Below the pieces are notes generated by a model that did no database searches, had not been told where the DNA came from, and saw nothing but the letters and a program-made list of their open reading frames with translations. From Clostridia bacterium (GTDB lineage Bacteria > Bacillota > Clostridia > Oscillospirales > Acutalibacteraceae), in the NCBI GenBank assembly GCA_017450005.1, contig JAFSYM010000004.1, forward strand, positions 26,279 to 90,278: a stretch of DNA of 64,000 nucleotides, written 5' to 3'. The stretch's first letter is position 1. The number at the start of each line of letters is the position of its first letter. Of this stretch, positions 1 through 64,000 are shown in pieces. The position numbers and the translations under genes are program-made.

Positions 1-3000
1 CATCGACGAAGCTGCTTGCCGGCTGCGGTTCGTATCGGTTCTGATCCGCATAATAATAATACAGCGCAACATTCCCTTCAAAGATACGCAGGAATCTTTC
101 AGCTTGCAGTCGCTGCGGACAATGCTCAAAAGGCAATCGCAAAAACAGACCGCGTCGTTTTCGGCTGCCCTCTTTTTTGACCGATGCAGAAGGTACTGAA
201 CCGGATACAAACGGCTCAATATGATCACACAGCAGTTTTGTTTCCTCGTCCTCGCGAACACTCAACTTGCCGTGGACGAGAACAATCTTCCCTTCCGCAA
301 GGAATGCTGCGCAAGATTCCAGAGTTTTCGGGAAAATCAGCACTTCGATCGGCCCGCTCAAGTCCTCGATTGTGAGGAATGCCATCGTTGAGTTGTTTTT
401 GGTGATCTTTCGTTTCACGGACGTGATGATCGCAAGCAGCTTGACGCTGTCGCCATCCTGATACGGACTGTCCTCTGCCGTAATCTGCGCGGCGTTTTGA
501 ACGCCGAGTCGAACGGCGTCCTGCCGAAATCTTGCCATCGGGTGACCGGAGATGTATAAACCGGTCACTTCTTTCTCCATGGCAAGCAGTTCCTCGGCAG
601 GCAGTTCTGCTGCCTGCGGCGGTTTGGGCTCCGACTCCTGCACACCGGACATGTCGAAAAAGCCGAGTTGCCCCTCAACACTGCGGCGGCGACTGTCTTC
701 GAGATCGGCCAATACTTCCGGCAGCATCAGCAGCATCTGTCGCCGATTCAGATCCAGATTGTCCAGAGCGCCGCATTTAATCAGACTCTCCACTGCACGG
801 CGATTGAAGTCCTTGCCGTAAATCCGTTTGCAAAAGCTGTAAAAGCTCTTGTATTCCCCCGCCCTTTCTCTCTCCTGTACGATGCGGTCTATAAAGCCCT
901 TGCCGATATTCTTGACGGCAAGCAGACCGAATCGAATACCAGAACCGCTCACGGTAAAGCGTGCAAAGCTGTCGTTGATGCTTGGCGGCAGCACGTCGAT
1001 GCCGATTCGCTGGCATTCGGCCGTATAGCCGATTATCTTATCCGTGCGGTCAAGTACACTGCTGAGGATCGCTGCCATAAACTCGCGCGGATGCTTATTC
1101 TTCAGCCATGCGGTCTGATAGGCGATATATGCGTATGCCGCCGCATGGGACTTATTGAACGCATAGGAGGCAAAGGACGACATATCGTCAAAAATGCTGT
1201 TTGCCGTCTGCGCATCCACGCCGCGTCGGACGGCGCCGTCTACCTCAACTGTCCCGTCATCGCGTGTCAGTCCGTGGATAAAGACCTCACGTTCACGCTC
1301 CATGACGTCGTGCTTTTTCTTGCTCATCGCACGGCGCACAATATCCGCACGGCCGAATGAATAACCGGCGAGTTTCTGAAAGATCTGCATGACCTGTTCC
1401 TGATAGACCATGCAGCCGTATGTGACGTCCAGAATGCTTTCCAGAAGCGGTGTTTTATAGCGGATATGATCGGGATGATGACGGTTGTCGATGTATTTCG
1501 GAATCGAATCCATCGGCCCAGGACGATACAGAGAGATAACAGCAATCAAATCTTCAAGACTTTGCGGTTCCAGCCCGACAAGCGTTGCGCGCATACCCGG
1601 AGACTCAAACTGAAACACCGCTTCCGTATAGCCCTTTGACAGCATCTCGAAGACATCTTTGTCCTGAAAGTCGATGGATTCCAGATCAAACTCCGGCTCA
1701 TGCACACGAATCATGCGCACTGCGTCGTGAATGACAGTCAAATTGCGAAGGCCGAGAAAGTCCATTTTCAGAAGGCCAAGCTCTTCCAGCGTCGTCATGG
1801 TAAACTGTGTCACAATCACGTCGTCATTCATGGCCAGAGGTACATAAGTGGAAACCGGATCGCGCGAAATGACTACACCCGCAGCATGCGTGGATGTATT
1901 GCGCGGCATGCCTTCAATGCTTCGCGCTGTGTCAATCAAATCCCTTATCTGCGGATTGGAATCGACCAGCGCACGCAGCTCCGAGGATTTTTCCAGCGCC
2001 TTATCAATCGTCATTTTCAGCTCGTTCGGGATCAGCTTCGCAACCTGATCCACCGCAGCGTAGGACATGCCCATTACACGCCCGACGTCGCGGATGGCAG
2101 CTCTTGCGGCAAGCGTGCCGAACGTCACAATCTGCGCCACATGATCGCTGCCGTATTTCTGATTGACGTAGTCAATCACTTCGCCGCGCCGTTCGATGCA
2201 GAAATCCACGTCAAAATCGGGCATGCTGACACGTTCCGGATTCAAAAAACGCTCGAATAACAAATTGTACTTCATCGGGTCAATGCCGGTGATTCCAATG
2301 CAATATGCCGCAAGACTGCCAGCGCCGGAGCCTCTCCCCGGTCCGACAGGAATGCCCCTGCTTTTGGCATATCGGATAAAGTCATGCACGATCAGAAAAT
2401 AATCCACATACCCCATCCGGCGAATCACGTCCAGCTCATAATCAAGCCGTTCGATATAACTCTCCGGCGGCGAAGCACCGTAACGGGAAAACAGGCCGAG
2501 ATAACACTGCTCGCTGAACCACTCAAAATGATCGCGCCCGTCCGGGACGTCAAAATGCGGCAGCTTCGTATGGCCGAATTCAAACGTCACATTGCACCGC
2601 TCGGCAATGATTGCCGTGTTTGCAACTGCCTGCGGACAATCGGGGAACAGAGAGAGCATTTCCTGCTCGCTCTTGATATACATTTCATCGGTCTCAAAGT
2701 CCAGACCGGTCTCTTCGCCAAGCCGGTGATTGGTCTGAATACAAATCAAAACCTGCTGTACACGCGCATCCGCCTGCCGGACATAATGCGCGTCGTTCGT
2801 CGCAGCCAGCGGTATACCCGTTTCTTCCGAAAGCCGGATCAGATGCGGGTTGATGGACAACTGTTCACGGATACCGTGATTCTGTATTTCCAAATAATAG
2901 TTGCCTTCTCCGAAAATATCACGATACCGTAAAGCGACTTCCTTCGCATGTTCATAGTCGCCCTGCGTCAATGCGCGCGATACTTCGCCGGCAAGACAGC

Positions 3001-3406
3001 CGGACAGCGCTATCAGTCCGTCGTGATGCGTGCGAAGCAGTTCAAGATCAATGCGCGGTTTGGTATAAAAACCGGAAGTCCAGCTTTCGGAAACCATGGC
3101 AATCAGATTCTGATAGCCGGTATTGTTCTCGCACAGCAAAATCAAATGATAGCGCTCGCTGTCGATTCCGTGCGTCTTGTCATGGCGTGACCGGGGCGCT
3201 ACATAGCACTCACATCCGATGATCGGCCTGATGCCGCGTTCAAGCGCCGCCTTATAAAAATCGATCACGCCGTACATTACGCCGTGATCTGTGATTGCCA
3301 TAGCCGTCTGACCGAGCTCCTTTGCGCGATCAAGTGCGTCCGGAATGCGGCATGCGCCATCCAGCAGACTATATTCGGTATGTAAATGCAGATGCGTAAA
3401 AGCCAT
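1..3406 (-). CDS. dnaE: DNA polymerase III alpha subunit, DnaE type (3' end cut by window edge)
   Basis: Replicative polymerase subunit adding nucleotides at the fork. About 1135 residues are visible; DnaE of this class is usually about 1100-1200 residues, so little is missing. The N-terminus carries the PHP-domain signature HLHTEYS at residues 6-12. The catalytic core shows PGRGSGAG near residue 354 and the metal-binding PDFDVDF near residue 394. An OB-fold nucleic-acid-binding region follows near residue 990. There is no 3'-5' exonuclease insertion as found in PolC. The ATG lies 23 bp after whiA and closes the minus-strand run neuD/hprK/ROK/murB/rapZ/whiA/dnaE. Family assignment is secure; the true C-terminus lies outside the window. 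Confidence 0.96.
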   Translation of the reverse strand, partial: MAFTHLHLHTEYSLLDGACRIPDALDRAKELGQTAMAITDHGVMYGVIDFYKAALERGIRPIIGCECYVAPRSRHDKTHGIDSERYHLILLCENNTGYQNLIAMVSESWTSGFYTKPRIDLELLRTHHDGLIALSGCLAGEVSRALTQGDYEHAKEVALRYRDIFGEGNYYLEIQNHGIREQLSINPHLIRLSEETGIPLAATNDAHYVRQADARVQQVLICIQTNHRLGEETGLDFETDEMYIKSEQEMLSLFPDCPQAVANTAIIAERCNVTFEFGHTKLPHFDVPDGRDHFEWFSEQCYLGLFSRYGASPPESYIERLDYELDVIRRMGYVDYFLIVHDFIRYAKSRGIPVGPGRGSGAGSLAAYCIGITGIDPMKYNLLFERFLNPERVSMPDFDVDFCIERRGEVIDYVNQKYGSDHVAQIVTFGTLAARAAIRDVGRVMGMSYAAVDQVAKLIPNELKMTIDKALEKSSELRALVDSNPQIRDLIDTARSIEGMPRNTSTHAAGVVISRDPVSTYVPLAMNDDVIVTQFTMTTLEELGLLKMDFLGLRNLTVIHDAVRMIRVHEPEFDLESIDFQDKDVFEMLSKGYTEAVFQFESPGMRATLVGLEPQSLEDLIAVISLYRPGPMDSIPKYIDNRHHPDHIRYKTPLLESILDVTYGCMVYQEQVMQIFQKLAGYSFGRADIVRRAMSKKKHDVMEREREVFIHGLTRDDGTVEVDGAVRRGVDAQTANSIFDDMSSFASYAFNKSHAAAYAYIAYQTAWLKNKHPREFMAAILSSVLDRTDKIIGYTAECQRIGIDVLPPSINDSFARFTVSGSGIRFGLLAVKNIGKGFIDRIVQERERAGEYKSFYSFCKRIYGKDFNRRAVESLIKCGALDNLDLNRRQMLLMLPEVLADLEDSRRRSVEGQLGFFDMSGVQESEPKPPQAAELPAEELLAMEKEVTGLYISGHPMARFRQDAVRLGVQNAAQITAEDSPYQDGDSVKLLAIITSVKRKITKNNSTMAFLTIEDLSGPIEVLIFPKTLESCAAFLAEGKIVLVHGKLSVREDEETKLLCDHIEPFVSGSVPSASVKKEGSRKRRGLFLRLPFEHCPQRLQAERFLRIFEGNVALYYYYADQNRYEPQPASSFVD

Positions 3407-3429
3407 CGCGTGCCGCTCCTTTCTGATAT

Positions 3430-4320
3430 TTATAGTTCTTCGGCAATCTGTACGAGCCGCTTCAGGCGATGATTGATCCCGGAACGGGACAAACGGCCTT
3501 CCAGCATTTCTTCAAGCTCGTACAACGATGCCTCCGGATGCTCCATGCGCAGTCTGGCAATTTCCTGCAGACCTTCCGGTAATGTGTCCAGACCTCTTGT
3601 CTGTTCTATTTTCAGGATCGCTTCAACCTGTACGCTTCCTGCGATCACAGAGCGGTCAATATTGGCCGTTTCAAAATTGACACGGCGATTCACATGGTTG
3701 CGCACATCTTTACTGATTTTGACGCCTATCAGTTTCAGTGTTGCGTTCGTCGCGCCCATCAGCGTCAGAATATCCTCGATGTTTTCGCTGTCCTTATAAT
3801 AAATCACATGGTAGCCCTTGCGGACAATATGTTTCGGCGGAAAGCCGATTTCCTGCAGGATACTGACCAGATCGTTGGACAGCTTCAGAAACGGTACAAC
3901 AAATTCAAGATGATAATTCTTTTCGGGCGAGCTGACCGTGCCGCACGCAAGAAACACACCGCGCAGAAACGCTGCAAAGCAGCAATCATCGGCAAGGTTC
4001 GCCCGGTTGATGCGCAGCGATAATTCGCCCGCGTCGTGACCGAAAGCGTTCAGGACGGCGCGTCGCTCCACCGCAGTTTTCACAGATACGATTGCCATCT
4101 TTCCCGTCCGGTCCGAATACTCCGGCGGTACATGCGTGATATCAGCTATACACTGCGCATACATATCGGACACCTTGCGGTTTTCGACGGCAATGGATAC
4201 GGAAGCATTTGAAAAGCTGCGTCCGAACAGCAGCAGCCCATAACTCTGCGCGTGTTGGCAACAGGTTGAAACCGTCTCCAACGCGACGAGTTCATCTTTA
4301 ACTTCTGAAGAAAACGACAT
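3430..4320 (-). CDS. whiA: DNA-binding regulator WhiA
   Basis: 296 residues, the usual length of the family. WhiA combines an N-terminal domain related to LAGLIDADG homing endonucleases (about residues 1-200) with a C-terminal helix-turn-helix (about residues 250-290). In actinobacteria it controls sporulation septation; in Firmicutes it influences cell division and chromosome segregation. AGGGTG precedes the ATG by 7 bases, and the gene follows rapZ by 11 bp. In most Firmicutes yvcK (mgfK) sits between rapZ and whiA; it is absent here. Identification rests on whole-protein resemblance and on context. Confidence 0.95.
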   Translation of the reverse strand: MSFSSEVKDELVALETVSTCCQHAQSYGLLLFGRSFSNASVSIAVENRKVSDMYAQCIADITHVPPEYSDRTGKMAIVSVKTAVERRAVLNAFGHDAGELSLRINRANLADDCCFAAFLRGVFLACGTVSSPEKNYHLEFVVPFLKLSNDLVSILQEIGFPPKHIVRKGYHVIYYKDSENIEDILTLMGATNATLKLIGVKISKDVRNHVNRRVNFETANIDRSVIAGSVQVEAILKIEQTRGLDTLPEGLQEIARLRMEHPEASLYELEEMLEGRLSRSGINHRLKRLVQIAEEL

Positions 4321-4331
4321 TGTCTTGCACC

Positions 4332-5189
4332 CTACTTATTCATATCTCTGTGGTAGATCGAGGTGAGCAGATTGTTCTGCTGAATATGCCGGTGCAGCTT
4401 CTCCGCAAATACAACCGACCGATGCTTACCGCCCGAACAGCCGATCGCAATGACAAGCTGCGTCTTGCCCTCTTTTTCATAAAGCGGGATCAGAAAATCC
4501 AGCATATCATACAGCTTTGCAAGCAGCATCTGCGCCGTGTCCCATTTGAGCACGTATTCCGAAACGCATTCTTCCAGACCGTTATGCTCCTTCAGCTCAT
4601 CCACATAAAACGGATTCGGCAAACAACGCACGTCAAAGACCAGATCTGCATCCGTCGGCATCCCGTACTTGAAGCCGAACGACATACAATGAATATGCAT
4701 CTTTTGCGCGGGGTTGTCCATAAACAACGCAGCGACGCGCTCACGGCAATCCTTGGGTGTTAAGTGGGATGTATCAATGACATAGTCCGCCTTCTGCAGC
4801 GCCGGACGCATCCGCTCGCGCTCGAGCGTGATGGCGTCGTTGAGCAAACCGCTACAAAGATCCGAGAGCGGATGTTTGCGACGCGTGAGCTTGTACCGGC
4901 TCTGCAGTGAATCATCGTCCGCAGTCACGAACAATACTTTATAGTCGATTCCGGCCGTCTGCAGATCGTCCGTGCAGTCAGAAAAAGACTGCGCGGAAAA
5001 GCCGGCACGAATATCCGTCACAACGGCAATTCTCTCATGCGGTTCTTTGGAAGAGAGTATGAGCTGCACAAAAGTGCTGATCAGCTTCGGCGGCATATTG
5101 TCCACGCAAAAATAGCCGATATCTTCCAGCGCGTCGATCACGCGGGACTTGCCCGCACCGGACAAACCGGTCACAAGAATCAGTTCCAT
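4332..5189 (-). CDS. rapZ: RNase adapter / nucleotide-binding protein RapZ (YvcJ)
   Basis: 285 residues, typical. The Walker A motif GLSGAGKS lies at residues 8-15. The C-terminal domain contains GCSGGKHRSV near residue 250, a hallmark of the family. In enterobacteria RapZ guides RNase E to GlmZ RNA and senses glucosamine-6-phosphate; in Firmicutes the homologue YvcJ is a nucleotide hydrolase of less certain role. The gene sits between murB and whiA with 30 and 11 bp gaps, the expected order for Firmicutes, although the gene yvcK that usually follows is missing. Confidence 0.95.
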   Translation of the reverse strand: MELILVTGLSGAGKSRVIDALEDIGYFCVDNMPPKLISTFVQLILSSKEPHERIAVVTDIRAGFSAQSFSDCTDDLQTAGIDYKVLFVTADDDSLQSRYKLTRRKHPLSDLCSGLLNDAITLERERMRPALQKADYVIDTSHLTPKDCRERVAALFMDNPAQKMHIHCMSFGFKYGMPTDADLVFDVRCLPNPFYVDELKEHNGLEECVSEYVLKWDTAQMLLAKLYDMLDFLIPLYEKEGKTQLVIAIGCSGGKHRSVVFAEKLHRHIQQNNLLTSIYHRDMNK

Positions 5190-5219
5190 CGCTTGTACTT
5201 CCTCACAAATCTTTCAGAA

Positions 5220-6125
5220 TCACGGAACAACGCAAACCTCCGGCTCGAGCAAAACGCCTGTCTGCATGAGAACTGTCTCACGCACCGCGTCAATCAAAGC
5301 CAGCACATCCTGTGCGCTCGCGCCGCCGCAGTTGATGATAAATCCTGCATGCTTTTCGCTGACCTGAGCGCCGCCGATGCGCAGCCCCTTCAGGCCGCAT
5401 TGTTCAATCAGCGCCCCGGCATAATACCCTTCGGGACGTTTAAAAGTGGAACCGGCGCTCGGATAGTTCAGCGGCTGCTTATCCCGACGCCGCTGTTTAA
5501 TATCATCCATCCGGGAACGAATGGCATCCGGATCATCTTTTTTTAGCTGAAAAATCCCTGAAAGAACGATCTCCTCGATCCTATGAAATACACTTGTACG
5601 GTAGCCGAGTTCGAGATCGTCACGTGTATGCACATGCTGTCTGCCCTGCCGATCCGCGCTGATCACACAGGAAAGCACATCCTTGATCTCACCGCCGTAT
5701 GCGCCGGCATTCATATATACCGCACCGCCGACCGAACCGGGGATCCCGTAGGCAAATTCCAACCCGGACAAACCGTTCTGCTGCGCAAACATACACAGCT
5801 TGGAAAGGGACAGGCCGGCGTCACAGACGATCTCCGTCTCCGATAAAAGCGTGCAGGACTGCATGCGTTCCGTGCAAATCGTGACGCCGGGCATGCCGCT
5901 GTCTGCAATCAACAGATTGGTACCTTTGCCGAGAATGAAGGGTACAGTCTGCATCTGACCGCAAAATTCAAGCAGCGCACGCAGCATCTGCGCATTTTCC
6001 GGGAAAAGCATCAGTTCTGCCGGTCCTCCGATACGAAAGCTCGTATAGGCCGACAGAGGTTCACCCTCTTTGAATGCGCAATGTATGGAAGCTGCGAAGT
6101 CACGGAATTGAGCAGCAACAGGCAC
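5220..6125 (-). CDS. murB: UDP-N-acetylenolpyruvoylglucosamine reductase MurB
   Basis: FAD- and NADPH-dependent enzyme that makes UDP-N-acetylmuramate for peptidoglycan. The FAD-binding half shows GKGTNLLIAD and then YGIPGSVGGAVYMNAGAYG. The catalytic serine motif SAGSTFKRP and the C-terminal EPEV, which holds the acid residue, are both present. I place the start at a GTG at 6125 because GGGAG lies 8 bases upstream; a GTG at 6134 would overlap that site. About 301 residues, a type IIb-like length. It lies within the hprK-whiA operon, 42 bp after the ROK kinase gene. Confidence 0.96.
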   Translation of the reverse strand: MPVAAQFRDFAASIHCAFKEGEPLSAYTSFRIGGPAELMLFPENAQMLRALLEFCGQMQTVPFILGKGTNLLIADSGMPGVTICTERMQSCTLLSETEIVCDAGLSLSKLCMFAQQNGLSGLEFAYGIPGSVGGAVYMNAGAYGGEIKDVLSCVISADRQGRQHVHTRDDLELGYRTSVFHRIEEIVLSGIFQLKKDDPDAIRSRMDDIKQRRRDKQPLNYPSAGSTFKRPEGYYAGALIEQCGLKGLRIGGAQVSEKHAGFIINCGGASAQDVLALIDAVRETVLMQTGVLLEPEVCVVP

Positions 6126-6167
6126 AGAAAACACTCCCTTTAATCAGGTGTTGAAATCAACGGTGAT

Positions 6168-7118
6168 TTATTCTGTCAGGAAAGCGGCGCCGAATATGCC
6201 GGCGTCATTACCAAGCTCGGCGGCAACGATCTGCGTCTGCTTTTTGGCATGGATCGAATAACGCTCACGGGCAACCATGCGGCGAAGCGGCGCCAGAAGC
6301 GTCTCCCCTTCGTGGCTGATTCCGCCGCCGATACAAATCATATCCGGCTGGAAAATATTGACCACATTCGTGATGCCCTGCGCAAGATAATAGATGTATT
6401 TATCCACAACCTTTTTCGCGGCTTCGTCACCTTGACGCATTCCGTCAAAGGCGGTACGACCGTTTACATTAAATACGGATTCGTCGGCGATCTGCCACAT
6501 CAGACTGTCGGGTGAAACGCGCATGACTTCCTTAGTCTGTGCGATCAGCGCCGTGGCAGAGGAATAGGACTCCCAGCAACCGCGTCTGCCGCAATTGCAC
6601 GGCTCACCGTCCAGACAAATCACCGTATGACCCATCTCTCCGGCCGCAAAGTTGATGCCGGTCACGAGTTTGCCGTCCACGACGATTCCGCTGCCGACGC
6701 CCGTTCCGAGCGTGATTGCAATAAAGTTGGCAACACCGTGTCCGGCGCCGGCAATAGCTTCACCGAGTGCGGCGCAGTTGGCGTCATTATCCAGATAAAT
6801 CGGCTTATCTCCGAGCAGGGAGCGAAGAATGTCCCGCGCCGGAACGTTGAAAAAGTCAAAGTTGTTGGCATATTCGATTACGCCGGTCTCCTTATTGATC
6901 GTGCCGGGTGATCCGATACCGATGGAATCGACGTCCGCAATCGTGATGCCTGCATCATCCGCCGCGAGATTACAAGCCTTTGCCACATCTGCAAACACCT
7001 GATCTGCCGGACGAGGCAGATTCGTTTTCAGATTTGCTCTGCCGATAATCCGATTATCCTCGCTGACAACGCCGACTGCAATGTTTGTGCCGCCGAGATC
7101 CACACCGATTCTGTACAT
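6168..7118 (-). CDS. ROK-family glucokinase
   Basis: 316 residues. The phosphate-binding motif DLGGTN at residues 8-13 and the zinc motif CNCGRRGCWE near residue 178 define a ROK-family sugar kinase. IGIGSPG and the LGTGVGSG glycine turn also match glucokinases of Firmicutes (GlcK). It would phosphorylate glucose, or possibly another hexose, with ATP. GGAGG lies 8 bases before the ATG. Its place between hprK and murB puts a sugar kinase beside the HPr kinase that controls carbon repression. ROK proteins can also be repressors, but no N-terminal helix-turn-helix is present, so it is a kinase. Confidence 0.9.
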   Translation of the reverse strand: MYRIGVDLGGTNIAVGVVSEDNRIIGRANLKTNLPRPADQVFADVAKACNLAADDAGITIADVDSIGIGSPGTINKETGVIEYANNFDFFNVPARDILRSLLGDKPIYLDNDANCAALGEAIAGAGHGVANFIAITLGTGVGSGIVVDGKLVTGINFAAGEMGHTVICLDGEPCNCGRRGCWESYSSATALIAQTKEVMRVSPDSLMWQIADESVFNVNGRTAFDGMRQGDEAAKKVVDKYIYYLAQGITNVVNIFQPDMICIGGGISHEGETLLAPLRRMVARERYSIHAKKQTQIVAAELGNDAGIFGAAFLTE

Positions 7119-7148
7119 AGTATTGTCCTCCGTTGTATAGTATATAAT

Positions 7149-8114
7149 TTATTCTTTCCAAAGTTCCACTTCGCGCTGTTCCGGAACAAACTCTTCATCC
7201 GTCATTCCAAGCTCGCGAAGCAGATCACGCGCATCGTTATAACCCATCTTGCGCTGACGATTATTCATTGCAGCCGCTTCGATGATAATGGCCAGATTGC
7301 GTCCGGCACTGACCGGAACGACTGTCACGGGTACCTTGATACCGAGTATCTCCGTGTACTCGTCATCAATACCCAGACTTTCATAAACTTTTTCTCTGTC
7401 CCATGCCTCCAACTGTACGATGATGTCGATCTTTTCGGTCTCCTTGACCGCACCGATACCGAACAGACGCCGCGCATTCAACACACCGACGCCCCGAAGG
7501 GACATATAGTGACGTATGTTGTCCGGCGCAGAAGCAAGCAGCGTTTTTGAGGATACCTTACGAATTTCAACCGCATCGTCTGCAATCAGGCGATGGCCGC
7601 GTTTGATCAATTCCATTGCCGTCTCGCTTTTGCCCACGCCGCTGCCGCCGAGAATCAGCACGCCCTCGCCGTACACTTCCACCATAACGCCGTGGCGGGT
7701 AATGCGCTCGGCCAGTTTTTCACTCAGATATGAAATAATCTGCGACATAATGTCGGATGTAGACAATCCGCTTCGAACGATCGGGACACCGTAACGATCC
7801 GCCAAAGTCACCATGCCGTCAAGACTTGGGAGATTACGTGTCAGAACAATCAGCGACGGACACTTCTGGAACAGCAGATCCATTGCCTTCATGCGCTGTG
7901 CGAGCGGAAGGCTATTCAGATATTGCGTCTCGTGAAGCCCCAAAAACTGCACGCGTCTGCTTTCAAAATAATCGTCATAGCCGACGAACACAAGTCCCGG
8001 ACGGCTGACTTCCTTGGATGAAATATAGATTTTATTGGCCTCTTTCGGCAAATATACAATGTCAAATCGAAAATCCTCAATCATTCTGGCCAATGAAACA
8101 GAATATGTTTGCAT
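7149..8114 (-). CDS. hprK: HPr kinase/phosphorylase
   Basis: Bifunctional enzyme that phosphorylates HPr on Ser46 and reverses this with phosphate, controlling carbon catabolite repression in Gram-positives. The P-loop GGSGVGKSETA is near residue 158. The conserved segment beginning EAAAMNNRQRKMGYNDA lies at the C-terminal end. I choose ATG 8114 (321 residues) because GAGGTG lies 6 bases upstream and overlaps the stop of the preceding gene; the longer frame begins with GTG. No ptsH (HPr) gene is visible nearby; in related genomes it often sits between whiA and dnaE. Confidence 0.95.
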   Translation of the reverse strand: MQTYSVSLARMIEDFRFDIVYLPKEANKIYISSKEVSRPGLVFVGYDDYFESRRVQFLGLHETQYLNSLPLAQRMKAMDLLFQKCPSLIVLTRNLPSLDGMVTLADRYGVPIVRSGLSTSDIMSQIISYLSEKLAERITRHGVMVEVYGEGVLILGGSGVGKSETAMELIKRGHRLIADDAVEIRKVSSKTLLASAPDNIRHYMSLRGVGVLNARRLFGIGAVKETEKIDIIVQLEAWDREKVYESLGIDDEYTEILGIKVPVTVVPVSAGRNLAIIIEAAAMNNRQRKMGYNDARDLLRELGMTDEEFVPEQREVELWKE

Positions 8115-8124
8115 GATTGTCACC

Positions 8125-8775
8125 TCATATACGCTGAGAATGCGTTCGTATCACTCTGGCAGGAACGCCGACGGCCGTCACATGTGCCGGGATATCGCGC
8201 ACAACCGCAGCGCCGGCGCCGATAATCGCGCCCTCACCGACAGAAAGACCCTGAATCACGCTGCTGCCAACACCGATCTGGCACCCTGCGCCAAGCGTAA
8301 CAGCGCCGGAAATATGTGCAGCCGGAAACAATGTGGCATAATCCTGCAGCACAACATCGTGGCCGATGTTGCAGCTGTTGCTGACCAGCACAAAATCACC
8401 TATCGTAATATCGACGGTCAGAACAGCGCCGAAACCGATGATACAGCCTTGTCCGATCTGCACATAGTCGGACACAACTGCGCCCGGCGCTATGATCGAC
8501 GGAAAGGACAGATGCGGGTTCGCGCACAGTTTCTCAAACAGACGACGTCGAACGACGGGATTGCCGATCGCGATCACTACCGCAGTATCTGCCTCACGCG
8601 AAAGAAGAGCGTCGGAATTACATAGAACAGGATAGTCATGCACCGTCTTCTCAGTGCACGCATCATCGGCAAAACCGAGTATGCGGAATTGCAGTGCAGC
8701 TTTATTCATCTGCTGCAACTGAAACAGTGTTTCACGGCCGAGGCCGCCGACACCGAGTATGATCAAATCCGTCAT
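8125..8775 (-). CDS. NeuD/PglD-family hexapeptide acetyltransferase
   Basis: 216 residues from ATG 8775, preceded by GGGGTG; an upstream in-frame TTG (8790) overlaps that site and is less likely. The N-terminal part is a small Rossmann-like nucleotide-sugar-binding domain (ILGVGGLGRET at residues 5-15). The C-terminal part is a left-handed beta-helix of hexapeptide repeats (rows such as IGQGCIIGFGAV, LGAGCQIGVGSS, VGEGAIIGAGAAV). This is the NeuD/PglD/VioB type of acyltransferase that acetylates amino-sugars of surface glycans. It is first in the run with hprK, so it shares the promoter at 8804-8833. The acceptor cannot be told from the sequence. Confidence 0.85.
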   Translation of the reverse strand: MTDLIILGVGGLGRETLFQLQQMNKAALQFRILGFADDACTEKTVHDYPVLCNSDALLSREADTAVVIAIGNPVVRRRLFEKLCANPHLSFPSIIAPGAVVSDYVQIGQGCIIGFGAVLTVDITIGDFVLVSNSCNIGHDVVLQDYATLFPAAHISGAVTLGAGCQIGVGSSVIQGLSVGEGAIIGAGAAVVRDIPAHVTAVGVPARVIRTHSQRI

Positions 8776-8803
8776 ATAATCACACCCCAAAATCTTTCAT
8801 ATT

Positions 8804-8833
8804 AGTATATCATACTGTACAAGAAAAAATCAA
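8804..8833 (-). promoter_or_regulatory. Putative sigma-A promoter for the neuD-hprK-murB-dnaE run
   Basis: On the minus strand TTGATT (8828-8833) is separated by 18 bases from TATACT (8804-8809). It lies about 29 bases upstream of the first gene. This is a modest match to the consensus, and internal promoters further down the operon are not excluded. Confidence 0.5.
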
Positions 8834-8948
8834 GTTTATCTCCGGTTTTTTCATCCGGATTCCGTAAAAAACTGCTATTATGAATGTGCAGTAATTTCAA
8901 TCTGAAACATAATTTAAATAATAATATGAAATATTTTCACTTATCCTA

Positions 8949-8977
8949 TTGACATGTGAATGATTTTCTCTTATTAT
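8949..8977 (+). promoter_or_regulatory. Sigma-A promoter of the small protein gene at 9008
   Basis: TTGACA (8949-8954), 17 bases, then TATTAT (8972-8977). A ribosome site AATGGAGGGG follows about 6 bases before the ATG at 9008. Good consensus spacing. Confidence 0.7.
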
Positions 8978-9007
8978 ATTACATGGAATTGAAATGGAGG
9001 GGATACA

Positions 9008-9250
9008 ATGCTTGCAGAAAAACAGAAGCTCAAACTTGTCATGAATACAAAACAAATCGTCAACGAAGACGGCGAAGCATATACCGGATACGGGTTTACG
9101 GCATATCGCGTCAACCCATTGACCGAGGTATTTTCGATTGAGGATCTTTCCGCTGATCCGAATGAAATCAGACAGTTGATGGATCTGATACAGGATAACG
9201 ACGTTTCCGTTACGCACTTTCAGGATCTGATCGAAGATTTTTTAGTATGA
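9008..9250 (+). CDS. Small conserved protein (DUF6514-like)
   Basis: 80-residue acidic protein with no signal peptide or membrane segment. It has its own promoter and a strong Shine-Dalgarno (GGAGGGG). The look of the sequence, with LVMNTKQIVNEDGEAYTGYG near the start followed by a short conserved acidic helix (DLSADPNEIRQLMDLIQDN), recalls the short Clostridia proteins grouped as DUF6514. That link is from memory and unconfirmed. No function is known to me. It sits 53 bp before the fucosidase gene, which has a separate promoter. Confidence 0.75.
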   Translation: MLAEKQKLKLVMNTKQIVNEDGEAYTGYGFTAYRVNPLTEVFSIEDLSADPNEIRQLMDLIQDNDVSVTHFQDLIEDFLV

Positions 9251-9254
9251 TAAA

Positions 9255-9283
9255 TTGACACCGACGCGGATTTCCTGTATAAT
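9255..9283 (+). promoter_or_regulatory. Consensus sigma-A promoter of the GH95 fucosidase gene
   Basis: TTGACA (9255-9260), 17 bases, TATAAT (9278-9283): a perfect match in both hexamers and spacing, starting 5 bp after the stop of the preceding small gene. GAGGTGATT precedes the ATG at 9304. The leader is very short (about 12-15 bases), which leaves little room for post-transcriptional control. Confidence 0.85.
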
Positions 9284-9303
9284 CTCGCATGAGGTGATTA
9301 TTC

Positions 9304-11619
9304 ATGACAGACAGCAATATACTCTACTATACGCGGCCGTCACGTCGTTGGACCGATGCGCTTCCGCTCGGAAACGGTTCTCTTGGCGCCATGGTTTGGG
9401 GCACAACGCAGGAAGAAGTTCTTTCACTTAACCTGGATACACTGTGGTCCGGCAAACCGCATTATGAAGAGAATCTCAAAGCGAGCGCTGCCTTTGCCGA
9501 CGTGCGTCACAGAGTCTTTGAGAAAGATCAGATTCCTTCCGTCACAAAAACTGTAATCGAAAACATGGAAGGATATGATACAGAGAGCTACCTTCCGCTG
9601 GGCGAACTGCGAATCGGCGCCACAGTCGTACCGCCGGCAGTCGACCAGTACAGCCGCCGGCTCGATCTGCAGACTGCTGTACAGACCGTCTTTTACCTGA
9701 GAGACGGTGCTCCCTATACGGAAGAATGGTTTGTTTCCTATCCGCAACAGGTTCTTGTCGGCCATATCCATTGCGATAAGAAAATGGATCTGCAAATTTC
9801 ACTGCGCTGCGCACTGGCACATTCTGCATTTACGCAGGGTGAAACACTCATCGTTGATGGTCAATGTCCCGGCGGTATGGGGCCTTATCGTTCCTATTTC
9901 CTGCCGCAGAGTGACGATCCGCAGAATCAGGGCATGTTTTTCCGCACGGCCGTTCGTGTTCGTCTGACGGACGGCGTGGCATACTACGAGGGCAGCAACA
10001 TCTCGCTGCGTGACGTGACGGACTTTGATATTGTTCTGGCCGCGGAAGACTCCTTCAACGGCTATGATAAGCACCCCGTTCTGGAAGGAAAGGCGTACAA
10101 ACAGCCGGTTCTGGATCGGCTGGATGCGGCGCTCGCTCTTTCTTACGAAGCGCTGAAAGAGACGCATATCGCAGCGCACAGAGACCTGTATGATCGTGTG
10201 AAGCTGGAAATCGAGAGCGAACAGCGTGAAAATATACCGACCAACGAACGTCTGCTCGACTTTGGAAACGGCGTCAGCGATCCCGGACTGTACGTACTTT
10301 TGTTCAATTACGGACGGTATCTTGCCATCAGCGCATCGAGGCCGGGCAGTCAGGCGATGAACCTGCAGGGCATCTGGAACCAGCTTCTGCATGCGCCCTG
10401 GGCGGCGAACTACACCGTCAACATCAACACGGAGATGAACTACTGGCCGATCCTCCCCTGCAATCTGACGGAGCTGAATGCGCCGCTGATGGACATGCTT
10501 CGCGATATGTCGGTTGCCGGCCGACGTGTTGCCAGGCAATATTACGATGCGGACGGTTTTGTATGTCATCACAACAGCGATCTGTGGCGCATGTGCGTGC
10601 CGACAACGGGGAACCCGAGCTGGTTCTTCTGGTACAACGGCGCCGGATGGATGAGCCGACACGCCTTTGAACAATATGAATATACGCTGGATCGTGCCTT
10701 TTTGCGCGAAACGGCTCTGCCGATTCTGAAGGGCTGCGCGGAGTTTTATCTGTCGATTCTCACAGAGGATCCGAACGGAGATCTGGTCTGTTCTCCATCC
10801 ACATCGCCGGAAAATGTGTTTATCATTGACGACGAGGAATACGCCATAGCGCAGACCACCACAATGACAATGAGCATTTGCCGTGAAGTGCTGGAAAACA
10901 CAGCGAAAGCCTGTGAGATTCTCGGCGTTGAAAATGAACTGCTGACACGAATTCAGTCTGTTCTTCCGCGTCTGCGTCCGTTTAAGGTCGGCAAAGACGG
11001 CCGTCTGCTGGAGTGGTACGATGAGCAGATCGAGGAAGATCCGCACCACCGTCACGTCTCCCATCTGTATGCGCTGCATCCGGCGAATCTGATTTCCGTG
11101 TGTGAAACGCCGGATCTTGCCGATGCATGCCGCAAAACACTCGAAGCACGCGGCGACGACGGTACGGGCTGGAGTCTCGGCTGGAAGATCAACTTCTGGG
11201 CAAGACTGCGCGACGGTGATCGCGCGCTACATCTTCTGGAAACCCAGCTTCGGTATGTCGATGATGAAAATGTTCGCTACAATCGCGGCGGCGGTACATA
11301 CGCCAATCTGTTTGACGCGCATCCGCCTTTCCAGATCGACGGAAACTTCGGTGCGACCAGCGGCGTGACGGAGATGCTGCTGCAGAGTCTGGACGGCAAA
11401 ATCTATCTTCTGCCTGCTCTTCCCTCTAAATGGAAAAACGGTTCTGTGCAGGGTCTGCGTGCCAAAGGAAATGTGACGGTCAACATCCAGTGGCAGGACG
11501 GAAAGCTGACAGAAGTCGAGCTGATCGGACAGAATCCGTCCGTGACCGTCTGCTATGGCGACTTGCAGAAAACCGTCTGCGTGGACGGCACGCTTCGGCT
11601 GAACAGCATACTCGAATAA
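9304..11619 (+). CDS. Glycoside hydrolase family 95 alpha-L-fucosidase
   Basis: 771 residues. GH95 enzymes hydrolyse alpha-1,2-linked L-fucose (some act on L-galactose) by inversion. The N-terminal domain starts with the typical W(T)DALPLGNGSLGAM at residues 16-30. The (alpha/alpha)6 domain carries NINTEMNYWP (373-382), SPSTSPEN with the candidate general acid Glu503, HRHVSHLY (582-589) and QIDGNFGATSG with candidate base Asp679. These correspond to the Asn, Glu and Asp residues known from bifidobacterial AfcA. There is no signal peptide, so the enzyme is probably cytoplasmic and acts on imported oligosaccharides. It stands as a single-gene unit between its own promoter and a strong terminator. 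Confidence 0.93.
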   Translation: MTDSNILYYTRPSRRWTDALPLGNGSLGAMVWGTTQEEVLSLNLDTLWSGKPHYEENLKASAAFADVRHRVFEKDQIPSVTKTVIENMEGYDTESYLPLGELRIGATVVPPAVDQYSRRLDLQTAVQTVFYLRDGAPYTEEWFVSYPQQVLVGHIHCDKKMDLQISLRCALAHSAFTQGETLIVDGQCPGGMGPYRSYFLPQSDDPQNQGMFFRTAVRVRLTDGVAYYEGSNISLRDVTDFDIVLAAEDSFNGYDKHPVLEGKAYKQPVLDRLDAALALSYEALKETHIAAHRDLYDRVKLEIESEQRENIPTNERLLDFGNGVSDPGLYVLLFNYGRYLAISASRPGSQAMNLQGIWNQLLHAPWAANYTVNINTEMNYWPILPCNLTELNAPLMDMLRDMSVAGRRVARQYYDADGFVCHHNSDLWRMCVPTTGNPSWFFWYNGAGWMSRHAFEQYEYTLDRAFLRETALPILKGCAEFYLSILTEDPNGDLVCSPSTSPENVFIIDDEEYAIAQTTTMTMSICREVLENTAKACEILGVENELLTRIQSVLPRLRPFKVGKDGRLLEWYDEQIEEDPHHRHVSHLYALHPANLISVCETPDLADACRKTLEARGDDGTGWSLGWKINFWARLRDGDRALHLLETQLRYVDDENVRYNRGGGTYANLFDAHPPFQIDGNFGATSGVTEMLLQSLDGKIYLLPALPSKWKNGSVQGLRAKGNVTVNIQWQDGKLTEVELIGQNPSVTVCYGDLQKTVCVDGTLRLNSILE

Positions 11620-11634
11620 ACAAAATAATATACA

Positions 11635-11664
11635 AACGCCGCAGGGAATGCTCCTTGCGGCGTT
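11635..11664. terminator. Bidirectional hairpin between GH95 gene and iorB
   Basis: Inverted repeat AACGCCGCAgGGA / TCCtTGCGGCGTT with a 4-base loop. It lies between convergent genes ending at 11619 (+) and 11683 (-). The plus side is followed by AACGTTTATCT, so the T-tract is weak; the stem is very stable. Confidence 0.75.
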
Positions 11665-11682
11665 AACGTTTATCTATGCAGT

Positions 11683-12261
11683 TCAGTTTTCGTAATTCCA
11701 GCCGAGTTCAAATGCTTTCAGATTCATCTCCAGGAATTTCGGCGGAACGGTTTCGTGCAGCGCGTCAATCCAGACCTGTTTCGCAATTTCAGATTTGGAA
11801 GCAAGCACGCCGATCAGCACAACATTGACTGCCTTTGCGGAACCGGCTTCAACGGCAAGAGACAGCGCATCAATCGCCGTAACGTCCGCGCCGGCCGCTC
11901 TGAGCGCATCCAAAACGCCGTCGGGATATGTATCCGCGCCGGAAATCACGGTCATGGGATCAATCGTCTGTGTATTGACAATGAGCTTGCCGTCCGTCTT
12001 CAGATACGCAAGCCAGCGCGCAGCCTCCAGCTGCTCAAACGACAGCAGCAGATCCGCTTCGCCTTTTTCAATGATGGGCGACGCGACACATTCGCCGTAT
12101 CGCACATACGTCACGACGGAACCACCGCGCTGACTCATGCCGTGCACCTCAGATACCTTGACGTCAAACCCTTCGGAAACCAGCGCTGCACCAAGGATGC
12201 GGCTGGCAAGCAGCGTCCCCTGTCCGCCGACGCCGACAATCATAATACTCTTTGTAGCCAT
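11683..12261 (-). CDS. iorB: Indolepyruvate:ferredoxin oxidoreductase, beta subunit
   Basis: 192 residues from ATG 12261, which has AGGAGGGG six bases upstream; the longer frame has no such site. The N-terminal GVGGQGTLLASRIL and the later EVHGMSQRGGSV are signatures of the gamma-type catalytic domain of 2-oxoacid:ferredoxin oxidoreductases. With IorA it oxidises aryl pyruvates (indolepyruvate, phenylpyruvate, hydroxyphenylpyruvate) to aryl-acetyl-CoA, reducing ferredoxin. The gene begins 13 bp after iorA, in the same operon as the symporter. Confidence 0.93.
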   Translation of the reverse strand: MATKSIMIVGVGGQGTLLASRILGAALVSEGFDVKVSEVHGMSQRGGSVVTYVRYGECVASPIIEKGEADLLLSFEQLEAARWLAYLKTDGKLIVNTQTIDPMTVISGADTYPDGVLDALRAAGADVTAIDALSLAVEAGSAKAVNVVLIGVLASKSEIAKQVWIDALHETVPPKFLEMNLKAFELGWNYEN

Positions 12262-12274
12262 CCGTTTCCCCTCC

Positions 12275-14011
12275 TTAGCCTTCGATTGCGTCAAATTTGC
12301 ACATCTGACGACAGACATTGCAGCCGACGCACTGCATAAAGTCGATCACAGCTTTGTTGTCTTTAAAGCTGATTGCCGGACATCCGATGCGCATGCACAT
12401 CTTGCAGGAGCGGCATTTGTCCGCATTGACTTTAAGCGGCGGATTATGTTTGACTTTTTTGAGCAGAGCACACGGACGACGGGAGATAATCAGAGACGGC
12501 GCATCCACATCGAGTTCCTCGCGGATCGCATCCTCACATTCCTTCAGGTTGTAAGGATCGACCACACGTACACGCTGAATGCCGACTGCTTCTGCCAGTT
12601 TTTCAAGGCTGACAGCAGAAGTCGGATCGCCTTTGATCGTCAATCCGGTTGTGGGATTCTGCTGGTGACCGGTCATGCCGGTGATGGAATTGTCCAGAAT
12701 AATCACGACAGAATTGCTCTGATTGTATGCGATATTGATAAGACCCGTTACACCGGAGTGAATGAACGTGGAATCACCTATTACAGCGACGCTCTTGCTG
12801 CTGTATTCGGGATTTGCCTTGTTGCGTCCGTGCAGCGCAGATACGGACGCGCCCATGCAGATGACGGTGTCGATCATACCGAGCGGCTGCATCGCGCCGA
12901 GCGTATAGCAGCCGATATCGCCGCTGACCATGACGCCGATCTTTTTGAGCGCGTAGAACAACCCGCGATGCGGACATCCCGCGCACAACACGGGCGGTCT
13001 GCCCGGAACATGCACGTCAGCCGTCAGAACCGGTTTCTCCGTGCCGAGAATGACCTTGGCAATCAGAGACTGCGAATACTCGCCCTGCAGCGTAAACGCA
13101 TCTTTTCCGATTACGGAGATACCGTGCTTACGGCAGTGCGTCTCGATATAATCGTCCAGCTCTTCAAGCACGTAAACGGTTTCACATGTCTCGGCAAAAG
13201 AACGAATCAGATCAACAGGCAGCGGATATACGCAGCCAAGTTTCAGATAGGACGCCTGATCGCCCAGCGCTTCCTTCGCGTATTGATAGCAGGTTCCTGC
13301 CGCAATCACGCCGATTTTTTTGCTGTTCCATTCGACCTTGTTGATCCCGGCATCCACCGCTTCGGACTCTGCCCATGCAGTCTGATCAAGCACACGCTTC
13401 TCCACCACAACATGGCGACCCTTAGCCATAGCGGGCATCATCACATTCTTGGCGATATTCTTCTCATACGGCAAAACACCGACGTCCTCACGCGTGCCGA
13501 GCTCGCACAGAGATCGCGCATGCGCAATCCGTGTCGTCAAACGCAGAATGACAGGCGTATCGAATCGCTCCGAGAGCACATAAGCCTGCTTTGCAAATGC
13601 CAGACATTCCGCAGAATCGGCCGGCTCGAGCATCATTGTTTTGGACGCCATCGCGTAATGGCGGGAATCCTGCTCGTTCTGCGAGGAGTGCATACCGGGA
13701 TCATCCGCAACAACGATCACCATACCGGCGTTGACGCCCGTATACGAAGCTGTAAACAACGGATCAGCCGCAACGTTCAAACCGACATGCTTCATGCCGC
13801 AAAAGCTGCGCGCACCGGCGATCGCAGCGCCGATCGCTGTTTCCATAGCAACCTTTTCATTCGGCGCCCATTCGCAGTAGATTTCGTCATACAGTGCCGC
13901 GCATTCCGTGACTTCCGTACTCGGCGTGCCCGGATAACTGGACGCGACGCGGCAGCCGCCCTCGAACAAACCGCGCGCGACTGCCTCATTACCTAATAAC
14001 AGTTTTTTCAA
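12275..14011 (-). CDS. iorA: Indolepyruvate:ferredoxin oxidoreductase, alpha subunit
   Basis: About 578 residues. I prefer the TTG at 14011 (GAGGTG six bases upstream), giving the family-typical N-terminus MKKLLLGNEA; a GTG at 14020 sits on the ribosome site. The protein holds the pyrimidine-binding and thiamine-diphosphate domains (GDIGCYTLGAMQPLG and the following MGASVSALHG). A C-terminal ferredoxin-like domain has two Cys clusters, CRSCKMCMRIGCP and CVGCNVCRQMC, able to hold two [4Fe-4S] clusters. It is the larger partner of IorB. The neighbouring Na+ symporter could bring in a substrate, which is inference from gene order only. Confidence 0.94.
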   Translation of the reverse strand: MKKLLLGNEAVARGLFEGGCRVASSYPGTPSTEVTECAALYDEIYCEWAPNEKVAMETAIGAAIAGARSFCGMKHVGLNVAADPLFTASYTGVNAGMVIVVADDPGMHSSQNEQDSRHYAMASKTMMLEPADSAECLAFAKQAYVLSERFDTPVILRLTTRIAHARSLCELGTREDVGVLPYEKNIAKNVMMPAMAKGRHVVVEKRVLDQTAWAESEAVDAGINKVEWNSKKIGVIAAGTCYQYAKEALGDQASYLKLGCVYPLPVDLIRSFAETCETVYVLEELDDYIETHCRKHGISVIGKDAFTLQGEYSQSLIAKVILGTEKPVLTADVHVPGRPPVLCAGCPHRGLFYALKKIGVMVSGDIGCYTLGAMQPLGMIDTVICMGASVSALHGRNKANPEYSSKSVAVIGDSTFIHSGVTGLINIAYNQSNSVVIILDNSITGMTGHQQNPTTGLTIKGDPTSAVSLEKLAEAVGIQRVRVVDPYNLKECEDAIREELDVDAPSLIISRRPCALLKKVKHNPPLKVNADKCRSCKMCMRIGCPAISFKDNKAVIDFMQCVGCNVCRQMCKFDAIEG

Positions 14012-14054
14012 ATCAAACACCTCAGATATAGGATTGATTTATATTATGACACAT

Positions 14055-15566
14055 TTATTCGTTTTCGACAAGACCTTTGTAGAAAAATTCTTGCGAAGAC
14101 GCATCTTTCTCCGAATGGAAAATAGCCGAACCGACAAAGCAAAGGATAATTGAAACGAGCATAGCTGCGCAGGCGAACTGCGGACCGAAACCGGCAAGCT
14201 TCACCACCTGCGGCGCTTCGGAACCGCAAAGCGTCAGAATCTTACAGCTTGCGGGAACCATTGCCGTCAGGAAACCGCCGAGAATGCCGCACCATGCACC
14301 GCCCTTGGAGAGCTTCTTGTAGTAGAGCGCAAGCACATAGGGCGCAAGGAATGATCCGGAGATAATGCCCCAGGAATAGCTCATCATGTCAAGAATCGGC
14401 GTATCAGTATTGGCCACAACATACGAAATGACAATAAAGACAACGCAAAGAATCTTGGTCAGTGTGCGAACAGCTTTATCCTGCATCTTGGCAATCGGAC
14501 GAATAAAGTCAATCGACAGCGTAGAACTTGCAGTCAGCGTCACCGAGCAAAGCGTCGATACAGATGCCGCGATCAGAAGCATCAGCACTACGCCAAGCAA
14601 AACGGTCGGAAGACCTGTTTCTTTCAGAAGATTCGGCACAATGTAATCCTGTCCCATCTCTTTCATTTGATCGGCGCTGAAATAGCGGAAGCAGAGAGAG
14701 CCGATGAAATATCCGCCGCCGGCCACAAGAAACGCAAAAAATGTTGAAATCTTAATGCCGCGTTTTGCCTGTTCGTCATCGCGGATACCGAAATACTTCT
14801 GAATCATCTGCGGCAAGCCCCATGTGCCGAAAGACGTCATGAGAACCGTTGCCCACAGCGCAACCCAGTTGGAACCGCTCATCGGCGAGAATCCGTGTTC
14901 GCCGCGTGCATATTCCGCCACGCCGGCAAAACCGCCGACCTGATTGCTGCGAACCACAAAGAGAATCAGCAGCGCAATGCCGAACATCATGATAATGCCC
15001 TGCACAAAATCAGCGCGTGCCTGCACAAGATAGCCGCCGAAGAGCAGCAGCAGCGCAGCAAGCACAGCAATGACGATCATACAGATCGTATAATCAATGC
15101 CCAGCAGAACCTCGGCAACGGAGGCGAGTCCCTTATAAACAGAAGCGGAATACGGAACCATAAAGATGAAAATCACAACGCAGGCAAAAATCTTCATGGC
15201 AGAGCTGCCGTAACGCATTTCAAAGAACTGCGGCATGGTCTTCAGTTTAAGACGAGCGGAAACGTCGCGCGTGCGACGCGCCAGAACTTTCCATGCAAAA
15301 TAGGAACCGAATACAGCATTGCCGATACCGGCAAGAATGCCCCAAAGTCCGTATTTCAGACCGGTACCGCCAGCATACCCGACAAACATAACCGCCGAGA
15401 AGTACGCTGTACCATAAGACAGCGCGGAAAGCCACGCGCCCGCTTTGCGGCCGCCGACTGTGAAATCCGCCACACTCTTGGACTTGCGACCCGTCCAGAT
15501 ACCGACAGCGATCAAAAAAACAAGATAGACCGCCAGAGTTACCCAAATACCGACTTGCTGATTCAT
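14055..15566 (-). CDS. Sodium:solute symporter (SSS family)
   Basis: About 503 residues with around 13 hydrophobic segments, typical of the PutP/PanF/sialic-acid transporter superfamily. The conserved G-rich start of the family is visible (VGIWTGRKSKSVADFTVGGR, residues about 21-40). ATG 15566 has AAAGGAG 11 bases upstream; the GTG at 15578 overlaps that site. First gene of the operon symporter-iorA-iorB, with a clear promoter at 15620-15648. Substrate cannot be read from sequence; an aromatic amino or keto acid would fit the neighbours. Other SSS substrates (proline, pantothenate, acetate) remain possible. Confidence 0.88.
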   Translation of the reverse strand: MNQQVGIWVTLAVYLVFLIAVGIWTGRKSKSVADFTVGGRKAGAWLSALSYGTAYFSAVMFVGYAGGTGLKYGLWGILAGIGNAVFGSYFAWKVLARRTRDVSARLKLKTMPQFFEMRYGSSAMKIFACVVIFIFMVPYSASVYKGLASVAEVLLGIDYTICMIVIAVLAALLLLFGGYLVQARADFVQGIIMMFGIALLILFVVRSNQVGGFAGVAEYARGEHGFSPMSGSNWVALWATVLMTSFGTWGLPQMIQKYFGIRDDEQAKRGIKISTFFAFLVAGGGYFIGSLCFRYFSADQMKEMGQDYIVPNLLKETGLPTVLLGVVLMLLIAASVSTLCSVTLTASSTLSIDFIRPIAKMQDKAVRTLTKILCVVFIVISYVVANTDTPILDMMSYSWGIISGSFLAPYVLALYYKKLSKGGAWCGILGGFLTAMVPASCKILTLCGSEAPQVVKLAGFGPQFACAAMLVSIILCFVGSAIFHSEKDASSQEFFYKGLVENE

Positions 15567-15619
15567 TATTTGTCCCACTCCTTTAGTGCTTTAAAGCGTT
15601 TATCCGCTAAAGTGACTTC

Positions 15620-15648
15620 ATTGTACATGATTTCTATACGTTTGTCAA
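15620..15648 (-). promoter_or_regulatory. Sigma-A promoter of the symporter-iorA-iorB operon
   Basis: Minus-strand TTGACA (15643-15648), 17 bases, TACAAT (15620-15625). Between the promoter and the gene lies an imperfect inverted repeat, CTTTAGCG..CGCTTTAAAG, around 15585-15608, which could be an operator or leader hairpin. Confidence 0.75.
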
Positions 15649-15741
15649 GGTTATTTTGAAATTTTTTCGCTGTGCACCGAAAGAGTTGAATCCGTAATCC
15701 TATAAACACGAAAATCCGCGTAGACAGCAGTAAAAGAATCA

Positions 15742-15783
15742 CGGCTTTTCCTCTACTTTTGCATAGAAGAAAAGCCGTTTTTT
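15742..15783. terminator. Hairpin terminator downstream of lipoprotein gene
   Basis: CGGCTTTTC-c-TCTA / TAGA-a-GAAAAGCCG with an 8-base loop. The plus side is followed by TTTTTT; on the minus strand, the direction of the upstream lipoprotein gene ending at 15834, the tail is GTGATTCTTTT. It may act in both directions and separates the lipoprotein genes from the symporter operon. Confidence 0.65.
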
Positions 15784-15833
15784 AGATGCTATTCTATTGT
15801 ATCGCTGAAAGCGACTGACTCAAAAAATCCAGA

Positions 15834-16712
15834 TCAAAGAGTCACAGCGTATTCGACCTGACCGGTTGCACCCTTAAGCGTAGCGGGGATCGGGCCAACC
15901 TTAACCTTGGTGTTGTCGATGCTGACGTCGACCGTATAATGCCACTTACCGGAAACGATCTTGCCGGAGTCATTATCGACCTTGACATCAATATATGCAT
16001 TGTTGTAGTGCAGCTTGATGGAGCCTTCGGAAGCGTCAACAGAAACGCCGTCGAGCTCATCAATTGCTTTCTGAACACCGTCCAGAATGGAGACGCCGTG
16101 GCCGACGTGGCCTTCCTTGGATTTGCCGTACATGCCGTCGGTCTGCTCCTTGAGGTTGATACGCAGCGTGGTATACTTGCCGTCGCTGCTTGCTTTCGCG
16201 GAAGCGACGTCGTCTGCGGTCAGGTTCTGGAAACCGCCGGTCACATGATCGATCGGGCCGGAGTTCTTGGCAAGCGCGTTCTTGGCGATCGGCTCAAAAG
16301 CGCTGATCAGGCCGCCGACCAGACCGCTGCCTCCGTTGAGGAAGACGAGTTCCATCTTGTCGTTTGCGTTGATTTTACCCTTGTTCGTTTCGGTGGCTGC
16401 CGCCTTATAGAAATCAACGATTTCCGCCACGGTTTCAGGCGTCTTCTTTTCGTCGGCTTCCGTGGTCTCCTCGGCAGGTGCAGCTTCTGTCGCCGCTTCC
16501 GTTGCAGCTTCCGTCGCATCCGCGGCGGCTTCGGTCGCATCCACAGCTTCCGTTGTTTCAGCAGCCTCCGCAGTCGTGTCGACAACAGCTTCCGTAACAG
16601 TCGCTTCTGCAGCCGTCGTCTCCGGTTCTTCGGACGTCTTGCCGCCGCAGGCAGCCATGGTCAGAACAATCGCGAAAGCAGAAATAATTGCAATGAGTTT
16701 CCGAATTTTCAT
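15834..16712 (-). CDS. Secreted lipoprotein with Thr/Glu/Ala linker, paralogue 1
   Basis: 292 residues. Lipoprotein signal: KIRK, a hydrophobic stretch, then the lipobox TMAAC with Cys near residue 22. Residues about 28-90 are a low-complexity linker of ET/TEA/ATEA repeats, likely spanning the cell wall. The folded part (about residues 93-292) starts PETVAEIVDFYKAAA and contains GGFQNLTADDVASA and KEGHVGHGVSILDGVQ, the latter giving a conserved GHVGHGVS. I do not recognise the family. It is about 60% identical by eye to the product of the gene directly upstream (16737-17630), so the pair is a tandem duplication. Probable surface sensor, binding or adhesion protein; function unknown. Confidence 0.85.
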   Translation of the reverse strand: MKIRKLIAIISAFAIVLTMAACGGKTSEEPETTAAEATVTEAVVDTTAEAAETTEAVDATEAAADATEAATEAATEAAPAEETTEADEKKTPETVAEIVDFYKAAATETNKGKINANDKMELVFLNGGSGLVGGLISAFEPIAKNALAKNSGPIDHVTGGFQNLTADDVASAKASSDGKYTTLRINLKEQTDGMYGKSKEGHVGHGVSILDGVQKAIDELDGVSVDASEGSIKLHYNNAYIDVKVDNDSGKIVSGKWHYTVDVSIDNTKVKVGPIPATLKGATGQVEYAVTL

Positions 16713-16736
16713 ATTTTTATCCCCTTTCGGTTTTGC

Positions 16737-17630
16737 TTACATTGTGATAGTCTGCGAAATGACTGCCTTGGCACCCTTCAGCGTGATGCTGAGAATACCG
16801 ATCTTCGCCTTCACGTTGTCAATCGTTGCCGTGCAAACGTGCGACCATGTACCGGAAACGATTTTGCCGGTTGCGTTGTCGATCTTGACATTGATCTTAC
16901 CGTTTGTATAATGCAACTTGACTTCACCGCCGGAGGGATCGACATCCACACCGTTGAGCTCATCAATGGCATTCTGCACGTTGCCGAGCACGGAAACACC
17001 GTGACCGACATGCCCGCTCTTACTGTCGCCTGTAAAGCCGTCAGTCTGCTCCTTGAGGTTGATGGTCAGCGTGGTATACTTGCCGTCATCCTTGGCTGTC
17101 GCGGATGCAACGTCGTCTGCCGTCAGATTCTTATACCCGCCTGTTATATGATTGTCAGTGGAAGAATTCTTGGCCAGCGTCTTCTGCACGATCGGCTCAA
17201 GCAGGCTGATAAAAGAGCCGACAGCGCCGCTGCCGCCGTCAAGAGATTCAAGATTCATCTTATTGCTCGTCTGTACGCCGCTCTTATCGGACAGTGTAGC
17301 AGCTGCCTTGTAGAACTCCACGATCTCTTCTTTGGTTTCGGGCACTTTCTTTGCAGCTTCTGTTGTTTCTTCCGCTTCGGCAGCTGCTTCAGTAGCAGCC
17401 TCTGTCGCCTCGGGCGCCGCCGCTTCCGTCACAGCTTCTGTCGATTCCGCGTCAGCAGCCGAAGACGTTACTTCGACAGCCGCCGCTTCGGTCTGCGCCT
17501 CAACCGTCTCAAGCACAGTTTCCGTTGTGTCGGCTGTTACGGGTTCTTCCGTTGTCTTACTGCCGCAAGCTGCCATTGAAAGTGCCAGAACTGCTGCCAG
17601 CAAGAGTGCAAGAATTCGTTTCGTTGTCAT
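16737..17630 (-). CDS. Secreted lipoprotein with Thr/Glu/Ala linker, paralogue 2
   Basis: About 297 residues from ATG 17630 (AGAAAGG upstream); the longer frame begins with TTG. The signal peptide ends in the lipobox SMAAC. A Thr/Glu/Ala-rich linker follows, then a domain matching paralogue 1: PETKEEIVEFYKAAA, GGYKNLTADDVASAT, SGHVGHGVSVLGNVQ. The linker is far less conserved than the C-terminal domain, as expected for a spacer. It is 24 bp upstream of its paralogue, and both are served by the promoter at 17676-17704. Family not recognised. Confidence 0.85.
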   Translation of the reverse strand: MTTKRILALLLAAVLALSMAACGSKTTEEPVTADTTETVLETVEAQTEAAAVEVTSSAADAESTEAVTEAAAPEATEAATEAAAEAEETTEAAKKVPETKEEIVEFYKAAATLSDKSGVQTSNKMNLESLDGGSGAVGSFISLLEPIVQKTLAKNSSTDNHITGGYKNLTADDVASATAKDDGKYTTLTINLKEQTDGFTGDSKSGHVGHGVSVLGNVQNAIDELNGVDVDPSGGEVKLHYTNGKINVKIDNATGKIVSGTWSHVCTATIDNVKAKIGILSITLKGAKAVISQTITM

Positions 17631-17675
17631 GATTTTCAAACCTTTCTTATTAATTTTGCCCAAAAAAGCAGTTTT

Positions 17676-17704
17676 ATTATATCATCCGTCTGTGGTTTTT
17701 GCAA
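17676..17704 (-). promoter_or_regulatory. Promoter of the lipoprotein pair
   Basis: Minus-strand TTGCAA (17699-17704), 17 bases, TATAAT (17676-17681). It lies back to back with the plus-strand promoter at 17754-17782, so the three lipoprotein genes are divergently expressed from a 180-bp region. Confidence 0.75.
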
Positions 17705-17753
17705 GATGTAATTCAGCAATTTTGAAAAAACATTTCAACTTGCTTTAATTCGG

Positions 17754-17782
17754 TTGAAACATTTTTTTGTATTTGTTATAAT
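17754..17782 (+). promoter_or_regulatory. Promoter of the lipoprotein gene at 17809
   Basis: TTGAAA (17754-17759), 17 bases, TATAAT (17777-17782). GGGAGG lies 9 bases before the ATG. Confidence 0.8.
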
Positions 17783-17808
17783 GACAGGTATGATGGGAGG
17801 TTTTATAA

Positions 17809-18372
17809 ATGAAAAAAGCTGTATGTCTCCTACTGGCCGCAATGCTCGCCCTGCTGTGCTGCGGATGTAATATCCGGGGAAATACGACCGTATTAGATCG
17901 ATATAGTCCGCAGGCGTTATATAAGACATATTGCGCCATACAGGACGGGACATTGAAAATCTCAGTAAACAGAACGGAAACAATTCCGTCTCTCACCACT
18001 TCCTTCGTAGACAGTTCAAGCCTTGTTCAAAACAGAGCATCGCTGTATATCTATAACAACAAACAAAGTACCTACTATGTGTCGATACACGGCTATGCAT
18101 GGATCACAGATTCAGTAGATCCGGAAAAGAACGCGCACAAAGCAATCTACTTCAACAACGAAACACAAGTGGCCAATTCTACATATGAAATCCGTGTCGA
18201 TCCGGATCGCAATACATATTTATTATATGAATTGGCAGACGGCGCATCACACCGCCCGACCAAAGAGTCCGTCTACTTCATCTTTTTCCTGCATGAAGAC
18301 ACGGAATATGCAGCCGCAGTCACCGCCGACGGGATTGCATTCTGGCCGTTGGAACAAACTTTCAAAGACTAA
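17809..18372 (+). CDS. Predicted lipoprotein of unknown function
   Basis: 187 residues with a short signal peptide and a Cys-rich lipobox region (LLCCGCN, acylated Cys near residue 20). The mature part is soluble and beta-rich in appearance, with SLYIYNNKQSTYYVSIHGYA in the middle. No recognised domain or repeats. It has its own promoter and terminator and is transcribed away from the tandem lipoprotein genes. It lacks the Thr/Glu/Ala linker and the GHVGHG segment of its neighbours, so it is not a third copy. Likely membrane-anchored on the cell surface; role unknown. Confidence 0.8.
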   Translation: MKKAVCLLLAAMLALLCCGCNIRGNTTVLDRYSPQALYKTYCAIQDGTLKISVNRTETIPSLTTSFVDSSSLVQNRASLYIYNNKQSTYYVSIHGYAWITDSVDPEKNAHKAIYFNNETQVANSTYEIRVDPDRNTYLLYELADGASHRPTKESVYFIFFLHEDTEYAAAVTADGIAFWPLEQTFKD

Positions 18373-18390
18373 AGCGCAAGCGCAAACAAT

Positions 18391-18420
18391 AAGAGCCGCG
18401 CCCATTCGGGAACGGCTCTT
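18391..18420. terminator. Bidirectional terminator between convergent genes
   Basis: AAGAGCCG / CGGCTCTT stem with a 14-base loop, between the lipoprotein gene (+, ends 18372) and the GH4 gene (-, ends 18446). The plus side is followed by TGCTTTTATG. Confidence 0.7.
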
Positions 18421-18445
18421 TGCTTTTATGCTCAAAATCAGAAAA

Positions 18446-19729
18446 TCAGTTCTTAAAGAATTGCGGCAGATAATCCTTGTGCGCCTGTTTCATCTCCTCG
18501 AAGCACTTCTGCGCTTTTTCCCAGTCGCCCACAAGCGGATGTACCAGCAGCGCGTTCAATGCTGCCGTATCGGAACCCTCGATCGCAGCCTGTACCGTAT
18601 ACTTCTCATACTCCTTGACGATGCGCATCAAACCGATGACATGACGGTTGTCGATCGGATCGATCCTGACCGGTTTTGCGCCGTCTTTGCCGACTACGCA
18701 CACAACTTCGACCACGTCGTCCGGCTCCATAAAGTCGAGTGCATCGCCGTTCTTGACGTTGACGACCTGGATGTTCTGCTTATCATTGGCAATGGCGTCG
18801 ATCAGCGACACCGCCACAAGAGAGTATTTGTGTCCGCCGCGCTTGTCCAAAAGCGCAGGCTTGACATACAATCCCTCGTCGGAATACATGTTCAGAAGCT
18901 GTTCTTCAATCTCCATGCAAACCTCGGCGCGACTCTTCTCACCGCTCTTGAGGTATTCCAGCTTTGCCGCTCGGCAGTAATAATATTGCAGATAGGAGGA
19001 CGGAATCGCATGGATGGCGGCGAGCGTCTCAAGAGAGAAGCCGTCGTCGTGGATATTGGCCATGACTTTGGGTGAGAAGCCGGAAGCGATCATTTCGGGC
19101 AGCAGCTCTTTGCCGTCCTTCTTAACCGACGTAATCCAGCTCAAATGGTTCAGACCGACATACGTCAGAACGCTGTCCTCGCCGCTGATTTCCTTCGTAT
19201 CGTCGATCATGTCGATCGGCACGTTGCAAAGGCCGATGCATTTGACGTTGGTATGATTGAGCACAAATTCCGTAATGATACCGGACGGATTGGTGAAATT
19301 GATCAGCCACGCATCCGGACATATGGCCTCGATGCGATCGCAGATGTGCTTCATGACCGGGATGGTGCGCAGCGCCTTGAAGAAACCGCCGATACCGGTC
19401 GTCTCCTGACCGATCAGATCATATTTGAGCGGAATCGTTTCATCCAGGTAACGCGCAGGCAGCTTGCCGACACGGATCTGTGTCACGACAAAGTCGGCGC
19501 CCTGCAGCGCTTTATCGAGATCGTCCGTCATAACGACTTCGCAGTCAATGCCTGCATGCTTCAGAATGCGATCGCAAAGATTGCCGACGATGGTTCTCTT
19601 GCGATCGTCAATGTCCATAAAGCTGATTTTTTTCAGCTTCAGCGAGTCCTGTGCCTTTAAAAAGCCGTCCACCAGCTCGGGGCAATAAGTGCTGCCGGAG
19701 CCGATGACCGCAACAGTGATTTCCTTCAT
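18446..19729 (-). CDS. GH4 6-phospho-beta-glucosidase-type glycosidase
   Basis: 427 residues. GH4 enzymes cleave by a transient NAD+-dependent oxidation at C3 and need Mn2+. The N-terminal Rossmann motif is GSGSTYCPEL (residues 10-19). NFTNPSG (144-150), CNVP (168-171) with the metal-ligand Cys, and LNHLSW (193-198) follow. CNVP, rather than CHS, is typical of the 6-phospho-beta-glucosidase branch (LicH/CelF/ChbF). Such a substrate implies PTS uptake, but no PTS genes are visible here. The start is unusual: the strong AAAGGAGGG is 23 bases from the ATG, with a hairpin between them. Last gene of the run DUF5685/J/membrane/GH109/kinase/GH4. Confidence 0.9.
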   Translation of the reverse strand: MKEITVAVIGSGSTYCPELVDGFLKAQDSLKLKKISFMDIDDRKRTIVGNLCDRILKHAGIDCEVVMTDDLDKALQGADFVVTQIRVGKLPARYLDETIPLKYDLIGQETTGIGGFFKALRTIPVMKHICDRIEAICPDAWLINFTNPSGIITEFVLNHTNVKCIGLCNVPIDMIDDTKEISGEDSVLTYVGLNHLSWITSVKKDGKELLPEMIASGFSPKVMANIHDDGFSLETLAAIHAIPSSYLQYYYCRAAKLEYLKSGEKSRAEVCMEIEEQLLNMYSDEGLYVKPALLDKRGGHKYSLVAVSLIDAIANDKQNIQVVNVKNGDALDFMEPDDVVEVVCVVGKDGAKPVRIDPIDNRHVIGLMRIVKEYEKYTVQAAIEGSDTAALNALLVHPLVGDWEKAQKCFEEMKQAHKDYLPQFFKN

Positions 19730-19760
19730 TTCTCACGACGCAAAATGCGTCTCCCTCCTT
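19730..19760 (-). promoter_or_regulatory. Ribosome-binding site with hairpin spacer before GH4 gene
   Basis: Minus-strand order: AAAGGAGGG, A, the perfect stem GACGCA-TTT-TGCGTC (19737-19751), GTGAGAA, ATG. Removing the 15-base hairpin brings the Shine-Dalgarno to a normal distance of about 8 bases. It may be a structured-spacer start site or a site of translational control. Confidence 0.5.
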
Positions 19761-19781
19761 TATGCAATTAATATACAAATA

Positions 19782-20720
19782 TTATACAAATTCCTGCATA
19801 ATCCAGTTCACGCAGCCCACGACCGGAGGCACAGAGAGCTTGATGAACCGGAACTTACGGTCGGAATACAGCGCGACCTTCTGACGAATCGCTTCCAGAT
19901 AACGTTCAGAAGGAAGTTTCGTCAGAATCGAGCCGGACAAAACGACTTCGACCTCGTCGCCGTCAAACTGAAGCTGATGCGTATGCGCCGCAATCAGTCT
20001 GGCGCTTCGCTCCGACATCATCTCCAGAATGTCGAGACAGGCCGGGTCGTCCTCTTCCAGACCAGCAAAGAAAGCATCAATCAGCGTGCGGATATAATCT
20101 TCCGCGTCCTCCGTCTCGAACGCGCTGACGGAAGAGAGGAAGTCCTCGCGCGTCTTGAGGTCGAAGTGATTGAAATAATACTCTGTCATAACCGTGGGAC
20201 GGATGCCGAGATAGACGTCGTCATAAATTGCCACATACGCCATTGTTGCAATCCAATGCCCGTTGCCCATATCGCCGGAATACTCGGCAAGCCCGGCAAG
20301 CTGCAGCATTCTGCCCGTGGAATCAATGGCGTTGCAGCATGTACCCGTACCGTTGTTCAGCCCGATTGCCGCGCCGGAAATACTGCCGGCCTTCACGACA
20401 ATAAAACCGTCATTGTAAATCTCAAAATTGCGCAGACCCTTTTGCTCAAGGCGTTCGTACAGTGCGTCATGCTGAAACGGATGATCGACGCCGGCCAGTC
20501 CCATCAGCGTAAAGTTGACATCATCAAGAGTTTTTTCGGCTGATTTAAGCAGGTTCGTGATCCCGTCCCAGATGATCTCAACGGCTTCATCAAAGGAGCC
20601 GTCCAGATTCTCATGATTGCTGCCGGACGTCTTATAATCGGCGACGATGTTTTTGCTTTCGTCAAACAAAGCGTAATACGTCTTTGTGCCGCCGCCGTCA
20701 ACGCCGATATAAAAACTCAT
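19782..20720 (-). CDS. BadF/BadG-type ATPase, N-acetylhexosamine kinase-like
   Basis: 312 residues. The phosphate-1 motif DGGGTKT at residues 8-14 and the middle AAIGLNNGTGTCCNA belong to the BadF/BadG/BcrA/BcrD ATPase family. In carbohydrate loci this family holds N-acetylglucosamine-kinase-like enzymes. There are no Cys clusters for an Fe-S cluster, so it is not a benzoyl-CoA reductase activator. Its ATG overlaps the stop of the GH109-like gene (ATGA, 20717-20720), implying coupled translation. It would thus phosphorylate the sugar released by that enzyme, for which GalNAc is the best guess. Substrate assignment is inference. Confidence 0.85.
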   Translation of the reverse strand: MSFYIGVDGGGTKTYYALFDESKNIVADYKTSGSNHENLDGSFDEAVEIIWDGITNLLKSAEKTLDDVNFTLMGLAGVDHPFQHDALYERLEQKGLRNFEIYNDGFIVVKAGSISGAAIGLNNGTGTCCNAIDSTGRMLQLAGLAEYSGDMGNGHWIATMAYVAIYDDVYLGIRPTVMTEYYFNHFDLKTREDFLSSVSAFETEDAEDYIRTLIDAFFAGLEEDDPACLDILEMMSERSARLIAAHTHQLQFDGDEVEVVLSGSILTKLPSERYLEAIRQKVALYSDRKFRFIKLSVPPVVGCVNWIMQEFV

Positions 20721-21979
20721 GCGTTTTCCTCCTCAAAGCAATCCTCGCACACTTCGTTGACACAGAAGATGCCTCTGTGATACGGTGCGCGGTCAATCCA
20801 CATACCGTTGGTGAAATCGGGAATCGGCACGGGAAGTCCGCCCATGGCAGCCGACTGCTCGGACAAACAGGTCACGGCCATCCACGCAGCCGTATCATAA
20901 ACGTCGATTGGCGGCTCATGTCCCTCGATCACAGACTCGGCAAAAGCGGAAAGCACCAGGAAATCCATGCCGCCGTGACCGCCATGTACGCCTTCCTGCC
21001 TGTATCTCTTCCAAAGCGGATGTTCATATTTTTCACGCAGAGGCGCAAAATCCTGCCACTGCGGTTCATGGCCTTTTTCTCCCAGTGAGTCGAGGTAGAT
21101 TTCACCGCCGTGACTGTTTTCCTTGAATATGCCACGCGTGCCTTCGATCACGTAATCTCTCGAATACGGGCGAGGCAGATTGCAGTCGTGATGCAGCGTG
21201 ATCGTCTCGCCGTTTGCGCACTTAATCATGGTGGTGGTCACGTCGCCCTCGCAGAACGGATAATCCGCAAGGTCGTAATCGTCGCCCTTGTTGTCGTGCA
21301 GCCAGACGTTGAGTCCGCGGGATTTGCTGGTAATCGATGAGAGCGTCAGCATACGGTTGCCGCGGTTAATATCAATAAGCTTGCAGATCGGGCCGAGCTG
21401 ATGCGTCGGATACAGCTCGCCGTTGCGGTGCATGAAATTGAACAATCTTCCGTGTCGATTCTCGCGTCCAAGGCAGATTTCGTCGCGCAAATCATGCCGG
21501 TAGCCGCCTTCAAGATGAACAATCTCGCCGAACATGCCCTGCTTGACCATGCGGTAGAGCGTCATCTCGTTATGGTCGTAGCAGCAGTTTTCAAGCAGCA
21601 TGCAGTACTTTCCGGTTTCCTCGGAAGCACGTACCATCTGCCAGCATTCCTCTATGCTAGCTGCGCCGCCGACCTCGATCGCAGCATGCTTACCCGCACG
21701 CATGGCGTCAACGGCAATGCGCGCATGTGTGATCCATGTCGTAAAAATCATCACGGCCGCAATGTCGTCTCGGCGCAGGATCTCTTTATAATCCAGCGTC
21801 ATGAACGGCGTTTCGCCGGTCTTCTCCTCGACAATCCGCACGCCTTCCATCGCACGGTCTTCGTATTTATCACAGACCGCAACCACACGAACGCCGGGCA
21901 CATCCAGAAATTCATCGAGCAATCCTCTGCCGCGACCACCAAGACCGACGATCGCAAAATTTGTTTTTCCTTCCGCCAT
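20717..21979 (-). CDS. GH109-like alpha-N-acetylgalactosaminidase (Gfo/Idh/MocA fold)
   Basis: 420 residues from ATG 21979, with GAGGAGGAAG just upstream. The N-terminus has the NAD-binding VGLGGRGRG (11-19). The segments GKYCMLLENCCY (about 123-134), YPTHQLGP (190-197) and DINRGNRM (203-210) recall GH109 alpha-N-acetylgalactosaminidases, which keep NAD+ tightly bound and act by redox-assisted elimination, as GH4 does. There is no signal peptide or Tat motif, so it is cytoplasmic, whereas many GH109 enzymes of Bacteroidetes are exported. A plain sugar-phosphate or inositol dehydrogenase is the alternative, but the YPTHxLGP/INRGNR pattern favours GH109. Overlaps the following kinase gene by 4 bases. 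Confidence 0.82.
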   Translation of the reverse strand: MAEGKTNFAIVGLGGRGRGLLDEFLDVPGVRVVAVCDKYEDRAMEGVRIVEEKTGETPFMTLDYKEILRRDDIAAVMIFTTWITHARIAVDAMRAGKHAAIEVGGAASIEECWQMVRASEETGKYCMLLENCCYDHNEMTLYRMVKQGMFGEIVHLEGGYRHDLRDEICLGRENRHGRLFNFMHRNGELYPTHQLGPICKLIDINRGNRMLTLSSITSKSRGLNVWLHDNKGDDYDLADYPFCEGDVTTTMIKCANGETITLHHDCNLPRPYSRDYVIEGTRGIFKENSHGGEIYLDSLGEKGHEPQWQDFAPLREKYEHPLWKRYRQEGVHGGHGGMDFLVLSAFAESVIEGHEPPIDVYDTAAWMAVTCLSEQSAAMGGLPVPIPDFTNGMWIDRAPYHRGIFCVNEVCEDCFEEENA

Positions 21980-21992
21980 AACTTCCTCCTCG

Positions 21993-22535
21993 TCAGAGCT
22001 TAAACATTTTTTTGAATCTCTTTTGCCATCTGCGCAGGTATTCGCCCACAAACAGTGTCAAGCAGAAATCATACCCCACAAACGCAACCGCGCCGAATGC
22101 CAAAAGCAGCGGTACGGCTGCTTTTCCGTAACGGTCAATCTCCTCAAATTCGATGCCCATAAAACGGATCATCAGAAAATATGAGACAGACATTACGACC
22201 AAAAACAGAACTATCTTTATAATCCAATCCAAAGCACGGTTATGAATTCTTTTTTCAAGAATCGCCTTCAGGATCGGATAATAGCCGAAAAAAACCGCAA
22301 ACAGAACAGCAGCCTCTTTGGACGGGATCAAAAGAACAGCCAGTATACTCGCGGCCGTATACACGCCGAATGCCCACCCTTTACCAAGCTCCAGCACAGC
22401 AAACAGCATCACTACACTGGCCACCGCGGGCGCCGCAATGGTTGCCGACGGAAAAATCGACAAAAGGAACAGCAGGGCGAGCATGAGCGCCGCACAGATC
22501 CCGCCGAGTGCGGTTTTTGCACTTTGTTTGCGCAT
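21993..22535 (-). CDS. Predicted integral membrane protein (partner of J-domain/DUF5685 genes)
   Basis: 180 residues with about five hydrophobic segments (near residues 10-30, 35-65, 72-90, 103-125 and 140-165) and a strongly basic C-terminus (RRWQKRFKKMFK). No signature residues of a known transporter are seen; the general look is like small ECF-type or DUF2232-like membrane proteins. It lies 10 bp after the J-domain gene and 13 bp before the GH109 gene. In related Clostridia I recall this kind of protein in a set with DUF5685 and J-domain proteins. Function unknown. Confidence 0.78.
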   Translation of the reverse strand: MRKQSAKTALGGICAALMLALLFLLSIFPSATIAAPAVASVVMLFAVLELGKGWAFGVYTAASILAVLLIPSKEAAVLFAVFFGYYPILKAILEKRIHNRALDWIIKIVLFLVVMSVSYFLMIRFMGIEFEEIDRYGKAAVPLLLAFGAVAFVGYDFCLTLFVGEYLRRWQKRFKKMFKL

Positions 22536-22545
22536 ATCTGTACCC

Positions 22546-23139
22546 TCAGCAGCAGCGAATCAGATCGCCGCCCATGCATTCGCAGCAGCAGTCCGCGCAC
22601 AGCAAACCCGAACAGAGATCGCATGCGCTCATTCCGCGACCGCTGCGCGCAGTGCGGTAACCGCCCGAACGGGCATTCTGCATATCTTCATAAGCGGCGC
22701 GATACTCTGCGTTATCGGGCTCCATGCGGCAAGCTGCCGAGAAATTGCCCGCCGCTTCTTCCAGCCATCCTTTGCGCTGCTGGACACATCCCTTTAGAAA
22801 ATACCACTCCGCACTGCGCTGCGCAGTCGGTATCCCGTCAAGGATTGTCTGCGCGTCGTCCAGGCGGCCGTCCCGTATGGTGCGGCGAATATCGGAAAAA
22901 TCGGATGGCGGCACATAGGACTGACCCGCATTGAATGAACCGGAACCGCCGGAATTTCTCGACAGAATCACAGCGTCATACGCCGCATCCAGCGCACGCA
23001 TTCGTTCCTGCGCAGCAGAAACATCAAATCCGGATTCAATCTGCTGCTGCAGACGACGCGCCTGCACACGATAGGCCTGCCGAATCTGTTCATCGGTAGA
23101 ATTGGGCGATACGCCGAGAACAGCAAAGGGATCATTCAT
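22546..23139 (-). CDS. Degenerate J-domain protein with cysteine-rich tail
   Basis: 197 residues. Residues 1-60 resemble a J domain (DPFAVLGVSPNSTDEQIRQA at 3-22, helix III around MRALDAAYDAV). The HPD tripeptide that activates DnaK is missing: the corresponding stretch reads RRLQQQIESG. A TPR-like middle (AEWYFLKGCVQQRKGWLEEA, about 117-136) follows. The C-terminus has many cysteines (CDLCSGLLCADCCCECMG), possibly a metal site or a clustered-thiol surface. Its ATG overlaps the stop of the DUF5685 gene (23136-23139). It probably works with that protein and the following membrane protein rather than with DnaK. Confidence 0.85.
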   Translation of the reverse strand: MNDPFAVLGVSPNSTDEQIRQAYRVQARRLQQQIESGFDVSAAQERMRALDAAYDAVILSRNSGGSGSFNAGQSYVPPSDFSDIRRTIRDGRLDDAQTILDGIPTAQRSAEWYFLKGCVQQRKGWLEEAAGNFSAACRMEPDNAEYRAAYEDMQNARSGGYRTARSGRGMSACDLCSGLLCADCCCECMGGDLIRCC

Positions 23140-23984
23140 ATACTCGCCTCCCCTGGTTGATATTTTTTAACCACATACAAAGCGGAATTATACAGACCGT
23201 CGAAGATTACATTCTGTACGATCTCGTTATATCGGTGAAGTTCCAGCTTTTCCATAGATTTAAAAAGCTCAGCAATATTGAGATTCAGAAGCTGCATGGC
23301 ATACGCCGCAAATGAATCCGGATCCTGAATAAATCGGCTTTTTAACGGGTTAAAGTTCTTTTTGCGCACATCAGAGCGCACATCATCCACCGCATCGATC
23401 ACATAGACGAAGCGTCCGAGCAGATAGCAGAAGCGGTAAAACGATTTGTCGTCAACGCGCAGTGTTCCGAGTTCGGCCAGTGCGGTTGCGGAAGGATCGG
23501 CAGCCGCATCGAGCGAAGCGTCCGTTTGCTCTGTCTCGTTCTGCCGGCGGATCGACGCGCACACAATCCGGTCGGCCTGCGGCTGCATACGCGCAGCCTT
23601 GCAATGCATCAGCAAAGCGATCGGGTATAGCAGCGCCGCAAGAAGTTTTCGCGAGAAGCCGCGATCATGCAGATCGTCCAGTATCTTATAGTAAAACAGA
23701 ATCACCGATATATCCGCGCAGAAATCCTGTACGTCTCCCCTGCCGCAGGACAAACACTTCTTTGCGGGATTATAGCAGCAGCGCGAAGAAGTCTGTGCGG
23801 GACAATCCGGCTGCAAAGCAAGCAAAACCAAAGCGAGAAACGCAGCGTCATAGCTAAGAAACAACTGTCCGATCGGAGAATAGCGGCGCAAAAGCGTTTT
23901 GCACAGCGTGCAGTAAACGCCTTTATAAACGTCGTACTCTTTAAACCGCATCTCGGGCTTATACGCCCGCACATATCCCAGCAA
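23136..23984 (-). CDS. DUF5685 family protein
   Basis: About 282 residues. I choose a TTG start at 23984 (AGGTGA 5 bases upstream), giving an N-terminus of the form M-LGYVRAYKPEM, close to the family's MFGYVRPYKPEL; a GTG at 23993 is the alternative. Conserved Cys pairs are visible (YCTLCKTL near residue 25, CYNPAKKCLSC near 70), which suggest a metal site. The middle holds a helical region, and DAVDDVRSDVRKKNFNP lies near 210. The family occurs widely in Clostridia beside a J-domain protein; no function is known to me. The gene starts a run that continues into the GH109/kinase/GH4 genes with no visible terminator. Confidence 0.85.
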   Translation of the reverse strand: MLGYVRAYKPEMRFKEYDVYKGVYCTLCKTLLRRYSPIGQLFLSYDAAFLALVLLALQPDCPAQTSSRCCYNPAKKCLSCGRGDVQDFCADISVILFYYKILDDLHDRGFSRKLLAALLYPIALLMHCKAARMQPQADRIVCASIRRQNETEQTDASLDAAADPSATALAELGTLRVDDKSFYRFCYLLGRFVYVIDAVDDVRSDVRKKNFNPLKSRFIQDPDSFAAYAMQLLNLNIAELFKSMEKLELHRYNEIVQNVIFDGLYNSALYVVKKYQPGEASI

Positions 23985-24082
23985 TCCAATCACCTGTGTC
24001 CGCTGAAGTATACTTATTATACATCACGAATCCGGAAATTTGGTGAACGCTTTATGAATTTTTCGGGGATAGAAACGTATAC

Positions 24083-25402
24083 TTAATGGTATTTCGGCAA
24101 CCAGTCGCCGTGCGTCTCGATCAGATCGTCGCACATGCGCACAATATCGTCGATGGAAAGCTCCGACGAACAGTGCGGATCGAGCATGGCCGCTTGGTAG
24201 ATATGCTCTTTTTTGCGCGTCACGGCAGCCTCGATGGTCAGAAGATGCACATTGATCTCCGTGCGATTCATGGCCGCAAGCTGCTCCGGCAGCGGCGGCT
24301 GCGCGCAAGGCTGCACGCCGGCACGATTGACCAGACAGGCAACTTCGACGCAAGCCTCGCGCGGAAGGTTCGGGATCAGGCCGCTCGTATTGAGAACGTT
24401 GCCGCCGATTTTGTACGGTTCATCGGTCATGATGGCATTCATGATACCGGATACATATTCATGCGTACGCGTGTGTGACACCTCGCCGTTCAGATACTGT
24501 TCCTTCTCGCTGTTCCAGCGATTGATCTGTTCAATACACCGGCGCGGATATTCGTCCAGCGGAATGTTGTATCGTTCGATCAATTCGGGGTATTTGGATT
24601 TAATGAAAAAGTTGTTATACTCCGCATTATGTTCACTCGATTCCGTGCAGTAATAACCCAGTCTGCGGATATACTCATAGCGAACCAGATCAGTGCAGTC
24701 GTGATCGTTTTCCAGCTTTTCGATTGCACGGCGGCGGATTTCAGGATACAGATCGGTTCCGTCCGCGTCGCGGATTTCCAGAAGCCAGCCCATATGATTG
24801 ATACCGGCGATGCGCTCATAGAGCGGTTCGCCGTGTTCGATGCCGAGATCATGCAGCAGATTGCGTGAGCAGCACTGCACACTGTGGCACAAGCCGACCG
24901 TCTTTATACCGGTGTATCTCTGCATATACCCGGCAAGCATCGCCATGGGATTGGTGTAGTTGAGAAAAAGAGCGTCGGGACAGACCTGCTGCATGTCCGC
25001 AGCGAAATCAGCCAAAACAGGAATTGTACGCAGCGCACGGAAGATGCCACCGATACCCGTCGTATCGGCAATCGTCTGGCGAAGGCCGTACTTTTTCGGC
25101 ACCTCAAAGTCAATGATCGTGCAGGGATCATACAATCCGACCTGGATCGCATTGACAACAAACGACGCGCCGCGCAATGCCGCCTTGCGGTTTTCGACGC
25201 CGAGATAGGCATGCACTGCCGCACGATCTTCGTTGATATTATGATTCAATGTTCTGACCATCAGTTCAGACTGCGAGAGACGGTCGGGATCAATATCGTA
25301 CAAAGCAATCTCGCATTCGCGAAGCGACGGCACGCACATCACGTCGCCGAGCACATTCTTGGCAAACACGGTGCTTCCGGCACCCATAAACGTAATCTTC
25401 AT
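24083..25402 (-). CDS. GH4 alpha-galactosidase/alpha-glucosidase-type glycosidase
   Basis: 439 residues. The NAD-binding GAGSTVFAKN is at residues 7-16. NYTNPM (148-153), CHSVQ (172-176) with the metal-binding Cys, and INHMGW (201-206) with the ligand His identify GH4. The CHS motif and overall look match the alpha-galactosidase MelA branch, not the 6-phospho-beta-glucosidase branch found at 18446. It requires NAD+ and a divalent metal and acts in the cytoplasm. It follows the SIS-domain gene by 12 bp. The gap of 98 bp to the DUF5685 gene may hold a separate promoter. Confidence 0.9.
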   Translation of the reverse strand: MKITFMGAGSTVFAKNVLGDVMCVPSLRECEIALYDIDPDRLSQSELMVRTLNHNINEDRAAVHAYLGVENRKAALRGASFVVNAIQVGLYDPCTIIDFEVPKKYGLRQTIADTTGIGGIFRALRTIPVLADFAADMQQVCPDALFLNYTNPMAMLAGYMQRYTGIKTVGLCHSVQCCSRNLLHDLGIEHGEPLYERIAGINHMGWLLEIRDADGTDLYPEIRRRAIEKLENDHDCTDLVRYEYIRRLGYYCTESSEHNAEYNNFFIKSKYPELIERYNIPLDEYPRRCIEQINRWNSEKEQYLNGEVSHTRTHEYVSGIMNAIMTDEPYKIGGNVLNTSGLIPNLPREACVEVACLVNRAGVQPCAQPPLPEQLAAMNRTEINVHLLTIEAAVTRKKEHIYQAAMLDPHCSSELSIDDIVRMCDDLIETHGDWLPKYH

Positions 25403-25414
25403 ATCGCACTCCCC

Positions 25415-26152
25415 TTACATATAAAAGATGTTATCTTTATACTCTTCAAATATCCGGCGGTTATGTTCGTCGCCGCCATCCAGATTTGCGCTGCGGAAAA
25501 CGGGCGGCACAATGCCTTGCGCCAGAAGAAGTTCGACCGTTTCGATCACAATCGCGTGAATGAGGGCGCTGGCAACTGCCGTAGATGTCGGACCCATGGG
25601 CTCGTCCAGTCCCTCGACCGGGACAGCCGCATCACCGGGCACGCCGCAGTTGTCGATCACGATATCGCAGACTTCATACAGCTTTTTGCCGCTCGGATGT
25701 CTGGATGCAACAGATTTTGAATGACGCAGACTTGTAAAGCCGATTGTCGCAATTCCTTTTTCTTTTGCAGCCATCGCCATCTCGACAGGCACGGTATTGC
25801 GTCCGGAATTGGACTGAATAATCAGGCAGTCTCCCGGTTTCAGGTGGTTTTCTTCCACTATGATCGTACCCAGACCCGGCAAACGCTCCAGGCTGCTGGT
25901 CATCGTGACGGGTCTGGTCGGCAGCGTCACACCGGAGAAAAAGATCGGGTTGATGATCGCAAGACCGCCGGTACGGTAAAAGACCTCCTCGGCCAGCATA
26001 CCGGCGTGCGAGCATCCGAAAGCGAATACGCTGTGCTTTTGCCGGATTGTATCGGCCAGCAGTTCGGCAGCGCGCATAAGAGACGGCTGCTGCGAGTCCC
26101 ATGCAGTTCGTATAGTCTGCAAAACAGTGGCAATATAAGCCTCTCCCTGCAT
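25415..26152 (-). CDS. SIS-domain sugar-phosphate-binding protein (UPF0309-like)
   Basis: About 245 residues from ATG 26152, with GAGGTG 7-8 bases upstream. A single SIS domain is visible: FAFGCSHAGMLAEEVFYRTG (about 44-63) and LIIQSNSGRNTVPVEMA (about 108-124), then ATIGFTSLRHS. It resembles the UPF0309/YfeU-type proteins that accompany amino-sugar catabolism; members may act as isomerases, etherases or regulators. It shares an operon with the alpha-galactosidase-type GH4 gene, so a phosphorylated amino-sugar ligand is plausible. The exact reaction is unknown. Confidence 0.85.
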   Translation of the reverse strand: MQGEAYIATVLQTIRTAWDSQQPSLMRAAELLADTIRQKHSVFAFGCSHAGMLAEEVFYRTGGLAIINPIFFSGVTLPTRPVTMTSSLERLPGLGTIIVEENHLKPGDCLIIQSNSGRNTVPVEMAMAAKEKGIATIGFTSLRHSKSVASRHPSGKKLYEVCDIVIDNCGVPGDAAVPVEGLDEPMGPTSTAVASALIHAIVIETVELLLAQGIVPPVFRSANLDGGDEHNRRIFEEYKDNIFYM

Positions 26153-26210
26153 ACAGCGCACCTCGTTTCCCCTTTTTTCGCTATTATACACCAAACACAT
26201 ACAAAAAACA

Positions 26211-26246
26211 AGACTGCAGCTTGTTCTTTTGAAACTGCCGCAGTCT
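26211..26246 (-). terminator. Terminator of the spoIIA-sigF operon
   Basis: On the minus strand AGACTGC-GGCAG / CTGC-AGTCT with a loop of about 15 bases, followed by TGTTTTTTGTATG. It lies 5 bases after the sigF stop. Confidence 0.8.
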
Positions 26247-26250
26247 GTTA

Positions 26251-26934
26251 TCAGTCAATATTTAAACATATTCTGAGCTTTTGTAGAATTGCTCTTTCCT
26301 TACGGGAAACCTGTACCTGAGATATGCCGAGAACATCCGCTGTCTGCGATTGCGTCTTGTTCTGAAAATATCGAAGTTCGAGCAGCAGCCTCTCACGGGC
26401 ATCAAGACGCTCCATGGCTGATTGCAGGCAGATTCTTGAGTCGATCTCGTCATCCTGCGGCGGAACAGGTATTTCCGGCGGTCTGTCGTCCTCTGCCGCG
26501 CCGCTGCTCAATGAAAGTACCGGCTGTGCAGAGCCGAGTATAAAGGCGAGTTCAACCGCCGTAAACCCGGATGCGGCGGACAGCTCCGAGACTGTCGGCT
26601 CCCGCTGCAGTTTTTCCGCGAGTGATTCCTGCAGACGCAGGAGATTCTGCGCCTGTGTTTTCACGGATCTGCCTACCTTTACCGTACCGCCGTCTCGGAA
26701 AATATGCCGGATCTCGCCGAGGATCAAGGGCACGGCATACGTGGAGAAAGCGTATCCTCGTGAAGGATCAAACCCGTCTGCTGCCTTGCAAAGCCCAACA
26801 CAGCCTGCCTGAAACAGGTCTTCATATTCGGCTCCCCGTCCGCGAAAGCGTGCAGCGCAGGCATGCACAAGACCTATGTTATCCTCTATTCTCCGGTCAC
26901 GTTCGGATCGTATGTCAGTTTTCACTGCGCCCAT
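26251..26934 (-). CDS. sigF: Sporulation sigma factor SigF
   Basis: 227 residues, sigma-70 type with region 2 (YEDLFQAGCVGLCKAADGFD, near 36-55, then YAFSTYAVPLILGEIRHI), region 3 and a C-terminal region 4 helix-turn-helix (QTADVLGISQVQVSRKERAI, near 195-214). The family has closely related SigF and SigG. The position directly after spoIIAA and spoIIAB, overlapping spoIIAB by 20 bases, identifies it as SigF, the first forespore factor, held by SpoIIAB. The first methionine has only a weak AAGAGA ribosome site, so translation is likely coupled to spoIIAB. Confidence 0.93.
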   Translation of the reverse strand: MGAVKTDIRSERDRRIEDNIGLVHACAARFRGRGAEYEDLFQAGCVGLCKAADGFDPSRGYAFSTYAVPLILGEIRHIFRDGGTVKVGRSVKTQAQNLLRLQESLAEKLQREPTVSELSAASGFTAVELAFILGSAQPVLSLSSGAAEDDRPPEIPVPPQDDEIDSRICLQSAMERLDARERLLLELRYFQNKTQSQTADVLGISQVQVSRKERAILQKLRICLNID

Positions 26935-27352
26935 GGATTCTCTTGTACAGCGTTACACACGTACCCTTCCCCGGAACAGAACGCACGCGAATGCGGTCGC
27001 AGAAACTCTCCATCACGGCAAAGCCGAGACCCGCACGTTCCCCGCCGCGTGTGGTAAACAGCGGCTGCATCGCTTGCTGCACATCGTCTATGCCGCACCC
27101 TTTGTCACGTATTTTCACGCTGAACATTCCGTCCGCATACACAGATGCCGTTATGTAAATCTGTCCGACACTTATTGCATACGCATGCACGATGCAGTTG
27201 GTCACCGCTTCGCTCACTGCCGTGCGCAAGTCGGACAGCTCTTCGATCGTCGGATCAAGCTGTGCGGCAAACGCGGACACGACCGCTCGCGCAAATGCCT
27301 CATTGACAGATCGGCTTTCAATTTCCAGACGCATGGTTTGAATCGGTTTCAT
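26915..27352 (-). CDS. spoIIAB: Anti-sigma-F factor SpoIIAB
   Basis: 145 residues from ATG 27352, which overlaps the stop of spoIIAA (ATGA). A GHKL-type kinase: N-box AVSEAVTNCIVHAY near residue 45, G1 box DKGCGIDD near 84, G2-like GGERAGLGFAVM near 105. It binds SigF to silence it and phosphorylates SpoIIAA on serine. The order and overlaps in this locus match the B. subtilis spoIIA operon. The longer upstream reading frame lies inside spoIIAA and is not used. Confidence 0.95.
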   Translation of the reverse strand: MKPIQTMRLEIESRSVNEAFARAVVSAFAAQLDPTIEELSDLRTAVSEAVTNCIVHAYAISVGQIYITASVYADGMFSVKIRDKGCGIDDVQQAMQPLFTTRGGERAGLGFAVMESFCDRIRVRSVPGKGTCVTLYKRIHGRSEN

Positions 27353-27675
27353 GATGCATTTCCTTTCTCCGGCAATACGGAAGCAATCTTTTCGATTCCG
27401 GAAAGCCGCATGATTCTGTAGACACCCGGCGACATACCGCACAGTTCCAATCTGCCGCCGTACATTTGCAGCAGCCGATAGCGTCCCATAACCAGACCGA
27501 CGCCGGAGCTGTCCATAAACGCTACGTCACTGAAATCGAGCTGCAAAACGGCCGGCTTTTCGCTGCGCAGGACACGGTCTATCTGCACGCGCATCGGTGC
27601 AGCACCGTGATGGTCGATGTCGCCGTGCAGGTATGCAATCAGTTTTCCGCGCCGTTTCTGAAATGAAACTGACAC
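27349..27675 (-). CDS. spoIIAA: Anti-anti-sigma factor SpoIIAA
   Basis: 108 residues from GTG 27675, with GGGGAGGG six bases upstream. STAS domain with the phosphorylation site MDSSGVGLV near residue 54; the conserved serine is present. Dephosphorylated SpoIIAA frees SigF from SpoIIAB in the forespore. First gene of the operon spoIIAA-spoIIAB-sigF. I could not find a convincing SigH promoter upstream. No spoIIE or spoVA genes adjoin. Confidence 0.94.
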   Translation of the reverse strand: MSVSFQKRRGKLIAYLHGDIDHHGAAPMRVQIDRVLRSEKPAVLQLDFSDVAFMDSSGVGLVMGRYRLLQMYGGRLELCGMSPGVYRIMRLSGIEKIASVLPEKGNAS

Positions 27676-27702
27676 ATGAATCCCTCCCCAAGGCAAAATA
27701 AA

Positions 27703-27734
27703 TAGATCCCTCACCCAACAGGATAAGGGATCTG
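27703..27734 (-). terminator. Hairpin between folC and spoIIAA
   Basis: AGATCCCT / AGGGATCT with a 14-base loop. On the minus strand it is followed by ATTTATTTTG. It likely ends the dgt-dnaG-rpoD-valS-folC transcript upstream of the sporulation operon. Confidence 0.55.
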
Positions 27735-27770
27735 TTCCGCATTTTTTGCCGAGACAAGTCGTCCGGCAAA

Positions 27771-29042
27771 TTATTTCAAATATTTTTCCAGATCGTTAAT
27801 CATATAGAACGATCCGCATACAACAATTACATCGTCTTTCCCTGCGGCTTGCAGCGCAAGTTCTGCCGCCTGCGCAAAGGAATCCGACGCCGTACAATCA
27901 CTGCAAAACGGCCGTGCCGCTTCGCACAACGCCTGCGCGCTCAATGCGCGCGGATTGTCCGGACGCACTGTAATCAGTTTGTCAAACAAAGGCGCCGTAT
28001 GCGCAAGGTACCGCGTATACGCTTTGTCCGCCATCAGGCCGCATATGCCGACAATATGTCTGCCGGGCAGAAATGCCGTAATCGCACTATGGAGCGCCAC
28101 AGCGCAGTCTTCATTATGTCCGCCGTCCATCAGCACCAGCGGATGCTCGCGCACAATCTGCATTCGTGCGGGCATTACGGTGCGGGCAATACCGCGGGAG
28201 ATGCATTCGTCCGAAACGTCAAGCCCCTGTGATTGCAGCACTTTTGCTGCCGCCACAGCCATCGACGCATTATACACCATGTGACGGCCGAGCAGCGGCA
28301 CGCGCACGGCAATGCCGTCTATCACGGCGTCCGTGCCGAAAATGGATGCATCCAGAATCTGCACAGCATCCACATTCGGCAGTACAAGACGCAATTTTTG
28401 CCGCGAACATGTCTCGCGGATCACACGAAGCGCCTGCGCATTCTGCAACGGATACGTAACACAAATCCCGCCGGGCTTGAGCGTGCCGCACTTCTCCGCG
28501 GCAATCGCTTCGATTGTATCGCCGAGAACAGCCGTATGATCGAGCGACACAGACGTAATCACATTGACGAGCGGACAGTCAATCACGTTCGTTGCGTCCA
28601 GTCTGCCGCCGAGTCCGGTCTCAAGCACGACAACATCGCACTGCATGCGACGATAATACAAAAACGCCGCCGCTGTAATGATCTCAAATTCCGTCGGCGT
28701 TTCGCCCGTGTCAATCATAGCGTCAGCCGCTTTTTTTACATCGTCCATTACCGAAGCAAGGCTCTCTCGCGGGATCATGCTGCCGTCGATCTGAATGCGT
28801 TCACAAAAGTCGATCACATAGGGCGAGACAAACAATCCGGTCCGGTATCCGGCGCATGTGCAGATATTGGCAAGCATCGTGCTGGTCGAGCCTTTTCCGT
28901 TTGTGCCGGCTACATGGATAAATCGCATCCCCTTTTGCGGATTGCCTAAAGCCCGGCAGAGCGCAGAGATGCGCTCAAGACCGGGCTTCACGCCGAATTT
29001 ATCAAATGAATGAATATAGTTTAACGCTTCTTCGTACTGCAT
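27771..29042 (-). CDS. folC: Folylpolyglutamate/dihydrofolate synthase
   Basis: About 423 residues from ATG 29042, which sits one base after the valS stop (TGATATG). The ATP-binding loop GTNGKGSTS lies near residue 46. LETGLGGRLDATN (about 141-153) and DGGHNEDC near 305 are family landmarks. It adds glutamate to dihydropteroate or to folates. Coupled to valS, as in many Firmicutes. A TTG at 29060 is an alternative start with no better ribosome site. Confidence 0.94.
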   Translation of the reverse strand: MQYEEALNYIHSFDKFGVKPGLERISALCRALGNPQKGMRFIHVAGTNGKGSTSTMLANICTCAGYRTGLFVSPYVIDFCERIQIDGSMIPRESLASVMDDVKKAADAMIDTGETPTEFEIITAAAFLYYRRMQCDVVVLETGLGGRLDATNVIDCPLVNVITSVSLDHTAVLGDTIEAIAAEKCGTLKPGGICVTYPLQNAQALRVIRETCSRQKLRLVLPNVDAVQILDASIFGTDAVIDGIAVRVPLLGRHMVYNASMAVAAAKVLQSQGLDVSDECISRGIARTVMPARMQIVREHPLVLMDGGHNEDCAVALHSAITAFLPGRHIVGICGLMADKAYTRYLAHTAPLFDKLITVRPDNPRALSAQALCEAARPFCSDCTASDSFAQAAELALQAAGKDDVIVVCGSFYMINDLEKYLK

Positions 29043-29043
29043 A

Positions 29044-31662
29044 TCAACCGAGTTTTGCAAGGCTTTCTTTCAGCATAGCGATCTTGTCTACCAGTCTCGC
29101 CGCGCCATCACGCTGCGTCTGCACGACAGCAGCGGGCGCTTTTTCCACGAACGAAGGATTGTCCAGCTTCTTGCGGATATAGGCAAGGTCATCCTCGGCC
29201 TTGGCCAATTCCTTCTGCAGACGCGCGCGCTCTGCCTCAAAGTCAACGAGGTCGCCCATCGGAATATAAACCTTCGCGTCGTGTGTGACAATATTGACGG
29301 CACCGTCCAGCGCAAAGTCAGCGCCCACTTCCACCTCGGAAGCGCCGGCAAGCTTCATGAAGACAGTCGACACATTCGAGAACAGATCGACAAATGCGGA
29401 TGCGATATACAGCTTTGCTTTCTTTGACGGCGGAACATTCATCTCTGCTCTGCGGTTACGCACAGCGCGGACAATTGCCATGATGCGGTCCATGTCTGCT
29501 TCTTCCGCTGCGAATTCCAGTGCAGGATCATACTCCGGCCACGCAGAAGTCATGATCGTTTCACCGTCGTGCGGGATTGCCTGCCAGATTTCCTCTGTAA
29601 TGAAAGGCATGAACGGATGCAGGAGTTTGAGAATGCCGGTCAGCACATACACGAGCACATCGCCGGCCGTCTTCGCCGCATCGCCGCCCTGCTGCAAACG
29701 GATCTTGGCAAGTTCAATATACCAGTCACAGAACACGTCCCAGATGAAATCGTACAGCTTCTGCACGGCAATGCCCAGCTCAAAACGCTCAAGGTTTTCG
29801 GTCACTTCGCGCGTGAGCGTATTCAGACGGCTGAGAATCCATTTATCCTCCAGAGCAAGATCCTGCGGAATGTGCGCCGGCGCGGTATCCTCACCGAGAT
29901 TCATCAGTACGAAACGCGCGGCATTCCACAGCTTGTTGGCAAAGTTGCGGCTCGCCTCAACCTTTTTCTCGGAGTAACGCATGTCGTTTCCGGGGCTGTT
30001 GCCGGTCGCCAGCGTGAAGCGCAGCGCATCCGCGCCGTAGCGGTCAATGACTTCCAGCGGATCAATGCCGTTTCCCAGAGATTTGGACATCTTTCTGCCC
30101 TGCTCATCGCGCACGATGCCATGAATAAACACAGTGCTGAAAGGCTCTTTACCCGTATGTTCACAGGCGGAGAAGATCATGCGCGCGACCCAGAAGAAGA
30201 TGATGTCATAGCCGGTGACGAGCGTATCGGTAGGATAGTAGTGACGCAGTTCCGGCGTATCGTCCGGCCAGCCGAGCGTGGAAAACGGCCAAAGCGCCGA
30301 AGAGAACCATGTGTCGAGGGTGTCGGGATCCTGACGGAGCGCTGCGCCGCATTTCGGGCAAGCGTCAGGCGTTTCCTTGCTGACAACAAGCTCGCCGCAC
30401 GTATCGCAGTAATACGCCGGAATCCGATGTCCCCACCAAAGCTGGCGCGAAATACACCAGTCTTTGATATTCTCCATCCAGTGATAATATGTCTTGTCAA
30501 AACGTTCCGGCACGAATTTGACCGTACCGTTTTTGACGATGTCGATGGCGGGCTCCGCAAGCGGCTGCATCTTGACAAACCACTGCTTGGAGATACGCGG
30601 TTCCACCGTAGAATGGCAGCGGTAGCACACGCCGACGTTATGACGAAGCGGCTCCACCTTGATGAGGAAACCCTGCTCCTCAAGCTCTTTCACGACCGCC
30701 TTGCGGCACTCCATAGTCGTCATGCCGCAATACTTGCCGGCATTTTCATTCATGTGTGCGTCGTCGGTCATCACGTTGATGATCTCCAGATTCTGGCGCA
30801 GACCAACCTCGAAGTCGTTCGGATCATGCGCAGGCGTCATTTTGACCACGCCTGTTCCGAAGTCCATCTCAACGTAGCTGTCTGCCACAATCGGGATTTC
30901 ACGGCCGACCAAAGGCAGAATAACCGTCTTGCCGACGATATCCTTATACCGTTCATCATCCGGATGCACTGCAACGCCTGTATCGCCGAGCATGGTCTCG
31001 GGACGCGTCGTCGCAAGCTCCACATAGCCGCTGCCGTCAGAGAGCGGATAGCGGATGTGCCAGAAGAAACCGTCCTTCTCTTCATATTCGACTTCTGCGT
31101 CGGAGATCGAGGTCAGGCAATGCGGACACCAGTTGATGATGCGCTCGCCTCGGTAAATCAGGCCTTTGTTATACAGATTGACGAACACTTCACGCACGGC
31201 CTTGTTGCAGCCCTCGTCCATCGTGAAACGCTCTCTGTCCCAGTCGCAGGACGAACCCATCTTCTTGAGCTGCTCGACAATGCGTCCGCCGAATTTGCGT
31301 TTCCATTCCCATGCACGTTGCAGGAAGCCGTCTCTGCCCACATCATCCTTGGACAGGCCTTCGGCTTTCATTGCCTCGACGATCTTGGCCTCGGTCGCAA
31401 TGGACGCATGATCTGTGCCCGGAAGCCAGAGCGTGTCATAGCCTTCCATACGGCGCCAGCGGATCAGAATGTCCTGCAGCGTGTTGTCCAGCGCATGACC
31501 CATGTGCAACTGACCGGTAATATTCGGCGGCGGGATTACGATAGTATACGGCTTCTTGTCCGGTTCACACTTGGCATGGAAGTACTTGCCGTCCAGCCAG
31601 TATTGGTAAATACGATCCTCCACGTTTTTGGGATCATATTGCTTTGCGAGTTCTTTTCTCAT
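29044..31662 (-). CDS. valS: Valyl-tRNA synthetase
   Basis: 872 residues, class I synthetase. The HIGH-type motif PPNITGQLHMGHALDN lies near residues 46-61, the editing domain is in the middle (PETMLGDTGVAVHP), and KMSKSLGNGIDP is near 520. A C-terminal coiled-coil arm (ERARLQKELAKAEDDLAYIR) interacts with tRNA-Val. It follows rpoD by 30 bp, so no T-box leader is present here, unlike many Firmicutes valS genes. It joins the macromolecular-synthesis operon dgt-dnaG-rpoD-valS-folC. Confidence 0.97.
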   Translation of the reverse strand: MRKELAKQYDPKNVEDRIYQYWLDGKYFHAKCEPDKKPYTIVIPPPNITGQLHMGHALDNTLQDILIRWRRMEGYDTLWLPGTDHASIATEAKIVEAMKAEGLSKDDVGRDGFLQRAWEWKRKFGGRIVEQLKKMGSSCDWDRERFTMDEGCNKAVREVFVNLYNKGLIYRGERIINWCPHCLTSISDAEVEYEEKDGFFWHIRYPLSDGSGYVELATTRPETMLGDTGVAVHPDDERYKDIVGKTVILPLVGREIPIVADSYVEMDFGTGVVKMTPAHDPNDFEVGLRQNLEIINVMTDDAHMNENAGKYCGMTTMECRKAVVKELEEQGFLIKVEPLRHNVGVCYRCHSTVEPRISKQWFVKMQPLAEPAIDIVKNGTVKFVPERFDKTYYHWMENIKDWCISRQLWWGHRIPAYYCDTCGELVVSKETPDACPKCGAALRQDPDTLDTWFSSALWPFSTLGWPDDTPELRHYYPTDTLVTGYDIIFFWVARMIFSACEHTGKEPFSTVFIHGIVRDEQGRKMSKSLGNGIDPLEVIDRYGADALRFTLATGNSPGNDMRYSEKKVEASRNFANKLWNAARFVLMNLGEDTAPAHIPQDLALEDKWILSRLNTLTREVTENLERFELGIAVQKLYDFIWDVFCDWYIELAKIRLQQGGDAAKTAGDVLVYVLTGILKLLHPFMPFITEEIWQAIPHDGETIMTSAWPEYDPALEFAAEEADMDRIMAIVRAVRNRRAEMNVPPSKKAKLYIASAFVDLFSNVSTVFMKLAGASEVEVGADFALDGAVNIVTHDAKVYIPMGDLVDFEAERARLQKELAKAEDDLAYIRKKLDNPSFVEKAPAAVVQTQRDGAARLVDKIAMLKESLAKLG

Positions 31663-31692
31663 GATCTTTCTCCTAAATCGTATAGTGCTGTA

Positions 31693-32802
31693 TTATTCCA
31701 AAAAGTCCTTGAGCTGCTTGCTGCGGCTCGGATGACGCAGCTTGCGCAATGCTTTTGCCTCGATCTGGCGGATGCGTTCACGCGTCACGTTGAACTCACG
31801 GCCGACCTCCTCAAGCGTATGAGAATGTCCGTCTTCCAGACCGAAACGCAGCGCAAGCACTTTTGCTTCACGCGGTGTAAGCGTCTTGAGCACCTTGGCG
31901 ATCTGCTCCTTGAGCAGCAGCATGGATGCCGCGTCTGCCGGAGCGGGCGCATCGTCGTCGGGAATGAAGTCGCCCAGATGGCTGTCCTCTTCCTCGCCGA
32001 TGGGAGTCTCGAGCGAAACCGGTTCCTGCGCTACGCGGATGATTTCGCGCACGCGCTCTACAGGCATGTCCAGTCTTTCCGCAATTTCCTCTGCCGTCGG
32101 ATCGCGGCCGTTCTCATGCAGAAGCAGGCTGTTGGTCTTCTTGACCTTGTTGATCGTCTCGACCATGTGTACGGGAATGCGGATCGTGCGCGCCTGGTCG
32201 GCGATCGCGCGCGTGATCGCCTGGCGAATCCACCACGTCGCATACGTCGAGAACTTGAAGCCCTTGGTATAGTCAAATTTATCCACGGCTTTGATCAGAC
32301 CCAAGTTGCCCTCCTGGATCAGATCCAAAAACTGCATGCCTCTGCCCACATAACGTTTGGCAATGCTGACAACGAGGCGAAGGTTGGCCTCGGCAAGGCG
32401 CTTCTTGGCTGATGCTTTGGCTACCGGATCATCACCAGCGATACACATCGCAAGCTCAATCTCTTCCTCTGCAGTCAGCAGCGGAACCTTACCGATCTCC
32501 TTGAGATACACTTTGACCGGATCTTCCATCGAAGCGCTCTTCTCATCAGAGGAAGAGCCGACGTCGCCGGTCTTGGATACGTCGATGTCGAACGTAATGC
32601 TATCGAAGCTCAGCTCATCGTCAAGATTGTCGATGATCTCGATGTGCTGGCTCTCGATCGTCTCGTAGAACTTGTCCAGTTCTTCGATGTCGATAACCAT
32701 TTCGACGATGGCTGCGTCGATTTCCTGTGTGGTCAGTCTGCCGGATGCCTTACCCTTTTCCAAGAGCTGTTTGACTGTCATTTTCTTCTCTGATCCTTCC
32801 AT
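31693..32802 (-). CDS. rpoD: Primary RNA polymerase sigma factor (RpoD/SigA)
   Basis: 369 residues from ATG 32802 (GGAGGG upstream). Region 1.2 reads [22 protein letters not shown] in two parts. Region 2 contains [20 protein letters not shown], which reads the -10 element. Region 4.2 has the [20 protein letters not shown] helix-turn-helix. The acidic N-terminal region 1.1 is short, as in Gram-positives. It matches the many TTGACA/TATAAT promoters in the window. Placed directly after dnaG, the classic order. Confidence 0.97.
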
Positions 32803-32831
32803 AAAACCCTCCATCCAAAGTATTGAAATAA

Positions 32832-34598
32832 TTATTGCTTCTGTTCTTTCAGCGCCTGAAAGCTCGACAAAAATGCGTCGTCGTCATCCATCGGCGGCGG
32901 TTTTGAGTCGAGCTTATCTCGTTCTTCACGCAGTGTACGAATACACTCGCGGCATTCATCCGGTGTGTTGGCATAGATCGCGCGATTCATAAACAGACGC
33001 GTCACACGGCCAAGTTCATCCGGATCGAAATAGGCGGACAAATGCGGAATATCCACCACACCGGATGTTTTCCAGCAGAGCATCAGGCGCGAGAATACAT
33101 GCCGGTGAAAGCTGGTTACAAAACAATCCTCATCCAATTCATCCGTCACAGCCGGAATAAAGTCGTTGTTGTTCATGAGCAGCGTCAAAATTGCTTCCTC
33201 TGCCTTGGCCGCACGGTAATGCTGCTGCATCTCGGGATTAAGCGGATCGCGGCGAACCGTCAGAGATTTCTGCATTTCATCCATTTTGGTGCGGTGTTTC
33301 TGCCGTCTCTGACGTGCACGAATCTGTTCAATCTGCGCGTTCAGCGCAACCTTATCCACATTCAGCTCCCCGGCCATGCGGGATGTGTACACATCGCACT
33401 CGATCGGGTTGTCCAGCGCCGCAAGAAGTTCTACTATACTTTTTAAAAACTGCACCTTGCCGTCGTCGGTCGTCACATCGTATTTATCCCGAAGCGCAAG
33501 AATACGGAACTCAATGTCGTTTGCCGCGCCATCCAATATAGCAAAAAAACGATCCCGTCCGTATTTACGGATAATCTCGTCCGGATCCTTCCCGCCGGTG
33601 AGCTGCAGCACCTTTATTTTCATCCCAATCAACGAAAAAATTCCGATCGCCTTGCGCAGCGCCTCCTGCCCCGCTTCATCTGCGTCATAGCATAGAAGCA
33701 CCTCGTCCGCATAGCGGGACAGCAGATGTGCCTGCTCCTGTGTGAGTGCAGTACCGCACCCGGCGACAGCAAACGGAAAGTCGGCCTGATGCAGCGCAAT
33801 GACATCCATATATCCCTCGCACAGGATCAGCCTGCGTTCACCGGAATTTTTGGCAAAGTTCAGCGCGAACACTTCGCGGCTTTTCTTGTATACAAGTGTA
33901 TCGGATGTATTGATATACTTCGGCTTTGTGTCATCAAGCACGCGCCCGCCGAAAGCGATCACATTGCCGCGAATGTCTATGATCGGGATCATCACGCGAG
34001 CGCGGAACGCGTCATAATAACTGTTTTCATTCTTTGTGCTTTTTCGCACCAGATTCGCATCGACCAGTTCCGCAGCAGAAAAACCGGCTTGCTGCATGTG
34101 CTGCAGCAGAGCGTTCCAGCTGTCCGGTGCATAACCGAGGCCGAAATGACGAATCGTTTTCATCGACAACCGTCGGTCGTCCGTAAAATATGCGAGCGCG
34201 TGCGCGTGTTGCGGGAGCAGGAGCTGCGCATGAAAAAATTTTGCCGCTTCACGGTTTGCAGCCAGAATCCGCTGACGACGCTTGGAAAGTGTATCGTCAA
34301 ACCCATCCTCCGGCATGCGCAAACCTGCACGCTGCGCAAGGAATTTCACCGCTTCGACATAATCGAGATTTTCCATGCGGCGAATAAATGTGATCGAATC
34401 GCCGCCGGCACCGCAGCCAAAACAATAAAAAGAACCGTTTTCCGGATACACCGTAAAGGAAGGCGTCTTTTCACTGTGGAACGGGCACAATCCGACCAGA
34501 TTCTTTCCGCGGCGTTTTAAAGTAATATAGGAGGACAAGAGATCCTCGATGTCCGTTCTGTCACGTAGAAGTGCAAGGAAATCTTCACTGATCGCCAA
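32832..34598 (-). CDS. dnaG: DNA primase
   Basis: About 588 residues. I prefer the TTG at 34598, which has GAGGTGAGGAT immediately upstream, over a TTG at 34622 that precedes the site. The zinc domain is [12 protein letters not shown]...[10 protein letters not shown] (residues about 36-60). The TOPRIM domain shows [12 protein letters not shown] near 255 and [12 protein letters not shown] near 303. A C-terminal helicase-binding region follows. It makes RNA primers at the fork and lies between dgt and rpoD. Confidence 0.96.
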
Positions 34599-34643
34599 AT
34601 CCTCACCTCGTTTTCGATTCAAACATCAAATACTCACACATCA

Positions 34644-35645
34644 TCAATCCATCCATGATTGCGGGATAAAATAGGACTCAAATACTTTAATAGCGTATCG
34701 GTCGCTCATGCCGGCGACGAAATCGCATACGGCGCGTTCTTTGCCGTCACGCTCCAGAATGCGCTGGTAGTTTTGCGGCAGATTGTCCGGCTTTTCCATA
34801 TAGAAGCCGAAAAGCCACTGGATCATATCAATTGCTTTCGTTTCCTCGCTTTTGCAGACTGGATTTGTATAGACATGGCGAAACATAAAATTGTGCAATT
34901 CCTCAAACAGCGCACGATCCACGCTGTCGAGCTCGATTGTCTTCCTGCTGTTTTCAATCGCCGAAAGCACCAGATGATTGATCCGCGCAGACTTCGTTTC
35001 TCCCAAGACTTCACGAATGCGAGGCGGAATATCGGATTCCCGCATCACACCGGCGCGCACAGCATCGTCAATGTCGTGATTGATATAGGCAATCCTGTCG
35101 GCAAGACGGACGATACGTCCCTCCAGTGTCGCTGCCTCGGTGCCCTTCGTATGACAGACGATACCATTGCGTACTTCGTATGTAAGATTGAGCCCTTCGC
35201 CGTCTTTTTCAATCGCATCCACAACACGCAGACTCTGCTGGTAATGATGAAACCCGAAGCTGCAAACCGCATCGAGCGCACGTTCGCCGGCATGTCCGAA
35301 CGGCGTATGGCCGAGATCATGACCGAGCGCAATCGCTTCCGTCAGATCCTCGTTCAGGTCGAGCCCTCTCGCAATCGTTCGCGCGATCTGCGACACTTCG
35401 AGCGTATGCGTCAGTCTGGTTCGGTAATGGTCTCCTTCCGGAGAAAGAAAGACCTGCGTTTTATGTTTCAGTCGGCGAAACGCAGCGCAGTGAATGATAC
35501 GGTCGCGGTCACGCTGAAACACCGTGCGAATGGGGCATTCCGGTTCTTCGCGCAGTCTTCCCCGGCTTTGATCCGCAAATGCAGCCAGATGCGAGAGTGT
35601 GGCATGTTCTAAAAAACAACTCTTTCTGCGAATCTGATCATCCAT
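34644..35645 (-). CDS. dgt: Deoxyguanosinetriphosphate triphosphohydrolase-like protein
   Basis: 333 residues. HD-domain phosphohydrolase: RTRLTHTLEVSQIARTIARG (about 77-96), then ALGHDLGHTPFGHAGE (about 105-120) with the metal-binding HD pair. The Firmicutes members precede dnaG and hydrolyse dNTPs or nucleotide analogues. GAGGG lies 6 bases before the ATG. It is the first gene of the dnaG-rpoD operon and has a 42-bp tandem repeat in its leader. Confidence 0.93.
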   Translation of the reverse strand: MDDQIRRKSCFLEHATLSHLAAFADQSRGRLREEPECPIRTVFQRDRDRIIHCAAFRRLKHKTQVFLSPEGDHYRTRLTHTLEVSQIARTIARGLDLNEDLTEAIALGHDLGHTPFGHAGERALDAVCSFGFHHYQQSLRVVDAIEKDGEGLNLTYEVRNGIVCHTKGTEAATLEGRIVRLADRIAYINHDIDDAVRAGVMRESDIPPRIREVLGETKSARINHLVLSAIENSRKTIELDSVDRALFEELHNFMFRHVYTNPVCKSEETKAIDMIQWLFGFYMEKPDNLPQNYQRILERDGKERAVCDFVAGMSDRYAIKVFESYFIPQSWMD

Positions 35646-35656
35646 AGCTATCCCTC

Positions 35657-35698
35657 GACTTAAAAACCTATCTATATGACTTAAAAACCTATCTATAT
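35657..35698. repeat. Two perfect tandem copies of a 21-bp unit upstream of dgt
   Basis: The unit GACTTAAAAACCTATCTATAT occurs at 35657-35677 and 35678-35698 with no mismatch. On the minus (transcribed) strand it reads ATATAGATAGGTTTTTAAGTC. It lies 12-53 bases upstream of the dgt ATG, in the promoter/leader of the dgt-dnaG-rpoD operon. Each copy contains a TATAGA that could serve as a -10, so it may be a duplicated promoter or operator. Confidence 0.9.
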
Positions 35699-35736
35699 AT
35701 TGTTTACGACGAAAAAAACGAAATCCCTTTAATAAT

Positions 35737-36360
35737 TTAATCGATGGGTGAAAAATTTTCGGTCAATACACGACAGCGATATTTGCCGAGGCTCTGGTCA
35801 AACAGTTTGGAGTCAAACGACGGCACAAGGGATGACGGGATTCTGAAATGAACCGTCACCGCATCGGTATATTGCGTATCCTCCACAACTCCGCCCATCT
35901 CAGGAATCAGGGACGCAAGACGTCCGTAAAACGTGTAGTCACAAATCACCTCCGCTATAGAGCACAGCGCCATCGTGACAATACCGCCCGCGTCGACAGC
36001 GAGCTTAGAACCATGCGAATATGCGCGAACCAAGCCGCCCGTACCGAGCATCGTACCGCCGAAATACCGCGTGACAACGACCACACAGTCCGTCAGATCC
36101 TCTTTCATCAAAACATCCAGCACGGGAATACCGGCCGTCCCCTGCGGTTCACCGTCATCGGAATAGCGGCGCGTCTGTCCTTCCCGCAGGACATAGGCAT
36201 ATACGTTGTGCGTCGCATCCCAGTACTGCGATTTTTTCTCGCGGATAAATTCTATCGCTTCGTCCTGCGTCGTCACCGGACGGATATGACCGATAAATCT
36301 GGACTTTTTTTCGACAAATTCATCGCTTGCGGCAGCGCGGATCGTCCTGTAGCTGTCCAT
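35737..36360 (-). CDS. YigZ/IMPACT family protein (UPF0029)
   Basis: 207 residues from ATG 36360, preceded by CAGGGGGATTTC. The N-terminal UPF0029 domain has KKSRFIGHI and the conserved YSDDGEPQGTAGIPVLDVL (about 73-91) followed by TRYFGGTMLGTGGLVRAY. A C-terminal DUF1949-type ferredoxin-like domain completes it. Relatives include bacterial YigZ and the eukaryotic translation regulator IMPACT; the bacterial role is unsettled. Single gene between the secreted Ig-like protein and dgt. Confidence 0.92.
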   Translation of the reverse strand: MDSYRTIRAAASDEFVEKKSRFIGHIRPVTTQDEAIEFIREKKSQYWDATHNVYAYVLREGQTRRYSDDGEPQGTAGIPVLDVLMKEDLTDCVVVVTRYFGGTMLGTGGLVRAYSHGSKLAVDAGGIVTMALCSIAEVICDYTFYGRLASLIPEMGGVVEDTQYTDAVTVHFRIPSSLVPSFDSKLFDQSLGKYRCRVLTENFSPID

Positions 36361-36387
36361 GAAATCCCCCTGTAAAAACGTCAAAAT

Positions 36388-36415
36388 GCAGGGATGAACG
36401 CGAGTTCATCCCTGC
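36388..36415 (-). terminator. Terminator of the Ig-like protein gene
   Basis: Perfect 12-bp stem GCAGGGATGAAC / GTTCATCCCTGC with a 4-base loop. On the minus strand it is followed by ATTTTGACGTTTTT. It ends the transcript of the gene that stops at 36444. Confidence 0.85.
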
Positions 36416-36443
36416 GCAAAAAACATTGAGTCACAAATGCGGA

Positions 36444-38009
36444 TTAACCAAACAGAGCCTTGAGGTAGGTCGGAATCTTATTCCAACGGCCGCTGAAGAT
36501 GCACATCAGAACAGCGACGAGCACTTCCCACCAGGACATGCCGCCCTTGACCTTGATCTGCTGGACAATCGCCGTACCGTTGTCATCCACAGTCAGTTTG
36601 ATGGTCGTGGTGCCGTTGCCGGTAACAGTGACCTTGCCGTTCTGATCGACCTTCGCGATCGACTCATCGTCGCTTGTCCACTTATACGTGCAGGGCTTGG
36701 CATATGTAACCTTTCTGCCGTCGTCCAGTGTAATGACAACAGAGTTATTCTTCAAAGAAGCGCCTTCTTTGCCGACAGTCGCCGTGAGCTGAATCTCATG
36801 GTTGTACATCATGGAAAGCGTATTCTCTTTGGAATCGTAAGTCACATCCTCGGACGTGTTCTTTTCATCGTAGCCGAATTTAATCTCGGTGATGGGCGTG
36901 TACTTGGAGTTGCTGACAACCGCGATCACGGTATCCTCGAACTGCTTGCCCTTCGGTGTTTTGGCTGTAACAGTGATCTTCGCCTCGCCGTTGCCCACAG
37001 GGATCAGTCGGCCGGTCGTCTCGTCAAACGTAACAATTCTCTTGTCGGAACTCTTTACGGTGATATCGCACAGCTCCAGATAGCTATCATTTGCGGGGAT
37101 GGTTTCATATCTGTATGCTGCGTTCTTGTTGCCGAGCTCGGTCGGCTTGTAGTAATAAACAGCAATCTTATCAGTCGGCTTGCCGGCATCATTCTTTTCA
37201 TAGAATGAGAATCCGGTCTTGTTGGTGCTGCCCACCTTGAAGTTCCACTTGAAACCGGTGATCGGAATGTCCTTCAGAATGGTGATCTGAATGGAATCTT
37301 TGACTTCTTTACCTTCCTTTGTACCATCGGCAGTGAGCGTCAGGGTGACAGTCAGCTTTTCTGTGTTTTTGTCAAGCTCATTGACCGTGAACGTCTTGGC
37401 TGTATTGTCGATACTCAGAGCGCCAGCCGGCGTGCAGGTCAGGGTAGCCGATTTCGTATCTGCGTTAATCGGCGCGATTCGATACATATTTTCATCCAGC
37501 TTATTCTCGTCATAAGCGAAGGAATACTTTTCACCGTCGCCTGCAAGCAGAGTAGTCTTCTTCCACTTCCACTCAAGCGTATCCACAAAGATTGGCGCCT
37601 TGACGACCTTCACTGCACACTGCGCATAGATGGACGGATCCTCGGAAAAGAAAGCCGTGATATAAATGGTAATGGGTTTGCCGTTTTCCGGTACGCCAAC
37701 GGCAGACACAACGCCCTCGCTGGAGATCGTCGCGTACTTATCGTTGCTGGTCGACCACGATACCTTCGACGCAGGAACAGACTTGGACGTTACAACACCT
37801 GTAGTGTCGTTGCGGTACGCACCGGAAATCTGCAGTTCTTTCGTCTTACCGACTTCAAGGTCGAAACTGTCGGGATTGATGCTGATCGCCTTGAGCGACC
37901 CGATGTCCTCTGCGGATGCAAGCATACTGACGCCGAAAAACGGAACAGCGCCGAACGTCATGAAAACTGCAAGCAGAAGAGCGAGCGATTTCTGAAATCC
38001 TCTTTTCAT
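36444..38009 (-). CDS. Secreted Ig-like (BIG2-type) repeat protein with C-terminal membrane tail
   Basis: 521 residues. A signal peptide is followed by a cut near ASAED (residue 32-34). Several bacterial Ig-like units can be seen: the first around residues 39-137 (SINPDSFDLEVGKTKELQIS), others around 240-370 and 370-490. Sentences such as WSTSNDKYATISSEGVVSAVG and TSDDESIAKVDQNGKVTVTG are typical BIG2 strands. The C-terminus is a short hydrophobic segment with aromatic start and basic end (WWEVLVAVLMCIFSGRWNK), probably a membrane anchor seen in similar Clostridia proteins. Likely a cell-surface adhesion or structural protein; ligand unknown. Confidence 0.88.
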   Translation of the reverse strand: MKRGFQKSLALLLAVFMTFGAVPFFGVSMLASAEDIGSLKAISINPDSFDLEVGKTKELQISGAYRNDTTGVVTSKSVPASKVSWSTSNDKYATISSEGVVSAVGVPENGKPITIYITAFFSEDPSIYAQCAVKVVKAPIFVDTLEWKWKKTTLLAGDGEKYSFAYDENKLDENMYRIAPINADTKSATLTCTPAGALSIDNTAKTFTVNELDKNTEKLTVTLTLTADGTKEGKEVKDSIQITILKDIPITGFKWNFKVGSTNKTGFSFYEKNDAGKPTDKIAVYYYKPTELGNKNAAYRYETIPANDSYLELCDITVKSSDKRIVTFDETTGRLIPVGNGEAKITVTAKTPKGKQFEDTVIAVVSNSKYTPITEIKFGYDEKNTSEDVTYDSKENTLSMMYNHEIQLTATVGKEGASLKNNSVVITLDDGRKVTYAKPCTYKWTSDDESIAKVDQNGKVTVTGNGTTTIKLTVDDNGTAIVQQIKVKGGMSWWEVLVAVLMCIFSGRWNKIPTYLKALFG

Positions 38010-38034
38010 TTTGTATAGCTCCTTTAAGTATTTT

Positions 38035-38082
38035 TAGGTTTAACCTACAGCGTATTATAACCTATCTGTGCAAATATTGCAA
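38035..38082 (-). promoter_or_regulatory. Promoter and palindrome upstream of the Ig-like protein gene
   Basis: Minus-strand TTGCAA (38077-38082), 17 bases, TATAAT (38054-38059). Near the expected transcription start is a perfect palindrome TAGGTT-T-AACCTA (38035-38047), a candidate operator. Confidence 0.7.
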
Positions 38083-38135
38083 CCACTTTTTGAAATCTAA
38101 AGAAAATCTTAAGAAATAGGGATCGCAAACAAGGT

Positions 38136-38681
38136 TTACGCCCACGGGTCTGCCGCGACGGGAATGCGGATATCCGACAGACATTTGATCTCCCAGAGGA
38201 ACCACTGTCCCGTACTCGGTTTACGGCGCACCTCGACAATGCGGTCGCTGTCCGCCCCGGACGAATGCACCCACAGAGTCAGAAAGTCCTCGCCCTGTTC
38301 GGAATAAGGATTCTTCTTGACCGTCACACGATACGGTACAGACGGTGTATAGTTGTTCTGGGGCGAAGTACCTTCAAAGTAAGACAGCGGTACATATTCC
38401 TTGCCTCTGAGCCGATCGCGCAGAAACTGTTTGTCCATGGGACTTAGCGGACGCGGTCCGCGCAGGAAGTTGAGCATCTCAAGACAGTCGTCCACATTTT
38501 CCCCGTAGCGGCAAAGCACGGCGATGGCAAGCGCCGCCGTTGCATAGGGGCTGTGAAGATCTGCCTGCGGCATCGACTGAAGCTGTGTAAGCGTTTGCGG
38601 CAAAGCGTCAAATGAAATGGTCTCGGCATAATTGCCCGAACTCTGCGGCGCACTGTTTCTGAATTGATCAAAAATACCCAT
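38136..38681 (-). CDS. DUF6935-like protein
   Basis: 181 residues from ATG 38681 (GGAGGTTCTG upstream). No signal peptide or membrane segment. Features: an N-terminal segment on helical packing (LPQTLTQLQSMPQADLHSPYA, given here in part), a conserved FLRGPRPLSPMDKQFL, then YVPLSYFEGTSPQNNYTPS, and a C-terminal beta region with WFLWEIKCLSDIR and the final DPWA. This agrees with my memory of the family called DUF6935; no function is known. It lies 98 bp after the SPFH protein gene, with an inverted repeat between them. Confidence 0.8.
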   Translation of the reverse strand: MGIFDQFRNSAPQSSGNYAETISFDALPQTLTQLQSMPQADLHSPYATAALAIAVLCRYGENVDDCLEMLNFLRGPRPLSPMDKQFLRDRLRGKEYVPLSYFEGTSPQNNYTPSVPYRVTVKKNPYSEQGEDFLTLWVHSSGADSDRIVEVRRKPSTGQWFLWEIKCLSDIRIPVAADPWA

Positions 38682-38730
38682 CAGAACCTCCATTCTAAAA
38701 TACAACTAACACATATATACAGACAGTACA

Positions 38731-38756
38731 GGCGGAACAGATTGGACTGTTCCGCC
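38731..38756. terminator. Hairpin after the SPFH gene
   Basis: GGCGGAACAG / CTGTTCCGCC, a perfect 10-bp stem with a 6-base loop, 23 bases after the SPFH stop. No T-tract follows on the minus strand, so it may be an attenuator or mRNA-stability element rather than a full terminator. Confidence 0.5.
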
Positions 38757-38779
38757 CGAACAATATGCGTTATACCGGA

Positions 38780-40102
38780 TTATTTTGCGTCTTTCTCATC
38801 AAAAGGATCGCCGCACTCGGGGCAGAACTTCGGCGGATGATGCGGATCTTCCGGCATCCAGCCGCATTTATCGCAGCGATACAGCGGTGCGTCCGCGGGT
38901 TTCTTTGCGCCGCAGTTGGGGCAGAACTTGCCCTGGTTGACCGCGCCGCACGCGCACGTCCAGCCGGCGGGCGCCGCAGGTTTGGGGCTGCCGCATTCCG
39001 TGCAGAACTTTCCGGTAGCTACGTTTCCGCAGCTGCATTTCCAACTGTCTGCGGGAGCTGCTGCCGGAGCGGCGGCTTGCTGCTGTGCTGCCTGCTGCTG
39101 ACCCATACCGAACAAACCCTGTGCGTTCATGCCGCCGGCGCCTGCCGCAAAGCCCATGCCCATGAATCCGGTCATTGCGCCTGCTTCGTTGGCAGCGGCC
39201 GTTCTCATGGCGTCTGCCTGCGCACCGACAAGCGTTGCGCCGGCCATAGTCGGATCACGCATAACCGCGCTTCTCTGCAGCTGCTTGATCATGTCTTCGT
39301 CTTCCTTGGGCGCGGTGATGGAGTTAATGCCCACGGAAACGATTGCAAGACCGCGCAGATCCGTCCATTTGGCCGTAAGGACTTCGTTCATTGCATCGCT
39401 CAGCTCCATCGTATGGCCGGGAAGCGCGCTGTATCGAATGCCCAGTTCGGAAATCTTTGCAAAAGCAGGCTGCAACGCATTCAGAAATTCGGTCTTCAAC
39501 TGTGCGTCAATCTCCGAACGGTTGTATTCCGACTCAACGTTGCCGCACACGTTGGTGTAGAACAGCAGCGGGTCGACAATACGATAGGAGAAGATACCGT
39601 TGCAGCGTACCGAAATATCGATGTCCAGACCGATATTGCGGTCGACAACACGGAACGGAACCGGATTCGGTGTGCCGAATTTGTTATCGGTCAGCTCTTT
39701 GGTATTGAAATAATACACACGCTGATCCTTCGCTGTATCGCCGCCGTATGTGAAACGCTTGCCGATTGTCTTAAAGGTTTGCTTGATGCTGTCGCCGAGT
39801 TTACCTGTGAAAATGCTCGGCTCCGTTGAGGTATCGTACGTGAACTCACCGGGCTCTGCGCAGACTTCCACAATCTTGCCCTGCTCGACAATAATCATAC
39901 ATTGTCCGTCCGCAACGGCGATACCGGAACCGTTGGAAATGATGTTGTCATTACCGCGAGTATTGGACGAGCGACCGGAAATGCGCTTCTGTCCCTTGAC
40001 GACCATAACGTCCTTGGCAATGGCATCGCAGTAGAAGAATTCTTTCCACTGATCCGCCAGAACACCGCCGACCGCGCCGATACCGGCTCTGATAAGTCCC
40101 AT
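38780..40102 (-). CDS. SPFH-domain protein with three C-terminal zinc ribbons (YdjI-like)
   Basis: 440 residues. Residues about 1-300 form an SPFH/stomatin-like domain of the YdjI type (N-terminal FFYCDAIAKDVMVVKGQKRIS). No transmembrane helix is present; residues about 305-345 are Ala/Gly/Met/Gln-rich. The tail holds three zinc ribbons: CSCG...CTECG, CACG...CPNCG and CDKCG...CPECG. In B. subtilis YdjI, with the phage-shock-like LiaH system, localises to membranes under stress. No PspA/LiaH gene is present next to it here. Own promoter at 40152-40180. Confidence 0.88.
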   Translation of the reverse strand: MGLIRAGIGAVGGVLADQWKEFFYCDAIAKDVMVVKGQKRISGRSSNTRGNDNIISNGSGIAVADGQCMIIVEQGKIVEVCAEPGEFTYDTSTEPSIFTGKLGDSIKQTFKTIGKRFTYGGDTAKDQRVYYFNTKELTDNKFGTPNPVPFRVVDRNIGLDIDISVRCNGIFSYRIVDPLLFYTNVCGNVESEYNRSEIDAQLKTEFLNALQPAFAKISELGIRYSALPGHTMELSDAMNEVLTAKWTDLRGLAIVSVGINSITAPKEDEDMIKQLQRSAVMRDPTMAGATLVGAQADAMRTAAANEAGAMTGFMGMGFAAGAGGMNAQGLFGMGQQQAAQQQAAAPAAAPADSWKCSCGNVATGKFCTECGSPKPAAPAGWTCACGAVNQGKFCPNCGAKKPADAPLYRCDKCGWMPEDPHHPPKFCPECGDPFDEKDAK

Positions 40103-40122
40103 AGTAAATTACTCCTTTCAAA

Positions 40123-40180
40123 TGTACAAATCTGTACACCTATTTAATAGTACTATACCATAAAATAAATCTGTTTGCAA
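40123..40180 (-). promoter_or_regulatory. Promoter and inverted repeat upstream of the SPFH gene
   Basis: Minus-strand TTGCAA (40175-40180), 17 bases, TATAGT (40152-40157). In the leader is TGTACA-N4-TGTACA (40123-40138), a 16-bp inverted repeat that could bind a dimeric repressor. Confidence 0.65.
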
Positions 40181-40236
40181 TATCGTCATATTTTACAAAA
40201 AAGCATCAAATAATTATACAATACGACGAACAGCGT

Positions 40237-42483
40237 TTATTCCGCTATAAAATCCTCCGGCTTCCAACTGCGTATCCGAGTACGCATGCCGTCAATATCC
40301 AGAATCCCGTAGGCAAATCCTTTGCGCACGAGCGACTGCGGCACATATTCGTCATATTTTTCAAAGATCGGTACTTCACCGGGATATACAAGCTCCATCG
40401 GGTCGATCGGCTTTTCAATTTCCTCACGCAGCACCGCAAAGAAAGTCTGCGGATCTACCTTCATTTTAAACTGAATGAAATACGGGCGTGATGAATCGAG
40501 TGCAGATAAACCGAGCTGCTCGCCGCAGCGACGCTTCAAAAACCTTTCCATGGCAAAAAAGGCATACGTGCCGAGCCATGGGAACAGGCACCACATATTT
40601 CCGCCAAGACAGACAAGAGGACGTGTCGCCGCGCCGGAATTGCGCGCGGTCATACGAGCATGCTCGAGTCTTGCCACGGCATTGCGCATCAGGTACGGAT
40701 AGCTTTTCTGCTCCAGAAGCACACTGCGCATTCGCTCGAGCACTTTCGTGTGTATATCGCCCGGACACTCGCCAAAGTATGCCGGCACTTTGCCCTTGAC
40801 CTGCTCGCAATACAGCAGACGCCGTTTGTGATCGATCTCCTCCACAATCCATACATGCCCCGCAAGCGCAATTTTTTCTCCGACGGGCGGCGGCATGACG
40901 ATCGTCCCCAGCTCCTGCGATCCGCACCGGACCGTATATTCTTCGCTTTCCTGAAACACGGCAAAAAACTTGAAAGAATTGATGACCCTCTCGCCGGCAA
41001 GTCCGACGATCAGGCCGCCCTCGTCCGTGCGCTGAATTTGCTCCGTCTCAATCAAATGACGAAGCAGTTCGCGGTAGTCGTCTTTTGAAATGCGGTGAAA
41101 AAAACTGAGCGTCAACACACGTTCCGCCAACTGCGCCGGCGTCAATTCCCCGCAGGACGCCAATGTGCTCATAGTCTGATGATACAAAAGGCTGAACGGC
41201 AGTCGATCCAGCTTGGGCGGTTCGACCCAGCGTTCCTCCAGATAAAGCTGCACAAGCGCAATGCCCTGCAGCAGTTTCCACGGTACAGTCGTCGGCAGCA
41301 TCGCGCGGACTTCCGGCATATCCTCGCGCATCACAAACCACATTTCCGGCGGCTGATCGCGTCTGCCCGTGCGTCCGAGACGCTGCAGGAAAGAAGAAAC
41401 CATAAAAGGCGCGTCTATCTGAAAAGCCCGTTCCAGTCGGCCGATGTCGATGCCGAGCTCCAGCGTAGCCGTTGTAACGGTCGTTTGCAGCAGTGCGTCG
41501 TCCTTCATCGCCTCTTCCGCTGTTTCACGGTAGGACGCGGACAGGTTGCCGTGATGAATAAGAAAACGATCCGGCTCATGACGCGCCTCGCAGTACTGGC
41601 GCAGTGTTGTGGTGACCGCTTCGCACTCTTCGCGGGAATTGACGAAGACCAGACACTTTTTGCCGCGTGTATGCTCGAAGATATAGCCGATGCCCGGATC
41701 GGCATTTTGCGGTGCGTCATACGTTGCGGCGTCAAGCGCAGGCTGCGCGTCAACTTCTTTGCCGTCAGACGCCTGCAGTCCCTGCACAAAGAAGTGCTCC
41801 ATGGAAATGCGCCAGCGCGTGCCTTTCTGTTCGATCTGCGGAATAACGACGCCGCGTCCCGTCCCGCTCGAAAGAAACTCTCCCGTGGTCTTCGGATCGC
41901 CGATCGTTGCGGAGAGTCCGATTCTGCGCGGATTGACGCCGGCAAGCCGGCATAGACGTTCTATCAGACAGAGCGTCTGACCGCCGCGGTCACCGCGCAT
42001 GAGCGAATGCACCTCGTCGATCACAATAAAACGCAGATCACAGAACAGGCGCGAAATCTGCGCATGCTTGCGCAGCAGCATCGCCTCCAACGATTCCGGC
42101 GTGATTTGCAGAATACCGGACGGCCGTCTCAGCATGCGTGCTTTATGCGACTGCGACACGTCGCCGTGCCAGTGCCAGACGGGAATATCCGCCTCTTCAC
42201 AAAGGCTGTTCAATCTCTGAAATTGATCGTTGATCAGCGCCTTCAGCGGTCCGATGTAGATTGCACCAACCGAAGACGGCTTATCTTCCGAGAAGAGTGT
42301 CAGGATCGGAAAGAACGCTGCCTCTGTTTTGCCGGACGCCGTTGACGCCGTCAGCAAAACATTGTCCTGCGTGTTGAATATCGCCTCTCCGGCGGCAACC
42401 TGGATCGCGCGCAGAGACTCCCAGCCGTTCTGATAGATGAAATCCTGTACAAACGGCGCGTAGCGGTCAAATACGTTGCTCAT
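40237..42483 (-). CDS. Superfamily-2 DEAD/DEAH helicase of the TerB_N/BrxD-like operon
   Basis: 748 residues. Motif I TASGKT (48-53), motif Ia YIGPLKALINDQ, DEVH-type motif II (VIDEVHSL, near 153-160), motif III LSATIGDP, motif V TLELGIDIG and motif VI QRLGRTGRRDQ. The second half (from about 400) looks like winged-helix and Lhr/BrxHI-like accessory domains. The protein is probably a translocase on DNA. Its ATG overlaps the stop of the ATPase gene (42480-42483). Helicases of this kind accompany BrxD-like ATPases in BREX type 2 and in the TerB_N triad. Last gene of a three-gene operon; stop at 40237. Confidence 0.88.
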   Translation of the reverse strand: MSNVFDRYAPFVQDFIYQNGWESLRAIQVAAGEAIFNTQDNVLLTASTASGKTEAAFFPILTLFSEDKPSSVGAIYIGPLKALINDQFQRLNSLCEEADIPVWHWHGDVSQSHKARMLRRPSGILQITPESLEAMLLRKHAQISRLFCDLRFIVIDEVHSLMRGDRGGQTLCLIERLCRLAGVNPRRIGLSATIGDPKTTGEFLSSGTGRGVVIPQIEQKGTRWRISMEHFFVQGLQASDGKEVDAQPALDAATYDAPQNADPGIGYIFEHTRGKKCLVFVNSREECEAVTTTLRQYCEARHEPDRFLIHHGNLSASYRETAEEAMKDDALLQTTVTTATLELGIDIGRLERAFQIDAPFMVSSFLQRLGRTGRRDQPPEMWFVMREDMPEVRAMLPTTVPWKLLQGIALVQLYLEERWVEPPKLDRLPFSLLYHQTMSTLASCGELTPAQLAERVLTLSFFHRISKDDYRELLRHLIETEQIQRTDEGGLIVGLAGERVINSFKFFAVFQESEEYTVRCGSQELGTIVMPPPVGEKIALAGHVWIVEEIDHKRRLLYCEQVKGKVPAYFGECPGDIHTKVLERMRSVLLEQKSYPYLMRNAVARLEHARMTARNSGAATRPLVCLGGNMWCLFPWLGTYAFFAMERFLKRRCGEQLGLSALDSSRPYFIQFKMKVDPQTFFAVLREEIEKPIDPMELVYPGEVPIFEKYDEYVPQSLVRKGFAYGILDIDGMRTRIRSWKPEDFIAE

Positions 42484-43790
42484 ACCTCAAACTCCGCAAA
42501 CGATGCATCCGACGGTTCCGGTGTACTTTCAGCAAAGGTAAACGACTCCGAGCCGAGCAGGTCGCGTACATGGATTTCCGGATGCTGGTGAATAATGTTC
42601 AGAAGCTCGATGAAATCACGGATGATTTCACGCGGCGTAATATGCGAATCCGCACCGACACGCCCGAACTCAATGCGTATAAAATCGGCCAGATCGGATT
42701 CTGTCAGCGTCGGTGTATAGTCAAACAACTGCGCGTGTACATCCGTCAGCTTTTCAGTCAGGACAAGCATCTCCTCACTCGTCAGCGGCTCCAGGCGAAT
42801 CACCGGCGCGAGCATATCCTGCACACCTTCGCGCGCAAAACGCCCTTCTGCCAGACGCGAACGAAGCGCCTCATAGCTGTATACACCGCGGCGCGTATCC
42901 TCGATGCACTGCGGCGTACCGCTCATGATGATACCGAGATACGACGCTTTCCCCTGCAGCGTATCATTATACATGGTCAGAATCTTCTCGTAATTGTACT
43001 GCCGTGTGATGCTGTTCGGCACTTTGTAGATATTGACCAGCTCATCAATCAGAATCAACAGTCCGCTGTACCCTGCCTTTTTCAGAAAGACGGCAAAGAT
43101 TTTGATATACTCATACCAGTCGTCGTCCGAAATAATAATGTTGACGCCCAGATCAGCTTTGGCTTCTGTTTTGGTCGTGTATTCGCCGCGGAACCATTTG
43201 ACGACTTTGGACTTGCTTTCGTCGTCACCGTTCAGATACGCGCGATAATAGATAGTCAGGAGTTTGGCAAAGTCGAAACCGTGCACCATTTCATTGAGCG
43301 AGCTGATGACAGTAAAGATTTGACGTTCAACCTGATTGGCAAAGCCCGCATCGTTCGTAGACAAGCCGCTCTGTGCGGCGGTTTCTGCCTGAACCGTGCT
43401 GATCCAGCGATCAAGAATCAGCGTGAGCGCGCCTCCCTCCGGACGCGTCTTGGTCGACATATTGCGGATCAGCTCTTTATAGGTTGCAAGCCCCTGTCCT
43501 TTTGTTCCCTGCAGCCGGCGCTCGGGCGACAAATCCGCATCCACCACCACAAAGCCGCGATCCATGCAGTAGCTGCGAATCGTTTGCAGCAGAAAGCTCT
43601 TGCCGCTGCCGTACCGCCCGACAATGAAGCGAAACGACGCACCGCCGTCGGCAATGATGTCCACATCGTGCAGCAGTGCTGCAATCTCTGTCTCGCGACC
43701 CACTGTGATGTACGGCAGGCCTATACGAGGCACAACGCCGCCTTTTAATGAATTGATCACAACGGATGCAATCCGTTTCGGTATTTTCAT
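42480..43790 (-). CDS. BrxD-like ATP-binding protein (BrxC/BrxD P-loop family, DUF2791)
   Basis: 436 residues. The N-terminus (VVPRIGLPYITVGRETEI) and the P-loop VGRYGSGKSF (57-66) match the BREX-system ATPase family PF10923. VVDADLSPERRLQ follows, and the Walker B region reads LLILIDELVNIYK near 244-256. A C-terminal stretch DSHITPREIIRDFIELLNI is also typical. In BREX these ATPases pair with a helicase and a DNA modification set; no methylase or PglZ gene is present here. ATGA overlaps at both ends (with 43787 and 42483) indicate one translationally coupled complex. Confidence 0.9.
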   Translation of the reverse strand: MKIPKRIASVVINSLKGGVVPRIGLPYITVGRETEIAALLHDVDIIADGGASFRFIVGRYGSGKSFLLQTIRSYCMDRGFVVVDADLSPERRLQGTKGQGLATYKELIRNMSTKTRPEGGALTLILDRWISTVQAETAAQSGLSTNDAGFANQVERQIFTVISSLNEMVHGFDFAKLLTIYYRAYLNGDDESKSKVVKWFRGEYTTKTEAKADLGVNIIISDDDWYEYIKIFAVFLKKAGYSGLLILIDELVNIYKVPNSITRQYNYEKILTMYNDTLQGKASYLGIIMSGTPQCIEDTRRGVYSYEALRSRLAEGRFAREGVQDMLAPVIRLEPLTSEEMLVLTEKLTDVHAQLFDYTPTLTESDLADFIRIEFGRVGADSHITPREIIRDFIELLNIIHQHPEIHVRDLLGSESFTFAESTPEPSDASFAEFEV

Positions 43791-45256
43791 GACAATAATC
43801 CTTTCAGTTCATCCGCATAGTCCTCAAGCACAGTCAGGGTGTCGCCTTCGTACACAAGGACGGTATCGGCAAATGTATCATAGCATTTTTCGTTGATAGA
43901 TTCCGCAACGACAGACAGAAGTCTCCCCGTTCCCTGCAAGACAGACTTTGCATCCTCCCCGTGAAGCAGAGCGCGCAGAACAGAAGCCTCGACTTCATCG
44001 AGCTGCAGTGCATTCTCCGGTGCAGATTCTTCGTCGAGCAGGGGCAATGCCTCTTCGCTGTCTTCCGTCTCTTCTTCCACAATCAGGCGCTCGCGCGTGA
44101 TCTCCGCAGCAGAACGGATCTCGTCAAGTCTTGACAGATCTATACTGACCTTGCGGATTGCCTGTTCCCGCTTCACCTTTCGGCATGCTTCAACACTTTC
44201 GGTAATAATTTTTTGAAGATACTTCGGCGCAGAGTCCGCTTTTAATGAATACGGATAATCCAACGTATCACGCAAATGGGCATCAACTGCACGCGCGATT
44301 ACGCCAAGATCGGCATTCTTCCCGCGTTTGCCCCAGATACGCGAGCACGTCCATTTTCCGTCTTTGCATGTAAAGGAGGATAGCTTGCTGATCGAATATG
44401 TACGATCCGGCTGTTTGGTACGCGGATAAAAAATCGCAGAATAAAACATGGAGTACGGCGTGGAGAAGCAACGGCCGAAAAAAGATTCCGCAAGGGAATA
44501 CTTACGATTCTTCTCATAGTACCGGCAAAGACTGCGGTATGTCTCGCACAGCACATCGCGGTAAATGTCCGCATGCTCACGATAGAACCGTGAACGTAGT
44601 ACGGCATAAGAAGACAACGCACACAGCGCGTCAAATAAACGATCGTTTTCAACCTGCGAATAATGAATCAGCACATCCAGCGAACAATCAAACGCATATT
44701 CCTCCGACTGTTCCAGGAGCGCGGGATCCAGATCATAATAGACAACATAATCACGAAGCCACAACTGAACGTATCGATTAATCTGCGCGTCGATTTCACG
44801 GTATCTTTCATAGAACGCAGACAGCTTGCGGTAAGCATCGAGTGCATCCGAAGCGCCGATACCGTTCAGCAGTTCATAAACGTAAACATAGACGAATGAA
44901 AGCTGTGTCTTTTCGATTTCGCCGCGCCTTACACGTGCGCGCCATGTAAAATAACCGCGAAGCTGGTTGTCGCTCATGGATTCATAGGTTGGATAATAGC
45001 GGATAAAAGTCCCGGAGTACGGGCAGTCATCCTCGAAATCCTCCATGAACTTACCCTGCTTATAAAAGATTTCGGCGGAGGTCATGCTGCGCGTACCGCC
45101 CTGAAACGCAATCCGACGCATTTGACGGCAGCGCTCCGGCAAGTAGTTTTTCATTTGTGCTGCCGTTCGCAGGATCGGTTCATCCCGGTAAACTTTGCCG
45201 GACAAACCGGCCTGCTGTATGACCTGCGAAATCAAGTCATCTTTCTTGCTCAACAC
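43787..45256 (-). CDS. TerB_N/TerB_C-domain protein
   Basis: About 489 residues from GTG 45256 (AAGGG 8-9 bases upstream); GTG 45265 lies too close to that site. The N-terminal half matches TerB_N: YPTYESMSDNQLRGYFTWR (positions about 87-105) followed by SFVYVYVYELLNGIG. The C-terminal half has a TerB_C look: KREQAIRKVSIDLSRLDEIR, then an acidic stretch and a winged-helix-like end. No catalytic residues are recognised. TerB_N proteins were linked to tellurite-resistance-type stress systems and to DNA-processing gene sets; here the partner genes are a BrxD-like ATPase and a helicase. Likely a scaffold or sensor of that complex. Confidence 0.85.
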   Translation of the reverse strand: MLSKKDDLISQVIQQAGLSGKVYRDEPILRTAAQMKNYLPERCRQMRRIAFQGGTRSMTSAEIFYKQGKFMEDFEDDCPYSGTFIRYYPTYESMSDNQLRGYFTWRARVRRGEIEKTQLSFVYVYVYELLNGIGASDALDAYRKLSAFYERYREIDAQINRYVQLWLRDYVVYYDLDPALLEQSEEYAFDCSLDVLIHYSQVENDRLFDALCALSSYAVLRSRFYREHADIYRDVLCETYRSLCRYYEKNRKYSLAESFFGRCFSTPYSMFYSAIFYPRTKQPDRTYSISKLSSFTCKDGKWTCSRIWGKRGKNADLGVIARAVDAHLRDTLDYPYSLKADSAPKYLQKIITESVEACRKVKREQAIRKVSIDLSRLDEIRSAAEITRERLIVEEETEDSEEALPLLDEESAPENALQLDEVEASVLRALLHGEDAKSVLQGTGRLLSVVAESINEKCYDTFADTVLVYEGDTLTVLEDYADELKGLLS

Positions 45257-45296
45257 TGTCGCCACCCTTCAAACGTGATAAATGAATGTAAAGGAT

Positions 45297-45329
45297 ATTA
45301 TAACACATTACTATTGTAAATGCAATAGT
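45297..45329 (-). promoter_or_regulatory. Promoter with operator-like palindrome for the TerB_N operon
   Basis: Minus-strand TTGCAT (45320-45325), 17 bases, TATAAT (45297-45302). The perfect inverted repeat ACTATTG-N6-CAATAGT (45310-45329) covers the -35 box and part of the spacer, the position expected for a repressor site. No regulator gene adjoins. Confidence 0.7.
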
Positions 45330-45372
45330 TAATTCTATATTATTTGAACATTTGTTCTGAAAAGGGACAAAA

Positions 45373-45404
45373 AAATGCTGCAGCCGAAAACGACTGCAGC
45401 ATTT
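45373..45404 (-). terminator. Rho-independent terminator after the AAA+/M41 gene
   Basis: AAATGCTGCAG / CTGCAGCATTT with a 10-base loop, followed on the minus strand by TTTTTGTCCC (the stem's own T run extends it). It separates the 1136-residue protease gene from the TerB_N operon. Confidence 0.85.
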
Positions 45405-45436
45405 GATGCTTGAAAATATTTAAGAAGTTGACGGAA

Positions 45437-48400
45437 TCAATCAGCCTGCGGTGCAAGCTCTGATGCGAAGAAGCCCTCAAGCGTCGTCTTATCCAGGCTC
45501 TTCTCCTTGATGAGCAATTCGGTCAGGCGATCCAGCGTATCGCGATGCTCGGTAAGCAGCGATGTTGCGCGCTCAAACTGCTGCTGCATGATTGTTTCGC
45601 CGTCCTTGTAGCTGCTCTTGGAGAACATCTTGCTGCCCATGGCATAATCATCCAGCGCACGGCGAATCATCGAGCGAGCATGTTCGATATCCGAGCTGGC
45701 GCCCGTGTTATTGCCGGCTACCTGGCCGAAAACAAGCATTTCGGAAGCTCTGCCGGCCAAAGAACAGCATACCTTACTCAGCAGTTCTTCGTATGTAAAA
45801 GTGCCTTTGGTCTCATCCTGATCATACTCCATGAATCCGCCGTAATGACCGCGCGAAACAATCGTGACAAATGCGGGAATCTTGTTCAGAATGGCGTTGA
45901 TCAAAGCATGACCTGCTTCATGATACGCAGTCTGACGCAGATCTTTTTCGTTCATTTTCTTCACATCGCCGAAACGATAGGCATCCAGAGCGTCCATCAG
46001 ATCCTTCGCCTGCGGCGTCTTATCAGACGTTGCACGCAGGAATATGTCAACGATGATCTCCAGATCTGCGTTGCTCATCCCGCTGCTGCGGCTCGCCATA
46101 TTACGGACAATCTGTGCATGATCCGCGCCGAAGTCCACGCCATGCTTTTTCAGATTGCGCAGCAGGAAGGTTTCACGCTCGTCCGTGTCCGGCAGATCCA
46201 CAAAGATCCTCCTGTCGAATCTGCGTACAAATGCAGGATCCAGCACACGATTGGAACCGTCGTTCCCGATGCCGTAGTTGGTTGCCGCAACAACAAACAC
46301 AGGCCGACGCGGATCTGACACAAAGCCGTCCATTTCAGACAAGAACGTCGTGAGCATATCCTCATTGTATCGATTCAGATCCGAGCCTGTACGCATGCGG
46401 CCAATCGCATCGACTTCATCGATAAATATTACAGAGGGCGCATATTTGCGGGCTTTGCTGAATATCCCGCGAATGTTAGCCTCGCCTTCGCCCACATATT
46501 TGTTGAAAAATGCTGTGGCCGTTGTGGGGAAGAATGCCGCATGTGTTTCGTTTGCCATAGCTCTCGCAAGCATCGTTTTTCCCGTACCGGGAGGGCCGTA
46601 AAGCAAAACGCCTTTCGGAATACGTTTGCCGCCGAGAACAAGGTCGCGCGGATTCTTGACGAAGTTGCAGAAGTCCTGAAGCGCCTCTTTCGCGCTCTTG
46701 CATCCGATCACATCGTCAAATGTCACAACAGTCTGTTCGTTGTGAGCTGCCATGGCCGACTGATCTTCGGACGAAATGGCAAGGCCGAGAGACAGACGAT
46801 CCACGGTAATCTGAACCGTATTGTCATCCAGGAGGAACTGCCAGCAGTTATAATTCAATACCTTGCGGCTTCTTGACAGGGAGAACGTGTTGTTGTTGAT
46901 GCGCACACTGTAGCATAGCTGTTTGATATCTGCCTCAAATTGATCCATCGACTCCTCATTGACAGCTACGACACCTCTGGCGCCCTTAATCAGCAGAGAG
47001 CTGAAAGCATCCTTCCCGCGCAGACGCGTATCAAGAAGATAAACCGGAACCTCCGGATAATACTTGCGCAGATACTCAAACAGTTCCACGCCGTCAGACC
47101 GGATATCTTCAATATCGTACGGCATATTCTCCATATCATGCAGACCGCATGCAGGATCCAGCAGAACATAGTCCACAACGCCTCTTGCGCGCTTCTTGCA
47201 GGCGGACATGTCACTGAAAAAGCTGAATTCGGACCGATCCGCATCGAAGTGCGGCATCAACTGATCCTTGAGGAATGCGTCCGCAAACGTCAGAACCTGC
47301 ATTTTATCCTGCGGATTCAAGAAACTCCGTGCATCCTCGTCCGTTGTATCTGTGTTCAGGCAGATACGGATTTTTTTAAGCTGTTTGACGTCATCGCCGT
47401 ACAAAACACTCGTCTGAAGAATAGCATCCTGTAATTCTTTAACCAGGAAGTTTTTGGCTAAACCGCGCAGAGTTCTGGCGTCCTGCGTTCCACCGGCATG
47501 ATAAAGGATGAGTGCAGAGATTTCTGTCGGATTATATTCAATTTCAACGTTGAACGCTTCTTTAAACCGCTGAACCTGCACCTTCATCTCATCACAAATA
47601 ATCTGCATGAGTGCATAGGGCTCCAGATGGTTGAAAAGTACAACATGACCGTTTGCAAAACGCGTTGTGATACACTCGGGAAAATATGTCTGTCTGGTAT
47701 GCGGATTGATCTCTGTGCGCAGCGCCTCCAGAATTGTACTCTTCGACACGCCGGACAAATCGCAGACAGTCGTATCTTCGTACAGAGTCTTACCCGCATT
47801 GGACGTAAAAATGATAATCGTTTCTTTAAAAGAAACTTCTTTCTTGATCTGCATATCCATCATGGTTCCGCGCTCGAGGATACGCAGGAACTGATGAATC
47901 GTGTTTAAATCCGCCTTCTCAATTTCGTCGCAGATAATGACGCCTTTCGGGTTTTCAAGCGCATATTTCGTCAGAATTCTGTCATCCGACTGATCGCCGT
48001 TGAGCTTGCGATAGGACCAGTACTCCGCAAACTGACTCATATCAACGACCAGCGGCTCGCCGCGGTCGAGCGCTTTGGCACAATTCTCGGCAAGGAATGT
48101 TTTGCCGACGCCGGACGGACCGACAAAAAGGAAAGTCGCAATAGGACCCCGGCGATCCTCTGCCTTGCCGGAGAAACCGTCGCTTTCAAAGATGGCCTGC
48201 ACGACCTCTTCGACAGCATGTCTTTGCCCGCGAACCTTTTCAAGCAAAGCTTCACGGAACGTAATAATGTGCTTCGCTTCGTCAAGAATCGACCTGGTGA
48301 CCGGCTCTTCCGGCTTCTTTTTCTTAGATCCGGCTGCAGCAGCTGCTACATCTGCTTTGCCGGAATAGTTCGGACCGGCGGACGCATGCGCGGGCGCAGA

Positions 48401-48847
48401 CTCGTCTGTACCCGAGGCGGCCGACGGAGAGGAACCGGCAGGTCGCGGGCTGCCTTGTGCAGGCGCGTTTGATCCATCTTTTTCTCCGGTCAGTGCAGCG
48501 TAAGCCGAAAGAATCCATCTGTTTTGCGATTCCGTATTGTTCTGATCATCCTTCAGTTTTTTGATTTCCTCGCTTGTAATCAGAGAAACGGAAACATAGA
48601 AGGAATCAGAGCTGTAAGTCATCTCCTTGATCCAGGTCGATGCGATTCTCTGTGCAACATCTGCATCATCTTCATAAGGGAAGAAGAAAAAGCAGTGCAT
48701 CCCGCTTTTTTTATCCATCTTATAATCCGTGAATTCACGTTCGGCCTTTTTCTCAAAGTCCTCCCAAAATGAAGCACCGTTTTTTTGCCTGTAAGTAAAA
48801 AGAACATCAATGGACCGGAACATAATGGTCAACTTGTAATACTTCAT
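45437..48847 (-). CDS. Clp-type AAA+ / receiver-like / soluble FtsH-type AAA+-M41 protease fusion
   Basis: 1136 residues; FtsH is usually about 600-700. Order: N-terminal alpha/beta region (1-110), Ala/Pro/Ser-rich linker (about 122-185), first AAA+ module of Clp type with Walker A GPSGVGKT (243-250) and Walker B VIICDEIEKA (303-312), helical region (400-500), receiver-like domain (about 540-650) with VLLDPACG and a conserved-position Asp564, then FtsH-type AAA+ with GPPGTGKT (751-758), VIFIDEVDA (806-814) and an RRFDRR arginine-finger region (875-880). The M41 protease has zinc site HEAGH (976-980) and third ligand GASSDIEHA with Asp1053. All active-site residues are intact. No transmembrane segment is present, unlike classical FtsH, so the enzyme is cytosolic. 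Own promoter and terminator. Confidence 0.9.
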   Translation of the reverse strand: MKYYKLTIMFRSIDVLFTYRQKNGASFWEDFEKKAEREFTDYKMDKKSGMHCFFFFPYEDDADVAQRIASTWIKEMTYSSDSFYVSVSLITSEEIKKLKDDQNNTESQNRWILSAYAALTGEKDGSNAPAQGSPRPAGSSPSAASGTDESAPAHASAGPNYSGKADVAAAAAGSKKKKPEEPVTRSILDEAKHIITFREALLEKVRGQRHAVEEVVQAIFESDGFSGKAEDRRGPIATFLFVGPSGVGKTFLAENCAKALDRGEPLVVDMSQFAEYWSYRKLNGDQSDDRILTKYALENPKGVIICDEIEKADLNTIHQFLRILERGTMMDMQIKKEVSFKETIIIFTSNAGKTLYEDTTVCDLSGVSKSTILEALRTEINPHTRQTYFPECITTRFANGHVVLFNHLEPYALMQIICDEMKVQVQRFKEAFNVEIEYNPTEISALILYHAGGTQDARTLRGLAKNFLVKELQDAILQTSVLYGDDVKQLKKIRICLNTDTTDEDARSFLNPQDKMQVLTFADAFLKDQLMPHFDADRSEFSFFSDMSACKKRARGVVDYVLLDPACGLHDMENMPYDIEDIRSDGVELFEYLRKYYPEVPVYLLDTRLRGKDAFSSLLIKGARGVVAVNEESMDQFEADIKQLCYSVRINNNTFSLSRSRKVLNYNCWQFLLDDNTVQITVDRLSLGLAISSEDQSAMAAHNEQTVVTFDDVIGCKSAKEALQDFCNFVKNPRDLVLGGKRIPKGVLLYGPPGTGKTMLARAMANETHAAFFPTTATAFFNKYVGEGEANIRGIFSKARKYAPSVIFIDEVDAIGRMRTGSDLNRYNEDMLTTFLSEMDGFVSDPRRPVFVVAATNYGIGNDGSNRVLDPAFVRRFDRRIFVDLPDTDERETFLLRNLKKHGVDFGADHAQIVRNMASRSSGMSNADLEIIVDIFLRATSDKTPQAKDLMDALDAYRFGDVKKMNEKDLRQTAYHEAGHALINAILNKIPAFVTIVSRGHYGGFMEYDQDETKGTFTYEELLSKVCCSLAGRASEMLVFGQVAGNNTGASSDIEHARSMIRRALDDYAMGSKMFSKSSYKDGETIMQQQFERATSLLTEHRDTLDRLTELLIKEKSLDKTTLEGFFASELAPQAD

Positions 48848-48893
48848 ACCTCACCTCGTAAATACTTTTCGGTAATTCAATCATTCAGAGCTG

Positions 48894-48950
48894 TATAGAA
48901 TCTAAGATTTCTATAGAATTAAATATAGCATAATGCATATTTTTTGTCAA
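48894..48950 (-). promoter_or_regulatory. Promoter and operator-like repeats of the AAA+/M41 gene
   Basis: Minus-strand TTGACA (48945-48950), 17 bases, TATATT (48922-48927). From the expected start site onward lies TATAGAA-N8-TTCTATA (48894-48915), and TATAGAAT is also repeated directly at 48894-48901 and 48912-48919. A GAGGTGAGGT ribosome site precedes the ATG. Confidence 0.72.
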
Positions 48951-49002
48951 TAATACGGGAAGATTTATCAATAAAAGCGAAGTCCTGTAAAACTATAGTA
49001 TT

Positions 49003-50010
49003 TCATTTTCCATATACAGCGGAAAAAAGGATAGATTTCATGCCTCTTCCGTCTGTATGAAAACGGTAGTTCTGACACATGTCATATCCGGGCAGCGTAT
49101 TGCCTTCGACGAGAACAGGACCATGCGCCGTAACCGCTACATCCCAGCCGACGTAGCGCACATGCGGCTCGACCAAAGCAGCCTTTGCGCACAGTTCAAC
49201 CGCCTGCGCATAGAACGGGATCTCAAATCCTAAAAACGCAAAAACGGTTTTCGGGTGCTCCGAATAATACTTGCCGGTGCGATCACAAAACATCGGATGG
49301 ATAATCTTTCCATTTGCATCCGGCATGGTATACATCCCGCCCGAAGAAACATTGTCCGTTGGTGAATCTCCATCCCCCACACGCAGCAGTGTGTATACAA
49401 CGTGCGCCTGTCCGTCATCATCCAGCACGGTTACAATCCGCAGCGTATTCACGCATGCGTCACAGAGAAGCTGCATTTTCTCATGCTGCGCAATCGGTTC
49501 TTCAATGAGAGTTAAGCCGTCCCGCAGCAGAACCCGATACACATTGTCCACATTTGGTTCGTTTGTCAGGTCGACTTTCCTGATTCCCTTGCCGCCATAC
49601 GAATCCGGCGTTTTGGCAAACACGACCGGATGCCGCTGTATAAAACGACGAAATGCCTCCGCCCCGTCCGAAAGCTGCATATATTCCCTGCCGATGAATG
49701 CACGGAACATGCGGTTAAATTCAATCTTATTCAGAAAAATTGCACAATACGAAGGATCATTCATCTGTCTGGCAAACCGGATATTGTCTCCCATCGTCAT
49801 AAAGGTCTTTCGATTCTCTCCGTGATTCTGCGCAAAGCCGAACGTCAGATAATCCAAATGGCCGAATCCCAGGCGCATACAGCCGAGCATATCCGCCAGT
49901 GTCACAAGTTCCGGCTGTCCGAACCTGTCACGTACTATCCCGATATTTCTGATCATACGTTTCATGCTGCCGAAATCTGCGCGACGCAAGAACAACGCAT
50001 AGTTTCTCAT
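49003..50010 (-). CDS. ATP-grasp protein, sugar-transfer-associated type
   Basis: 335 residues from ATG 50010 with GAGGGGG upstream. A longer frame that runs to 50181 passes through the tRNA gene and is not real. The sequence recalls the ATP-grasp family found beside glycan-assembly genes (ATPgrasp_ST): FAKTPDSYGGKGIRKVDL (about 131-148), LIEEPIAQHEKM near 180, RIVTVLDDDG near 205, VGWDVAVTAHGPVLVEGN (about 295-312) with the metal-binding Glu/Asn. It would join a carboxylate to an amine or similar group at the cost of ATP; substrate unknown. It stands directly after the tRNA terminator. Confidence 0.85.
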   Translation of the reverse strand: MRNYALFLRRADFGSMKRMIRNIGIVRDRFGQPELVTLADMLGCMRLGFGHLDYLTFGFAQNHGENRKTFMTMGDNIRFARQMNDPSYCAIFLNKIEFNRMFRAFIGREYMQLSDGAEAFRRFIQRHPVVFAKTPDSYGGKGIRKVDLTNEPNVDNVYRVLLRDGLTLIEEPIAQHEKMQLLCDACVNTLRIVTVLDDDGQAHVVYTLLRVGDGDSPTDNVSSGGMYTMPDANGKIIHPMFCDRTGKYYSEHPKTVFAFLGFEIPFYAQAVELCAKAALVEPHVRYVGWDVAVTAHGPVLVEGNTLPGYDMCQNYRFHTDGRGMKSILFSAVYGK

Positions 50011-50066
50011 ATAAATCCCCCTCGCAGAATAGTATCTGCAGGCAGAGAAAAAATAATAAAGAAAAA

Positions 50067-50094
50067 AGCTTGAAATCCCGAAGGATCTCAAGCT
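50067..50094 (-). terminator. Terminator of the tRNA-Val gene
   Basis: AGCTTGA-a-ATCC / GGAT-c-TCAAGCT with loop CGAA (a stable GNRA-like tetraloop on the opposite strand), followed on the minus strand by TTTTTTCTTTATTATTTTTTC. Confidence 0.88.
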
Positions 50095-50095
50095 A

Positions 50096-50172
50096 TGGTG
50101 GACACGTTCGGGCTCGAACCGAAGACCTCTCGCGTGTGAGGCGAGCGCTCTGACCAGCTGAGCTACGCGTCC
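50096..50172 (-). tRNA. tRNA-Val (anticodon CAC)
   Basis: 77 nt including an encoded CCA. Acceptor stem GGACGCG/CGTGTCC (one G-U pair), D-arm GCTC...GAGC, anticodon stem CTCGC/GCGAG with loop CTCACAC, variable AGGTC, T-arm TTCGG-TTCGAGC-CCGAA. Anticodon positions 34-36 read CAC, decoding GUG. The discriminator base is A. Promoter at 50183-50210, strong terminator directly after. Confidence 0.96.
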
Positions 50173-50182
50173 AACGAACAAT

Positions 50183-50210
50183 ATTATAGCACGAAAAATG
50201 AAAATGTCAA
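50183..50210 (-). promoter_or_regulatory. Consensus promoter of the tRNA-Val gene
   Basis: Minus-strand TTGACA (50205-50210), 16 bases, TATAAT (50183-50188). It lies just after the stop of the gene at 50218. Confidence 0.85.
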
Positions 50211-50217
50211 GACTTTT

Positions 50218-51165
50218 TTATGAATCAGATTTGGAAGACATGCGCCTTTGCTGCTCCAGCCATGCATCGTTATTGAAAAAAGCGATAATACGCACCTGCG
50301 TCTTGTGCGTACCTACAGTAAACGTGGCAATATCACCGCGTTTTTTTCCGATAACGGCACGTGCAAGCGGAGAAGTCTCACTGATCGTATCTTCATCCGG
50401 ATCAGCATCCGTGATTGTTTTGCTGTCGTAGGACATCGGCCTGTACGGTTTCGCAGCAGAACCGCCGTGAACCTCAACCCATGCCTGAACAATCTTGAAT
50501 GCTTTTTTCTCTTTCGTATCCAAGAACTCCAAACAAACCGTATCGCCGGTACGGATTGTCCGCACCTTGGACGCAGTTCTCTGTACCTTCTCCTCTGCTT
50601 TGCGTTTTTTCTTCTGATGCTCGAGTATCCTCTGCGCATCCTTTTGCTCCTTCATGCGCTGGTAGATGCCCTCTTTTTTCAAAAAGAAAGATAGAATCTG
50701 TATCACGATCACCCGATCGCAGTCAAAAAATGTGACGATATCATTTGTGCCCATACCGATAAGCGCGATACCCAAAGGAGACTTTTCAAAAACGAATCCT
50801 TCGTCCGGGTATTCGTCGATAACGGTGGCAAGACTTTCACTGCCCGTGAGCGTATAAACTGCCTTACGTCCGGTTTCAATGAATTTAATACAAACGGTAT
50901 CTCCCTCATGAATCACCTTGCGGCGCATATGGTCAGGAGACTTGGAATCTTTGAAGTTGGAGAGCATTGCGTGTTTCTCGGAATCCGAAAGAGACGGGTC
51001 AAGTTCTTCGTCAACAGGAAAAATTACTCTGCCAATAATGTCAGCCGGACGATCCAGCCGTAAACCATTGTATAATACAACAATGCGATCATTGTATTTG
51101 GAAATCACTTCAACAATCTCGCCGTTCGCCAGCTTGTACATTTTTCCTTTTGACAAAATAAACAC
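50218..51165 (-). CDS. Protein with two GreA/GreB C-terminal-like domains
   Basis: 315 residues. Residues 1-60 are a small beta domain. A GreA-C/FKBP-like domain spans about 85-160 (IHEGDTVCIKF, then EKSPLGIALIGMGTNDIVTF). A charged helical connector, likely a coiled coil, lies at about 165-200 (EHQKKKRKAEEKVQR). A second similar domain spans about 203-300 (IRTGDTVCLEF, then ETSPLARAVIGKKRGDIATF). The N-terminal GreA coiled coil with acidic tip that rescues RNA polymerase is missing. It may therefore bind RNA polymerase or another partner like Rnk/TRCF-type factors without cleavage activity. Start is either GTG 51165 (GGGAG 8 bases upstream) or ATG 51141. Confidence 0.82.
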   Translation of the reverse strand: MFILSKGKMYKLANGEIVEVISKYNDRIVVLYNGLRLDRPADIIGRVIFPVDEELDPSLSDSEKHAMLSNFKDSKSPDHMRRKVIHEGDTVCIKFIETGRKAVYTLTGSESLATVIDEYPDEGFVFEKSPLGIALIGMGTNDIVTFFDCDRVIVIQILSFFLKKEGIYQRMKEQKDAQRILEHQKKKRKAEEKVQRTASKVRTIRTGDTVCLEFLDTKEKKAFKIVQAWVEVHGGSAAKPYRPMSYDSKTITDADPDEDTISETSPLARAVIGKKRGDIATFTVGTHKTQVRIIAFFNNDAWLEQQRRMSSKSDS

Positions 51166-51201
51166 CTGCCTTTCTCCCTTATATATACCTATCTATTTCT
51201 C

Positions 51202-51230
51202 ATTATAAACGATAATTATCCAGATTGCAA
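51202..51230 (-). promoter_or_regulatory. Promoter of the GreA-C-like gene
   Basis: Minus-strand TTGCAA (51225-51230), 17 bases, TATAAT (51202-51207). Its leader contains AGATAGGTATATATAA, similar to the repeat upstream of dgt. Confidence 0.78.
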
Positions 51231-51269
51231 CCCTTTTTTTAGAAAAAACCAGAGTTTTTTTGTCCTGAA

Positions 51270-51298
51270 TTGACAAACGCACATAGATTTGATAAAAT
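51270..51298 (+). promoter_or_regulatory. Promoter of the CAP/PI-PLC/guaA operon
   Basis: TTGACA (51270-51275), 17 bases, TAAAAT (51293-51298). The leader is short, and GAAGGAG lies 9-10 bases before the ATG at 51328. Divergent from the promoter at 51202-51230. Confidence 0.8.
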
Positions 51299-51327
51299 AT
51301 CAAAAATAATTTGAAGGAGTGTCGGAT

Positions 51328-51870
51328 ATGAAAGCATACAGATGGATCCTGTGTATCATACTGGTCGGTGTGATCGGATTCTGCTTTATCCGTTTCGGAA
51401 ACTTTCAGAGTGACGAATCCACCCTGCAGCGCAGTGCTGAAAATGAGACGATCACAGAAGCTGCTGAAGCTGCCACTGAGTTCACATTTGATGCGGATGC
51501 ATTCAACAATCGTTTGCTTACCGTAATCAATGCATACCGCGCGCGTTTCTCCGCACCCGCATGGACGACAGATACAAAGCTGACCGACGCAGCTATTCTT
51601 CGTGCGAAGGAATGCTCCTATCTTGCCAGCAAATCACACACACGTCCCGACGGAAGCGAGTGGTTCACTGTTCTCGGCATCACCGAAAACTTCAATTATT
51701 CAGAGATCACGGGAATCAGCGGATTATCCCCTGATGATTTGCTGCGTTCCTGGGTTTCTTCCGAAGCAATCAACAGCGGTTTAATCAGCACCGAATACAC
51801 CGCCTGTGGAATCGGCTGTGAAGCGATCGGAAATGACGTGTATTGCGTCCTTATACTTTATAAACCGTAA
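51328..51870 (+). CDS. CAP-superfamily (SCP-like) membrane-anchored protein
   Basis: 180 residues from ATG 51328. One N-terminal hydrophobic helix (about 5-23) acts as an uncleaved anchor or signal. A short Glu/Thr/Ala linker follows. The CAP domain (about 60-180) begins LLTVINAYRARF, continues LTDAAILRAKECSYL and SHTRPDGSEWFTVL, and ends YTACGIGCEA...VLILYKP. These are the strands and helices of the SCP/PR-1 fold, shorter than average because one loop is missing. It is probably extracellular; bacterial CAP proteins have no single known activity. First gene of an operon with the PI-PLC-like gene and guaA. Confidence 0.85.
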   Translation: MKAYRWILCIILVGVIGFCFIRFGNFQSDESTLQRSAENETITEAAEAATEFTFDADAFNNRLLTVINAYRARFSAPAWTTDTKLTDAAILRAKECSYLASKSHTRPDGSEWFTVLGITENFNYSEITGISGLSPDDLLRSWVSSEAINSGLISTEYTACGIGCEAIGNDVYCVLILYKP

Positions 51871-51882
51871 AGGGGTATTTCC

Positions 51883-52770
51883 ATGTTTTTCAGCAAATGG
51901 ATGTCGTACTTGTCAGACGACGCCAAACTGACGCAAATCGTTATGCCGGGCGCACATAACGCCGGCAGCTACGGCATGGCGGCTACCGCCTGTTGTCAGG
52001 ACGGTACAATATATGAGCAGATTCTGTCCGGTGTGCGTCACTTCTGCCTGCGGATCGATACGACGCGCAAAGGTATTGTGATGTGCCACGGTCTGTCCAA
52101 AGGCGACCTGTTTGAGCATGTGCTGCAGGATTTCAAGCGCGCGATGGAGGAATTCCCGTCAGATGTTTTTATTCTGGACCTACGTGAGTATTACCCGCAA
52201 AAGATAGGCCCCTTTACACTGCACTATAAGGCTTTACCGCGCGACGTAGACGCTTTGCTTGACAAATACATTTCACCGAAAGACTATGCGTATTGTGACT
52301 TTTCGCATATTCAGGACGTGACAATCGGCGATCTGCGTAAGGCCGGCAAGCGGTATATTCTGCTCAACTATGCGCATGCGTACGCGTATTCGGTGGATTG
52401 CCCGCATATCCTGCCGTGGGACAAAAAAATTTACGGATTGCGCGCTGACATATTCATAAAGGAAATCCCGAAAATCTTCGAGCGCGAACACACGGACGGC
52501 ATTTACTGGTTCCAGACACAGCAAACGCCGAATCCCGGCACTGAGGTCGGATTGACTACACCGCGCAAACTCAACATACCGGTCACGAAACACTTTGCGC
52601 AGCTGATGCAGATCATCGCGGACAATCCGCTGTATCTGCGGCAGGCCAACGTCATCGGCGGCGACTTTATGACCGACGGCGTGAAATGCCGTGAGATCAT
52701 CCGTCTGAATCTGGCGAAAGGCCTTGTGCGGTCGGAATGCCGCGCAGAATTTGAAAAAAGTCTGAAATAA
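51883..52770 (+). CDS. PI-PLC X-domain-like phosphodiesterase
   Basis: 295 residues. Phosphatidylinositol-specific phospholipase C X-domain: the first catalytic His is in MPGAHNAGSYGM (about 21-32), the substrate Arg in RHFCLRIDTTRK, the second catalytic His in VMCHGL (about 65-70), and the Asp in VFILDLREYY. The two catalytic His residues are intact. No signal peptide is visible, whereas bacterial PI-PLCs are usually secreted, so it may be exported by another route or act in the cytoplasm on a different phosphodiester. It follows the CAP gene by 12 bp and precedes guaA by 22 bp. Confidence 0.85.
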   Translation: MFFSKWMSYLSDDAKLTQIVMPGAHNAGSYGMAATACCQDGTIYEQILSGVRHFCLRIDTTRKGIVMCHGLSKGDLFEHVLQDFKRAMEEFPSDVFILDLREYYPQKIGPFTLHYKALPRDVDALLDKYISPKDYAYCDFSHIQDVTIGDLRKAGKRYILLNYAHAYAYSVDCPHILPWDKKIYGLRADIFIKEIPKIFEREHTDGIYWFQTQQTPNPGTEVGLTTPRKLNIPVTKHFAQLMQIIADNPLYLRQANVIGGDFMTDGVKCREIIRLNLAKGLVRSECRAEFEKSLK

Positions 52771-52792
52771 TTTTTTATACGGAGGTATTATA

Positions 52793-53776
52793 ATGGACAG
52801 CAACAAACGCCCTGACACCATGGCACGCATCAACACAAAAGAACTTGCCGACGCATTCATCGACGAGCAGATTGCAGCGATCCGCGCACAGGTCGGCGAC
52901 AAGAAAGTTCTCCTTGCACTTTCGGGCGGCGTCGATTCTTCCGTTTGCGCTGCACTGCTGATCAAGGCAATCGGACAGCAGCTTGTCTGCGTACACGTCA
53001 ATCACGGCCTTCTGCGCAAGGGTGAACCGGAACAGGTCATCGAAGTTTTCCGCAATCAGATGAACGCCAATCTCGTCTACGTCGATGCGGTCAACCGTTT
53101 CCTGGATAAGCTCGCCGGTGTCGCCGATCCCGAAACCAAGCGTAAAATCATCGGCGCGGAATTTATTCGTGTGTTCGAAGAAGAAGCGCGCAAACAGGAA
53201 GGCATTGAATTCCTTGCGCAAGGCACGATTTATCCGGACATTCTGGAAAGTGCAGACGGCATCAAGGCGCATCACAACGTGGGCGGACTTCCGGATGATC
53301 TCCAGTTTGAATTAGTAGAGCCCGTCAAGCTGCTGTTCAAGGATGAAGTGCGTGTCGTAGGCAAGGCGCTCGGTCTGCCCGACAGCATGGTTTACCGTCA
53401 ACCGTTTCCCGGCCCCGGACTCGGCGTTCGCTGCCTTGGCGCGATCACACGCGACAGATTGGAAGCTGTGCGCGAATCCGATGCAATCCTGCGTGAAGAG
53501 TTCGCCAAGAACGGTCTGCAGGGCAAGGTCTGGCAGTATTTCACCGCCGTTCCGGATTTCAAGGCAGTCGGTATTGAAGACGGCAAGCGCACATTTGCCT
53601 ACCCCGTTATCATCCGCGCCGTGAACACAGTCGACGCTATGACCGCAACAGTTGAGGACGTGCCGTTTGCATTGCTGCAGCACATCACCGCGCGTATCAC
53701 CGCTGAGGTTAAAAACGTCAACCGCGTCCTGTTCGACCTGACCCCGAAGCCCTGTGCAACCATCGAGTGGGAATAA
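52793..53776 (+). CDS. guaA: GMP synthase ATP-pyrophosphatase subunit (no glutaminase domain)
   Basis: 327 residues. The P-loop SGGVDSSVCAALL lies near residues 43-55, and the C-terminal dimerisation domain has RQPFPGPGLGVRCLG near 203-217 and ends KPCATIEWE. This is the second half of GuaA; the usual N-terminal class I glutamine amidotransferase (about 200 residues) is absent. It would convert XMP to GMP with ammonia or with a separate GuaA1-type subunit encoded elsewhere, as in archaea. The first ATG has GGAGGTATTATA. Genes before it belong to unrelated functions. The stop lies inside the left arm of a long palindrome. Confidence 0.94.
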   Translation: MDSNKRPDTMARINTKELADAFIDEQIAAIRAQVGDKKVLLALSGGVDSSVCAALLIKAIGQQLVCVHVNHGLLRKGEPEQVIEVFRNQMNANLVYVDAVNRFLDKLAGVADPETKRKIIGAEFIRVFEEEARKQEGIEFLAQGTIYPDILESADGIKAHHNVGGLPDDLQFELVEPVKLLFKDEVRVVGKALGLPDSMVYRQPFPGPGLGVRCLGAITRDRLEAVRESDAILREEFAKNGLQGKVWQYFTAVPDFKAVGIEDGKRTFAYPVIIRAVNTVDAMTATVEDVPFALLQHITARITAEVKNVNRVLFDLTPKPCATIEWE

Positions 53777-53819
53777 TCACATTCGCGTGTCCGGTGGACA
53801 CAAAGCGAATGTGATTATT
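53772..53819 (+). terminator. Long palindrome at the end of guaA (repeat copy 1)
   Basis: Arms AATAATCACATTCGC (53772-53786) and GCGAATGTGATTATT (53805-53819), inner stem GTGTCC/GGACAC with loop GGT and a 3-base bulge. A 21-bp interrupted stem with no T-tract. It overlaps the guaA stop codon. Confidence 0.65.
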
Positions 53820-53823
53820 AGGA
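53782..53823 (+). repeat. Hairpin repeat, copy 1 of 3
   Basis: 42-bp core beginning TTCGCGTGTCCGGTGGACAC and ending GTGATTATTAGGA. Its left flank extends the palindrome; copies 2 and 3 have a different left flank. Confidence 0.92.
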
Positions 53824-53890
53824 AGAAACAAGGAGTATTGCGAAGCGCTCCAAGCGAGCAAGACGACTATGTTTCTGACCGCAAACCGAT

Positions 53891-53932
53891 TTCGCGTGTC
53901 CTGTGGACACAAAGCGAATGTGATTATTAGGA
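53891..53932 (+). repeat. Hairpin repeat, copy 2 of 3
   Basis: Identical to copy 1 except for one base in the loop (CTG for CGG). Left flank CTGACCGCAAACCGAT resembles the left flank of copy 3. Confidence 0.92.
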
Positions 53933-53957
53933 GAAAATACAGAGCGACACGAAGCGC

Positions 53958-54019
53958 CCTTGACAAAGGCCGTCCCCTCTGTCGCTTTCGGCGACATCTC
54001 CCCGCACAGCGGGGAGTCA
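53958..54019 (+). repeat. Inserted hairpin element inside repeat unit 2
   Basis: About 62 bp present in unit 2 but absent between the matching positions of unit 1 (GAAGCGC | CCAAGCGAG). It contains two hairpins, TGTCGC-TTTC-GGCGACA and CTCCCC-GCACAGC-GGGGAG. A small palindromic mobile-type element is the simplest reading. Boundaries are accurate to a few bases. Confidence 0.7.
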
Positions 54020-54061
54020 CCAAGCGAGTGTCGCGACAATATTTTCGACGGCAATCCGTTT

Positions 54062-54103
54062 TTCGCGTGTCCGGTGGACACAAAGCGAATGTGATTATTA
54101 GGA
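54062..54103 (+). repeat. Hairpin repeat, copy 3 of 3
   Basis: Identical in the 42-bp core to copy 1. After it the similarity to the rest of the 109-bp unit fades. Confidence 0.92.
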
Positions 54104-54182
54104 AAGATAAGATAAAGCTCTCAAGGCACTTTGAGTCTGTGCTTTGGGAGCTTGCTATTTTATTATTCTCGTTATGGCTACC

Positions 54183-55301
54183 TCAACGAACCGTCAGAAG
54201 ACGCATGATATTGTCAACCGTTTCACGCAGATTGATCTCACTATAATTCCGGCTTACAGATAAAGGTTCCGGCAGACGTCCGATCGGGAAGACAGCCTTG
54301 ATGCCCGTGTCATACACCTGCGGCAGATCACGCTCTGCACCGCCGACGACAGCGATAAGCGGCACACCCGCTTTCTTACAGTGATGTGCAATACCGACGA
54401 CGACTTTTCCACCGAGGCTCTGACTGTCCAGTCTGCCCTCGCCGGAAATAACCAAATCCGCGTCCGCTACCTGTTCGTCAAACCGCACGGTCTCCAGCAC
54501 CGTCTCGATGCCGGACCTAAGTCTTGCGCCGCAAAACGCATACAGGCCGGCGCCGAGCCCGCCTGCCGCACCGCCGCCGGACAATACGGACACGTCGACG
54601 GAAAGATCGCGTCTGATCCGATTCGCTGTGTGTCGCAGTCCGGCATCCAGCGTCCAAACCGCCGGCTCATCTGCGCCCTTTTGCGGTGCGAACACATAAG
54701 CGGCGCCGTTTTCACCGAACAGCGGATTGTCTATGTCGCACATTGCAATAATTTGCACGTCTTTCGGCAAAGCCGTTGGTTCAATGGACTCGATCTGTGA
54801 GAGCGTGCCGCCGGTCGGAATGAATGCAGTACCGTCCGCTTTACGAAACACTGTTCCGAGCGCTGCCGCCGCACCGCAGCCGCAGTCGTTCGTGGCGCTG
54901 CCGCCCAGACCGACGATGATCTTTTTGCATCCGCGGCGGATTGCCTCACCGATCAGTTGACCCACGCCGTATGTCGTTGTGCACATCGGATCACGACGTT
55001 CTCCGACAAGCGGCAATCCTGCGCATGAAGCCGTTTCCACCACGGCCGTACCATCCGGAAGCAAAGCGTACGATGCACACATTTCTTCACCGAACGGACC
55101 CTGCACCGTATGCTCGATCCGCTCGCCGCCAAGCGCGTGCAGAAAGCAGTCAGTCGTCCCCTCTCCCCCGTCCGCGACCGGAATCGTTACAACTTTGCAT
55201 TGCGGATCATGCGCGGAAATCCGCTCAGAAATGATCTCGCAGATACGCACCGAGGACAGCGTTCCTTTAAAGGAATCGGGAATCACGATCACTTTTTTCA
55301 T
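54183..55301 (-). CDS. Glycerate kinase
   Basis: About 372 residues from ATG 55301 (AGGTGA upstream); the GTG at 55310 is part of that site. The N-terminus VIVIPDSFKGTLSS, then PVADGGEGTTDCF near 46, GLGGSATNDCGCGAAAALG near 122-140, and SGEGRLDSQSLGGKVVVG near 287 are all typical of the GlxK/GarK family. It converts D-glycerate to 2- or 3-phosphoglycerate. Single gene between the repeat array and the purC terminator. Confidence 0.93.
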   Translation of the reverse strand: MKKVIVIPDSFKGTLSSVRICEIISERISAHDPQCKVVTIPVADGGEGTTDCFLHALGGERIEHTVQGPFGEEMCASYALLPDGTAVVETASCAGLPLVGERRDPMCTTTYGVGQLIGEAIRRGCKKIIVGLGGSATNDCGCGAAAALGTVFRKADGTAFIPTGGTLSQIESIEPTALPKDVQIIAMCDIDNPLFGENGAAYVFAPQKGADEPAVWTLDAGLRHTANRIRRDLSVDVSVLSGGGAAGGLGAGLYAFCGARLRSGIETVLETVRFDEQVADADLVISGEGRLDSQSLGGKVVVGIAHHCKKAGVPLIAVVGGAERDLPQVYDTGIKAVFPIGRLPEPLSVSRNYSEINLRETVDNIMRLLTVR

Positions 55302-55329
55302 CTTTATCACCTGAAATCAGAACAAAGAA

Positions 55330-55354
55330 AGCCGCTCCCGATGCAGGAACGGCT
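55330..55354 (-). terminator. Terminator after purC
   Basis: AGCCG-c-TCC / GGA-a-CGGCT with a 7-base loop, followed on the minus strand by TTCTTTGTTC. It lies 13 bases after the purC stop. Confidence 0.7.
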
Positions 55355-55367
55355 GTATCTCTTTTGG

Positions 55368-56078
55368 TTATTCGCCCAGCAGACGACGCATCACTTCGGC
55401 GTATGCGTCTTCCACGCCGCCGAGGTCTCTGCGAAAACGATCCTTGTCCAGCTTCTCGTGCGTTGTGCTGTCCCAGAAGCGGCAGGTATCGGGAGAAATT
55501 TCGTCCGCAAGAATAATAGTGCCGTCAGTCGTTCTGCCGAATTCGATCTTGAAATCGACCAGCTCGATCTGCTTGTCCTTGAGGTAATCCAGCAGGAACG
55601 CATTGACGCGCAGCGCATAGCCCGCAATAATATCCAGCTCTTCCTTGGTACAGATATCCATCGCGAAGATATGATATTCATTGACCATCGGATCGCCAAG
55701 ATCGTCGTCCTTGTAGCAATACTCGATCACAGGCATCTTCATCGGTGTGCCCTCCGGCAGACCGAGACGCTTGGACAGAGAACCAGCCGCAATATTGCGC
55801 ACAATAACTTCCAGCGGCACGATGGTCACTTTTTTAACCAGCGTTTCGCGGTCGTTCAGTTCCTCAACGTAATGCGTCGGAACACCGACTTTTTCAAGCA
55901 GACGCATGAAATGATTGGACAAGCGGTTATTGACCACGCCTTTACCGACGATTGTACCTTTTTTCAGGCCGTTGAACGCTGTGGCATCGTCCTTGTAGGA
56001 AACGATATACAGTTCTTCATCGTCTGTTTTAAAGACTTTTTTGGCTTTGCCTTCGTAGAGTTGTTCTCTTTTTTCCAT
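55368..56078 (-). CDS. purC: SAICAR synthetase
   Basis: About 236 residues from ATG 56078 with AAGGAG upstream. YEGKAKKVF (8-16), NNRLSNHFM near 70 and the [12 protein letters not shown] signature near 193-204 identify phosphoribosylaminoimidazole-succinocarboxamide synthase of purine synthesis. It is the last gene of a long mixed operon that begins with tsaE, and no other pur genes adjoin, so purC has been separated from the usual pur operon. Confidence 0.96.
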
Positions 56079-56104
56079 GATGACCACTCCTTATGTAAAA
56101 TGAT

Positions 56105-57832
56105 TTATTGACAGGATGTTTTAAACGTTTTCTGCTGCAGAAGCAGAGGCTTATCGGTGTTCGCAAAAGTAACGGTAACGGGCGTATACTTCGCGGACTT
56201 CGGCATACTGCCGGATACAGATACCGTGACAGAATCGCCGGGAGCGAGAACGGTATCTTGCGGCACTTTTACGTGCAGAGCCGTTCCCTGAATACGCACG
56301 CCGACAAGACGAATTGCATGCTCCTCGGACAGATTGGTAATCGTCAGATCGGATGCGCTCACATAGCTGCCGCTGTCTTTGAACGAGATGTTCAGACGAT
56401 CTGCGGGACTCTGCGCATACATGAACTGCGGATAGGCCGGATCGGCATAGATATCCGTCAAAGTATCCTCCATAATCAGCTTGCGCAGCAGCTCAAATGT
56501 ATACTTATCCCAGTCGCACTGGCCGTGATACTGCCCGTCGACAAACCATGTATTCTCCGGCAGATAACACGCGGAAGCGTCGATCGACATGGACGGCGAC
56601 AGATGTCGGTGCGTCGGATCTGTGCATACAGAATCGGCAGAAGACGTACTCAAGCGCTTGCCGAAAGGCGCAGTATGTGCGCCGGAAACATTGGCTGCGT
56701 CGAGAATACCGTCGCTCTCAAATGCGCCGGAGAACAGCAGCGGACTGCCGGTATTGCAGACGATTGACAAGGGAATGCCTTGCGCCTGTAAAGATCTCAG
56801 TTTTTCACCGAGATTCGGCAATACTTCATAATGATAGGCGTCGCTGGCCTGAATCAGAGGCGCGCACGCGGGATCTGTCAGATACTGCGCTTTGAGGCGG
56901 TCATAATCCTTTGCGGGAACGAGATCCCACAGACTCCCCCAGTAGCGCGCAATCGGAAGAACGTGCGTGTAAACAATGGAAAGAATCGACTTCTTGAGCG
57001 GAGCGAGCGTGACCAGCCTGCCGAGCCACTCGTAATGATACTCGGTCTCCATGTACGCCTCGCCGAACTGAATCATCGTCGCGACCTGCGGGTCGAACAT
57101 CGAAGCGTCCAGCATGGAAGCGGTAAAGCTCGTGCCGCCGATGGCAGGCGTTTCCATAACCGCTTTCTTGACGTCGCCGCGATCACCGTAATAGTACAGA
57201 TATGTGCCGATCGTCTGTCCGCCCTGGCTGAATCCGAACAGCGTCACCTGATCTTTGCCGCTGTCGACTTTCACCTGCTGAATAAACGCATCGAGCTGAC
57301 GGGCAAGTTCAACCTGTCCGAAACGCCAGTCGGCAACAAATACATACACACGGCCGTACTGATTCATAAGCGCCCTGTAGGTGTCCGTCAGATAAACGTT
57401 CCGGCTTGACTTGCGGTAGGAAAGCGGCACCTCGCCTTTGCCAGGATAGACGGAAACGTCATATTTGGAAGATCCGTCCGGCAGCATCGTCAGACGCTCC
57501 ATCTTGTCCAGAACGGGCTTGGCAATTTTCGCCGCAGCATCATTGAGCGTATCGTACCGATGAAAGAAAACCGCCTTGAACAAGCCCCACAGTGTTTGCG
57601 GCAAATTTGCCGTTACAAGGTCCATGATGCCGTTTGCCGTCAGATTCCAGACGCGTTCCTTTTCCTCGGACACACCGTCGTCATAGTACAGATCCGCCGT
57701 CGAAAAACCGAGAAGAAACACAACCGGATCGACGTCGGCGGATGCTGGCGCAGACGGCTTCGCATTGACGCTTACTACCAGAGCGGAAACCAAAATGCAA
57801 ACCGAAAGAATAATGCTGATCAAACGTTTCAT
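56105..57832 (-). CDS. Secreted alpha/beta-hydrolase (esterase/lipase-like)
   Basis: 575 residues. Signal peptide of about 24 residues ending VNAKP. An alpha/beta-hydrolase core contains the nucleophile elbow LFGFSQGGQ (about 199-207; Ser in GFSQG). The preceding stretch VYVFVADWRFG resembles PGAP1/LCAT-type lipases. A candidate acid and His lie later (WFVDGQYHGQCDW, near 430). Residues about 480-575 form a beta-sandwich-like tail (SDLTITNLSEEHAIRLVGVR). Probably secreted and attacking an ester at the cell surface. It lies 12 bp after the epimerase gene. Substrate unknown. Confidence 0.85.
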   Translation of the reverse strand: MKRLISIILSVCILVSALVVSVNAKPSAPASADVDPVVFLLGFSTADLYYDDGVSEEKERVWNLTANGIMDLVTANLPQTLWGLFKAVFFHRYDTLNDAAAKIAKPVLDKMERLTMLPDGSSKYDVSVYPGKGEVPLSYRKSSRNVYLTDTYRALMNQYGRVYVFVADWRFGQVELARQLDAFIQQVKVDSGKDQVTLFGFSQGGQTIGTYLYYYGDRGDVKKAVMETPAIGGTSFTASMLDASMFDPQVATMIQFGEAYMETEYHYEWLGRLVTLAPLKKSILSIVYTHVLPIARYWGSLWDLVPAKDYDRLKAQYLTDPACAPLIQASDAYHYEVLPNLGEKLRSLQAQGIPLSIVCNTGSPLLFSGAFESDGILDAANVSGAHTAPFGKRLSTSSADSVCTDPTHRHLSPSMSIDASACYLPENTWFVDGQYHGQCDWDKYTFELLRKLIMEDTLTDIYADPAYPQFMYAQSPADRLNISFKDSGSYVSASDLTITNLSEEHAIRLVGVRIQGTALHVKVPQDTVLAPGDSVTVSVSGSMPKSAKYTPVTVTFANTDKPLLLQQKTFKTSCQ

Positions 57833-57844
57833 GCTGTTCGTCCT

Positions 57845-58822
57845 TTATTTCAGATTCTCCCTGTACCAGTCCACAGCCAAATGCAGGCCGCGCTCAAAAT
57901 CGTAGTCCGGGTCATAGCCGAGCAGACGACGCGCTTTGGAAATATCCGCATTGGAGTGGCGAATATCCCCGGCACGCGCAGGGCCGAATTCCGGCTCAAC
58001 GTGTTTGCCGAGCGCAGATGCCAACGCGTGGTAAATATCAATCAGTGTCTCGCGGCCGCCATAGGCGATATTGAAAACTTCGCCTGCCGACTCGGAATCC
58101 GCAAGGCAGGCTTTGAAGTTTGCCTCCACAACATTTTCAACATACGTAAAATCACGCGACTGCTGACCATCGCCGTAAATCACGGGCGTCTCCCCGTGCA
58201 AAAGCTGCCGGATAAACCGCGGAATGACAGCGGCATACATACCGTCCGGATTTTGGCGCTTTCCGAAAACATTGAAATAACGAAGACCGTATGTATCCAG
58301 GCCGTACAGTTTTTTATAGAGCCTTCCGTATTCCTCGCAAACACGTTTGGTCAGCGCATAGGGAGACAAGAGCGTCCCCTCCTGCCCTTCCGTTTTGGGC
58401 AGAAGCGGATGATCGCCGTAAACGGATGAGCTGGATGCATAGACAAATTTGCGCACGCCGCACCGGCGAGCGGCCTCCATCATGTTCAGCGTACCCCGGA
58501 TGTTGACCTGCTCATACTCCAGCGGCATCTCAATACTGCGCGGTACACTGCCCCATGCCGCCTGATGCAGCACAAAGTCCACCCCTTTACACGCATCCAG
58601 ACAGGTTTGCAGATTGCGGATATCATCTTCGATGAAAACGAAGCGCGAATCCTGTAGAAACGGGGCGATATTTTCGCGTTTTCCTGTCGACAAGTTGTCA
58701 AGGCATATTACTTTACATTCAAGTCGGAGCAGTTGCTCACAAAGGTTTGAGCCGATAAAACCAGCGCCGCCTGTGACAAGGAAAACACTTTCCTTCGGAA
58801 ATTCAAGATGGGAATAGCCCAC
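57845..58822 (-). CDS. NAD-dependent UDP-sugar 4-epimerase (WbpP-like SDR)
   Basis: 325 residues, extended SDR family. Rossmann TGGAGFIGSN (18-27), active-site SSSSVYGD and the catalytic Tyr/Lys in SPYALTKRVCEEY (about 147-159), then LRYFNVFGKRQNP. The overall look, with MGYSH at the start and ASVPRSIxxP-like AWGSVPRSIEMP, matches UDP-N-acetylglucosamine 4-epimerases of the WbpP/TviC branch rather than plain GalE. It would supply UDP-GalNAc or UDP-Gal. Start GTG 58822. Downstream of upp by 23 bp. Confidence 0.9.
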   Translation of the reverse strand: MGYSHLEFPKESVFLVTGGAGFIGSNLCEQLLRLECKVICLDNLSTGKRENIAPFLQDSRFVFIEDDIRNLQTCLDACKGVDFVLHQAAWGSVPRSIEMPLEYEQVNIRGTLNMMEAARRCGVRKFVYASSSSVYGDHPLLPKTEGQEGTLLSPYALTKRVCEEYGRLYKKLYGLDTYGLRYFNVFGKRQNPDGMYAAVIPRFIRQLLHGETPVIYGDGQQSRDFTYVENVVEANFKACLADSESAGEVFNIAYGGRETLIDIYHALASALGKHVEPEFGPARAGDIRHSNADISKARRLLGYDPDYDFERGLHLAVDWYRENLK

Positions 58823-58845
58823 ACGCGATCTCTTCTTTCAAAAAC

Positions 58846-59475
58846 TTATTTCGTGCCGAATATTCTGTCTCCGGCATCGCCGAGACCGGGAACAATATAC
58901 CCATGATCATTGAGCTTTTCGTCCAAAGCTGCGCAGAAAATGTCAACGTCCGGATGCGCGCTGCGCAGTGCGTTCAATCCTTCGGGCGCGGCAATAATGC
59001 CGATGAACTTGATAGACTTCGGACCGCGCTGCTTGATCTGCGTAATCGCGTCGATAGCAGATCCGCCCGTGGCAAGCATGGGATCGAGCACAATAACTTC
59101 GCGCTCATGAATGTCCGACGGCAGCTTGCAGTAGTACTCAACAGGCTTCAACGTCTTCGGATCGCGATAGAGACCGATATGACCGACACGCGCGGAGGGA
59201 ACGAGCTGCAGCACGCCGTCCACCATGCCGAGACCGGCACGCAGAATCGGCACAAACGCCATCTTTTTGCCCGCAATAGCGCTGCAGGTAGCTGTCGTAA
59301 TCGGTGTTTCAACTTCGACCGGTTCCAGTTCCAGATCGCGCGTCGCTTCATAACAAAGAAGCATGGCGATTTCGCTGATCAGGCGACGGAACTCACTCGA
59401 CGATGTGTTCTTGTCGCGCAGGATATGCAGCTTGTGCTGAATCAGCGGATGGTTGGTGATGGTTACGTTTGACAT
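58846..59475 (-). CDS. upp: Uracil phosphoribosyltransferase
   Basis: 209 residues, standard length. [13 protein letters not shown] (74-86), the PRPP loop [14 protein letters not shown] near 131-144, and the C-terminal uracil-binding [17 protein letters not shown] are all present. It salvages uracil to UMP. Adjacent to rpiB by 17 bp, the common order in Firmicutes. Confidence 0.97.
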
Positions 59476-59492
59476 ATTGATTCCCTCCGAAA

Positions 59493-59939
59493 TTATAATA
59501 TACCGTTTTCAATATCCTCAAGCATCTTGACGCGGCGGCGATGCCGCTCTTCGTCAAGCGCAGGCGTGTTTAAAAAGATCTGCGTCAGCTCGATCGCCTT
59601 TTCCTCGGAAATGACACGTGCGCCCATACAGAGAATGTTAGCATTATTGTGCAGGCGCGTCATCTCCGTGGAGTACGCGTCCGAACACACCGCAGCGCGA
59701 ATTCCCTTGACCTTATTGGCGGCGATCGAAATGCCGATGCCGGTGCCGCAGCAGAGAATGCCGCACTCGCACGTTCCGTCGGCTACGGCATGCGCAGCTT
59801 TGGCCGCATAGATCGGATAATCCACAGACGCCTCGCTGTCCGTGCCGAAATCCATATACGCACGGCCGATCGAATCCAGATACTTTTTCAGTGCTTCTTT
59901 GAGCGGGTATCCCGCGTGGTCGCAACCCAATGCAATCAT
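59493..59939 (-). CDS. rpiB: Ribose-5-phosphate isomerase B
   Basis: 148 residues from ATG 59939, overlapping the tsaB stop (ATGA). [12 protein letters not shown] (4-15), the active-site [18 protein letters not shown] with Cys near 66-68, and [12 protein letters not shown] define RpiB/LacAB. It interconverts ribose-5-phosphate and ribulose-5-phosphate (possibly allose-6-phosphate). A longer upstream frame lies in tsaB. Confidence 0.95.
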
Positions 59940-60646
59940 GATCTCTGAGCCTCCAATTTTTGTTTTCTTTCGCGCTCCGCCTGAGACGGACGCAGGTATG
60001 ATACAGATAAAGCAGCGGCAGAAACCGGCTGCAGTGCGGCAAGGTTTTCCCACACGGCAAGCGCGACGCTTGACGCGCGCTGATACCGCACGGCTTGCGG
60101 CGCAATACGCACACGCGGGAGCGTATCTTTGAACGCATCATAGCAAAGCTGTGCGCCGTCGCCGACAAGTATGATTTCTTTGTCGTGTGACTTTAATTGT
60201 GCACAAAGATCGTCGAGCGAAACGGCGTTATCCTCAGTCAGTCGCCGGATCTGCCCATCGTTTTCTTCAAACAGCGCCGTATAAACCTGCCGGCACCGCG
60301 CATCCATCGCGCAGCAGATCAAGGCGTCTGAACCGCGCAGATTGTGCGCCATAGACAAAAGTGTCGAAATGCCGATGCACGGTTTATCAAGCGGCTGCGC
60401 CAAACCTTTAACGGTGGAAACGCCGATGCGCACGCCCGTGAACGAACCGGGTCCGTTTGCGGCCGCGAATAGATCCACGTCACGGATCGACACGTCCGCA
60501 TACTGCAAAAGCGAACGGATCATCGGCATGAGCGTTGCGCTGTGCGTCAATCCGACGTTCAGAAAGAACTCGCCCAAAAGCTTTCCGTCCTCAACCAAAG
60601 CGGCGCTCGCGGCAACCGCAGAGGATTCAACGGCCAGTATCTTCAT
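59936..60646 (-). CDS. tsaB: tRNA threonylcarbamoyladenosine synthesis protein TsaB
   Basis: 236 residues. ASKHA-type fold, N-terminus ILAVESSAVAASAALV (3-18), then SATLMPMIRSLL and NGPGSFTGVRIGVSTVKGLA (about 66-85), the TsaB signature. It works with TsaD and TsaE in making t6A37 on ANN-decoding tRNAs. Its ATG lies 20 bases inside the end of tsaE, so the two are translationally coupled. No tsaD is present in the window. Confidence 0.95.
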   Translation of the reverse strand: MKILAVESSAVAASAALVEDGKLLGEFFLNVGLTHSATLMPMIRSLLQYADVSIRDVDLFAAANGPGSFTGVRIGVSTVKGLAQPLDKPCIGISTLLSMAHNLRGSDALICCAMDARCRQVYTALFEENDGQIRRLTEDNAVSLDDLCAQLKSHDKEIILVGDGAQLCYDAFKDTLPRVRIAPQAVRYQRASSVALAVWENLAALQPVSAAALSVSYLRPSQAERERKQKLEAQRS

Positions 60647-61058
60647 CTTCTACCGTCAGTCTCCTCTCGTTTTCATGCTCTGTGCGGCAAATGCGGATTT
60701 TGCGCGCGTTCTCCGGCAGATACGGCTCGATATTCTCCGACCATTCGATCACAACGATCCCGCCGCTTTCAAGATAATCAAAAAAACCGGTCGAATACAG
60801 ATCGTCAAGATCGCGCACACGGTACATATCAAAATGATAGATCGGGTACTTCCCATCATATTCATGTACAAGCGCGAAAGTCGGGCTGCTCACTTCGCTG
60901 CTGCTGTGCAGCCCCGAAGCAAGCCCGCGCACAAACGCCGTCTTGCCCATTCCTAAACCGCCGAAGAGCGCAATTACATCACCCGCATGAAGCGACTGGG
61001 CATATTGCGCGGCAAACGCCTCGGTATCCTGCACGCTGCGCGAAACATAATTCGACAT
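60627..61058 (-). CDS. tsaE: tRNA threonylcarbamoyladenosine ATPase TsaE
   Basis: 143 residues from ATG 61058; the AAAGGAA site is about 13 bases upstream, rather far. P-loop FGGLGMGKTAFVRGLA (about 33-48), SSPTFALVHEY near 63 and the conserved DMYR near 77, then VVIEWSENIE. It supplies ATP hydrolysis for the TsaBDE complex. First gene of the operon tsaE-tsaB-rpiB-upp-epimerase-hydrolase-purC. Confidence 0.95.
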   Translation of the reverse strand: MSNYVSRSVQDTEAFAAQYAQSLHAGDVIALFGGLGMGKTAFVRGLASGLHSSSEVSSPTFALVHEYDGKYPIYHFDMYRVRDLDDLYSTGFFDYLESGGIVVIEWSENIEPYLPENARKIRICRTEHENERRLTVEDEDTGR

Positions 61059-61136
61059 GGTGAGAGGCGTTCCTTTCTTTCCGGTATAATTCGCTATATT
61101 ATAACACATATTTCTGCAAATTAAAAGTCTTTTTAC

Positions 61137-61165
61137 TTGAAATCTTGTATTTTTCAAGATATAAT
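61137..61165 (+). promoter_or_regulatory. Promoter of the RodA/FtsW gene
   Basis: TTGAAA (61137-61142), 17 bases, TATAAT (61160-61165). GGGGGGTG lies six bases before the TTG start at 61190. Confidence 0.8.
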
Positions 61166-61189
61166 AAAAGAGATTCGGGGGGTGAACCT

Positions 61190-62386
61190 TTGAAAATACT
61201 ACAGTACTTCAGAAACTTTTTGCGGGAAACAGATTTTATGCTGCTGATTCCCTGCTTGCTTTTATCGGCATTCGGCGTGCTGATGGTACACAGCGCAACG
61301 CTTTATAAAATATCCTCCGGCACAGTCATGCACCGCGACACGCAGGTCATGCTGATTGCCGTGCTTGTCGGCATATTCTTAGCTTTGCTCATCTCCATCG
61401 TGGACTACGAATTCATCATACGACTATGGCCGGTCGTTGCTGTTGTCGGATTGGTGCTGATGCTGGCGCTGTTTAAATGGGGCGTCAGCCCGGACGGGCG
61501 CGACGACGCCTTCACATGGATCAAAATACCGAAGTTGGGTATTATGGTACAGCCGTCGGAAATACTGAAAATTGCGTTTATCATCACGTTTTCCATGCAT
61601 CTGGACATGCTGCGTGATAAGATCAATGAGTGGAAAAGCATTTTGCTGCTGTTTGTCCATGCCGTAATCCCGATTGGTCTGGTCGTGCGCACCGGCGACG
61701 TCGGTTCTGCGCTTGTCTTCGTTTTCATTTTCGTCGGTCTTTTGTTCCTCTCCGGCGTCTATCTGCGGTATTTTGCCGCTGCTATCGCGTTTGGCGCGGC
61801 TGCGGCGCCGATCCTTTGGATGATATTTTTCTCCGACTTTCAAAAGGATCGTTTTCTCGCGGTCTATAATCCGAATGCGCTTGAACCTTCGACCTATGAA
61901 ACCATAATCTACCAGCAAAAGCAGGGCATCAATGCCATCAGCAACGGCGGATTCAAAGGCGCCGGGCTGTTCAAAGGGCTATATACGCAAAACGGGCTGG
62001 TTCCGGAAAGCCGTAACGATATGGTCTTTACAGTAGTATGTGAAGAATTAGGATTCTGGGGCGCAATTCTGCTGCTTGGTCTGCTGGCGTTTGTCGTCGT
62101 ACACATTATCTTTGTGGCAAAGAATACGCGCGACAATGTGTCCAAGCTCCTGTGCTGGGGGTCTGCGCTGATGATCGGCAGTCAGGTATTCATCAACATC
62201 GGTATGTGTCTGAAAGTTCTGCCTGTAATCGGTATCACACTCCCCTTCATGAGTGCGGGCGGTTCGTCCAATCTGTGTGTATATCTTGCCGTCGGACTCG
62301 TCCTGAGCGTATACAGATTCAACAAGGATCGCGCGCCGGTCAACTTCCGGCTGCTGCACGTGAGCACCCCGTTCTCCGACTATTGA
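61190..62386 (+). CDS. rodA: RodA/FtsW/SpoVE-family peptidoglycan glycosyltransferase
   Basis: About 398 residues from TTG 61190, chosen for GGGGGGTGAACC directly upstream. About ten membrane segments. SEDS signatures: WIKIPKLGIMVQPSEILKIA (about 130-149), YETIIYQQKQGINAISNGG, GLVPESRNDMVFTVVCEELG and the C-terminal LPFMSAGGSS. SEDS proteins polymerise lipid II strands with a partner PBP. RodA is favoured over FtsW by the QSxxAIGSGG-like variant and by isolation from division genes, but SpoVE is possible in a spore former. Own promoter and terminator. Confidence 0.88.
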   Translation: MKILQYFRNFLRETDFMLLIPCLLLSAFGVLMVHSATLYKISSGTVMHRDTQVMLIAVLVGIFLALLISIVDYEFIIRLWPVVAVVGLVLMLALFKWGVSPDGRDDAFTWIKIPKLGIMVQPSEILKIAFIITFSMHLDMLRDKINEWKSILLLFVHAVIPIGLVVRTGDVGSALVFVFIFVGLLFLSGVYLRYFAAAIAFGAAAAPILWMIFFSDFQKDRFLAVYNPNALEPSTYETIIYQQKQGINAISNGGFKGAGLFKGLYTQNGLVPESRNDMVFTVVCEELGFWGAILLLGLLAFVVVHIIFVAKNTRDNVSKLLCWGSALMIGSQVFINIGMCLKVLPVIGITLPFMSAGGSSNLCVYLAVGLVLSVYRFNKDRAPVNFRLLHVSTPFSDY

Positions 62387-62400
62387 TCCGAAATATGCAT

Positions 62401-62438
62401 CAGCGCCCTTGGCCAAAGCGGTCAAAGGCGCTGTTTTT
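62401..62438. terminator. Bidirectional terminator between rodA and the gene at 62452
   Basis: CAGCGCC / GGCGCTG with a nested inner stem CTTGGCC / GGTCAAAG, followed by TTTTTAT on the plus strand. It lies between convergent genes. Confidence 0.82.
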
Positions 62439-62451
62439 ATACTGTGTAGAA

Positions 62452-62886
62452 TTAAAGATAGTCGCGCAAATCCACCGCAAGCTGCTCCTCGATCCGAATG
62501 AGCTTTTTGGCGATATCCTTGCTTTCCTCGTCTGCCGCAGCATACTGGTTCAGATAGCGTGACAGAGACTTTACGCCCATGTCGCAGCCGTCAGTCATCA
62601 GATCCGCAACCGTTTGATCCGAACCGTCGAATGCCAGCATAACGTTCGTCTTGATCCAAGACATGCCTTTTGCAATCGCAGGCGGAGATTTTCCCTCGTC
62701 ACGGTAACGCTGCAGCGCCTCGTCAATCGTTCTGCCCAGACGTTCATGCTCGTCGCGGCTGTCCGTTAAAAGCTGACGCAGCGACTCGGCATGCACATTA
62801 TCCAGTACATCGCCGATGGACGCTATGCCCATGCGCACGCCTGCGTCGCATTCACGCAGCAAACGGACGGTGTCATTTTCGATCAT
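62452..62886 (-). CDS. Small all-helical protein, ferritin-like in appearance
   Basis: 144 residues, no signal peptide. The pattern suggests four amphipathic helices (about 1-25, 32-65, 72-100, 102-144) as in DUF2383/ferritin-like bundles. HAESLRQLLTDSRDEHERLG contains an E..H-type pair; a second such pair is not clear, so a metal centre is unproven. GGGAGGTC lies 6 bases before the ATG. It follows the SecB-like gene by 54 bp on the same strand. Function unknown. Confidence 0.78.
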   Translation of the reverse strand: MIENDTVRLLRECDAGVRMGIASIGDVLDNVHAESLRQLLTDSRDEHERLGRTIDEALQRYRDEGKSPPAIAKGMSWIKTNVMLAFDGSDQTVADLMTDGCDMGVKSLSRYLNQYAAADEESKDIAKKLIRIEEQLAVDLRDYL

Positions 62887-62940
62887 CGTATCGACCTCCC
62901 TTTACAGTTTGGCCGATACGACTTGCATTATCCGTATATT

Positions 62941-63327
62941 TCAGTTATTCTTTTCAAAGCGGTAAATATCCTGCGACTCGATGTCGATCGGCGGAAGAAT
63001 AAGCGGCGCAATACCGGAGTTGGCCGTTACGGTCGTCACGATCGCCCTCGCATACGGGAACAGTTCCTTGAAAGACAGCACATGCACACGCTCTTTTTCA
63101 ATACCCTCGGCATACTCAAAGAAACCGACCATCACAAGCTTGACGCCGAATTTTTCCGGACTATTCTTGTCCTCAACTTTGATGCTGAATTCACCGCGGC
63201 ACGTATGATTCGACGCATAGCTGACGTTATACGAATAGCTGTTACCCAGCTCGACGCGCGTTCCGTTTTCGAGCTTGCTGACAAACTGTAGTTCCGATAC
63301 CTTGTAACCTTTTAATGTGACCTGCAT
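62941..63327 (-). CDS. SecB-like chaperone
   Basis: 128 residues. The C-terminal half, SFKELFPYARAIVTTVTANSG and then IAPLILPPIDI, is the signature of the SecB fold; the N-terminal strands (LQFVSKLENG) are consistent. AAAGGGG precedes the ATG by 7-8 bases. SecB proper is a Proteobacterial export chaperone, but SecB-like proteins occur in other phyla, sometimes with toxin-antitoxin pairs. No toxin or antitoxin gene adjoins here. Likely a cytosolic holdase for unfolded clients. The first 86 bases overlap the end of the small membrane protein gene in another frame. Confidence 0.82.
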   Translation of the reverse strand: MQVTLKGYKVSELQFVSKLENGTRVELGNSYSYNVSYASNHTCRGEFSIKVEDKNSPEKFGVKLVMVGFFEYAEGIEKERVHVLSFKELFPYARAIVTTVTANSGIAPLILPPIDIESQDIYRFEKNN

Positions 63328-63520
63328 AGTCAGACCCCTTTCCTGAATCTGCTTTCAGTTTAGCATATTTGCCGTGCCACTGCAAGATTTTTTTGCTGGA
63401 AAGACTTGCCAGCACGACCAAACCTCCGAACAGACGGCGCTCCAAACGCACGAACCTGTCCTCATGTACATACCCAAGAACGAGCAGAACGCTGCACACA
63501 AAAAAGATGATTGCTTCCAT
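63242..63520 (-). CDS. Small membrane protein overlapping the SecB-like gene
   Basis: 92 residues from ATG 63520, with AAAGGAG eight bases upstream. One hydrophobic N-terminal helix (IIFFVCSVLLVLGYV, about 4-18), then a basic amphipathic region. The last 28 codons overlap the SecB-like gene in a different frame, more overlap than is usual. Either a true overlapping pair or a gene lengthened at its 3' end by loss of a stop. The ribosome site and hydrophobic start support expression. No family recognised. Confidence 0.6.
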   Translation of the reverse strand: MEAIIFFVCSVLLVLGYVHEDRFVRLERRLFGGLVVLASLSSKKILQWHGKYAKLKADSGKGSDYAGHIKRLQGIGTTVCQQARKRNARRAG

Positions 63521-64000
63521 ATCCGTCACTCCTTTCGTTTACACCATCGTTGAATGAAATCGTGAAGGTACTGTCAGTAGTACTGTAGATTTCAAACATT
63601 GATCTGAGCGCATTCTGGCGAATCTGAGAGGGTGTTGTTCTCTCAAAACGCCCAAAAAGCGCATTGTGTATATAAAACAGAACATAGCAAAGCAGACGAC
63701 GCTACGAATTCTTTTGCAAAAGTGAACGTCACCCCGCCGAAAAATGTATTACGGTCACGTTCTGCTTTGTTTTGTTAGTGTCGGTTATGGGGTCGCCGCC
63801 CTTGACTGAACCCGAAAGAAATGCTTTTCTGATTTTGCCGACGGCGAAAAACTCAAGAGCAGAGTGTTTCTGCGCACGTCGGATTGCTGATGGTAACATT
63901 TCTTCCGGAACCCGTCAAGGGCAAGCCTCCTTCGGAGGCGGCTTGTGTGCCTCCGGCTCAAAATCTAAGAACAGAGTAATTCAGATTTCCTGTCTGCGCA
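63521..64000. other. Gene-free structured region at the right edge
   Basis: No convincing coding sequence. It holds an inverted repeat CAAAGCAGA (63690s) / TCTGCTTTG (63760s) and a long interrupted hairpin with outer arms GCCCTTGAC (63798-63806) and GTCAAGGGC (63914-63922). A short repeated motif lies at 63855 and 63967. It may be an RNA gene or an intergenic repeat family; the window ends inside it. Confidence 0.6.
63798..63922. repeat. Long interrupted hairpin, candidate structured RNA
   Basis: Nested pairing: GCCCTTGAC/GTCAAGGGC outside, GAAATG/CATTTC with flanking partial matches, then CCGACG (about 63838-63843)/CGTCGG (63877-63882), and an inner AAAACTC/GAGTGTTT-like stem. About 125 nt in all. 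I could not match it to a known RNA family by eye. Confidence 0.5.

Follow-up and report, generated by a model that had tools for sequence, protein, structure and literature searches.

A double-AAA+ M41 protein of gut Clostridia that carries a predicted receiver fold and lacks a transmembrane segment

Control of ATP-driven proteases generally lies with separate adaptors and docking partners. In NtrC1-type AAA+ activators, receivers control ring assembly or coupling. Where an unfoldase and a metalloprotease of different classes are fused with a receiver, signal and degradation would be coupled in one chain. Here we describe a double-motor M41 protein carried by some gut Clostridia. Among described systems, the FtsH ternary conflict systems (PMC7159879) have a first AAA+ module of FtsH type that lacks catalytic activity, and are encoded next to MoxR and vWA genes; YbjN proteins are described (PMC5398634) as acting without enzymatic action. 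The initial annotation of the locus knew of no described enzyme with its layout, and none appeared among the papers listed in searches for the architecture or the partner.

The window, a 64,000-nucleotide stretch of contig JAFSYM010000004.1 from a Clostridia bacterium, encodes the protein at 45437..48847 on the minus strand, to which all coordinates below refer (ATG start, 1136 aa; defined by the open reading frame, Pfam and NCBIfam matches and a 30-row alignment, A5). Residues 1-115 (48503..48847) form an N-domain with a predicted beta-alpha-beta-beta-alpha-beta order in the secondary structure of the full-length model, which by inspection looks ferredoxin-like. An Ala/Pro/Ser-rich linker (residues 121-186, 48290..48487), predicted to be disordered and with pLDDT <50 at 123-181, leads to AAA1 of the Clp second-ATPase (D2) type (residues 187-497, 47357..48289). 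The receiver-fold domain, delimited by alignment and predicted structure (residues 514-660, 46868..47308), is followed by a long beta-hairpin that runs towards AAA2 in the predicted models (residues 661-690, 46778..46867), by AAA2 itself, an FtsH/Cdc48-type AAA+ module (residues 703-945, 46013..46741), and by the M41 metalloprotease domain (residues 960-1136, 45440..45970) with HEAGH at 976-980 and D1053 as third ligand. Upstream of the gene lies a sigma-70-like promoter, TTGACA-17-TATATT (48922..48950), with 11 of 12 matches and ranking top of seven such sites in the region, whose number does not clearly exceed that in shuffled sequence. Directly 3' of the gene, a terminator-like hairpin with a T-run (45373..45404) has 14 pairs and is the longest of four in the region, again a number of sites not above shuffles.

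Whole-protein Pfam E-values are 2.7e-25 for AAA_2 (best stretch 235-391), 2.5e-44 for AAA (747-884) and 1e-24 for Peptidase_M41 (965-1074), and NCBIfam returns FtsH_fam at 697-1074 and ClpA/ClpB/ClpV second-ATPase matches at about 182-488. These searches uphold the earlier assignment of two AAA+ modules of different classes followed by a zinc-protease site, the coordinates of which were correct within a few residues. The lack of a transmembrane segment is likewise borne out: the highest 19-residue Kyte-Doolittle window scores 1.34 and starts at residue 979, inside HEAGH, and across the family the 19-residue hydropathy stays at or below 1.53 in all 30 rows, with no N-terminal transmembrane anchor. 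Read from its sequence, the gene product unites a Clp-type AAA+ module, a predicted receiver fold, an FtsH/Cdc48-type AAA+ module and an M41 domain in a single chain that has no transmembrane segment.

AAA1 retains Walker A, Walker B, the Arg finger and the sensor-2 Arg expected of a Clp D2-type AAA_2 module. Its GYVG pore loop is deleted in the window protein, which is six residues shorter here than ClpC; the loop is shortened in 20 of the 21 window-like members, the exception (L029) having a Tyr-bearing loop, and the nine rows of a second subfamily, B, keep a different loop that bears Tyr (7), Trp (1) or Phe (1). In AAA2, Walker A, Walker B and the Arg fingers are intact and the pore loop of the window protein carries Tyr784. 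Of the 21 window-like members, only 8 have an aromatic at this position and 13 have Leu, so that pulling by AAA2 is likewise less than certain. Whole-sequence scores rank Cdc48 above FtsH for the window protein, these scores being sums over two stretches. Directly behind AAA2, as in FtsH, comes the M41 site: none of H976, E977, G979, H980 and D1053 (the third zinc ligand by position) varies across the 30 aligned rows, the window included, in line with the metalloprotease site first proposed, and HExxH plus the third Asp is present in 106/106 proteins. In L065, a distant relative, the protease site is retained and the ATPase motifs are altered. Matches listed from a viral structure library are FtsH-like and other AAA+ proteins.

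The segment between the motors had been read as receiver-like. It is modelled with the (beta-alpha)5 topology of a receiver at pLDDT 87.4, and the structure-search lists for this model are filled with receivers. Sequence search alone did not decide, since Response_reg was found in 5 of 30 members (best E 0.0036) and two other families were as frequent; it is the predicted fold that settles the identity. An acceptor-type Asp564 at the end of beta-3 is kept in 30/30 rows and 105/106 proteins, D581 in 30/30 and 106/106, and E580 in 30/30 and 96/106. In the sequence register, the receiver Lys after beta-5 is found in none of 30 rows at position 629 (one residue earlier there is a Lys in 2/30), and the Ser/Thr at the end of beta-4 in one of 30 at position 606 (one residue later in 21/30); the other 29 rows have mostly Asp, Glu or Gln at 606. 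The suggestion of a phosphorylatable middle domain thus fares poorly: the acceptor Asp is kept, but its Lys and Ser/Thr partners are not. Switching would probably be through binding of a partner, metal or ligand, and not through ordinary Asp phosphorylation.

Twenty-nine aligned relatives from independent records have the same domain order. The family comprises two subfamilies, window-like (21 rows) and subfamily B (9 rows), and its distribution is patchy. Neither the subfamilies nor the deleted AAA1 pore loop and the YbjN partner gene described below figured in the initial annotation. The N-terminus of subfamily B resembles a Clp N-domain: the best solved-structure matches of its profile are ClpA N-domains (E 0.002), and Pfam reports Clp_N in just one of eight subfamily B members (E 0.11) as well as in the precomputed Pfam list of P0085. 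The alignment leaves aside L035, whose gene is broken across two frames, and L039, which a contig end truncates; duplicate contigs were identified as L007=L034, L046=L037, L047=L036, L048=L039, L076=L029 and L077=L038. A set of 107 proteins overlaps the aligned loci in part (for example, P0007 = L044); P0006 is the protein of L041, and P0002-P0005 come without gene context. We rejected P0054, P0064 and P0069 as AAA1-less forms, since their sequences begin within AAA1 and they probably represent fragments. Survey tallies include the window's own genome as a match, and in one survey 1 of 11 matches (G032, E 2.5e-6), to a frame of 237 aa, is a receiver that probably has no relation to the family. 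Searched as possible mobile cargo, the 200-aa receiver region matches none of 72,556 plasmid and 50,697 phage records, and the whole protein gives no confirmed match in viral contigs.

A YbjN-type gene often adjoins the protease gene in relatives, for example at L030 and at L042, which comes from Ruminococcaceae bacterium YRB3002 and is the only named record without a MAG label; it is not adjacent in the window locus, L038 or L041, and the copy in the window genome is unlinked. PF10722 (YbjN; cut-off 22 bits) scores 37.7-54.1 bits in three window-like loci, 39.3 and 43.2 bits in two further loci and 39.9 bits for the unlinked copy. L035 is included in the YbjN tally and L039 excluded from it. 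No YbjN was detected by profile in 10 of 16 second-subfamily loci, a set that excludes L065 (distant) and L066 (cut off). Of the tandem YbjN-like proteins, the first three scanned gave about 18 bits (two, below cut-off) and no match (the third); profile A8 matches the tandem YbjN-like profile at E 0.002, though with a probability of 14% only, and yields nothing useful against solved structures. The recurrent adjacency suggests a direct role for YbjN/TY-chaperones in feeding clients to the protease; a tie between YbjN and an AAA+ protease did not appear among the papers listed in searches for YbjN. Large neighbour proteins were given RyR and RCK labels on TrkA_N matches that are weak or modest and on a motif picked out by eye; a literature search on them found nothing. 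MoxR and vWA genes are absent among the seven window neighbours in a Pfam scan.

We put at roughly 55% the probability that the protein works in the cytosol as an ATP-driven protease that is supplied by a chaperone-like adaptor of the YbjN type and controlled by its own receiver. The observed basis is its domains and motifs, the absence of a membrane segment, conservation across the family and the YbjN gene linkage. The YbjN partner would deliver clients to the N-domain, which may bind it; AAA1, putatively hexameric, would open, hold or order the entrance; AAA2 would pull the chain via Tyr784 of its pore loop, and M41 would cleave what is pulled. The receiver, placed by the models between the motors on a long helix and the beta-hairpin towards AAA2, would by virtue of this position control ring assembly or coupling. 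A bolder version, which we offer tentatively and hold to be the lesser chance, is that of a new class of AAA+ protease with built-in signal gating: receivers would form a tier held between a Clp ring that acts as a gate and an FtsH ring that pulls, would read a non-phosphate signal and would thereby license degradation of clients that a dedicated YbjN/TY-chaperone delivers. If it were true, YbjN proteins would be protease adaptors, and exchange of the N-domain and of the neighbours (YbjN, tandem YbjN, an RCK-like membrane protein, a CARF nuclease) would rewire one core to different inputs. The subfamily that has lost the pore loop is a natural setting in which to learn what a non-pulling AAA+ ring does in a stacked machine.

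The receiver may instead be structural only, a spacer or assembly collar that does not switch, since its Lys and Ser/Thr are lost; position 523, acidic after beta-1, is Asp/Glu in 20/21 window-like rows but in 1/9 second-subfamily rows, and identity between subfamilies is 21% in the receiver against 34-45% in the motors and protease. A mere spacer, however, need not keep the acidic cluster of D564, E580 and D581, and we regard this explanation as unlikely. Rather unlikely, too, is a remodelling machine in which the ATPases disassemble or refold YbjN-delivered client complexes and M41 is rarely used or self-trimming: AAA1 is closest to Clp-type chaperone ATPases and YbjN proteins are said to act non-enzymatically (PMC5398634), but the universal HExxH and third Asp are what a used protease would show, and L065 retains them despite altered ATPase motifs.

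A role in anti-phage defence or abortive infection, as an effector protease acting together with the neighbouring Shango operon or with CARF nucleases, would fit the patchy distribution, the SngA/B/C-type (Shango) genes that start 171 nt downstream of the protease gene in the window and the Card1-like CARF nucleases that adjoin two relatives. Against it, the terminator-like hairpin separates the gene from Shango, the window receiver is unmatched in the phage and plasmid records searched, and PADLOC (E 1e-15) matches at most four genes among 107 related-locus neighbours (two CARF nucleases, one RTasDUF1848, one mad3), so this role seems improbable. The PADLOC scan took in 107 of 110 listed neighbours, three short ones being omitted, and preceded seven later-fetched loci; it also weakens the case for a general defence-island gene. 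Membership in the Shango operon itself is unlikely, given the hairpin and the absence of the window's Sng genes from every cross-locus gene cluster. An assembly or annotation artefact fusing clp-like and ftsH-like genes, for which nothing speaks except the unusual layout, is of negligible probability: an assembly join of the kind initially envisaged is excluded by the 29 relatives and by the correlated divergence of AAA1 and AAA2+M41 (r = 0.94; 0.84 inside the window-like subfamily).

The protein can be set against its nearest known counterparts. Its C-terminal half resembles FtsH, i-AAA and m-AAA in joining AAA+ to M41 with HExxH and a third Asp, and aligns to the cytosolic parts of FtsH and AFG3L2 over 358-420 residues. 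Unlike FtsH, it has no transmembrane segment and bears an extra Clp-type motor and receiver in front; its NCBIfam equivalog score is 303.1 bits, below the 600-bit cut-off, and a separate FtsH-like 646-aa frame is found in the same genome. With the Hsp100/Clp second ring (ClpC, ClpB D2) it shares AAA1 (residues 182-490) and an intact nucleotide site, as well as the Clp-like N-terminus of subfamily B, whereas it has one Clp-type ring only, with the GYVG-type loop shortened in nearly all window-like members, fused to its own zinc protease rather than docking on ClpP. The FtsH ternary conflict systems (PMC7159879) share the tandem AAA+ arrangement with an FtsH-type second module; here, in contrast, AAA1 is Clp-type with intact motifs and is followed by receiver, AAA2 and M41. 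Compared with NtrC1, NtrX, DctD and the ClpXP adaptor RssB, the receiver lacks Lys and Ser/Thr and lies between the two AAA+ modules of a protease. In matching PF10722, the small protein encoded at linked loci is like the YbjN/TY-chaperones AmyR, DR1245 and TY-Chap1.

The minus-strand gene at 45437..48847 encodes a protein of 1136 aa with an ATG start, preceded by what by eye is a plausible ribosome site. Pfam places AAA_2 at residues 235-391, AAA at 747-884 and Peptidase_M41 at 965-1074; NCBIfam adds ClpA/ClpB/ClpV second-ATPase matches (residues ~182-488) and FtsH (697-1074). By sequence the first ATPase ring (AAA1) is nearest to the second rings of ClpC, ClpE and ClpB, the second (AAA2) falls among the classical AAA motors, with no clear best match between those of FtsH, Cdc48 and the proteasome, and the C-terminal part matches the FtsH M41 domain. 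A second, FtsH-like protein, a 646-aa frame that is 39% identical over residues 703-1091, is encoded elsewhere in the same genome. In the full-length structure model (mean pLDDT 79.5, pTM 0.64) the order is N-domain, disordered linker (residues 123-181, pLDDT under 50), AAA1, receiver, hairpin, AAA2 and M41. The AAA1 side aligns with the second rings of ClpB and ClpC over ~300 residues and the C-terminal half with FtsH and AFG3L2 over 358-420 residues; as the model is of a single chain, the relative positions of its domains carry no evidence for a hexamer. The initial annotation had read the frame, the two AAA+ classes and the M41 site correctly, its receiver-like segment is a receiver in the model, and the layout recurs in relatives, more widely than its reader could have known. 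The absence of a membrane anchor also holds, with no segment of the protein hydrophobic enough for a membrane helix. Control by phosphorylation of the receiver, which it had also raised, is doubtful. The protease is a new architecture inside the AAA+ proteases, not a new kind of enzyme.

Protein searches, genome surveys and a pattern scan of GTDB genomes recovered the layout. The pattern scan returned 18 loci, whose records bear the titles Clostridia, Oscillospiraceae or Ruminococcaceae bacterium; of these, 17 are from metagenome-assembled genomes, and seven name omasum, cecum or rectum samples. Where relatives carry a database name, it is 'AAA family ATPase'. The genome surveys were confined to the phylum of the window, and their tallies include its own genome: the whole protein (E 1e-100) was found in 4/60 relatives and 0/10 congeners, profile A2 in 2/391 genomes of the class and 12/394 of the order, and profile A6 in 11/300 of the family (one doubtful) and 3/398 of the phylum. 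On these tallies, the protease is an accessory, patchy gene. The family alignment splits into two subfamilies, A (21 rows, including the window protein) and B (nine rows), whose mean identity to each other is 40% for AAA1, 45% for AAA2 and 34% for M41, with the receiver at 21% and the N-region at 10%; the subfamily B N-terminus is probably Clp-N-like. Divergence of the two protein halves is correlated (r = 0.94 overall, 0.84 inside A).

In 106/106 proteins both rings keep Walker A and Walker B, AAA1 keeps its Arg finger and sensor 2, and AAA2 its Arg pair; the zinc site is likewise kept in all of them. The pore loops are more variable. In ClpC a GYVG-type segment grips the substrate; compared with ClpC, AAA1 of the window protein lacks six residues spanning this segment. 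The loop is short in 20/21 A rows, the remaining one (L029) having a longer, Tyr-bearing loop that resembles that of B, where the residue is Tyr in seven rows, Trp in one and Phe in one. Judging from the shortened loop, AAA1 of most A members may bind and hydrolyze ATP without pulling. The AAA2 pore position is Tyr784 in the window protein, aromatic in 8/21 A rows and Leu in 13/21; in B it is Tyr in 7/9, with one Ile and one deletion. Taken together, the two loop patterns therefore single out neither ring as the puller. A distant 961-aa relative from another class of the phylum, L065:6572-9457 (-), has no N-domain; by eye the Walker motifs are altered in both ATPases, with AAA1 Walker A kept, and the HEAGH site is intact, as if the protease blade had been retained and the motors lost.

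The initial annotation was right about layout and anchor and incomplete, having missed a putative partner gene. A gene for YbjN (about 135-155 aa) is the immediate upstream neighbour of the protease, in the same orientation and roughly 30-200 nt from it, at 15 of the 18 A loci for which upstream sequence is available; no adjacent upstream YbjN was found at the window, L038 or L041. Profile A8 was made from ten of these 15 and detected the remaining five, and 5/5 window-like copies scanned exceed the PF10722 cut-off. The A-type profile is positive in 4/60 relatives: the window's own genome, one other genome with the protease (G038) and two without it. The YbjN gene of the window's genome is on another contig, C33, unlinked to the protease; the tetranucleotide correlation of C33 with the window is 0.955, whereas four other genomes give 0.18-0.60. 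YbjN-like genes lie near the protease at 6/16 B loci: L051, L052, L054, L079 and L080 have adjoining tandem pairs (the L080 pair divergent), and L081 has one at a distance of ~5 kb. L051, L052 and L054 supplied the B profile, so their matches to it are by construction; independently of it, PF10722 hits 8/12 of the proteins scanned (E up to 1; best 7.4e-8). YbjN proteins are described as type III chaperone-like proteins working through protein contacts (PMC5398634, PMC3575483) and are classed among the peptide-binding TY-chaperones (PMC9503650). Among the papers listed by our literature searches, none ties YbjN to an AAA+ protease.

Directly downstream of the protease lie SngA (43787-45265, PADLOC E 1.2e-77), SngB (42480-43790, E 9.9e-195) and SngC (40237-42483, E 5e-279), all on the minus strand, which PADLOC assigns (40237-45265) to the Shango anti-phage system (PMC10250203). 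A 14-pair hairpin with a T-run follows the protease gene (45404-45373) and an 11/12 promoter match precedes it; sites of both types are about equally frequent in shuffled sequence, and as flanks of the gene they are only suggestive. PADLOC matches are not abundant among the neighbours of related loci. Given these sites and the few PADLOC matches near related loci, we treat the Shango adjacency as a chance neighbourhood. On the other side, the listed start of an ATP-grasp frame (49003-50181, -) overlaps a tRNA-Val gene (50096-50172), so the true start is probably further in. A 947-aa frame at 29569-32412 (+) runs opposite another long frame, and at two related loci frames of 1117 aa (L033:2297-5650, -) and 1109 aa (L041:8516-11845, -) run opposite the protease. 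Three genes in the same order are common to the window (58846-60646, -; ~10 kb from the protease) and the subfamily B locus L052 (16143-17896, -; ~4 kb), perhaps a housekeeping cluster. At two other B loci a Card1-like CARF-PDDEXK nuclease gene precedes the protease (L043:1951-3195, L050:11764-13029). Large proteins beside or near the protease (L041:11906-14917, L044:4981-7317, L045:5219-7198 and 10634-12430, L049:12136-14484) form one sequence cluster with, by eye, N-terminal hydrophobic stretches and an LEHRRWN-type motif that we take to be RyR-like. TrkA_N matches one of the L045 proteins; those of L041, L044 and L049 match no NCBIfam model.

We propose that the whole would most likely be a cytosolic hexameric machine, in which the N-domain and a putative YbjN partner would choose clients and AAA1 would form the entrance ring. 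The receiver tier would pass its input to the AAA2 ring via the long helix and hairpin, and the client would be threaded by AAA2 and then cleaved by M41. The structural match lists are headed by the NtrC1/NtrX class, and RssB is present in one. In the NtrC1/NtrX class a receiver controls an AAA+ ring, and this class is the closest precedent for the control proposed here. For a receiver acting in proteolysis, the closest precedent is RssB with ClpXP (PMC4428439).
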